Of a stretch of DNA of 30,998 nt, positions 1 to 30,998 are shown piece by piece. Each line of letters opens with the position of its first letter. Positions within the stretch are counted from its first letter, which is position 1. Source of the stretch: a virus; the IMG/VR virus record IMGVR_UViG_3300025174_000078, positions 1-30,998 of that record; one strand, 5' to 3'. Below the pieces are notes generated by a model. That model searched no databases. It was not told the DNA's origin and saw only the letters and a program-made list of their open reading frames with translations. The translations under genes and the position numbers were made by a program.

Positions 1-98
1 CACACAGTAGACAAGAGAGTGATGGATCTCACCAATACGCGCTTGCCCTGTCCGGCCTTCTCTACCAGCAAGGCGTTGATCTCAGGCTGGCTCAGGTT

Positions 99-362
99 AT
101 GGGCGCTGGCCTCCTCTATGACCAGGCGCAGGCAGTTAGGATGCCTAAAGACGCAATTGTCCTATCGGTCCAGGAGCAACGAGGAATCTTATGTCTGTGG
201 GCGATTGTAGATATCGAGGCTGAAGAGGAGGAGCGTCACATTGTTATTTACGGATCTGGTCATCCTCTCCCTGATGGATATGATAGAGAGAACTACATAG
301 GCTCGGTTCTTGTTGACGACGGCTCTTTCGTTTGGCATATCTTTGAACATCTCAAACTATGA
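99..362 (+). CDS. DUF7352-like small phage protein (start uncertain)
   Basis: This 87-residue protein has the pattern of a small phage family I associate with DUF7352: MPKDAIVLSVQ, then LCLWAIVD, a GSGHPLPD turn, YIGSV, and a terminal FVWHIFE. The function of the family is unknown. The ATG at 99 leaves 14 residues before the conserved MPKDA block, which suits the family, but no good ribosome binding site precedes it. The frame is open to the left edge, so the true start may lie outside the window. The last codons overlap the next gene's start, suggesting translational coupling. Family assignment is from motif memory, not a search. Confidence 0.6.
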   Translation: MGAGLLYDQAQAVRMPKDAIVLSVQEQRGILCLWAIVDIEAEEEERHIVIYGSGHPLPDGYDRENYIGSVLVDDGSFVWHIFEHLKL

Positions 363-877
363 AGACCAAGCTTAAACTCTCTCTTAGATCAGACTTCGAA
401 TTGCTGCCGATCGGTACGAGAGTAAGCTATCATCATCGCGCCGGTATTGCTCGCTTCAAGAAGCAAACTAACTACGAGGACGAGCGCAAGGGCTGGATAC
501 TTGTCGAGGGTACGCTGCCTGGCCCCGAGTTAGTCAAAGCGGACAGTGATCCAGTATGGATCGATGGCTACAACTGGAATCGTGTCAAGGATATGTTCTT
601 CGATTGGCCGCAAGCGCGGACACCGTACACTTCACTTGAGAAAGTTAACAAAACGATCATGGTATGGCCCGAAGATGGTTTTGGCTGGATCATCGGAATT
701 AAGCGCAAATCAATCGGAGTTTCATCACCGGGGTATGCTAGGGGACCAGAGTACGAATCTGGCTATCACTCCACGCTCATGTATGTCGATCTGTACGTTG
801 TTAAGCCGTGGTACGAGGGTGTTGACTACGTTCTTTGCCCCCTGTGGGCGGTAAAGGAGGTCAAAGATGACGAGTAA
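359..877 (+). CDS. Hypothetical protein, 172 aa
   Basis: I do not recognise this protein. Its ATG overlaps the previous stop (ATGA), and its end overlaps the next start by 11 bases, so it sits inside a coupled operon. It is rich in Trp and Tyr with many predicted beta-type stretches (GWILVEG, FGWIIGI, STLMYVDLYVV) and an acidic tail (KEVKDDE). There is no signal peptide, membrane segment or cysteine cluster. The composition suggests a compact soluble beta-rich protein. It is real because the frame is long, uninterrupted and fits tightly between its neighbours. Confidence 0.7.
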   Translation: MKTKLKLSLRSDFELLPIGTRVSYHHRAGIARFKKQTNYEDERKGWILVEGTLPGPELVKADSDPVWIDGYNWNRVKDMFFDWPQARTPYTSLEKVNKTIMVWPEDGFGWIIGIKRKSIGVSSPGYARGPEYESGYHSTLMYVDLYVVKPWYEGVDYVLCPLWAVKEVKDDE

Positions 878-1616
878 GAAGATCGCTGAGAAGAATCTCA
901 TAATGCTAGGCATAGTCGGCTCGACTTTGCATGGCTTAAACGTGCTTGGACAGGACGATCACGATGAGATGGGGATTTGCATCGAACCGCCCGAATACGT
1001 GATAGGGCTTAAACAATTCGAACAGCACGTATTCCGTACTAAGCCTGAAGGAATAAGGAGCGAAGCTGGAGATACAGACCGTACTATCTACAGTCTTCGC
1101 AAATATGTACGACTCGCACTTAAAGGCAATCCTACAGTACAGCTTCTTCTTTATCACCCAACTCCCAATCCGATTCTGCCTCCTGCAATTGAACTCCAAA
1201 GAAACGCATGGAGATTCATTTCGCGCAGAGCAGGTCAGGCTTTTCTTGGTTATCTCGTTGCGCAAAAACAACGCCTGCTTGGCGAGCGTGGTCAGATGGA
1301 TATACACCGCCCTGAGTTAGTTGAGAAATACGGTTACGACACTAAGTACGCAATGCATATGCTTAGGCTTGGCTATCAAGGTGTTGAGCTGCTTGAAAAC
1401 CGACTAATCTCGCTGCCGATGCGCGAACCGGATCGCAAATTCATCTACGATGTTCGCTGTGGGAAGCATGAATTGGACACGGTGTTTACTAGGACAGGGC
1501 AGCTAGAGAAAGACATCGAGGATTTGCTAGATACTGTGCCCTCTGAGCCAGATTACGAATGGGCAAATTCCTATCTCATTCGGACATATCTAGAATGGTG
1601 GAATATCTATGAATGA
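867..1616 (+). CDS. Predicted nucleotidyltransferase (RlaP / Nuc-transf type, Pol beta superfamily)
   Basis: Residues 14-38 read as a Pol-beta-superfamily active-site strand: the GS motif (G18, S19) in GIVGSTLHG, then QDDHDEMGI, whose D31 and D33 would be the metal-binding acids. The remainder, with a Tyr-rich helical region (KYVRLALKGNP, VQLLLYHP) and the HMLRLGYQGVELL helix, matches the layout of PF10127-type phage nucleotidyltransferases, which are usually near 250 residues as here. The substrate is unknown; RNA-end or nucleotide modification are the usual suggestions. A strong AAGGAGG lies just upstream of the ATG at 867. The catalytic pattern is seen in the sequence; the substrate is not. 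Confidence 0.82.
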   Translation: MTSKKIAEKNLIMLGIVGSTLHGLNVLGQDDHDEMGICIEPPEYVIGLKQFEQHVFRTKPEGIRSEAGDTDRTIYSLRKYVRLALKGNPTVQLLLYHPTPNPILPPAIELQRNAWRFISRRAGQAFLGYLVAQKQRLLGERGQMDIHRPELVEKYGYDTKYAMHMLRLGYQGVELLENRLISLPMREPDRKFIYDVRCGKHELDTVFTRTGQLEKDIEDLLDTVPSEPDYEWANSYLIRTYLEWWNIYE

Positions 1617-1860
1617 GCAAATGGTAAGAAACCTCGATCTAAAGGCGACTGCTGTTGAAATCGGCGGAACTATTATGGTCTCCATAACTCTTGGAGAAGA
1701 GATAATCTTCTACTATCAACCCGGAACTGGTCATCACGACTTAGCCCTGCGGGATGCAGAAGACAAACTCGCTAAAGTTCTTAGGTATATGCTAATCAAT
1801 GCCTTTCCCGATAGTCTTACACGTTTTTATCCGATAGTTGGTCCCGCGTTGCCAGGCTAG
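1609..1860 (+). CDS. Hypothetical protein, 83 aa
   Basis: Unrecognised small protein starting 8 bases before the end of the nucleotidyltransferase gene, which implies coupled translation. The N-terminal half alternates hydrophobic and polar residues like beta strands (GGTIMVSITLGEEIIFYY); the C-terminal half looks helical (DAEDKLAKVLRYML). There are no cysteines, signal peptide or transmembrane segment. It is the last gene before a GC-rich non-coding gap, so it may end the first transcription unit. I cannot assign a function. Confidence 0.6.
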   Translation: MNEQMVRNLDLKATAVEIGGTIMVSITLGEEIIFYYQPGTGHHDLALRDAEDKLAKVLRYMLINAFPDSLTRFYPIVGPALPG

Positions 1861-1884
1861 ACGAAACCCCTGCAAACGCGGCTC

Positions 1885-1914
1885 TTGACACCTGGCCCAC
1901 AGGGGGGATAGGAT
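1885..1914 (+). promoter_or_regulatory. Possible sigma-70-type promoter
   Basis: TTGACA (1885-1890) is a perfect -35 consensus, followed after an 18-base spacer by TAGGAT (1909-1914), a 4-of-6 match to TATAAT. It is in the first gap after a run of overlapping genes and points at the following operon. The spacer is G-rich and can form a small CCTG/CAGG hairpin, which is unusual. Host sigma preferences are unknown, so this is a sequence match only. Confidence 0.35.
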
Positions 1915-2011
1915 GGCTCCTGCACGGCCACGAGGGGCGGTCTTCGATCCCGCCTCACGGGACTGACGGCGCGACGGGGGGGCATACGCTCATCAGGTGC
2001 CTCAACGAAAT

Positions 2012-2034
2012 CCGCAAACTTGCCAAGTTTGCGG
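2012..2034 (+). promoter_or_regulatory. Perfect 10-bp inverted repeat (hairpin or operator)
   Basis: CCGCAAACTT and AAGTTTGCGG form a perfect 10-bp stem around the loop GCC. No T-run follows, so it does not look like a standard intrinsic terminator. It sits 12 bases upstream of the AAGGAGGGA ribosome binding site of the gene at 2065. It could be a protein-binding operator in DNA or a leader hairpin in the transcript. Confidence 0.6.
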
Positions 2035-2064
2035 CTCTCCAATAAAGAAGGAGGGAGTCCCATA

Positions 2065-2223
2065 GTGACCGACAATAGCATACAACGTGATCTGTGGAGA
2101 CAAGTCTTTAATACTCTGGTTGCTCATAATTACAGGGTGGCATGGAGCAATAGTCGCTTCCTTATTGGAATGTGGATTGGCGGATTTTCTGAAGCAACCC
2201 GCGGAAGTTTAAAGGCGCGATAA
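2065..2223 (+). CDS. Hypothetical small protein, 52 aa
   Basis: I chose the GTG at 2065 because AAGGAGGGA lies 9 bases upstream; the in-frame ATG at 2020 is inside the preceding hairpin. The protein contains LWRQVFNTLVAHNYRV, a pattern echoed by the short frame at 2423 (LALEHNYRV). It is probably helical and has no cysteine or membrane segment. Its TAA shares bases with the next ATG (TAATG). Function unknown. Confidence 0.6.
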   Translation: MTDNSIQRDLWRQVFNTLVAHNYRVAWSNSRFLIGMWIGGFSEATRGSLKAR

Positions 2224-2426
2224 TGCCTACGTTTCTGGATCGGGAAACAATGAAGCTCGTGACCGTGCCGGGACGTAAGCGCACACTTGCAGATGCCAAG
2301 GCGCATCTAGAGTTCTTACAGCGTGAATGGGGCTATTCGTTCGGGGCAACTCCGTTGGAATACGTCGCGTGGCTCAAGATGGCGCAACGAGAAGTAGCGC
2401 GACTTGCGGAGCTTTCGCCACGGTGA
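2223..2426 (+). CDS. Hypothetical protein, 67 aa
   Basis: Small basic, helical protein starting within the TAATG overlap. It has a central helix (DAKAHLEFLQREWGY) and a second one (EYVAWLKMAQREVARLAEL). There is no recognisable domain. Its end overlaps the GTG of a further tiny frame at 2423. Its position inside a tight gene string supports coding. Confidence 0.6.
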   Translation: MPTFLDRETMKLVTVPGRKRTLADAKAHLEFLQREWGYSFGATPLEYVAWLKMAQREVARLAELSPR

Positions 2427-2500
2427 GCGAACTTTTCGAAATCTGGCTCGCACTCGAACACAATTATCGAGTGGGACTCGCATGCTCATGCCTGACGTAA
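2423..2500 (+). CDS. Possible microprotein, 25 aa
   Basis: A GTG-initiated frame of 25 codons begins in the stop region of the previous gene (GTGA) and ends at a TAA inside the start of the next gene. It reads VSELFEIWLALEHNYRVG and on to CSCLT. The HNYRV core also occurs in the 52-aa protein at 2065, suggesting a shared small family or a decayed duplicate. Its shortness and lack of a strong ribosome binding site keep confidence low. Confidence 0.35.
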   Translation: MSELFEIWLALEHNYRVGLACSCLT

Positions 2501-2670
2501 TTAAGCTTCCCGATCAGATGCCAACGATTGCGGCGAATTTCGAAAGCCGCTGCTTAATTTGTGACGAGCAGATATATGAAGGAGATCCCATTACTCTTTG
2601 CGAAGGGGAATGGTGCCACGCGGAATGCGTTGCCGAGGAACTTGGATATGGAAACCCAAATGAACGCTAG
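2482..2670 (+). CDS. Small zinc-finger-like protein
   Basis: The protein carries RCLICDEQIYEGDPI, then WCHAECV. This CxxC plus CHxxC arrangement would bind one zinc ion, as in the small phage proteins that resemble PARP or LIM-type fingers. The start is uncertain: ATG 2482 and ATG 2488 are both possible, and an upstream in-frame start at 2404 would give a longer basic N-terminus overlapping two other genes. I prefer 2482 because it avoids that overlap. The likely role is nucleic-acid or protein binding; there is no direct evidence. Confidence 0.6.
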   Translation: MLMPDVIKLPDQMPTIAANFESRCLICDEQIYEGDPITLCEGEWCHAECVAEELGYGNPNER

Positions 2671-2866
2671 GAATCCTATTCTGGCTCGATGGCAAGCTGC
2701 GAAACTAGACGAGCGAATTCAAGCGGTTAAGAAAGTGGTCGATGAGCAAGCTGAGGATGAAGGTCTTTGGTTTTTTGCACAGACGGCACCAGAGGCATAT
2801 TTGCAGCAAGAGCTTAGGAGGCTCCATACTGTGTTTGAGACTGGAATAGACCCTAGAAATGATTGA
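2648..2866 (+). CDS. Hypothetical phage protein, 72 aa
   Basis: The start at ATG 2648 is chosen because CGAGGAA lies 7 bases upstream; a second ATG 12 bases later is possible. The protein is helical: ILARWQAAKLDERIQAVKKVV, then the block EDEGLWFFAQTAPEAYLQQ and LRRLHTVFE. I recall this last block from many phage hypothetical proteins of similar size, but no function is known. It overlaps both the zinc-finger gene before it and the DUF5662-like gene after it. Confidence 0.65.
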   Translation: METQMNARNPILARWQAAKLDERIQAVKKVVDEQAEDEGLWFFAQTAPEAYLQQELRRLHTVFETGIDPRND

Positions 2867-3353
2867 GCGACCTTACGACTCCCGGCCCGATACGTGGGAG
2901 CATATCGCGAAGGTGCAGAAATTTCTGCATAGAGCAGTTATAAATCTCGGCCATCGCTCCGCTGTTCACGACGATTCCAAGCTAATTGAGCCGGAACTTG
3001 CAGCCTTTGACATAGCAACTCCAAAGCTGGCTGAGTTAGAGTACGGCTCCGAGGAATACAAGCAATCACTAAAGGATCTTGGCCCTGCTCTACAGCACCA
3101 CTTCGAGCATAATGACCATCATCCCGAGTTCTATGTTAACGGCGTTCGAGGTATGTCGCTGCTAGCACTAATCGAAATGCTGTGCGATTGGCGTGCAGCT
3201 TCGGAGAGAGTGAAGCAGCGCACGGACGATCCCGATAAGGTCAAAACATTCCGGGATGGCTTGCAACATAATAAGGAACGCTTTGGCATTTCGGATGAAT
3301 TGTTCGCGATCCTCGATAAGACCTGTGTAGAGCTTGGATTCTATGAAGACTAA
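2859..3353 (+). CDS. DUF5662 family protein
   Basis: The pattern is typical of DUF5662: an N-terminal helix ending in the HDDSK motif (about residues 37-41), then E..AF, LEYGSEEYK, LQHHFEHNDHHPEFY, and GMSLLALIEMLCDWRAA. The many conserved His and Asp residues resemble a metal-dependent HD-like or diiron-type helical fold, but no activity has been established. At 164 residues it matches the family's usual length. It begins inside the previous gene's last codons and its end overlaps the next small zinc-ribbon gene. Confidence 0.85.
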   Translation: MIERPYDSRPDTWEHIAKVQKFLHRAVINLGHRSAVHDDSKLIEPELAAFDIATPKLAELEYGSEEYKQSLKDLGPALQHHFEHNDHHPEFYVNGVRGMSLLALIEMLCDWRAASERVKQRTDDPDKVKTFRDGLQHNKERFGISDELFAILDKTCVELGFYED

Positions 3354-3504
3354 CGCTACGCTTATGCAGTTTAACGAGGGCCGCTGTAAGGAATGCAATG
3401 GTATTCTTCGTGAAGCTCCCTACGTTGGTGGCGATCACGATCCTATTGCGGAATGCGTCAACTGCGGAAAGCATTATGGCTGTTGGGAATGCGACAAACG
3501 ATGA
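3343..3504 (+). CDS. Zinc-ribbon microprotein, 53 aa
   Basis: Translating the overlap region gives an uninterrupted 53-residue frame with GRCKECNGIL, later ECVNCGKHYGCWEC. Two CxxC knuckles separated by about 23 residues make a clear zinc ribbon. The ATG at 3343 overlaps the end of the DUF5662 gene, and its TGA overlaps the next ATG (ATGA at 3501), as is usual in this operon. It is probably a small nucleic-acid or protein-binding factor. Confidence 0.7.
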   Translation: MKTNATLMQFNEGRCKECNGILREAPYVGGDHDPIAECVNCGKHYGCWECDKR

Positions 3505-4772
3505 CTCAGCAGCTTCTCTCGCCGCCAGAAATACCCTCAAAGTATGACATCATTCCGATTCACCAATCGGATATTGCTTCGTTCCTGCGCTGTAGACGGT
3601 ATTGGTCTTGGTCATCGCCGGCAAGAAACAATCTAAGGCGTAAAGTTGAATTGTTCGGGATCAAGCCCGAACTATGGTTTGGCTCCGGGATACATTACGC
3701 GCTAGAGCATTACTATAATCCGCTCTTGAAGCGCGACCCCGTAGAGACGTACCAAACATGGTGGCAGGCACAGTGGCATGGTGGTGTGGTCACAGAAGAT
3801 ATTGTCGAGACATCTTACGATGCGCACCCTCGCCTAGTTGCTGAGCATGACGAACTTGTATTGGGCGGGTCGGTGTCTCATAAGTATCCTCTTAACTACG
3901 AGATCCGTGGTCTACAGGATCTTTTGCCCGATCCCAATGAAGAGGAGTTTCTAGAGTTTCGCGAGCTAGGCGTTGGGATGATGAATTTCTATAAAGAGTA
4001 TGCGGCGAAGAACGATGACTTTGAGGTAGTCGCTGCTGAATCGAAGTTCTCTATTCCGCTTGAATTTGAGGCAATAGAGATTCGGGAAGACTCGCCGAAT
4101 TTTGGAAAGAAGCTTGAGGTTCATCTTCGTGGTAAGCGCGATATGATCGTTTACTACCCTGAGCGAAAAGACCCCCGTTTGCAGTATGGGCTGGTGGATC
4201 ACAAAACCGCTGGTCGAGTAGACGATGATTACTTCCTGAAGCTTGAAAACGATGCTCAATGTACGACCTACATAGTCGCCTCAATCAAGGAAGCCGAGGC
4301 TAATGATCTTCCCTGGACAACAATCCAGGACGTTCTTTATCAGGCGCTTAGGAAAGTATATCCTCGCCCGCCTACTATCACGACTCGCGGCTTTCCTTCC
4401 CTCGATAGGCAGAAAGAATCTGCTACCGCCGAGATGTTCTCACAAGCCATTATCGAGCTTGGCCTAGTAGACTGGTTTCACAACGATCCAAAAGCTCAAG
4501 GCTATTACGAATACCTCCTAGAGGAAGGGGACAAAGTATTCATCCAGCGCGACCATGCAGTTCGCAATCCGCACCAGGTCAAGGTTGCGTTTGAGGAATT
4601 GCAGATGATCGCAAAAGAAATGCTCGATCCGAACGTGCATATCTACAAGCATCCCTCCGGCATGAGCTATTGTACTCGCTGCCAATTTCGCGATCCATGT
4701 CTAGCTAAGGACGATGGCTCAGACTGGATGGAGATGCTTGTCCAAGGATACGAACAGAATAGAGACAGATGA
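3501..4772 (+). CDS. RecB/Cas4-like PD-(D/E)XK exonuclease with probable Fe-S cluster
   Basis: A 423-residue nuclease when started at ATG 3501, which overlaps the previous stop; an in-frame upstream start would run far into the zinc-ribbon gene. Motifs in order: C31 in FLRCRRYW; GSGIHYALEHYY (about 61-72); D214 in GKRDMIVYY; LVDHKTAG with D233 and K235; QCTTY (Q253 to Y257), the RecB-family QxxxY motif; and C391, C394 and C400 in YCTRCQFRDPC. One N-terminal and three C-terminal cysteines are the AddB/Cas4 signature for a 4Fe-4S cluster. It probably processes DNA ends and would work with the Sak4-like recombinase downstream. Confidence 0.88.
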   Translation: MTQQLLSPPEIPSKYDIIPIHQSDIASFLRCRRYWSWSSPARNNLRRKVELFGIKPELWFGSGIHYALEHYYNPLLKRDPVETYQTWWQAQWHGGVVTEDIVETSYDAHPRLVAEHDELVLGGSVSHKYPLNYEIRGLQDLLPDPNEEEFLEFRELGVGMMNFYKEYAAKNDDFEVVAAESKFSIPLEFEAIEIREDSPNFGKKLEVHLRGKRDMIVYYPERKDPRLQYGLVDHKTAGRVDDDYFLKLENDAQCTTYIVASIKEAEANDLPWTTIQDVLYQALRKVYPRPPTITTRGFPSLDRQKESATAEMFSQAIIELGLVDWFHNDPKAQGYYEYLLEEGDKVFIQRDHAVRNPHQVKVAFEELQMIAKEMLDPNVHIYKHPSGMSYCTRCQFRDPCLAKDDGSDWMEMLVQGYEQNRDR

Positions 4773-5014
4773 AGATGAAAATTGAATCGGTTTTGAAAGG
4801 AACGGACAGCGAGCAGCTTGCACATGAAGTTCTCAGAATCGCAAGCTATCTAGATGGTGAGGATAGTAGAATCGTTCGCCAACTGTGGGCGGACCGAGAG
4901 TATTTGGCTCTGCGCCTAAAAATTATTGCCGAAGATTGCGAAACCGAGGGCGACCATAATTCTCGCCAAGAGATAGGACGATGGGCGCGTGAAGCTTACG
5001 AAGAAGTTATGTAA
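4769..5014 (+). CDS. Hypothetical protein, 81 aa
   Basis: Small, acidic, helical protein that begins inside the nuclease gene's stop (ATGA). Predicted helices include EQLAHEVLRIASYL and REYLALRLKIIAED. There are no cysteine clusters or membrane segments. I do not recognise a family. The TAATG overlap with the next gene supports co-translation. Confidence 0.6.
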   Translation: MKMKIESVLKGTDSEQLAHEVLRIASYLDGEDSRIVRQLWADREYLALRLKIIAEDCETEGDHNSRQEIGRWAREAYEEVM

Positions 5015-5151
5015 TGAAAACTTTTCTAGAAACTAAAACAACGCTAACGCCTGAACAAGGAAGAGATGTTTTTTGGTTCGGAATCGTAGTAATTGTTGCT
5101 GGACTAGTGATCGCGTTTGCGCTTGGCCTACTTACTGGAATATTGTTATGA
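5014..5151 (+). CDS. Single-pass membrane microprotein, 45 aa
   Basis: A short frame between two coupled genes encodes a 45-residue protein whose residues 19-45 form one strong membrane segment (FWFGIVVIVAGLVIAFALG, then LLTGILL). The soluble N-terminus of about 18 residues is polar. The ATG lies within TAATG after the previous gene and the stop overlaps the next ATG (ATGA at 5148). Such early membrane microproteins in phages may modify the host envelope or block superinfection, but that is speculation. Confidence 0.65.
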   Translation: MKTFLETKTTLTPEQGRDVFWFGIVVIVAGLVIAFALGLLTGILL

Positions 5152-5348
5152 CTGATGACGAGCCTGACTTTGAGGTTCCTGATTTTGAAGAATTCCGCGC
5201 CTTTGCAAATATGGGAAAGATGGGCCTATCAATTTATCGTGCAGTAATTCGCGATGGAGGCTCAGAAAACGAGGCGTTCTCTGTTACGGCGGCATTCTTC
5301 GCCGGAATGACCAAGGGTATGCAAAGCGACGATCCCGATGAAGATTGA
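5148..5348 (+). CDS. Hypothetical acidic protein, 66 aa
   Basis: The start at ATG 5148 overlaps the stop of the membrane microprotein; an earlier in-frame start at 5073 would lie inside that gene. The protein is very acidic at both ends (MTDDEPDFEVPDFEEF and QSDDPDED) with a helical middle (YRAVIRDGGSENEAFSVTAAFFAGM). This looks like a phage family with a conserved GGSxxEAF segment, but I cannot name it. Confidence 0.6.
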   Translation: MTDDEPDFEVPDFEEFRAFANMGKMGLSIYRAVIRDGGSENEAFSVTAAFFAGMTKGMQSDDPDED

Positions 5349-5508
5349 CAAGCCGAAAGTATCACTAGCCGAGGCGATGGTCAGGACGCGTCATGCCTTC
5401 GAGCGGTTACGCGAGGAGCAAGAGCGGATTGCAAGAGAGGAACGTCGTAGGCGCGAGTTGAACGCCGTTCGTAGTCGAGGCGCTGGCGCGCGACGCGATT
5501 ACCCATGA
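5338..5508 (+). CDS. Hypothetical basic helical protein, 56 aa
   Basis: This 56-codon frame starts at ATG 5338 inside the end of the previous gene and its TGA overlaps the next ATG at 5505. The product is a single long, highly charged helix rich in Arg and Glu (FERLREEQERIAREERRRRE) with a basic tail. It could bind nucleic acid or a partner as a short coiled coil. Both junctions are typical of this operon, which supports coding. Confidence 0.6.
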   Translation: MKIDKPKVSLAEAMVRTRHAFERLREEQERIAREERRRRELNAVRSRGAGARRDYP

Positions 5509-5816
5509 AGATTGAAGCTCTACCAGATGACTTCATTGAGGAACTCATTGCCGAGCCTCAAAGCGTTCCGGTCGGTCTTACATGCGATTGTGGATGGAAA
5601 CTGGACAATGGATACTGCCGCAATCCAGATTGCCCGTGGGATGCACCAGTCGAGACATTCTCCTGCGAATGGTGTGGCAACTGCGAAGATCCAGAGCATT
5701 GCGTTTGGTCAGTAACTTGCCCTGTTTGCAGCTCCCTTCCTAAAAAACTATGTATGGAAGGAAATAAACTAGTCGGACTTCACCAAGAGAGATGGGACTA
5801 TGCAGGATCTCGCTAG
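5505..5816 (+). CDS. Cys-rich zinc-binding protein, 103 aa
   Basis: Fourteen cysteines occur in three groups: LTCDCGWKL with YCRNPDCPW, then CEWCGNCEDPEHCVW, and TCPVCSSLPKKLC followed by a His and Arg (LHQERW). The last block resembles the C-terminal zinc-binding element of many actinophage proteins (CPxCxxxPxxxC, then GxHxxR). It probably binds two or more zinc ions and acts on nucleic acid or protein partners. The ATG overlaps the previous stop. No catalytic motif is visible. Confidence 0.7.
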   Translation: MKIEALPDDFIEELIAEPQSVPVGLTCDCGWKLDNGYCRNPDCPWDAPVETFSCEWCGNCEDPEHCVWSVTCPVCSSLPKKLCMEGNKLVGLHQERWDYAGSR

Positions 5817-6078
5817 CATGCGATTAGAGATGCAGAAGTTCATAAGAACTAGTGCTATGGATTCGCTTATCGTTTTGGGAGATTTGCTCGCAGAACATCT
5901 GCGTAAGCGTAGTAACGACTATCCGGCTAATTCTAAAATGTCCGTAGAAATTGAATTTCATCTTTCGCGTGTTGAAGCAACCGCGTACTTCGAAACTGAT
6001 GAGGTTACAATCAATTTTCGTTTAGCTAATGACGGTGAATGGCTTGTAACTTCGATAGGATCAAGACCCTTCTTCTAA
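5800..6078 (+). CDS. Hypothetical protein, 92 aa
   Basis: Begins at ATG 5800, overlapping the zinc-binding gene's end by 17 bases, and runs to just before the Sak4-like gene. The N-terminal half is helical (LEMQKFIRTSAMDSLIVLGD); the C-terminal half looks like beta strands (MSVEIEFHLSRVEATAYFET, VTINFRLANDGEWLVTSI). I do not recognise the family. Its location suggests a small factor of the recombination cluster, by position only. Confidence 0.6.
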   Translation: MQDLASMRLEMQKFIRTSAMDSLIVLGDLLAEHLRKRSNDYPANSKMSVEIEFHLSRVEATAYFETDEVTINFRLANDGEWLVTSIGSRPFF

Positions 6079-6831
6079 GTGGCTCCTCCGCGTAAATCCC
6101 CACTAGAGGATCAGGTAACGACTCCCGATACAATCGAGTACCTTAACCTGCTCGTGTACGGAGAAGTTGGAGTTGGAAAGACATTCCTTTGTGGAACGGC
6201 ACAAGATCACAAAATGACGAGCCCGATACTTTTCCTTGACGTTGAGGGCGGGACAGTTACGTTGCGTCGCCGTAAAGACATTCACGTTATCCAGCTTCGT
6301 TCGCTGGAGCAAATTCAAAAAATCCACGAGGATCTGAGGGTGAATAATGACGGTTACTACAAGACCGTCATTATTGACTCTCTGACAGAACTGGCTGATC
6401 TTGAGATGCGCGAAGTTATGAAGAAGATGCTTCGCCAGCGCCCTGATCGCGATCCCGACGTGGCCGATAAGCGGGAATGGGGTATCGTCAGAACGCATAT
6501 GCGGCGGATTGTTCGAGCATTTAAAGACTTGCCGATGAACACAATAATGACGGCGCTCTTGCTGCAAGATAAGGATGATGTTACTGGTAGGTCTACTTTC
6601 TATCCATCTCTGTCAGGCAAACTGAAGACTGAGGTTCCCGGCTTTTTCGATGTAGTTGGGTATATGTCATCGCGAATCAATGGGGAGGAGACTATACGAT
6701 CGATTCAATTCTTGAAGACAGAAAAGGTCACGGCCAAGGATCGAACATCATCATTTGGCTCAATGCTGGAAAATCCAACAATACCGATGATGTGGGATCT
6801 TCTACACTCAGATGAAAAAGGAGCAAAATGA
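6079..6831 (+). CDS. Sak4-like RecA-fold ATPase (single-strand annealing type recombinase)
   Basis: A 250-residue P-loop protein with Walker A GEVGVGKT (28-35), LFLDVEGG (51-58) and a Walker-B-like VIIDSLTE (97-104). The short RecA core with these motifs and length matches phage AAA_24/Sak4 recombinases, which promote homologous pairing or annealing together with an SSB. The GTG start is adjacent to the previous TAA, and its stop overlaps the DUF669-like gene, the usual partner arrangement. The ATPase fold is clear; the Sak4 role is inferred from size and context. Confidence 0.83.
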   Translation: MAPPRKSPLEDQVTTPDTIEYLNLLVYGEVGVGKTFLCGTAQDHKMTSPILFLDVEGGTVTLRRRKDIHVIQLRSLEQIQKIHEDLRVNNDGYYKTVIIDSLTELADLEMREVMKKMLRQRPDRDPDVADKREWGIVRTHMRRIVRAFKDLPMNTIMTALLLQDKDDVTGRSTFYPSLSGKLKTEVPGFFDVVGYMSSRINGEETIRSIQFLKTEKVTAKDRTSSFGSMLENPTIPMMWDLLHSDEKGAK

Positions 6832-7307
6832 GCATTCTCGATCTTAGCGATGCTGATACTAGTGGATTTCAGCCCATTCCGGCAGGTTCATACAATGCAA
6901 CCGTCTTCGAGACTGACCAAGTTGAGACGCAAGGCGGGCCTGACGCGAAGTTGCCCGCTGGAGTCAAGATGGCAAAGATTCGCTTTGCCGTGCAGGACGA
7001 GCCACACGTCGGACATCCTCTGTTCACAAACTACCCTCTACCCAATGAAGAGGAACAGCCTGACGCGCAGAAGCGTGCTCGTTCTCTTGGTAGTTTCGTG
7101 AACTTCTTGGTTGCACTCGGCTACGACGAGGCTAAGATTAAGTCTAAGGGCTTCGATCTCGAAAACCTCAGTGAGCTTGAGGGCAAGGAATGTGTAGTCC
7201 GCGTCGCTATTGGGAGCTATCAGGACGAACCTACTAACGTCGTGAAGGGTGTCAAGCCCGCCGGATCTCCCACAAGTTCGGCACAGCCCGACTCAGGAAT
7301 TCTTTAG
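6828..7307 (+). CDS. DUF669-like / SSB-type protein
   Basis: A 159-residue protein beginning FQPIPAGSYNATVFET, with a beta-rich core including MAKIRFAVQDEP and LEGKECVVRVAIGSY, then a Pro/Ser-rich tail ending PDSGIL. The IPAGxY opening followed by target strands and ECVVRV is typical of DUF669 phage proteins that accompany RecA-like or primase genes and are thought to bind single-stranded DNA. The ATGA overlap with the Sak4-like gene supports a shared complex. The flexible tail would suit partner recruitment, as in SSBs, but lacks the classic acidic tip. Confidence 0.72.
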   Translation: MSILDLSDADTSGFQPIPAGSYNATVFETDQVETQGGPDAKLPAGVKMAKIRFAVQDEPHVGHPLFTNYPLPNEEEQPDAQKRARSLGSFVNFLVALGYDEAKIKSKGFDLENLSELEGKECVVRVAIGSYQDEPTNVVKGVKPAGSPTSSAQPDSGIL

Positions 7308-7327
7308 CCCAGATATCCGTCGTGCGT

Positions 7328-7343
7328 GCTATTCTTAAATAGC
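7328..7343 (+). promoter_or_regulatory. Short leader hairpin
   Basis: GCTATT and AATAGC form a 6-bp stem around the loop CTTA, 20 bases after the DUF669-like gene's stop. No T-run follows. It lies just ahead of the larger hairpin at 7358-7397, so the whole gap may be a structured leader or operator region. Confidence 0.4.
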
Positions 7344-7357
7344 GGCGGATCGAATAG

Positions 7358-7412
7358 AGGGGGTAGATGCACTTTGCGCGTACCAAAGCTACCCCCTCCT
7401 CGCCCTTGGAGG
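7358..7412 (+). promoter_or_regulatory. Structured leader element upstream of the primase operon
   Basis: AGGGGGTAG (7358-7366) pairs perfectly with CTACCCCCT (7389-7397). Inside is a 5-base bulge (ATGCA) and a second stem, CTTTG (7372-7376) with CAAAG (7384-7388), closing a 7-base loop. CCTCC (7395-7399), which uses part of the outer 3' arm, can also pair with GGAGG (7408-7412), the ribosome binding site for the ATG at 7417. The two pairings compete, so the element could switch access to that site. No T-run follows, so it is not a standard terminator. Confidence 0.6.
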
Positions 7413-7416
7413 AAAA

Positions 7417-7566
7417 ATGGAAGCTAGTCAACAGGAGCAGATTGGACAAGCAATCTCTGAGCTAAAGAAACTCTATCCAAACATGAGCGCTTGTGAACGT
7501 GCCGACCTTGTACTCTCGAATAAATTTCTAACATTGGCTGTGAATAACGGACGTAAGTGGCGGTAG
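7417..7566 (+). CDS. Hypothetical small protein, 49 aa
   Basis: The ATG at 7417 has a strong ribosome binding site (GGAGG, 4-base spacing) placed directly after the structured leader. The 49-residue product is helical at its start (QQEQIGQAISELKKLY) and ends in a basic NNGRKWR. Its end overlaps the GTG of the primase gene, so translation of the primase may depend on it. No family is recognised. It may act as a leader gene for the primase. Confidence 0.65.
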   Translation: MEASQQEQIGQAISELKKLYPNMSACERADLVLSNKFLTLAVNNGRKWR

Positions 7567-9707
7567 TAAGCGATCAAGAATTACGAGTTGACTTCTTCAA
7601 ATTTCTGTTCGGGAGCAAACGCGGTTACATTTGCATAGCTACTGACGCTGCCGTAAAGGGCGATTTCAAACAGCGATTTTTTCAATGGCCGACTGAAGAG
7701 TCGGCTATGCTGACCCATATTGCAAAGGCGCGTCATAACAGAAATGTTTGGTTCTGCGTTAATCTTCTGAAACGGAAAGATCGAGGGAAGGAAGCTTGTC
7801 TTGCGGGGAACCTGCTATGGGCAGACCTTGATGAATGCCCACCGGATATCATCGAACCCCATCCACAGGTGGTCATTGAATCATCGCCCGAGCGATACCA
7901 AGCGATCTGGCTTGTAGATGAGGAGCTTGAACCGCAGATCGCCGAAGACTATTCAAGGCGTATATATACACAGTATAAGGACAACGGCGTCGATTCAGGT
8001 TGGGCACTTGGCAAACTCCTCCGCGTACCCTACACATACAATCTCAAGTACGATTCCAAACCGCTCGTTACTCTCAATCGCACTCTCAATGCATTGCTTC
8101 CTCCTGAGCTATTCGAAGCTCTTACAAAAACTCCCGATATCATTGCAGAGGATGAAGGTCTGCCGGAGCTTCAGGATGCAGACGAAATCATCGCAAGACA
8201 TTTCGTGCAACTGCGGGAGCATCATTTCTCAGGGGTATGGGGCTATGAAGCCACAGAGGACGATGATTGGTCGGGGCTTCTCTGGAACCTCATTCATATC
8301 TGCTTTGAGGCAGGACTTACAACTGAGGAAACTTATTCCGTTGCGAGCGCCTCTACTCTTAACAAGTACCGGCGCGATAATAGACCCGCACGTTATCTCT
8401 GGCGCGACGTTACTAAGGCTGCCAAGCTGCAAGAGGGTCTCAATGCGTTCTCGCGTCCTTTTGACATGCCTGAGCTTATTCCTGGAGAGCGCTATAAGCT
8501 CGGGCAGAGAACGTTTGTTGAGGAGTATGCCGCATGGGGCCGTGAAGCCACCGACGCCTGCCCACAATACCATGATCTCACAGCGTTCATGCTGCTCTCT
8601 TCATTGCTTGCGGGCAACATCAAACTGGAAACATCATATGGCAAGATCAGGCCGAATCTATGGGGGTTAATTCTTGGAGACTCTACACTTACCCGTAAGT
8701 CCACAGCAATGCGCATGGGAATGGATGTCATCGACTTCATTGATCGTGATATCTTACTCGCCACCGATGGCTCTGTTGAGGGACTCCTATCAGGGCTGCA
8801 AGGTAGGCCCGGTCGCACTTCAATGTTCTTTAGGGACGAGATCGTTGGGTTCTTTGATTCCATCCGAAAAAAGGATTATCTCGCTGGAATGCCCCAGATG
8901 CTTACGCAGCTTTATGATGGAGGCTATATCGCTCGAAGATTACGAAAAGAGCTTATCACCGTCTCTGATCCCATCTTCATCTTCTTCGGGGGCGGTATAA
9001 AAGACCAGATGTATACCGCTGTAGAGGAATCGTTTGTATATTCGGGATTTCTTCCGAGATTTCTCATTGTATCTGGCAATACCGATCTAAACCAGTATCG
9101 AGCTGAGGGACCGCCGACTCCTGAGATTATCGAGAAGCGGCAGAAGATTTACAATCGTCTCCACAATCTCTACCACAATTATGTCGCGATGAAAGATGTG
9201 GAAATTCTTGGTGAAACCGCACAAATGCCGCAAGATGTAGAGGCCGTGCTCACGAAGGATGCGTGGAAGCTTTACAATGAGATCGAGCGCCGCGTGATCG
9301 AAGCGGCGACGCTTTCACCTAATCCTTCGTTGATCCTTCCTACTTTTGAGAGGCTGGTGCAATCGATGCGAAAGATGGCCGTTCTTATAGCAGCATCGAG
9401 CCACGATCCTGCGGATGGAAATATTGAAGTAGGTGAGAAAGACATTCGCAGGTCAGCGAAATACGCGCAAGAGTGGGGAAACTACACCATTGAGGTTCTC
9501 CTGAATATCGGTCAAACGGTTGCTCAGCGAAAGCTCGATAGGGCGCTCACCTATATTGTAGAGCGCCCTGGGGTCACGAGAAGTGCCGTAATGCGAGCAC
9601 TCAATCTCTCTAAGAGAGAGATGCAGGAAATTGAAGAGACGCTCGATGCGAGAGGACAACTGCAAGTTGCCTCACAAGGTCGCGCAAGGCTCTATACCGC
9701 ATTATGA
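7557..9707 (+). CDS. Primase-ATPase fusion: AEP (RepB-type) primase with DUF3987-like helicase domain
   Basis: A 716-residue replication protein. Residues 1-185 look like an archaeo-eukaryotic primase of the RepB family: WADLD (88-92, metal-binding Asp residues D90 and D92), ESSPERYQ (108-115) and LLRVPYTYNLKY (154-165). Residues about 310-650 resemble DUF3987: a variant P-loop GDSTLTRKST (374-383), MFFRDEIVGFF with D427 and E428, KKDYLAGMPQ, and an arginine in GFLPRFLIV (R501). The last 70 residues look like a winged helix. It probably primes and unwinds DNA for the polymerase downstream. The GTG start overlaps the preceding small gene. Confidence 0.85.
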   Translation: MAVVSDQELRVDFFKFLFGSKRGYICIATDAAVKGDFKQRFFQWPTEESAMLTHIAKARHNRNVWFCVNLLKRKDRGKEACLAGNLLWADLDECPPDIIEPHPQVVIESSPERYQAIWLVDEELEPQIAEDYSRRIYTQYKDNGVDSGWALGKLLRVPYTYNLKYDSKPLVTLNRTLNALLPPELFEALTKTPDIIAEDEGLPELQDADEIIARHFVQLREHHFSGVWGYEATEDDDWSGLLWNLIHICFEAGLTTEETYSVASASTLNKYRRDNRPARYLWRDVTKAAKLQEGLNAFSRPFDMPELIPGERYKLGQRTFVEEYAAWGREATDACPQYHDLTAFMLLSSLLAGNIKLETSYGKIRPNLWGLILGDSTLTRKSTAMRMGMDVIDFIDRDILLATDGSVEGLLSGLQGRPGRTSMFFRDEIVGFFDSIRKKDYLAGMPQMLTQLYDGGYIARRLRKELITVSDPIFIFFGGGIKDQMYTAVEESFVYSGFLPRFLIVSGNTDLNQYRAEGPPTPEIIEKRQKIYNRLHNLYHNYVAMKDVEILGETAQMPQDVEAVLTKDAWKLYNEIERRVIEAATLSPNPSLILPTFERLVQSMRKMAVLIAASSHDPADGNIEVGEKDIRRSAKYAQEWGNYTIEVLLNIGQTVAQRKLDRALTYIVERPGVTRSAVMRALNLSKREMQEIEETLDARGQLQVASQGRARLYTAL

Positions 9708-9880
9708 CGGATAATGCAAGCAGAGAATTGGCTTGTTCTTTAGGGCAACACGAGTGGACCGTAGATCCTGAAGATATCCGCTTTCGTGAATGTGTATTCT
9801 GTGGAACAACTGAGTATCTTGGGAAGGAGGTCAAAAAGAGTGATACCGGAGACAAGAAAAAGCGATCTGGAAAAGATTGA
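9704..9880 (+). CDS. Zinc-ribbon-like microprotein, 58 aa
   Basis: A 58-codon frame starts at ATG 9704, overlapping the primase stop. It contains ACSLGQHEW and RECVFCGTTEY, the small phage pattern in which C..G.H.W and a later C..CG bind one zinc. The tail is lysine-rich (KKSDTGDKKKRSGKD). Its last 41 bases overlap the next gene, whose ribosome binding site lies inside it. It probably binds nucleic acid; the function is not known. Confidence 0.65.
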   Translation: MTDNASRELACSLGQHEWTVDPEDIRFRECVFCGTTEYLGKEVKKSDTGDKKKRSGKD

Positions 9881-10208
9881 AGCTGAGCTTAAGAAGGAAG
9901 TAGAAGCATGGAACGAACTTGGAATGTCCCTTGATGGAACAGTTCACGTTCCAGCCTCAATCTATTTCCTAAAGATGCAAGTGCAGACGATCATTAACTT
10001 TATGTTAGAGAAAGAGATTGCCGCCAATGAAGAATTTAATCTTGAGTTCAAGACGCTAATTTTGAACGATATGCGCAGAATGCGCGAAGAGAATGAGCCA
10101 AACATCAAAGAAGCAAGAAGGCAAGCAATTGTAGGAGGAGCTAAACCACAGATCGCGGTGCCAAAGATCAGGGTTCTTGGCAAAGATGGAAGAGAGTTGG
10201 ACATATGA
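9840..10208 (+). CDS. Hypothetical helical protein, 122 aa
   Basis: I chose GTG 9840 because AAGGAGG lies 9 bases upstream; an in-frame ATG at 9786 lies inside the zinc-ribbon gene. The protein is strongly helical and charged, with likely coiled-coil stretches (DLEKIEAELKKEVEAWNELG, NEEFNLEFKTLILNDMRRMR). The C-terminus IAVPKIRVLGKDGRELDI looks like two beta strands. I do not recognise it. The end overlaps the next ATG. Confidence 0.6.
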   Translation: MIPETRKSDLEKIEAELKKEVEAWNELGMSLDGTVHVPASIYFLKMQVQTIINFMLEKEIAANEEFNLEFKTLILNDMRRMREENEPNIKEARRQAIVGGAKPQIAVPKIRVLGKDGRELDI

Positions 10209-10822
10209 GCTTTCAGAGCCCTGCGCGTTGTAATCAAACCGTTCAGGTCACTGAAAATATGTTTGCCCCGTGTCATCTCCCGATGGGCCATGAAGGAGCG
10301 CACGAATCGCCACCACTTCCACAACAGGTGATGGAAACATTAGGGAAGGTATCTAGGGTGAGCGCTGAGGACGTGCGGCTCGTGCGGGAGGCACAACGTC
10401 TCACGCGGGAGTGGTTCGCGGACTGGACACTGCATCAGAAGGACGACTGGCGTATCCGCTTACAACAGATCATGCCTGCCCTTGATGCTAGTGATGCTGC
10501 CCTCGCCCGCCTCGAAGCCCGCCTCGCGGAGGCTGAGCGGGAGCGGGACGACGCGGAGCAATCGTGGTCGATGTATGCAAAGGAGGCCGAAGACGCGAAT
10601 ACTCGCGCAGAAGAAGTCGAAGTCCGCCTCGCGCGGCTGGAGCGGATCGAGTCAAGAGCATGGGCGATTTTCAATCCTGATGGGACATTGGATCACGTTG
10701 AAGTTGCGAAGCTCAATGCTGACCTTCGCGTCCTCACCGCCACCAAGGAAGGACTGCGCCTAACTCCGGGACAACGCAAGACGATAGAGCGCGCCGCCGC
10801 CGAGGAAGGAGCCGAAGATTAA
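10205..10822 (+). CDS. Coiled-coil protein with Cys/His N-terminus, 205 aa
   Basis: Residues 9-33 hold CNQTVQV, PCHLPMGHEGAH, a Cys/His cluster seen in small phage zinc-binding domains. Residues about 85-145 form a long coiled coil (ALARLEARLAEAERERDDAE, AEEVEVRLARLERIE). The central and 3' parts of the gene are noticeably richer in G and C than neighbouring genes, which suggests a separate origin. I cannot assign a function; it may bridge partners or bind DNA. Confidence 0.65.
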   Translation: MSFQSPARCNQTVQVTENMFAPCHLPMGHEGAHESPPLPQQVMETLGKVSRVSAEDVRLVREAQRLTREWFADWTLHQKDDWRIRLQQIMPALDASDAALARLEARLAEAERERDDAEQSWSMYAKEAEDANTRAEEVEVRLARLERIESRAWAIFNPDGTLDHVEVAKLNADLRVLTATKEGLRLTPGQRKTIERAAAEEGAED

Positions 10823-11191
10823 GTGGACATAGCAGAGTACCAAGCAGGTACAGCCGAGACAGTCATCTATCGAGATGGTATTGAAATTGCCATATTAAGT
10901 CCTCACGTCCTGAAATCCTGGCTAGCCCTTGATTACTGCACGGACAAGCTAGTTAGCGAGGCTGCTGAACTCTCACAAGAAGTCTCGAAGGCATTGCGAG
11001 ATGACGCCGCAATCATAACAAGCGAGCGCAAGGAAAAGATTTTCAAGGAGCTTGGTGACAATCAATGGTATGCTTCGCAAATTTGCAACGAGCTTGGCTT
11101 CAAACTTGAAGATGTGATGTACGTCAATCTAGCTAAACTCCGAGATCGCAAAGAGCGTGACATGCTTCAGGGCAGTGGCAGTAGTCGCTAA
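10823..11191 (+). CDS. MazG-like nucleotide pyrophosphohydrolase
   Basis: A single-domain, all-alpha MazG-type protein of 122 residues. The metal-binding acids are visible in EAAELSQE (46-53) and ELGDNQWY (76-83, ExxD), followed by the typical ELGFKLEDVMYVNLAKLRDR (90-109) and a GSGSSR ending. These enzymes hydrolyse NTPs or dNTPs to monophosphates, cleaning nucleotide pools or damping stringent signalling. The gene starts with GTG directly after the previous stop. It is near the kinase and polymerase genes, consistent with nucleotide metabolism. Confidence 0.83.
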   Translation: MDIAEYQAGTAETVIYRDGIEIAILSPHVLKSWLALDYCTDKLVSEAAELSQEVSKALRDDAAIITSERKEKIFKELGDNQWYASQICNELGFKLEDVMYVNLAKLRDRKERDMLQGSGSSR

Positions 11192-11507
11192 ACTATCCGA
11201 GCCGGTCAAGTATTGGAGGAACGAGAAGGGCAATTGGGTTCTCACCGATGAGTGGAAAGAATGGATCAAAAAGCGACGTGCAGCGGAATCCAGGCCCAAG
11301 CCTGCCAAACGAAGCAACAAAGTAACCGTTGAGAATCATAAAGCCGCATGGAGGGAAGTAGCCTATCATCCAGATAGCGGGAAAAGGATTTACTTTTGCG
11401 GTTGTATGAGCATGCATGGCGATCCTTATAAGGGGTGCGGGGCAGTAGGAATTCAGCAAACACGTACATCGCAAATAATCGAGGTTAAAGGGTCGAGGTT
11501 TGAATGA
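11157..11507 (+). CDS. Hypothetical Cys/His protein, 116 aa
   Basis: An unrecognised basic protein. A conserved-looking block, AYHPDSGKRIYFCGCMSMHG, followed by GCGAVG, could bind a metal through its cysteines and histidines. The N-terminal half is Trp/Lys-rich (VKYWRNEKGNWVLTDEWKEW). The GTG at 11157 overlaps the MazG-like gene by 35 bases; a second GTG at 11175 would shorten this. The end overlaps the next ATG. Confidence 0.55.
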   Translation: MTCFRAVAVVAKLSEPVKYWRNEKGNWVLTDEWKEWIKKRRAAESRPKPAKRSNKVTVENHKAAWREVAYHPDSGKRIYFCGCMSMHGDPYKGCGAVGIQQTRTSQIIEVKGSRFE

Positions 11508-11716
11508 GCGTTGAGTACGCGGACGGTACGCATGAAAATGATAGGCAGTTTTATACAATTTATGATGATATGCAAATGACGACCGTTGCAGCAAGGTTGG
11601 TTACGATCCCTATTTGTCCTGACCTTCTTGAGTACAACATGATCGGAGAAGCAGACAACACGCGAGGCAGAACCGTTCGAGCATTCTTTTGGGTGATGAA
11701 GCTATGGCCCGTCTAA
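11504..11716 (+). CDS. Hypothetical protein, 70 aa
   Basis: A small unrecognised protein that starts in an ATGA overlap and ends 12 bases into the kinase gene. It has no clear motif. The frame is open and the junctions match the rest of the operon, which is the main reason for calling it. Confidence 0.5.
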   Translation: MSVEYADGTHENDRQFYTIYDDMQMTTVAARLVTIPICPDLLEYNMIGEADNTRGRTVRAFFWVMKLWPV

Positions 11717-12255
11717 TCGGATTTACAGGTGTAAAGGGTTCCGGCAAAGATACTGCGGCCCAATTCCTCGTAGATCGGGGGTTCCAACGCATAGCGTTTG
11801 CCGGCAAACTCAAGGAGGCAGTAGCAAATCTATTCGGTTTGCCAACAGAGAGGATAGATCCGCTGAAGGAGATGAGCATTGTCTCTGGTCTTCCGGTTTG
11901 CGAAGTAATCCTTCAACAGTATAACATTACGGAGTATGCTTATTCAATGCGTGAGTTCTTGCAACGTTTCGGAACCGAAATGGGTCGCAATACGTTTGGG
12001 CAAGATTTCTGGATCGATCTTGTGCTCTCTGACTTCCCGCGTCAAGACACGGTGTTCACCGACGTTCGTTTCGATAATGAAGCCACAAGAATCATTAGGT
12101 TTGGTGGTTGCGTATATGAGATTGTCCGCCCAGGGTATGAATCGGACGGCCATGCTTCAGAGGAACCAATCGATCGCAACCTTATAGAAGGAACGATTCA
12201 AAACGACGGCTCTATAGAAATCTTTAGGGAACGAATATTGGACGAGTGTCTATGA
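11704..12255 (+). CDS. Deoxynucleoside monophosphate kinase-like protein
   Basis: The N-terminal P-loop GVKGSGKD (9-16) followed by TAAQFLVDRGFQRIAFAGKL is characteristic of phage dNMP kinases related to T4 gp1, and the 183-residue length suits them. Later landmarks are MREFLQRFGTEMGR and VFTDVRFDNEA (VxDVRF is common in this family). They phosphorylate dNMPs to dNDPs to feed replication. The ATG at 11704 is preferred over the upstream TTG at 11689. The next gene overlaps its stop. Confidence 0.82.
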   Translation: MARLIGFTGVKGSGKDTAAQFLVDRGFQRIAFAGKLKEAVANLFGLPTERIDPLKEMSIVSGLPVCEVILQQYNITEYAYSMREFLQRFGTEMGRNTFGQDFWIDLVLSDFPRQDTVFTDVRFDNEATRIIRFGGCVYEIVRPGYESDGHASEEPIDRNLIEGTIQNDGSIEIFRERILDECL

Positions 12256-12491
12256 CTTCAAAAGACATTACCGATAGAGAGGTCCTAACCGAAGCGATCC
12301 GTCAGACAGAAGCCGATAGTGTCCTTGTCGGTTGGGTAATAATTGCCGAGTTTATCGATGAGGAGGGTAATCGTACTCTTAGAAGGCTTGACTCCAACGC
12401 GAGCGGCGAAGGCTTGGTAGACTGGATACGCTCGGGTTATCTATATGACGCTCTCTTTAGTGGCGGATGGGAAAGCGAAGACGATGAGTGA
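12252..12491 (+). CDS. Hypothetical phage protein, 79 aa
   Basis: Starts at ATG 12252 in the ATGA overlap with the kinase stop. It contains VLVGWVIIAEFIDEEGNRTL, then RRLDSNASGEGLVDW and an acidic tail. I recall this GWVxxAE plus DEEGNR combination from many phage hypotheticals of about 80 residues but know no function. The alternating hydrophobic pattern suggests a small beta fold. Confidence 0.65.
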   Translation: MTSKDITDREVLTEAIRQTEADSVLVGWVIIAEFIDEEGNRTLRRLDSNASGEGLVDWIRSGYLYDALFSGGWESEDDE

Positions 12492-12675
12492 AGCAGAAAA
12501 AGTCTTCAAAAAAGCCGTGCAAGATTGCATCAGGTATGGCATTTATCCTGGTCCCCAGACGCTAAATGAGCTGATACATGGGCATCGAGGACGAAACATC
12601 AATGGAAGAGAATGCAGATGGAGACGTGAAATCTGCAAGGAGCTAGGATTTAAGCTGCATGGCTACAACTATTAA
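12484..12675 (+). CDS. Hypothetical basic protein, 63 aa
   Basis: ATG 12484 overlaps the previous gene by 8 bases; an upstream in-frame ATG at 12445 is deep in that gene. The product is basic, with LNELIHGHRGRNINGRE and WRREICKELGFK, which could form a small helix-turn-helix-like DNA-binding unit. Its end overlaps the DNA polymerase gene start. Family not recognised. Confidence 0.6.
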   Translation: MSEAEKVFKKAVQDCIRYGIYPGPQTLNELIHGHRGRNINGRECRWRREICKELGFKLHGYNY

Positions 12676-15031
12676 ACGCAAGCATCCACTTGCTGAGTGC
12701 GAAGTCTGCCCTCTCTATGAGAAGCCCTGTGCGAAATCACTGATTCCTGCTAATCCTGTGGCTGCGGTTGTGGCTCGCTCACCAGGTTGGAAAGAGGCTA
12801 AGACAGGCGAGCCATTTACCGGACTCTCAGGGAGGGTTCTCAATCATTTGTTGGAACAGAACGGAGTTAAACGCGAGGAGGTATTGCTTACCAATGTTGT
12901 CCTTTGTGCGCCAAATGAAGGTGAAGTACCGGGAGCGGCGATTAAAGCGTGCGCTCCACGCCTACGAGCGGAGTTGTCCGATTGTTCGCTTATTATTGCC
13001 GCTGGAAGAGAGGCGGTTAATCTGCTTGTCGGTAGAGGAGCTATCGATCGTCACCGTGGATATAGGATTGCATCCAATGGAAAGACTCTTATTGCTACGA
13101 ACAATCCCGCACTTGTCCTCAGAGACGACTCGACCTTTCCAAACCTCAGAAAAGACTTCAAGAGGGCATTCCATCCTATCCCCGAACCCACTCTGCCACG
13201 AGTAGAGGTAATAGAAGATGCCGAGACCGCAGCAGCTTTCCTTAAAGATGTCCCGCCCGGTTCTGTCGCGGCAGATATTGAGTCTCGTGGCGGACTTTCT
13301 CATAGGGCCGAACTTGTATCCTTTCAAATTGCAATTGATGGAGGACTTGCAACTGTCTTCGGAGAGCGGGGAGGGCTATGGTTCGATACCGCTTTCATTA
13401 GAGATCACTTTCGACCCTTCCTCGAATCCAAAAACCACCGTTTCATTTGGCACAACGGAAAGTTCGACGTTAAAGTCCTCAGACATACCTATGGAATCCG
13501 AGCAAGAATAGATGAAGATACCATGCTGCTATCCTATGCGCTTGATGAGCGCTCGGGACAATCGGAGAAGCAGCACGGTGGATATCATAAGCTAGAATAC
13601 CTGCTAGCCGAGGAGTTTGGATGGCCCAATTATGAGCCAGAATCCGTCAAACAGTTTAAGAAAACCGGCATTGTTACCAATTACGACGAGTTACACACTT
13701 ATGCCGGGAGGGATGCTAGTGGGACATATCAATTGTTTGAGCTTCTACCCGGACGAGTCAAGTCTGAAGAAACTGAACGTCCTTACCGAGAATTACTACT
13801 CGAAGGTGCGGAGGCTTGCTCGCGAATCGAAGTTGCAGGCTTTCGATACAACATAGTGGCGGCAGCCGATTTGATGGAAGAGGAAGTTCAGCCTGAGCTT
13901 GAGCGCAGGACTAAGAACATGCGGATGATTATTGATGATCCGCTTTTGAATCCGCGCTCGCCCAAGCAGATTTCCAACATCTTTTACAATCGCTGGAAGC
14001 TTCGACATGAGATGCAGTCTCGCCCTAATATGAAGGAATCTACCGACGATGCCACGCTTAATGAGCTTACTGCCGGGCGTTTCGTGTCTAGGGCGGATGC
14101 TGACGTTACTACAATCAAGACTTTTGCTAAGGAGCTTAAACGCTTCAGAGAGCTTTCGAAGCAGGCGGATACCTATATTGTCGCGTTGGTCGAGAGGGCA
14201 GTTAATGACCCTGAGAATAGGCTCTATACGGATCTCCTTCTACATGGTACTACTAGTGGGCGGCTATCGTCGAGGAATCCAAATCTTCAGAATATCACCC
14301 GGACCAAACCCGGATTACCTGATATTCGACGCCTATTCCTTCCATCACGGGGACGCCAGATTATACAGGCTGATTATAGCCAAGCTGAACTTCGTTGTAT
14401 TGCGCACTTTTCTCAGGACAAAGAACTCCTACGAGTCTACACTGAAGACCTCGATCTCCATTCGGTAGCTGCTGAGAACTTCTATGGCCCTGACTTTATC
14501 CCTGAGCAGCGTAACCGCGCTAAGAACATGAACTTCGGTGTAGCTTACGGGCAGGGTGCTGCAACCTTCCAGGAGAAACATGAAATCCCTGAGAGAGAAG
14601 CGCAGAAGTTCATTGATTGGTGGTGGAGATACTTCTCAGGCGTAGCCGACTGGAAGCAGGAGATTATCAAGGAGATGCGGACGGGGTATGTAACGTCCCC
14701 GTTTGGAAGAAGGCGGCGTTTCTATCTTATCACGCCTGAGAACAAGAACGCAATGATCCGTGAGGCCGTAAATTTCAAACCCCAATCCACAGCGGGTGAC
14801 TTTACCCTACGATCTGTAATTCTGCTAGTAAAAGAGATCGATTGGAAGAAGGCAGCCATCGTCATCACAGTTCACGACAATATCGTGGGGGATGTGAAGG
14901 AGAGCTATATTGATGAGTACAAGGCCATTTGTGAGCAGATAATGGTGAGCCGTCCTAGAGACGAGCTAGGTTGGACAATACCTTTCAAGATCGACATAGG
15001 AGTCGGGCCAAATTGGGCAGAAGCAAAATAG
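12659..15031 (+). CDS. Family A DNA polymerase fused to a UDG-like Fe-S domain
   Basis: A 790-residue fusion. Residues 1-175 are a family 4/5 uracil-DNA glycosylase-like domain: Fe-S cysteines C14, C17, C83 and C98, SPGWKE, GEPFTGLSG and TNVVLCAP. Its usual GE of motif 1 reads AR (R40) and the HPS motif reads NPA (N149), so glycosylase activity is doubtful. Residues about 200-365 are a 3'-5' exonuclease (AADIES with D206 and E208, D270, Y348/D352). Residues about 375-790 are PolA: motif A ADYSQAEL (D572), O-helix R618, K622, F626 and Y630, motif C VHDN (D740). There is no 5' nuclease domain. It is the phage replicative polymerase. Confidence 0.93.
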   Translation: MATTIKRKHPLAECEVCPLYEKPCAKSLIPANPVAAVVARSPGWKEAKTGEPFTGLSGRVLNHLLEQNGVKREEVLLTNVVLCAPNEGEVPGAAIKACAPRLRAELSDCSLIIAAGREAVNLLVGRGAIDRHRGYRIASNGKTLIATNNPALVLRDDSTFPNLRKDFKRAFHPIPEPTLPRVEVIEDAETAAAFLKDVPPGSVAADIESRGGLSHRAELVSFQIAIDGGLATVFGERGGLWFDTAFIRDHFRPFLESKNHRFIWHNGKFDVKVLRHTYGIRARIDEDTMLLSYALDERSGQSEKQHGGYHKLEYLLAEEFGWPNYEPESVKQFKKTGIVTNYDELHTYAGRDASGTYQLFELLPGRVKSEETERPYRELLLEGAEACSRIEVAGFRYNIVAAADLMEEEVQPELERRTKNMRMIIDDPLLNPRSPKQISNIFYNRWKLRHEMQSRPNMKESTDDATLNELTAGRFVSRADADVTTIKTFAKELKRFRELSKQADTYIVALVERAVNDPENRLYTDLLLHGTTSGRLSSRNPNLQNITRTKPGLPDIRRLFLPSRGRQIIQADYSQAELRCIAHFSQDKELLRVYTEDLDLHSVAAENFYGPDFIPEQRNRAKNMNFGVAYGQGAATFQEKHEIPEREAQKFIDWWWRYFSGVADWKQEIIKEMRTGYVTSPFGRRRRFYLITPENKNAMIREAVNFKPQSTAGDFTLRSVILLVKEIDWKKAAIVITVHDNIVGDVKESYIDEYKAICEQIMVSRPRDELGWTIPFKIDIGVGPNWAEAK

Positions 15032-15093
15032 AGGCTCAACTAACTATATTAATCGAGCAGTTGATTGGAGCCAAAGCGAGGATGCTTAAGTGA
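15013..15093 (+). CDS. Possible microprotein, 26 aa
   Basis: In the +1 frame at the end of the polymerase gene, a TTG-initiated 26-codon frame (MGRSKIEAQLTILIEQLIGA and a short basic tail) ends in a GTGA overlap with the next gene. The amphipathic helix and the overlap are suggestive, but there is no clear ribosome binding site. It may also simply be a spacer. Confidence 0.25.
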   Translation: MGRSKIEAQLTILIEQLIGAKARMLK

Positions 15094-15308
15094 AAATTAT
15101 TGATTGCCCTGACTGTGGTAGCGAAGTAGTCGAGTGCGATAATAATGTTTACCTTGATTATCCATCCGTGTCCTATGATGAAGTTAAGGCACCTTGGACG
15201 ATAATGCGGTTTAGCTCAATGGGAATAGCATCTGTAGGCGATCCATCACTGGATGGGAAAGGTCATTCGCTACACGGGCATCAGCCGACTGGGGGTGTTA
15301 TGGCATGA
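15090..15308 (+). CDS. Hypothetical protein with one zinc knuckle, 72 aa
   Basis: Begins with GTG at 15090. The N-terminus IDCPDCGSEVVEC has a CxxC knuckle, and the C-terminus has GKGHSLHGHQP with three histidines, so Cys and His may together bind a metal. The middle (APWTIMRFSSMGIASVGDP) is unremarkable. The pattern is seen in phage hypotheticals, but no function is known. Its end overlaps the next gene's ATG. Confidence 0.6.
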   Translation: MKIIDCPDCGSEVVECDNNVYLDYPSVSYDEVKAPWTIMRFSSMGIASVGDPSLDGKGHSLHGHQPTGGVMA

Positions 15309-15658
15309 AGTATCGCAAGAAGCCGGTAGAAGTTGAAGCATTGCTCTGGGATGGGACTTTGGGGAAAGAAAAGGCGATTAGAGCATTTGCCCAAGAAGCC
15401 GAGATGCAGTCGAGCGAGGCCGTCCTATGGTTCTCTTATGAGACTATTCATATTCGAACTCTAGAGGGTGTTATGAAGGCTAATCTGGGCGACTGGATCA
15501 TCAAGGGTATCAAAGGAGAGCTATATCCTTGCAAGCCAGATATTTTTGAGGCAACTTACGAGCCTGTGATGGAGTACGCTACGAAGATGGTAGAGATTGC
15601 TCCTAATGTTTATCGGCCAGAGCGAGTTCCTATTGAGGAGCTGAACAGGAATGACTAA
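15305..15658 (+). CDS. Conserved phage protein (KYRKKPVEVEA family), 117 aa
   Basis: The opening MKYRKKPVEVEALLW and the block LEGVMKANLGDWIIKGIKGE, then YPCKPDIFEATYEPV, are the hallmark of a very common phage protein family found in diverse tailed phages. Its function is unknown. The match is strong enough to be sure that the gene is real. It begins in an overlap with the zinc-knuckle gene and ends within the next gene. Confidence 0.82.
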   Translation: MKYRKKPVEVEALLWDGTLGKEKAIRAFAQEAEMQSSEAVLWFSYETIHIRTLEGVMKANLGDWIIKGIKGELYPCKPDIFEATYEPVMEYATKMVEIAPNVYRPERVPIEELNRND

Positions 15659-16022
15659 GCCGCTTAATACATCAGGACTACCGCCCGAACTTCATCTGGT
15701 AGGGATGCTAGGCGAGGGATATATCGAGCGCCAGGAGGCTACTGGACAAGCCGAGATGGTACTCAGCGACGTTCTACCCGTGAAGATTGGCTACGACGAG
15801 TCAGAAGAGGATTATGAAGCGCTTGGTATAAAGCTCGGAGCGGTTATCGATGCTGATCCGATCTTTCGCGATGCGACTCTCCCCGAAGGATGGAGTAGGC
15901 ATGGCACTGACCATTCAATGTGGTCCTACATCGCGGACGAGAGTGGCAGGGAACGAATTGCGATCTTTTATAAAGCTGCTTTCTACGATCGTCGAGCTAA
16001 CATGAGGATTGTAAGGGAATGA
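15651..16022 (+). CDS. Conserved phage hypothetical, 123 aa
   Basis: The C-terminal half reads LPEGWSRHGTDHSMWSYI, then GRERIAIFYKAAFYDRRA, a block I recognise from many phage hypothetical proteins of about 100-130 residues. The N-terminal part is variable. No enzyme motif is visible. Function unknown; probably a small alpha/beta protein. Overlaps both neighbours. Confidence 0.7.
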   Translation: MTKPLNTSGLPPELHLVGMLGEGYIERQEATGQAEMVLSDVLPVKIGYDESEEDYEALGIKLGAVIDADPIFRDATLPEGWSRHGTDHSMWSYIADESGRERIAIFYKAAFYDRRANMRIVRE

Positions 16023-16159
16023 ATCGAAACCTATCACTCGGTTGGCCTTGGACGCTGACTTCTATCTACAGTTCGTTTTGTCGGCTCTACCCGCATGAAG
16101 TAGCTACTCAATGGGGTGAAGCAACTTGGACGGCGCGCGATCTGTGGGAGGTTAAATGA
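16019..16159 (+). CDS. Hypothetical microprotein, 46 aa
   Basis: A 46-codon frame starts at ATG 16019 in an ATGA overlap and ends in an overlap with the ATG at 16156. The product is rich in Trp and Tyr (LGWPWTLTSIYSSF, QWGEATWTARDLW). Both junctions have the spacing typical of this operon, and the upstream AAGGGA could serve as a ribosome binding site. Function unknown. Confidence 0.55.
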   Translation: MNRNLSLGWPWTLTSIYSSFCRLYPHEVATQWGEATWTARDLWEVK

Positions 16160-16494
16160 AAGTTCTCATCGTTGATAACTTTCCATCATTTACGATAGAC
16201 ATTTATGTTTATGGCGATCACATGAATCAGGTCGCGGAGTATAATTCAGAGCATCCACATCATTTGGATTGGCTTCCTTTTCAAGAGGGGACTATTCCAG
16301 AGCGACCTACTCTGAGTTTTGGCAAAGAAGTATGGGCAGCAATCATGGAGGAAGCTCTTGGTCCGGCACCGTCCGAAGAAGTCCTCAAAGACACACGCAT
16401 GGTTAGAGATAGACTTCTCGCGCTAATAGAGAAGGATCACGAGCGGATGGAAAAGCAGGCAGACGTAATGTTCAATCACCTTTTAGGGTCTTGA
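16156..16494 (+). CDS. Hypothetical protein, 112 aa
   Basis: Starts at ATG 16156 with GGGAGG upstream. The N-terminus (MKVLIVDNFPSFTIDIYVYG) looks like alternating strands and the C-terminus is a charged helix (VRDRLLALIEKDHERMEKQA). I do not recognise a family. Its stop overlaps TTGACA at 16491, after which a GC-rich non-coding island begins. Confidence 0.6.
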   Translation: MKVLIVDNFPSFTIDIYVYGDHMNQVAEYNSEHPHHLDWLPFQEGTIPERPTLSFGKEVWAAIMEEALGPAPSEEVLKDTRMVRDRLLALIEKDHERMEKQADVMFNHLLGS

Positions 16495-16514
16495 CAAGTT
16501 TGCTACATGAGAAG

Positions 16515-16660
16515 TTTCCCGGCCTTCTCCCGAGGGCCAGGATCGGGGCGACTCCGGGGTCGCGGTGGTGGCTCCGAGGGCCGCAGGGGATTGTTGGTAA
16601 TTGTTGCTTAGCCCTCTCGCGATCCGCCGAGCGCAGCCGGGAGCGCCGGGGGCTAAGAAA
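16515..16660 (+). other. GC-rich multi-hairpin island, possible structured RNA
   Basis: Three stems can be drawn in sequence: GGCCTTC with GAGGGCC around a TCCC loop (16521-16538, one G-T pair), GCGAC with GTCGC (16548-16563), and CTTAGCCC with GGGCTAAG (16607-16657) enclosing a GC-rich inner loop. The island has no convincing gene and differs in composition from the flanks. It lies between a hypothetical gene and the HNH gene. It could be a structured RNA, or a leader or remnant brought in with the HNH gene. No known RNA family is recognised. Confidence 0.45.
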
Positions 16661-16677
16661 GAATCGAGGGATCTACT

Positions 16678-16968
16678 ATAAGTAGCGGGGAATGGTTAAA
16701 GCGGTTTTGGGATAAGGTATTTATCCCTGAGGATGAGAGTGAATGTTGGCTGTGGTGCGGCACGATAACTGACGCTGGATACGGCGTATTTTCAATCAAA
16801 GGGCAAACTTATATGGCGCATCGATTAATGTATATGATCGCATTTGGCATCGAGCAGGGTGAACCCGTGCATCATCGCTGCGAGAGGCATCAATGCGTCA
16901 ATCCATCCCATCTTCAGCAACTCGCCTATAGTGAGCATGGCAAGATACATTGGGAGGGCCGACGATGA
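16678..16968 (+). CDS. HNH homing-type endonuclease (start unresolved)
   Basis: The frame gives WLKRFWDKV, ECWLWCGTITDAGYG, MAHRLMYMIAFG and VHHRCERHQCVNPSHLQQL. Paired histidines, the CVNPSHL block and the FWDKV opening are those of small phage HNH_3-type homing endonucleases. The frame is open from 16657 but contains no ATG, GTG or TTG ahead of the domain. The nearest ATG (16692) is in another frame and meets a stop seven codons on. Either an ATA near 16678 is used or a base has been lost. The stop overlaps the next ATG. Confidence 0.75.
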   Translation: MSSGEWLKRFWDKVFIPEDESECWLWCGTITDAGYGVFSIKGQTYMAHRLMYMIAFGIEQGEPVHHRCERHQCVNPSHLQQLAYSEHGKIHWEGRR

Positions 16969-17456
16969 TGATAGTTCTAGCACTTGATCCTGGTCAATGC
17001 ACAGGCTATGCATTAGCTGCGAAGGATGATGGGACCTTCGATATATGCTATGGGCAAGAGAGCTTCAGTCATCGGGAGCTTTACGATTTTATCCCTCCAA
17101 ATGTCGAGCACGTAATTTGTGAGAGTTTCGAATTCAGGCAAGGAAGGCAATTAGGCGTGGATCTATATCCATGCGAATTGATCGGTGTCGTCAGCTTGTG
17201 GTATCAATATAGCAGCCTAGCGTTGGATCTTACGATGCAGCCCGCATCCATACAAGGGAAGAAAGCCTACTTCTCAGACGCTCGGCTCAAGGATATGGAT
17301 TTATATCAGAAGGGTATAGAGCATGGTCGTAGCGCAGTGAAGCACTTGCTACAATGGTTCTATTATGGGGCGGGGTATCAATATCTCACTACTGATCAAG
17401 ATCCCGAGCTTGTCGAAGAGGATTGGTTTAGGTCGAAGTACCTCGAAGGGGGGTGA
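16965..17456 (+). CDS. RuvC-like Holliday junction resolvase (RNase H fold)
   Basis: A 163-residue protein from ATG 16965, chosen because GGGAGGG lies just upstream and the ATGA overlaps the HNH stop. LALDPGQCTGYAL (5-17) carries the first catalytic Asp (D8), and HVICESFEFRQG (49-60) the second acid (E53). The final helix HGRSAVKHLLQWF (120-132) aligns with the resolvase motif H..DA..HLL, but the usual Asp is S123. Such enzymes resolve recombination branches before packaging. It is the last early gene, next to the convergent boundary. The fold is confident; activity is less so. Confidence 0.75.
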   Translation: MMIVLALDPGQCTGYALAAKDDGTFDICYGQESFSHRELYDFIPPNVEHVICESFEFRQGRQLGVDLYPCELIGVVSLWYQYSSLALDLTMQPASIQGKKAYFSDARLKDMDLYQKGIEHGRSAVKHLLQWFYYGAGYQYLTTDQDPELVEEDWFRSKYLEGG

Positions 17457-17466
17457 TGAATTATAG

Positions 17467-17482
17467 AGCCCTCTGAGGGGCT
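17467..17482. terminator. Possible weak terminator hairpin after the resolvase gene
   Basis: AGCCCT (17467-17472) pairs with GGGGCT (17477-17482) around CTGA, 8 bases after the last early stop codon at 17454-17456. No clear T-run follows on either strand, so intrinsic termination would be weak. Its location between convergent genes is the main support. Confidence 0.35.
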
Positions 17483-17492
17483 TACATAGATG

Positions 17493-17547
17493 CGGGGGGT
17501 AATCGTCCGGTGCCAGGAGAGGAAAATGCACTGGAGATTACCCCCCG
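17493..17547. promoter_or_regulatory. Long nested hairpin between convergent operons
   Basis: CGGGGGGTAATC (17493-17504) pairs perfectly with GATTACCCCCCG (17536-17547), a 12-bp stem. Within it CCGGTGC (17507-17513) pairs with GCACTGG (17528-17534) with one G-T pair, leaving the 14-base loop CAGGAGAGGAAAAT. The loop holds a ribosome-binding-site-like AGGAG, and an ATG at 17526 would start a 10-codon frame. The outer stem shares GGGGGTA/TACCCCC with the leader element at 7358-7397. It may be a bidirectional transcription block, an operator or an RNA switch. Confidence 0.6.
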
Positions 17548-17551
17548 TCCA

Positions 17552-17613
17552 TGTCTAACTAGTCAGCCCTTGGTGGACAACTACCCCACATGCTCGCGGG
17601 CCGCAGTTAGACA
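17552..17613. repeat. Inverted repeat with 44-base spacer
   Basis: TGTCTAACT (17552-17560) and AGTTAGACA (17605-17613) are perfect 9-base inverted repeats. The 44-base spacer can form further short pairs (GCCC with GGGC, GTGG with CCAC). It follows directly after the 12-bp hairpin, so nearly all of the gap between the resolvase and holin genes can fold. Confidence 0.5.
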
Positions 17614-17635
17614 GGCTTATGCAGACGACTTGTTA

Positions 17636-17848
17636 TTATGGCGATGCCTCGCCTCGCGACGGCGTAGCCACGTAGGGGATGCCGAACACGCCGCCAGCGG
17701 AGCCAAGCCCAAAGACGGCTGCCGATAGCCACTGTCCGTCAGTAATATCGCCAAATCCAACGTCACCGACCATCACAGTCATAAGCGAGCCCCCGAACGT
17801 AACTGCAAAGGCGAATGCGGCCTTCCCAAACTGACCGAGAATTCTCAT
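17636..17848 (-). CDS. Holin (r1t-like)
   Basis: A 70-residue protein with two membrane segments: FGKAAFAFAVTFGGSLMTVM (about 7-26) and LSAAVFGLGSAGGVFGIPYV (about 41-60), with a short polar turn between. The FGKAxxAFxVTFGG opening and the PYVATP end are typical of r1t-type phage holins, which form membrane holes timed to release the endolysin. The ATG follows the endolysin stop with GGAGGT upstream. It is the last late gene before the convergent gap. Confidence 0.83.
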   Translation of the reverse strand: MRILGQFGKAAFAFAVTFGGSLMTVMVGDVGFGDITDGQWLSAAVFGLGSAGGVFGIPYVATPSRGEASP

Positions 17849-19351
17849 CTATACCTCCAATAGTGGTGGACGAACTACGAATAAGAACTCACTAGGATAC
17901 CGGCTGTACTTCGATAGCACGACTAGCTGAGGGCCACCATCCCATCCGTGCGAAACCCACTCGGCGGTTTGGTAGTCGCCTGGTTTGATGCACATGATGA
18001 CATGGCGAGACGATTCGAAGTGTGCTAGATCGCCGATGCGGTATGGAGCTGATACTTTAGGGTGATCGTCTTCGTACCAATCTGTATTTCCATAACCTGA
18101 CCACTTCTGCTTAGCAGGATCAGGCACTTCCAAATCGGTCTTGCGCTTGGCATATGCGTAGCCTTGAATCACCGTGCCTGAGCAGTCCGAGGAGAACTTC
18201 GAGTTAGGATCGATGTCTACCTTCACGGGGCGTGCCTGCGAGTAGCTAATGCTCGGCTCGTTAGCGATGATTGCGTAACCCCACTCGGCTAGCGCTTCCT
18301 GCACTTTCTCCTCATTGCGCGAGACTGCGGTGATCTTTGCCTCGTTCTGAATAAGCCTACGTGCGTATGGATCAAACGCATAGAGCTTCTTGCCATCTTT
18401 CCTATACGTTGCCGCACGTAGTTTTTCCCACGCCTTGTTACCATAGGTTCCGTCGTGGGCTAGACCGACAGATTTCTTGAAGTCGGCCATAGCTTCCCAC
18501 AGGAGAAGATCGTAGTCCTGATTGAAATCTCCCCACGGAAGCAGCTTCAGGTGGCCCATTGCGCGCTTTAGTGCTTCTGCTGTTGGCCCTTTTGATCTGT
18601 GTTTGCTGGTTGGTAGCCCATACGGGCCAGTGTACGGAACCTGCTCGGCTGTTAGTGCCATTCCCCCTCCTGTGGTTGGTTTGCACCCTGCAAAGCCTAT
18701 GAACGTTGGTGCCCAATTGGGCAGCGTAAACGACGCCATTACGGGGTCGCCAGTGAACAACGAGTATGGCGCTTGCAGCTTGAAGTCCGACGGCTTCATA
18801 CCGCCGTAAGTACCATAGGTCATATAGACGCAGCGTACTCCGTAATTCCACCACATCTCTCTAATGACTATGGGATCGTAGTTTTGTTGCTGCTCAGCAG
18901 GGAAGATTTGTGGGTGGACGGTTAGCTGCGCGGCTACAGACCAATTAATGTCGGCAAATGGTATAGGCTGCACGCTTAATCCGAAGTCGCGAGGGCCAAT
19001 CTTCTTTACGGTGTAATCGAGTGCGGCTTGATCACCGTCGATTTCCTTCTCTGGATTGATCAGCCCAGGCGATTCCCATTTGTCAGAGGTCGCTACAACC
19101 CTGTCAACGATAGTGGGATCGAATTCGGGGTTGTTTGGATCGCCTTTGGCCGGTCTACCCCAAGGCCCACAGAACAGTCCATATGATAGGGCACGCGGAC
19201 GGACTATCGCTTCCCACTGCTCAGGCTCGAAAGCGTGGACGTTGCAGAGCACACCCTTTATCCAGGGACAATTCTGCTTTAGCCAAGCAATGTCCTCTAC
19301 TCCACCGTTGGGGTTATCTAGGAATAGAAAACATTGGTTGAAAGCTGTCAC
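17849..19351 (-). CDS. Modular endolysin (N-terminal barrel-like domain, PG-binding-like region, NlpC/P60-like domain)
   Basis: A 500-residue cell-wall hydrolase. Residues 370-500 carry SSDCSG (catalytic C390) and YRIGDLAHFESSRHVIMCI (H450), an NlpC/P60-type papain-like domain. Residues about 255-312 (DLLLWEAMADFKKSVGL, DGTYGNKAWEKLR) resemble a peptidoglycan-binding fold. The N-terminal 215 residues are unassigned; strand-helix alternation and VYMTYGTYGG suggest a TIM-barrel glycosidase-like domain. It starts with GTG in a GTGA overlap. The domain order resembles lysins of actinobacterial phages. No signal peptide is seen, consistent with holin-dependent export. Confidence 0.8.
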   Translation of the reverse strand: MTAFNQCFLFLDNPNGGVEDIAWLKQNCPWIKGVLCNVHAFEPEQWEAIVRPRALSYGLFCGPWGRPAKGDPNNPEFDPTIVDRVVATSDKWESPGLINPEKEIDGDQAALDYTVKKIGPRDFGLSVQPIPFADINWSVAAQLTVHPQIFPAEQQQNYDPIVIREMWWNYGVRCVYMTYGTYGGMKPSDFKLQAPYSLFTGDPVMASFTLPNWAPTFIGFAGCKPTTGGGMALTAEQVPYTGPYGLPTSKHRSKGPTAEALKRAMGHLKLLPWGDFNQDYDLLLWEAMADFKKSVGLAHDGTYGNKAWEKLRAATYRKDGKKLYAFDPYARRLIQNEAKITAVSRNEEKVQEALAEWGYAIIANEPSISYSQARPVKVDIDPNSKFSSDCSGTVIQGYAYAKRKTDLEVPDPAKQKWSGYGNTDWYEDDHPKVSAPYRIGDLAHFESSRHVIMCIKPGDYQTAEWVSHGWDGGPQLVVLSKYSRYPSEFLFVVRPPLLEV

Positions 19352-19749
19352 GATTCTAGCCTCTTTGTCACTGCGTCAAACGCCTTGAGAACTTTCTCAT
19401 GTCGCTCCTGTGCTCGGTGCTCATGTGCTTCGTGGCTTGCTATTAGGCGTTCCTCCGTTTCTATGATCGACCTTTGAATATGCGTTATTTCAGCTTTAAC
19501 AGCTAATACTGCTTGCTCACGTCCCTCCGAAACGTCCTTAGATAGTGCAGACAGGTCAGTACGTATTTCCAGTTCACGTACACGTTGCAGTGCTTCCTTC
19601 TCGCGCTGTTGCGTCTCTTTTAACGCTACTTCGCGTTCTTCGGCCATATCCTTCCATAGAGAACCACGCCGTTCTAGTAACTGTGGCAGACCGATGAAGA
19701 CGCCTGCTAGTATGGCTACAACAATCACGATGATTTCAGTGGTATCCAT
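19348..19749 (-). CDS. N-terminally anchored membrane coiled-coil protein, 133 aa
   Basis: Residues 5-24 (EIIVIVVAILAGVFIGLPQL) form one membrane segment and the rest is a long, charged coiled coil (REVALKETQQREKEALQRVR and VKAEITHIQRSIIETEERLI). It sits between the receptor-binding-like gene and the endolysin. It may be an accessory lysis protein or holin-type partner, but no family motif is visible, so this is positional inference. The end overlaps the endolysin GTG. Confidence 0.7.
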   Translation of the reverse strand: MDTTEIIVIVVAILAGVFIGLPQLLERRGSLWKDMAEEREVALKETQQREKEALQRVRELEIRTDLSALSKDVSEGREQAVLAVKAEITHIQRSIIETEERLIASHEAHEHRAQERHEKVLKAFDAVTKRLES

Positions 19750-20451
19750 TTAAGTTGGCCCAGGCGCACCTGTATAAGGACCAAGCCAGATGGCATATAG
19801 CCATTTGCCACCTACATTCCGATTACTCCCTGAGTCTTGGAAGAACCACAAGTATAATTCATCGTCGTATGGTGGGATGATCCAGGGCACCGTAATTCGA
19901 GAAACGGGGTCCCACTGAAGCGAAGAGATACTGGCTTTGTTGAGAGTCAGTGGGCTTTCTCCCCAAAGAGCAGCACCCGATAGCTCTTTATCGATGCGTA
20001 CTGCTATCCCTCCGTCCCACTCGCCTATCCATCTTCCGAGGGCCATTAGTAGCCAGAATCCCGGCTTTATTAGTTTTATGCCATCCGTAATAAGTTGCGC
20101 ATCGGCGGAATTGGACGTTGCGCCGTGTGACATGACGGCTTTGGTATATGTCTCGTCTGGACAAACGGTGGCGGGATCAGTTCCAGAGATGGTTCGCCAG
20201 ATCCAAGCAAGAGGAGAGGGAGGAATATCTCGCCATTCTTGGTTGCTATGGTACTTTATGGCTTCGGTTTCAGAGTCTACAATTATTTGCCCCTCTTGCG
20301 GAACGGTTATATCGCTAGTCCTCGCGCGTTCCATAAGAATTGGGTGCGTTCTGCGTAGGTCATCGATCTCGGCGTTCAATCTCGCTTGATCCGCAAGGAT
20401 CTGCTCAATCAAATCACTCGCAATCGGATCTTGTATTCCTCTAGTACCCAT
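19750..20451 (-). CDS. Receptor-binding-like tail protein, 233 aa
   Basis: I start at ATG 20451, which overlaps the upstream stop (ATGA); the longer in-frame start runs into the upstream gene. An N-terminal helix (ASDLIEQILADQARLNAEID) probably trimerises. VPQEGQIIVDSETEAIKYHS looks like the joining region of phage fibres. The C-terminal 130 residues, with many strands (GFWLLMALGRWIGEWDGGIA), suggest a C1q/TNF-like jelly-roll tip. The downstream position in the tail module fits a host-recognition role. No search was possible. Confidence 0.62.
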   Translation of the reverse strand: MGTRGIQDPIASDLIEQILADQARLNAEIDDLRRTHPILMERARTSDITVPQEGQIIVDSETEAIKYHSNQEWRDIPPSPLAWIWRTISGTDPATVCPDETYTKAVMSHGATSNSADAQLITDGIKLIKPGFWLLMALGRWIGEWDGGIAVRIDKELSGAALWGESPLTLNKASISSLQWDPVSRITVPWIIPPYDDELYLWFFQDSGSNRNVGGKWLYAIWLGPYTGAPGPT

Positions 20452-21659
20452 CAAAACTGGTAAATCTGTTGTAGGCCGAGATCGCAGAGCCAGTTTCCCG
20501 CTACGTCTACATGGAAGTTCTGGCTTATGATATAGAATACCCCAAAGATCATATATACCGGATCTATAAAGTAATCCACATCTATGACGTAACCACATAG
20601 ATTCAAGAATCCCGTTTCCTCATTAATCGGGTCTAGCTTATCGGGATAAATCACCAGGGTTAAGTCCTTTTGTGGAAACTTATCAGCGAAAGCCAGTGTC
20701 CCTTTTTTAATCTGTTCCCGCGTAAGATAAACTTGGCCTCTTGACCCGAGCGTATGGCTAGATCGCCAACGCCTGAATTTCTCTTCGGACTCAATATCTC
20801 TTGACGTAAACCATTTCGGCATGGAGCCGACGCCCCATCCTGTTACATAGGTCGCAATTGGGCCATGATGCCCCCAATCAATATGATGAATTACTGTTTC
20901 ATCGCTTACAAGGAAGTCAGGAACGATATCAAGTCCTGGGTCTTTGTTTTTCATAAAGAAAAAGTCGAGCGACTTATCAGGCCCGCATCTAAAGTTTGGC
21001 ACCCAGGGATCATTTAGTGTAGATATGTTGGCTATGTGTTGTCGCACCGGAGATACATCAAAAGGACCGATTGTGAAAGTCTCTCCGCCTGGTAATCCCT
21101 CCAATTCTCCTGGGACATTTACCCAATTGCTGCCACTGAAGCTAACACTGAAAGCGATCGCATCAGGCCCGTCTTCTAGTGCGGCGATAAGATCGCCAAT
21201 GATAACTTTTTGGTTGACTCCGTTTCCGTTATTCTCCCAATCATATGCTGAGGTTGGGAGTCCGATGAATGCAGCAGTAAGCAGGTCTTTATCAGCTAGC
21301 AACGCTCCCTGAGAGATTTCTCTATCCTGTGGGAAGGGATTGTCAAGCCACGCAGACCAATCTACTCCTGCAAACTGTACTCCAAATTCCTCTGAGTCAA
21401 AGCCGGCGTCCCATAGGAATCCGCCCTGAAGATCGAGAAATGTTTGCGCCCCGTCGTTCGTCCATTTTAGCATGTAATCGTTTCGCTTTGGTGCAACAAT
21501 ACTTCGCGTGAGCGTCGGCTCCGATAGGGGGACAAAGTGACTCATCGTACTTGGTCCTTGCGAACCGAGCTGAAAGCTGTATTCTAATCTTTCAGGCTGC
21601 AATGTCCATACCGGCTGCCCATCATGCAGCGTATACTCGACGTAGATATCGATTGGCAT
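20451..21659 (-). CDS. Minor tail protein (hub / tail-tip like), 402 aa
   Basis: A 402-residue acidic, beta-rich protein following the distal-tail gene. It is Trp/Phe-rich (SAWLDNPFPQDREI, FADKFPQKDLTLVIYPDKLD) without Gly-rich repeats or enzyme motifs. In siphoviruses this slot holds the baseplate hub or tail-associated protein. I infer that role from gene order (tape measure, distal tail, hub) rather than from a recognised domain. Its stop overlaps the next start. Confidence 0.65.
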   Translation of the reverse strand: MPIDIYVEYTLHDGQPVWTLQPERLEYSFQLGSQGPSTMSHFVPLSEPTLTRSIVAPKRNDYMLKWTNDGAQTFLDLQGGFLWDAGFDSEEFGVQFAGVDWSAWLDNPFPQDREISQGALLADKDLLTAAFIGLPTSAYDWENNGNGVNQKVIIGDLIAALEDGPDAIAFSVSFSGSNWVNVPGELEGLPGGETFTIGPFDVSPVRQHIANISTLNDPWVPNFRCGPDKSLDFFFMKNKDPGLDIVPDFLVSDETVIHHIDWGHHGPIATYVTGWGVGSMPKWFTSRDIESEEKFRRWRSSHTLGSRGQVYLTREQIKKGTLAFADKFPQKDLTLVIYPDKLDPINEETGFLNLCGYVIDVDYFIDPVYMIFGVFYIISQNFHVDVAGNWLCDLGLQQIYQF

Positions 21660-22124
21660 CTAGATGTAAACTACAGAGTCGTCGGAGACTTTGCGCCAAT
21701 ACCCAAAGGGACATTCCCAATTGAACATAAATTCGGAGCGCGTAGGCGAAAGAGCCTCCACAGGAACGGAGACATCTGCAAGAGTACACTCGGCGTAGAG
21801 AGTGTCGGCTGATCCTGAGACTACCATGTCAAATCTAACATGATTGAGTTCGACGGCATCAATATGCGGAAGAAGCACGACCATAAAGGCTTGTCGAATG
21901 GTCCAATAGTTCTGAGCCGGATCAGCCATCATGCTGCCTTCCATCTCAATCGTCATTGTATCGACCTGCTTGAGAACTTTATGGCGGCCCGGCTTCCGCA
22001 TCTTTGGCTCCGCATCACCTTTCAATTCGTAGTCCCAGGCAAAGCGTCGCAGAGGATACGTCAGATCGTTCAGGGTTACGGTTACAAGCGTATCGAGATT
22101 CTTAGCAACTAAGCTTGTAATCAT
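21660..22124 (-). CDS. Distal-tail-like protein, 154 aa
   Basis: The 154-residue product has a beta-rich start (LDTLVTVTLNDLTYPLRRFA) and a Trp/Phe-rich end (SEFMFNWECPFGYWRKV). It directly follows the tape measure gene with an ATGA overlap, the usual slot for a distal tail protein that joins tube and tip. The size is somewhat small for that family. Function is inferred from position and composition. Confidence 0.6.
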   Translation of the reverse strand: MITSLVAKNLDTLVTVTLNDLTYPLRRFAWDYELKGDAEPKMRKPGRHKVLKQVDTMTIEMEGSMMADPAQNYWTIRQAFMVVLLPHIDAVELNHVRFDMVVSGSADTLYAECTLADVSVPVEALSPTRSEFMFNWECPFGYWRKVSDDSVVYI

Positions 22125-25100
22125 CGTCTCTGACCTTTGTAGCCATGCTTGGTCTTCTTTCTAAACTGATGCTTGTTTAGAGCGCGGTAAACAGCAGCAG
22201 GCGTTGCCCCATCTGCCTTTACTGTTACGGTGTCACCTTGGTATGTAATCGTGATGTTCTCGCGGCCTGCCTCTCTACCACGTCGTAGTTGCTGCCGAAT
22301 GCTGCGAAGTTCCCGTTCTCGCGCAAGGTGAGCCTCAAGGCGCTTCTCCCTTTTGAAGAGAGCTTGCAGTCGCGCTTGTTGCTTCTCAGTAGGTGCCATT
22401 CCTGCGAAGGTCTCCTGGATCATTTGAGCCTTAAGATCGTTAAGCTGTTTCCTAGTCCTTTCAAGCTCTTGCCGTGTAGTAGGAATGTTCATCTGCGCAA
22501 TGGTCGGAACGGGTGGAGGTTTGATTCCCTTGGCTGCTACCGTAGCGGCAGCTTCGGCCGCCTTGGATTCTGCAAGTTCTTTCATGGCTTGCTGCATTGC
22601 TATCTGGACTTCCTTTGTCATCTGTGACTTTAGCACATCACCAAAGGTGTTAATCACATACTGTCTAAAGCCAGCCCTAAGCTTTGCCTGTGCGGGATCA
22701 GAGGCAATACCATTGATAAGCTGCCATGCGATATTCTTGCCGTGTTTCTCCCATTCCTTAAGCTGCCTGTCCATATCAGCTTTTGTAGCTTGACGAATAA
22801 GCTTCTGGCCGGTTTTGAAATCTTGAACGTACTTCTTAAACTGCTTGGGGCTCGCGCCAAGTAGACCCTCAATGAGCGGGATAGCTTCTGGGCCTAGCGC
22901 TCGAATCTGGTCGATCATCTCTAGCGGAGCACCACGAGCCAGTAGCTTATCAAGATCGCTACGCCAGCGTTTGAAATACTCAAGCTGCTGATCCATATCT
23001 CTTCGGAGCAGCTCAAACGGAACTGGAATTTGTATCCCGAACTGGCGCAGTAGATCATTTATCTGACGGAATACGTCTCCGAAGACGCCCTCCATCGCTG
23101 GACCACCGAAGATCGTACCTAGTGCCTGTTCATTCTCTTGCTTAAATCTATCGTATATCTGCGTGAGATTGTCAACCGCACTGCCGATCTTCTGCTGCAT
23201 GTTCTCGTATGCTTGAGCGATTTCTTGTGCCCGCCTCTTAGTTAGCGATGCGGCATCCGTAAGCCCATTCGCATCAGGATTAAGCGCATTGAGGAAATCC
23301 TCTTGACGCTTGAGGAAATCCTCGCTGACAAGACCTCTAAATATCTTGTTGTATTCCTTAACGAGATCAGAGGCTTGCTCTTTACCTTTTGTTTTGCGCC
23401 CTCTTTCAAAGCTATCCATTGCTTTGTCGAAAGCCTCTCCAAAAGTCTCTCCGAAATCCTTTCCGCCTTCAGCCATCAACTTCTTGCCTCGACCAATAAT
23501 GAGATCGGCGGGCTGAATAACCTTTGCGATGGTGTCTCCAATACCCGGAATGAGTGACGCTAGAGAGGATAGGAACGAGAGGAATGGAGTGAAAGTTTTA
23601 AGTATGTAACCAACGCCTACAAGAGCAAGACCAGGCAGCTCTTTAAGCATCAGTTGCTTCCATGTTTCTTTAAGAGCAGCGCGTAGAGCTATGAAGAAAG
23701 CACGGAATCGATCCCAATGCCTGATAATGAGTTCAACGGCAATTCCAGCGGCGACTGCAAGAGCGCCCCATCCCGTCGCGATCAGCGCTGTTCTCCACGC
23801 TGCTTTAACTGCGCCCGCCGCTATCACATTCGTAGTAACAATTGCTTGCGTTGCTACTCGCGTTGCTACGACGTTAGATGCTTGGTTTGCAAGGAAAGCG
23901 CGATTTGCAAATTGCCATGCGAGCGCTGACTCGGTTGCAGCCGTAACATTGGCGGCTGTTATCGAAACGCCTCCTGTAATGCTTGCTGCTATTGCGGCAG
24001 CAACAGACTGCAAAACTTTCGTTTTCCATATGAGCCAGGCGGTTGTCATTACAACTACAGCCGTCTTGAGATCATATACCTCAGCAACTAGAATACCAAG
24101 TCCGAGCAACGCAAGACTTCCTATGGCTATACGCAACGCCAAGAATCTCTTAGTTGCGCCTTCAGTTGCGAGCGACATCAGAACCATATTAGCTCTGAGC
24201 GCATAGAGCGATCCGACGACATTCAGCATCGTGCCACCGAGGAGAGCCAAGATTCCAACAAACGTCGCGATTTGGATGATGGAGCGGCGTACTGTCGGAT
24301 TCAGATCCTTGAACCAACGGATGAAACTCTCGACTCTTTTGCCAAGTGCAAGAAATACTGGCAATGCTTCTCGGCCGATAACGATAACAAGCGTCTGCAT
24401 CTGTCTCAAGAAGATTTGCCACTGTACTCCAGGGTCGAGCCGTCTCGCTTGGAACGCCAAGTTGAACTCGCCCTGATTCTTAGTAACGTTACTGAGGATG
24501 TTATCGTACAAATCCATAGACGTTGCAAGATTGGCAATTGCTCTACGCGCCTGGATAGTCCCTTGGACGCCAACCTTGGTCTGTTCGCTCGCCTTGGTAA
24601 TTTGGATGAGAGCTTCAATCGCAGATTGCTGGCCCGTAGCAAGTCCAGGAAATCCCTTTATTAGCCTGTCCATGACTACGTTGAGTGGGAGCAAGCGGTG
24701 ATATGCGTCGGTAATAGTGACTCCCCATCGTTTGAATCCTTCTTGAACGACGGGGAGGCGGAACATCTCGATTGCACGGGCCAAGCCCATAGCGGAGTTC
24801 TCTGCACTCCCCGTGAGAATGGAAAGGGCAGCGAGTGCGGCACCAACATCACTAAACTCAAGTCCAGTCGTCTTAGCAATAGGCGCTATAAATTTCATCG
24901 CCGCGCCAAGATCGTCGAGATGCATCTTTCCAAAACGAACGACTGTGAACATCTCGTCAAGCAATTTACTAGTATTTCGCAATTGTGGATCGAAGTTGTT
25001 GAGGACAATAATCATCGCATCCGTGGCTTCTTCAAGTTCAACTCCACCGGCTACGGCGGCTTTGTTGGCTGTTTCGAGAAGCTCGAAGCCCTTAGCAGTA

Positions 25101-26464
25101 TTAACGACACCGCCACGGACAATGTTCATCGAAGAGAAGATTTCATAGGCTGCTTCGGACATTTCTGTCGCGCTTGCAGGAAACTCCATACCCAAGTCAA
25201 TGATTCTGTCTTGGAGTTCTTTAGCTCGCTCCGCAGTTTGCGTAATGGGGGCACCAATGTCACGCATCTGCGTAGCAGCAAGTGAAACTCTCTCGCTAAA
25301 GTTAGCGAACGATCCAGCAGCTAACCCGAAGGCAGCAGTCATAAGGAGCCCGGTGAATTGCGCAGTCCTACCGAGATGTGCGACCTGCCTACCAGTATGC
25401 TCCATCGCTTGTGCTGCATCGGCTATCTCAGCAGTCGAGATGATACGAGGCATCACAGCAAGCTCTGCCCTGGTAGCAGCAATTTCTTTCTGTTGGCGTA
25501 CTAGCGAAGCTTCCTGTGCTCTTAGTGCAACCGTTTCCTGCTCTAGTAGGGTGAGACGCTTTTGCTCCTCAATCGTAAGCGTCTTCTCTTGCGCAAGCAG
25601 AACATCGCGTTGACCCGCGATTGCGGCTAGTCTCGCTTGGATATTTGCATACTCACTTTGTTGGACAAATAGCTGCTCATTAAGTGCCGCAACTGCATCG
25701 GCTTGCTTAGCTACTAGCGCGACTTGTAGCTGCTCTTGCTTTGTCAATGTCGCTGCCTGGGTATTTACCTTTGCAAGCTCGGCTGGCAGCCTTGCCATCT
25801 GAGAATTCAGCCTAGTCGCCGCTTGTTGCGTAGCAATCATTCGCCTAGCCCACATCTCTTGATGCTTAGTGAGATCAGCGTAATTGCCTTGTAACCCCTG
25901 GGTAATGTGCTCTGTAGTAACGTGGGCTCTATTGAGTGTCTTCTGTAATTGGATTTGTCGGGCAGCGTTTAGATTTAAAGATGAACGTAGACGGAGTTCT
26001 CTTTCGGGGAAGGCTGCTCTCGCACGAGCTATATCGAGTGCTCTGCCTTCTAGCCGCGACTGAGCAACAGTCGTTCTAAGAGCACGAGTAGGATCTGCAA
26101 TCGCGCGCTCTGTAGCTGCGATCTGTGCTCGTTTACGAGAGAGATCAGTAAGTAGTTGGTTCTCTTTTCTTACAAGAGCACCCCTCTGCTCATAGATTTG
26201 AAGGCCGCGCGCTGATAGTCTTGCTTCCTGAATTAAGCCTTGAATACGACCTGTACCTACCGTCATGCGGTCTATGCGTTGCGCTATACGTGCTGCCCGA
26301 AGCTGCTGCCCCTCCAAGCGGCTTTGCAGCATTTGCTGCCGTTTATTGGCAGCTTCAGCAGCACTAGAAAGTTGCGCGATGTCGCGACGTAAACGCGCGA
26401 TATTGGTCGTGCCGTAGCTCTGGATGGAGAGGATGAGCCTTAGTTCGCGACCACCGAACGCCAT
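22121..26464 (-). CDS. Tail tape measure protein, 1447 aa (TP901 type)
   Basis: The largest gene in the window. Residues about 20-350 form long coiled coils (AQLSSAAEAANKRQQMLQSR and similar). A TP901-type core follows: FSERVSLAATQMRDIG, then EMSEAAYEIFSSMNIV, GVELEEATDAMIIVLNNF and LEFSDVGAALAALSILTG. Hydrophobic helices in the middle (ILALLGGTMLNVVGSLYAL and others) suit a channel or membrane insertion role. The C-terminus is basic. At roughly 0.15 nm per residue the tail would be near 215 nm, an estimate from the known length rule. The ATG lies three bases from the end of the frameshifted chaperone frame. Confidence 0.93.
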   Translation of the reverse strand: MAFGGRELRLILSIQSYGTTNIARLRRDIAQLSSAAEAANKRQQMLQSRLEGQQLRAARIAQRIDRMTVGTGRIQGLIQEARLSARGLQIYEQRGALVRKENQLLTDLSRKRAQIAATERAIADPTRALRTTVAQSRLEGRALDIARARAAFPERELRLRSSLNLNAARQIQLQKTLNRAHVTTEHITQGLQGNYADLTKHQEMWARRMIATQQAATRLNSQMARLPAELAKVNTQAATLTKQEQLQVALVAKQADAVAALNEQLFVQQSEYANIQARLAAIAGQRDVLLAQEKTLTIEEQKRLTLLEQETVALRAQEASLVRQQKEIAATRAELAVMPRIISTAEIADAAQAMEHTGRQVAHLGRTAQFTGLLMTAAFGLAAGSFANFSERVSLAATQMRDIGAPITQTAERAKELQDRIIDLGMEFPASATEMSEAAYEIFSSMNIVRGGVVNTAKGFELLETANKAAVAGGVELEEATDAMIIVLNNFDPQLRNTSKLLDEMFTVVRFGKMHLDDLGAAMKFIAPIAKTTGLEFSDVGAALAALSILTGSAENSAMGLARAIEMFRLPVVQEGFKRWGVTITDAYHRLLPLNVVMDRLIKGFPGLATGQQSAIEALIQITKASEQTKVGVQGTIQARRAIANLATSMDLYDNILSNVTKNQGEFNLAFQARRLDPGVQWQIFLRQMQTLVIVIGREALPVFLALGKRVESFIRWFKDLNPTVRRSIIQIATFVGILALLGGTMLNVVGSLYALRANMVLMSLATEGATKRFLALRIAIGSLALLGLGILVAEVYDLKTAVVVMTTAWLIWKTKVLQSVAAAIAASITGGVSITAANVTAATESALAWQFANRAFLANQASNVVATRVATQAIVTTNVIAAGAVKAAWRTALIATGWGALAVAAGIAVELIIRHWDRFRAFFIALRAALKETWKQLMLKELPGLALVGVGYILKTFTPFLSFLSSLASLIPGIGDTIAKVIQPADLIIGRGKKLMAEGGKDFGETFGEAFDKAMDSFERGRKTKGKEQASDLVKEYNKIFRGLVSEDFLKRQEDFLNALNPDANGLTDAASLTKRRAQEIAQAYENMQQKIGSAVDNLTQIYDRFKQENEQALGTIFGGPAMEGVFGDVFRQINDLLRQFGIQIPVPFELLRRDMDQQLEYFKRWRSDLDKLLARGAPLEMIDQIRALGPEAIPLIEGLLGASPKQFKKYVQDFKTGQKLIRQATKADMDRQLKEWEKHGKNIAWQLINGIASDPAQAKLRAGFRQYVINTFGDVLKSQMTKEVQIAMQQAMKELAESKAAEAAATVAAKGIKPPPVPTIAQMNIPTTRQELERTRKQLNDLKAQMIQETFAGMAPTEKQQARLQALFKREKRLEAHLARERELRSIRQQLRRGREAGRENITITYQGDTVTVKADGATPAAVYRALNKHQFRKKTKHGYKGQRR

Positions 26465-26466
26465 TA

Positions 26467-27128
26467 CTACATTTTCTCCATCCTGCGAGTAAGCCTTATA
26501 TCAGCTTCTTCCTTACTCGCACGCGCCGTATCAGGCTGTGAGCTTGCAGCCAACACTGCTTCCATTCGGAATAGAGTTCCTGGGGGTTGGTCGAACAGAC
26601 CGCCCTCATATGGCAGGGCATTTAATGCTTCTGCCACGCGAGTAATCCTTATCCAACGACGTACTTCGGCAACTAATTCTCCTCCAAACCACTCGATTGC
26701 GGTGCGCTCTCGTCCGGCGATGAGGAGGAGGCAGCATTCGTAAAACCCTCGGGTTCCTCCTCTTCCTGATTTAGCTCATCGATAAGCGCTTCGACTTCAG
26801 CGCCGAGCTTAGGATCGAGTGACTTGAAAGTAAGCTCGATTCCTCTTTGCGAGAAGTCAAGCAGAACACCATTTTCATCAGTGATATTATGCTCAACGAT
26901 GCAGCGTGGGAATGAGAAGTAATTAGACCATTTGTTAGCGATCTGCACTGCCATCTTTGCATCAGCGTTGCGACCACCCTGCCCACGCTCCATGAGTACT
27001 TTAGTAGCCCCATCTCTACGCTCAAGCATCTCATCGTAAGAAAGCTGGCGCAGAATAACATAACCGTCAGGCGGACAACGCTTTAGTTCCCGCCTGACGG
27101 TTTCCATCTTGCGAGTGCCAACCGGCAT
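26467..27128 (-). CDS. Tail assembly chaperone G-T fusion made by -1 frameshift
   Basis: The zero frame starts at ATG 27128 and reads to G128-F129; a -1 slip at GGGTTTT (26748-26742) then continues as YECCLLLIAGRERTAIEWFG and ends at TAG 26469-26467. The -1 frame gives a protein-like 91-residue extension (ELVAEVRRWIRI, EALNALPYEGG, QPPGTLFRM) that fills the otherwise empty gap up to the tape measure ATG. The product is 220 residues. In lambda-like phages the G and G-T proteins bind the tape measure and recruit tail tube subunits. The extension is not explained by the zero-frame stop. Confidence 0.85.
26673..27128 (-). CDS. Tail assembly chaperone G (zero-frame product, 151 aa)
   Basis: The zero-frame product is 151 residues with an acidic low-complexity end (QEEEEPEGF, then SSSSPDESAPQSSG). 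It contains LSYDEMLERRDGATKVLMER and FSFPRCIVEHN. It starts with GGAGAGGA upstream of the ATG and lies between the Ig-like tail gene and the tape measure. Size, position and the slippery site identify it as the G-type chaperone that coats the tape measure during assembly. It is made in excess of the fusion. Confidence 0.85.
   Translation of the reverse strand: MPVGTRKMETVRRELKRCPPDGYVILRQLSYDEMLERRDGATKVLMERGQGGRNADAKMAVQIANKWSNYFSFPRCIVEHNITDENGVLLDFSQRGIELTFKSLDPKLGAEVEALIDELNQEEEEPEGFTNAASSSSPDESAPQSSGLEEN
26742..26748 (-). promoter_or_regulatory. Programmed -1 frameshift site GGGTTTT
   Basis: On the - strand the codons are GAG GGT TTT, so G GGT TTT is a perfect X XXY YYZ heptamer in the right phase. 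An AGGAGG (26761-26756) lies 7 bases upstream, the kind of internal ribosome-binding-site element that stimulates -1 slipping in dnaX. After the slip the frame is open for 91 codons. No single strong downstream hairpin stands out. Confidence 0.85.
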
Positions 27129-27154
27129 GTTCCTCTCCTTCTATTGTACTAGCT

Positions 27155-27808
27155 TTATGCGACTCTAAAAACCTTGACTTTCTTGCTCGCTAAGTTCGTG
27201 CCGTCATCCGCTTTGATAGTATACGTCCCCTCCTTAGTGGGTGTCCAGTTCATCTGCTTATAGCCCGTAGGATCTCCTGAACCACCAGCCAGGTTCGCAG
27301 CACCCCATGAAAGCGCTGTAGACGCTTCCGTAGTCGCGATGGAGTTCCCGCCTGTCCCTGCTACTCTAGCAACCACCGCGAGAGTAGTAGCGGTCTTTGC
27401 GCCAGCGATTACATCAGCGTGAGCGACAGTACCAGTCCCATAGGTAGTTCCCGCACCGGCTGCGCCATTGATCGCTGCCTTCAAGTTATCGAAGCTTGCC
27501 GACGCACTTGCGCCAATGAAAATCTCATTAGCAGCACCAGTAAGTGTCGTCTTGAAGGTGTACGTTCGCGAGCCAATCGTCACTGTATCGTTGTTTGCTG
27601 GATTAGCTGTATTGGTCAGAGTACCATCCGCATGATCGTTGATGTCGTCATTTGAGATCAGTCCGCCAGCGTCACTAGTAACTTCGGCTGCGAATCCCTC
27701 GGAGTCGATCTTGACTGCCGTTGCCGTAGAAGCAGCAAATCCTTCACCAAGAAGGGCGATGGAATCCCCAACCTTGGCTGGATTGGGTGTAGCTACAAGA
27801 GATGCCAT
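27155..27808 (-). CDS. Ig-like tail protein with an inserted domain, 217 aa
   Basis: Residues 1-48 (LVATPNPAKVGDSIALLGEG) and 180-217 (NWTPTKEGTYTIKADDG, ASKKVKVFRVA) look like the two halves of one Ig-like beta sandwich. Residues about 50-178, rich in Ala, Gly and Thr (DTVTIGSRTYTFKTTLTG, SFDNLKAAINGAAG), form a separate beta-rich insert. Ig-like domains decorate many phage tail tubes and aid host-surface attachment. It lies between the tail tube and chaperone genes. Whether it is a separate decoration protein or a tube component is not known. Confidence 0.7.
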   Translation of the reverse strand: MASLVATPNPAKVGDSIALLGEGFAASTATAVKIDSEGFAAEVTSDAGGLISNDDINDHADGTLTNTANPANNDTVTIGSRTYTFKTTLTGAANEIFIGASASASFDNLKAAINGAAGAGTTYGTGTVAHADVIAGAKTATTLAVVARVAGTGGNSIATTEASTALSWGAANLAGGSGDPTGYKQMNWTPTKEGTYTIKADDGTNLASKKVKVFRVA

Positions 27809-27820
27809 ATACTCTCCTCT

Positions 27821-28804
27821 TTATGTGATATCGGTCGCTGTCTTGACCTCGATCTTATAGCCATCTCCTCCGGCAATGCCAATACCGCGCATCGTTACAC
27901 CGGCCATAATGAGATCGCCAAGACCTGAAAGGCCAAGATCGTAGGTTTCATACACTCCCCGGAAGATTTGCAATTGAACCGCCTCGGTAGATGCGGCATA
28001 TGTCGCACCTGGGTAGCTTTCAAGTTTGACTGCCTTCTGGGTCGTTGCGACGAAGATATTGTACTCGGTTTTATCAATGAAATCCAGCTCTGTCGTGAGC
28101 GTGATCTCAGTTTCTCCGAAGCTGACGTAGCTTGCACTTCGGTCACGAACAATGCGGTTTTGCGCCTCGGCGTTGAAATTAGCTTCGAACTCGAATCCAT
28201 TAAAGTCACTGACAACAGCATACGTCGGGGTGAGGCTGGAAGCGCCTGTACTAATCGCCGTAGCGTCTGCGCCAAAGAGAGTCGGAGCAGACCACGTAGG
28301 AGTATCGCCAGAGGCGGTATTGTCTTTCTCACCGACGAGCGTGCCACCTAGCTTGAGAATGCCGCCGTCCACAAAGAGTCGGAGAGACCCTAGCGTGCAG
28401 CCTGAATAACCGAACTCGACATTATTACGCTCGATTGTAATGGATGCGGTTCTCTGTACCGCTCCTGAAGCTGCCGTCGAAGTAGCACCAGCATCCGAGG
28501 GTACAAACGTATAGACAAAGGGACCTGCCCCTGTCTTAGTAATCGTATGTCGAGTGCAGTACAACAGATATGGCAAGAACTTGGATTCTATTTCCAACTC
28601 GAAATCGCCCTCGATGTGATAGTAACCCTGCTTCACATCGGAGACAATCGTATCTTCCCTAATCTGTGGAGAATAGTAACGATCCTCCACATATCGGAAA
28701 GACTCCGAAATAATCGGAATATAAACAGTTGGCGAGACGTAAGTGCCCTTTACTGATTCAAGAGCGAGCCCTAGCCAACCACTACCGGACAGACCAGCGG
28801 GCAT
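27821..28804 (-). CDS. Major tail tube protein
   Basis: A 327-residue beta-rich protein. The opening LSGSGWLGLALESVKGTYVS, followed by IPIISESFRYVEDRYYSP and GYYHIEGDFELEIE, is the pattern of siphophage tail tube proteins that begin with a short loop and strand. Later strands include ASITIERNNVEFGYSGC and DFNGFEFEANFNAEAQN. Its place just before the Ig-like and chaperone genes fits the tube. The ATG overlaps the previous stop. Confidence 0.78.
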   Translation of the reverse strand: MPAGLSGSGWLGLALESVKGTYVSPTVYIPIISESFRYVEDRYYSPQIREDTIVSDVKQGYYHIEGDFELEIESKFLPYLLYCTRHTITKTGAGPFVYTFVPSDAGATSTAASGAVQRTASITIERNNVEFGYSGCTLGSLRLFVDGGILKLGGTLVGEKDNTASGDTPTWSAPTLFGADATAISTGASSLTPTYAVVSDFNGFEFEANFNAEAQNRIVRDRSASYVSFGETEITLTTELDFIDKTEYNIFVATTQKAVKLESYPGATYAASTEAVQLQIFRGVYETYDLGLSGLGDLIMAGVTMRGIGIAGGDGYKIEVKTATDIT

Positions 28805-29013
28805 TAATCGTCACCGCCCTTCGCTACAGACCCAACTTCAACGTTGGGGTTGTTCCTGAATGCTTCAGAAAGCTTCATCCCCGAACGAGCTTCAAAGGCT
28901 TCTTCCTCAGCCTTTGAGAAATCAACAGTCTTACCATTGACGAGCATGCCCAGGCCCCTTACATGAAGCTCAGCACCTTCGGGCAACGACTCATCTTTCA
29001 AAGTAACCTTCAT
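28804..29013 (-). CDS. Hypothetical small protein, 69 aa, before the tail tube gene
   Basis: A 69-residue acidic protein with LHVRGLGMLVNGKTVDFSKA, then a helix rich in Glu (EEEAFEARSG), and an acidic end (AKGGDD). I recall similar short proteins next to tail tube genes of actinophages, with unknown function. GGAGG precedes the ATG. Its stop overlaps the tail tube gene start. Confidence 0.6.
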   Translation of the reverse strand: MKVTLKDESLPEGAELHVRGLGMLVNGKTVDFSKAEEEAFEARSGMKLSEAFRNNPNVEVGSVAKGGDD

Positions 29014-29031
29014 ATAGGAGCCTCCAGACTA

Positions 29032-29505
29032 TTAAGAATCAGCATAATTCACTTGCGACTGCCCTAACCACAAGAGACGAGTAGTTACGATTCTTGTTCC
29101 TGCCTCCCTAAGTACAACTCCTGGGATTTCACGAACGACCCTTCCCGAGCCGCCTATGAGACGGTTCTCGCCTGCATCTCCTTCTCTAAGCGCCCGATTG
29201 TTTGGCTGATGGAGAAACCGCACGACTCCCGTAGCCAATTCCATGTCTTCAATATTACGAATAGCTCGGGTAGATTCATAGTTGGCATGGTAGATCCAAA
29301 AGGACGCCTCGAAGGTAAGAAGGAATCGCTGCGTTCCATGATCCTCTCGCATGAGATCACCCATCGAAACTTGTAGCGCAGGATATTCAGGCATGAGGTT
29401 TTCATCTTGCGTCGCGACATATTGGATACCGAGCAATCCTTGGTTTGTCTTGAGAAGTTCAACGAACCTCTTAAGCAGCTCCTCTGGGCGTGAATACATT
29501 GCCAT
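29032..29505 (-). CDS. Tail terminator-like protein, 157 aa
   Basis: A 157-residue protein with LLKRFVELLKTNQGLLGIQY, LLTFEASFWIYHANYESTRA and GVVLREAGTRIVTTRLLW. The mix of an N-terminal helix and central strands matches the size of siphophage tail terminators, which cap the finished tail tube. It sits between the virion morphogenesis-like gene and the tail tube, where terminators normally lie. Function is inferred from position and size. Confidence 0.65.
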   Translation of the reverse strand: MAMYSRPEELLKRFVELLKTNQGLLGIQYVATQDENLMPEYPALQVSMGDLMREDHGTQRFLLTFEASFWIYHANYESTRAIRNIEDMELATGVVRFLHQPNNRALREGDAGENRLIGGSGRVVREIPGVVLREAGTRIVTTRLLWLGQSQVNYADS

Positions 29506-29506
29506 C

Positions 29507-30046
29507 TCATGTAAATGCCGTGAACGTCCCTACTTGAGTGCGAACCTCGCGGCGAAATATACCACCCAATACAAGACCGCCTGCTAACCACTCATCAGCG
29601 CGATTTACGATCTTCTGCTCTGCATCGCTAGATAGTCCAACGAATGACCTTCGCGGGATTCTTTGGCCTCCTGCACCCTCGGGCTGCTCATGGTAGGGCC
29701 AGTAATCGGGAAGTCTCGATGTGTCGAAAAACACCCCCACAGGAGTAGCGATCCAAGCATCCTCCGAGATCGCCCTCTGGTACATCTCTGTCGAAAGTCG
29801 CAGAATTCCGACCTGCTCAGGCGCGGGCTGTGCAAGTTCTTGCCAAGGGTGCCCATCGGGGTCGGTTTCCGTTTCAAACCGCTCAGCCATATCGACTTGA
29901 GCGCGCTGTTTTGCGCCCTCCATAAGCACCTGAGTATTCTCTAGATACCGCTCAAGCTGTACTAGTTGATACTCAATTACGGGGGGGTCTGGATACAGCC
30001 AGTCGAACTCAAGTCCGATTGTTGCCGGAAACGAGACAGGTCGCAA
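29507..30046 (-). CDS. Phage virion morphogenesis / tail completion-like protein
   Basis: A 179-residue protein from the TTG at 30046 (GAGAAGAGA upstream). The block DMAERFETETDPDGHPWQEL, then LRLSTEMYQRAI, PYHEQPEGAG and RIPRRSFVGLS, is the signature of Mu gpG-like virion morphogenesis / HK97 gp10-like head-tail joining proteins. They help connect head and tail during assembly. The start overlaps the small gene at 30009-30182 by 38 bases. Confidence 0.78.
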   Translation of the reverse strand: MRPVSFPATIGLEFDWLYPDPPVIEYQLVQLERYLENTQVLMEGAKQRAQVDMAERFETETDPDGHPWQELAQPAPEQVGILRLSTEMYQRAISEDAWIATPVGVFFDTSRLPDYWPYHEQPEGAGGQRIPRRSFVGLSSDAEQKIVNRADEWLAGGLVLGGIFRREVRTQVGTFTAFT

Positions 30047-30182
30047 TCTCTTCTCTCAATCGTAGGCGCTGCTTCTCGGTCAGATTATGTTTCAAAGCCA
30101 TAACATCGGCTACTTCATACGCGGTTCTACGTAGGTCACGCGCTTTGCCAATAGCCTCAGCTTTGGCCTTGGAGTATGACAT
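30009..30182 (-). CDS. Hypothetical basic protein, 57 aa
   Basis: An open 57-codon frame on the - strand starts at ATG 30182 and ends at TGA 30009. The product is helical and basic (SYSKAKAEAIGKARDLRRTA, LTEKQRLRLREE) with no metal motif. It overlaps the next gene by 38 bases and starts next to the end of the connector gene, filling what would otherwise be a 140-base gap. I do not recognise a family. Confidence 0.5.
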   Translation of the reverse strand: MSYSKAKAEAIGKARDLRRTAYEVADVMALKHNLTEKQRLRLREEIATCLVSGNNRT

Positions 30183-30185
30183 TAA

Positions 30186-30626
30186 CTACCATCTCATGTC
30201 CATGCTAAATTTTGGTTCTGTATTCTTATCGGGGTAAAAGAAAGAACTGTCAAATGCAGTTCCTATTTCTTCGGTTACTTCTGCCAATATCACTTCGCCA
30301 GTGCGGACTTTCTCAAGCATGTCCATAGCGATATCGTATATCCGCTGTGGATAGGTTCGGTCCCAATCTGGTAAGTCTTCGGAAAGTTTCTTTGCATAGT
30401 AGAACGCTGCAATGAGCCGACCCGCGCATGCCCTGATGTACTCAGGGGTCGTATCGGGGTCGGCCCATGCAGTTAGTGTCGTTTGTGAGAAGACGCTTGA
30501 TAGATATCCCTTGATGAGCCGCTCAATATCAGTCTGAAGCAGCAGAATCTCGGGGTTTCCATCAGTAGCCTTGAACTTATCCGGTGGAAGCCAGGTCTTG
30601 ATATCTTCAAGGCTAGCGAGCGCCAC
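30186..30626 (-). CDS. Head-tail connector-like protein, 146 aa
   Basis: The protein begins LASLEDIKTWLPPDKF and continues with helices (LLLQTDIERLIKGYLSS, RACAGRLIAAFYYAKKLSE). This all-alpha layout of about 145 residues is typical of gp6/gp15-like connectors that dock to the portal. It lies between a small head gene and tail completion genes. The GTG start at 30626 directly follows the previous gene's stop. Assignment rests on helical pattern and gene order. Confidence 0.65.
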   Translation of the reverse strand: MALASLEDIKTWLPPDKFKATDGNPEILLLQTDIERLIKGYLSSVFSQTTLTAWADPDTTPEYIRACAGRLIAAFYYAKKLSEDLPDWDRTYPQRIYDIAMDMLEKVRTGEVILAEVTEEIGTAFDSSFFYPDKNTEPKFSMDMRW

Positions 30627-30947
30627 CTACTTTGACTCTCCCTTCGGCAGTTGACTACTGCCCTCCGAGATATGTGCGAGTTCGGAAGCGGCTTCCTCTT
30701 CCTCGACAGCCGACATTTCGGTAGCTTCTCGAAGCTGTTGACGAACGAATGCGACCGCTGATCCAGGGAAGTTCTTTGGGGCGGGAAATTGCTTCGTTCG
30801 AATTGATCCAGCGTCGATTAGTGCCTGCCAATCGGCATCAGAGAGCTTTAGATCAGATTTGCTTACCTGATTCCCGCGCTCTATGTCGATTGGTTTGTCA
30901 GCCGTGCCCGCTCTAATTGGAGACCATGCGTAGTGTGCCACTCTCAT
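30627..30947 (-). CDS. Small head-region protein, 106 aa
   Basis: A 106-residue protein with a folded N-terminal half (HYAWSPIRAGTADKPIDIER, LKLSDADWQALIDAGSI) and an acidic end (VEEEEAASELAHISEGSSQL). Such short proteins often follow the major capsid gene in siphophages, but I do not recognise its family. The ATG at 30947 is preceded by GGAGAGGA. Function is not assigned. Confidence 0.6.
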   Translation of the reverse strand: MRVAHYAWSPIRAGTADKPIDIERGNQVSKSDLKLSDADWQALIDAGSIRTKQFPAPKNFPGSAVAFVRQQLREATEMSAVEEEEAASELAHISEGSSQLPKGESK

Positions 30948-30953
30948 CCTCTC

Positions 30954-30998
30954 CTAGAACGCCGTTGCACCGAATGCGGTCTTGATGAGATAACCGGC
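30954..30998 (-). CDS. C-terminal end of a probable major capsid gene (partial)
   Basis: The - strand frame running in from the right edge gives GYLIKTAFGATAF and then TAG at 30956-30954. Only 14 codons lie in the window. The gene order (before the small head protein and connector) and the hydrophobic, Thr/Ala-rich ending fit the last strand of an HK97-type capsid protein, but this is weak evidence on its own. Confidence 0.35.
   Translation of the reverse strand, partial: AGYLIKTAFGATAF

Follow-up and report, generated by a model that had tools for sequence, protein, structure and literature searches.

In phage lambda, the slippery heptamer at which ribosomes pass from gene G into the -1 frame of gene T is GGGAAAG. 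The two tail assembly chaperones, gpG and gpGT, are produced in a ratio of about 30:1; both bind the tape measure protein, and gpGT also binds the major tail protein through its T part (PMC5009743). Among RNA viruses, GGAUUUU is well established as a -1 site, for example in RNA2 of pea enation mosaic virus (PMC5009743; PMC4737148, where it is termed non-canonical), and most of the tail-chaperone overlaps in the PRFect set are without an XXXYYY motif (PMC10885494). In E. coli dnaX a purine-rich element is found upstream of the slippery site.

We analysed a virus record of 30,998 bases over its full length (the window), in which the tail genes are on the minus strand. Its chaperone locus resembles lambda G/GT in having two overlapping ORFs, the second in the -1 frame and without a start of its own, and in the order tail protein, chaperone, tape measure, with the extension ending beside the tape measure start. 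It differs from lambda in that similarity to any library family is not recognisable in its sequence, that its heptamer is GGGTTTT (GGATTTT in relatives) rather than GGGAAAG, that the extension is shorter (91 aa), and that the short form runs on past the shift site into a 22-residue Ser-rich tail. From comparison of sequences, we put at about 95% the probability that this is a programmed -1 frameshift of the lambda G/GT type, by which one gene would give two tail assembly chaperones. The frameshift is of a known kind and a well-conserved new example; its notable feature is the turnover of the shift site, not the RBS-like element upstream of it.

Gene organization and reading frames

Features of the locus are listed in Table 1. 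Replication genes (primase, DNA polymerase, exonuclease, Sak4-like) are on the plus strand at 1-17456 and structural genes on the minus strand at 17849-30947, the two sets converging near 17.5-17.8 kb. At the chaperone locus the order is tail protein, 217-aa ORF, chaperone ORF and tape measure. In four relatives (L006, L007, L009, L010) the tail protein match stops just 22-49 bases ahead of the chaperone, so that the 217-aa ORF is absent there.

Table 1. Features of the chaperone locus in the window
Feature	Position	Strand	Remarks
Upstream tail protein (phrog_290, minor tail protein)	27821..28804	-	E 1.5e-13; second bait for relatives
217-aa ORF	27155-27808		No PHROG match; between the tail protein and chaperone genes
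Tail assembly chaperone, short form (G-like), 151 aa	26673..27128	-	ORF; zero-frame stop TAG 26675-26673
AGGAGG, RBS-like	26756..26761	-	7 bases 5' of the heptamer; probably only Glu codons
Putative slippery heptamer G GGT TTT	26742..26748	-	Same aligned position in 23 distinct loci
Zero-frame TAG terminating the short form	26673..26675	-	Overlaps TTA (Leu) of the -1 frame
-1 frame extension (T-like), 91 aa	26470..26742	-	Stop TAG 26469-26467; homologous in 23 loci
Tape measure protein, 1447 aa	22121..26464	-	PHROG tape measure families, best E 4e-36; next gene downstream

GGGTTTT occurs once in 27128-26300, and the initial annotation was right that it stands in phase, with GGT TTT as zero-frame codons. 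A slip of one base back turns GGT into GGG, keeps TTT and continues with TAC GAA TGC for 91 residues (YECCLLLIAG...MEKM), giving a fusion of 220 aa in total. The -1 frame is likewise stop-free down to 26467, as had been stated, and AGGAGG lies where it had been placed; the gap between the -1 stop and the tape measure ATG is two bases (TAG-TA-ATG) and not three. By itself the heptamer of the window is weak evidence, since 25% of synonymously randomised overlaps contained an in-phase XXXYYY site; just 2.3% had a -1 frame that was open throughout. The decisive support for the frameshift, which we regard as strong, comes from the homologous -1 extension of the relatives.

The tail that the short form carries past the shift site (26673-26741, TNAASSSSPDESAPQSSGLEEN) is modelled with low confidence. 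A Ser-containing tail follows the shift site in most relatives too.

Conservation of the extension

Relatives were collected from viral contigs using as baits the chaperone, the upstream tail protein, the extension and then an alignment of the extension, which gave a comparison set of 23 distinct loci, the window included, all with a common arrangement. Every one of the 23 has a homologous -1 frame extension after the aligned shift site, with the core W(I/L)R...LP..GG(L/V)..QP kept in nearly all; homologues of the short form are 37-67% identical in 14 loci. Past the zero-frame stop, pN was below pS in 253 of 253 pairs (mean pN 0.44 versus pS 0.78; for the window and L011, 0.27 and 0.74), indicating that the extension is under purifying selection as a protein. 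The initial annotation had held that the -1 frameshift fuses the tail chaperone to real protein, which this conservation strongly supports, and had named stops or random drift in the -1 frames of close relatives as what would refute it; neither was found.

Positions of stop codons bear on where the shift would occur. In seven loci (L006, L008, L011, L025, L027, L031, L063) the heptamer is directly preceded by a stop codon in the -1 frame, so that the shift could take place only at the heptamer or just past it. The zero-frame stop coincides with the Leu or Val of an ELV/DLT motif, or at the homologous place, in 22 of the 23 loci, the exception being L014, where it comes two codons earlier. Where a Leu overlaps the zero-frame stop, its codon is always CTA or TTA; these two account for 22% of the Leu codons in the tape measure gene. 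Because the zero-frame stop is kept and the Leu codons are restricted in this way, both the short form and the fusion are probably under selection.

This is an uncultivated phage family without a counterpart in the phage record collection; cultured phage records, searched both as DNA and as protein, returned nothing.

Turnover of the shift site

At the homologous position, the site takes the forms GGATTTT, GGGTTTT, GGCTTTT, GGTTTTT, AACTTTT, AAATTTT and CCCTTTA/G. The commonest is the non-canonical GGATTTT (13 of 23 loci), and the canonical GGGTTTT of the window is the exception. The tree places the window as a tip inside a GGATTTT group, with L005 and L010 as its nearest rows (support 84/78 and 93/88); given this nesting, GGATTTT is the most likely origin of its GGGTTTT.

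Wherever the A site encodes Phe (21 loci), the codon is TTT and a T precedes it. When the set is pooled, only 31% of Phe codons are TTT, which gives a log10 P of about -15 on the assumption of independence, a figure weakened by the relatedness of the loci. The two loci without an A-site Phe carry CCCTTTA and CCCTTTG, both canonical. The P site encodes different amino acids (D, G, N, T, A, V). As judged from the alignment, the conserved element is thus the T ahead of the A-site TTT codon, while the P-site codon varies. Only the T-TTT part is in phase in AACTTTT (L013), GGCTTTT (L050) and GGTTTTT (L061); since L013 sits among GGATTTT relatives, even loss of the GG is possible.

GGATTTT allows poor re-pairing in the P site (GAT to GGA), so in most relatives slippage would rest mainly on tRNA-Phe at T TTT. 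We consider it possible, though unlikely, that for its -1 shift this family requires no more than an A-site TTT after a P-site codon with a final T, tRNA-Phe slipping on U_UUU without an SD or RNA stimulator, the P site being otherwise free (GAT, GGT, GCT, GTT, AAT, ACT) and canonical heptamers secondary.

The GGATTTT site is unusual but not unprecedented, in light of the RNA-virus GGAUUUU sites and of the PRFect overlaps without XXXYYY. The heptamer of most of the phage relatives is that of pea enation mosaic virus RNA2, but in the RNA viruses the ribosomes are eukaryotic and a large RNA structure lies downstream, of which no conserved counterpart was found in the phage family. Among the PRFect motifs, 'twoonefour' would fit GGATTTT as two-one-four, going by the name alone; those motifs come from isolated phages of SEA-PHAGES, whereas the family here is uncultivated (PMC10885494). 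A literature search on the DNA spelling GGATTTT gave unrelated papers only, and the RNA spelling led to the RNA-virus papers.

Stimulators and alternative explanations

The initial annotation had proposed that the upstream RBS-like element is used in the shift; such an element could act like the Shine-Dalgarno (SD) stimulator of dnaX. SD stimulation of a -1 shift works at a spacing of 10-14 bases. AGGAGG stands closer than this to the heptamer in the window, and strong matches to it do occur in L008, L012, L016, L027 and L029, 10-16 bases ahead of the P-site codon, yet in L010, L013 and L052 the element is weak or absent. We compared the anti-SD pairing of the 36 upstream bases with that after synonymous randomisation, and found it no stronger than chance in the window (P=0.39) or across the family (mean -7.8 versus -7.2 kcal/mol, P=0.15), with the best positions scattered 0-26 bases ahead of the P-site codon and no fixed spacing. 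Unlike a dnaX-type element, then, AGGAGG is unconserved here in strength and spacing. The Glu-rich coding stretch yields GAGGAG anyway, and pairing is no better than in randomised sequence; we therefore do not count the element in the mechanism, and find it improbable that it drives the shift, though it may play a part in this one phage. Nor is RNA structure conspicuous: the fold of the 70 nt downstream is unremarkable (z -1.4 for the window, family mean z -0.5), and a 14-sequence alignment gave no consensus pairs, a result that concerns stems. A helix across the site (GAGGAGG with CCTCCTC) can form in the window, but was set aside, there being no consensus pairs in 14 relatives.

Three other readings dispense with ribosomal slippage. 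The extension could be a separate gene that overlaps the chaperone and uses its own start codon, and the -1 frame does contain a GTG-started ORF of 56 aa (26637..26467). This GTG is inside the conserved domain, and starting there would remove the first 35 residues, which are themselves conserved; moreover, between the upstream stop and the conserved W there is no ATG, GTG or TTG in the -1 frame of any of the 23 loci, so that the extension is not startable alone in the usual way, and we hold such a gene to be very unlikely. The two forms might instead arise from slippage of RNA polymerase on the T run, which is indeed the most conserved element of the site. Transcriptional slippage requires clearly longer A/T runs than the four T present here (three in L025 and L059), and the conservation is phased to codons, i.e. 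to the T before the A-site TTT; polymerase slippage is as remote a prospect as the separate gene. That the open -1 frame reflects chance or sequencing error, the extension never being made, gains something from the frequency of in-phase heptamers in randomised overlaps, but it would leave a conserved and selected extension, with stops at matching places, in 23 distinct loci, and we give it next to no credence. A ribosomal -1 shift at the heptamer remains our preferred reading, and each of the comparisons made here between coding frames supports it.

Protein identity and proposed mechanism

Neither G nor T of the window matches Pfam or PHROG, and G has no match in NCBIfam either; of the relatives of G, one has a match to phrog_4976, a tail assembly chaperone family of PHROG (E 2.5e-4). 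AlphaFold modelled G with a pLDDT of 70.8, and the best viral fold matches of this model include several named phage tail assembly chaperones, although weakly (probability up to 1.0, E 0.004-0.04; best match overall 2.7e-3 and best named chaperone 3.9e-3, all above 0.001). The extension is modelled as five helices with a pLDDT of 86.9. A PDB fold search found nothing significant for either model, and the sequences of solved structures gave no convincing match. Position, architecture and this weak fold similarity are together the basis for calling the gene a tail assembly chaperone.

Under the proposed frameshift, most ribosomes would terminate at the zero-frame TAG and release the 151-aa short form, while a minority would slip one base back at G GGT TTT, tRNA-Gly re-pairing from GGT to GGG and tRNA-Phe from TTT to TTT, and go on to make the 220-aa G-T fusion. 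By analogy with lambda, coating of the tape measure protein would fall to the G part and recruitment of the tail tube protein to the T part, with both chaperone forms departing once the tube is assembled. The sequences show the two frames, how they are conserved, that the extension has no start codon to itself and where the shift would lie; that the shift takes place, how efficient it is and what G and T bind, we infer.

With this locus, a family overlooked by sequence libraries gains a well-supported tail-chaperone frameshift; since those libraries miss the family, automatic annotation would miss the extension. The family also offers, at a single homologous position, a range of naturally occurring shift sites with which the weight of the P-site codon could be tested and frameshift predictors limited to XXXYYYZ improved.

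More distant relatives

More distant loci (L066-L085) also have an LP..GGL.DQP motif in the -1 frame, but there the upstream ORF is a different one. Several of them carry CCCAAAA/C, GGGAAAC or AAAAAAC at or near the zero-frame stop; they probably represent further tail-chaperone frameshifts whose T domain is related. One distant relative, too distant for naming a host, lies within a bacterial genome record (a contig of Bacterium UASB270; L086:8001-8610). By eye, its G-like ORF ends GTA AAA TAA and a T-like LPQPGGLFEQD then follows in the -1 frame; here the A-site AAA is preceded by A, again a four-base run.
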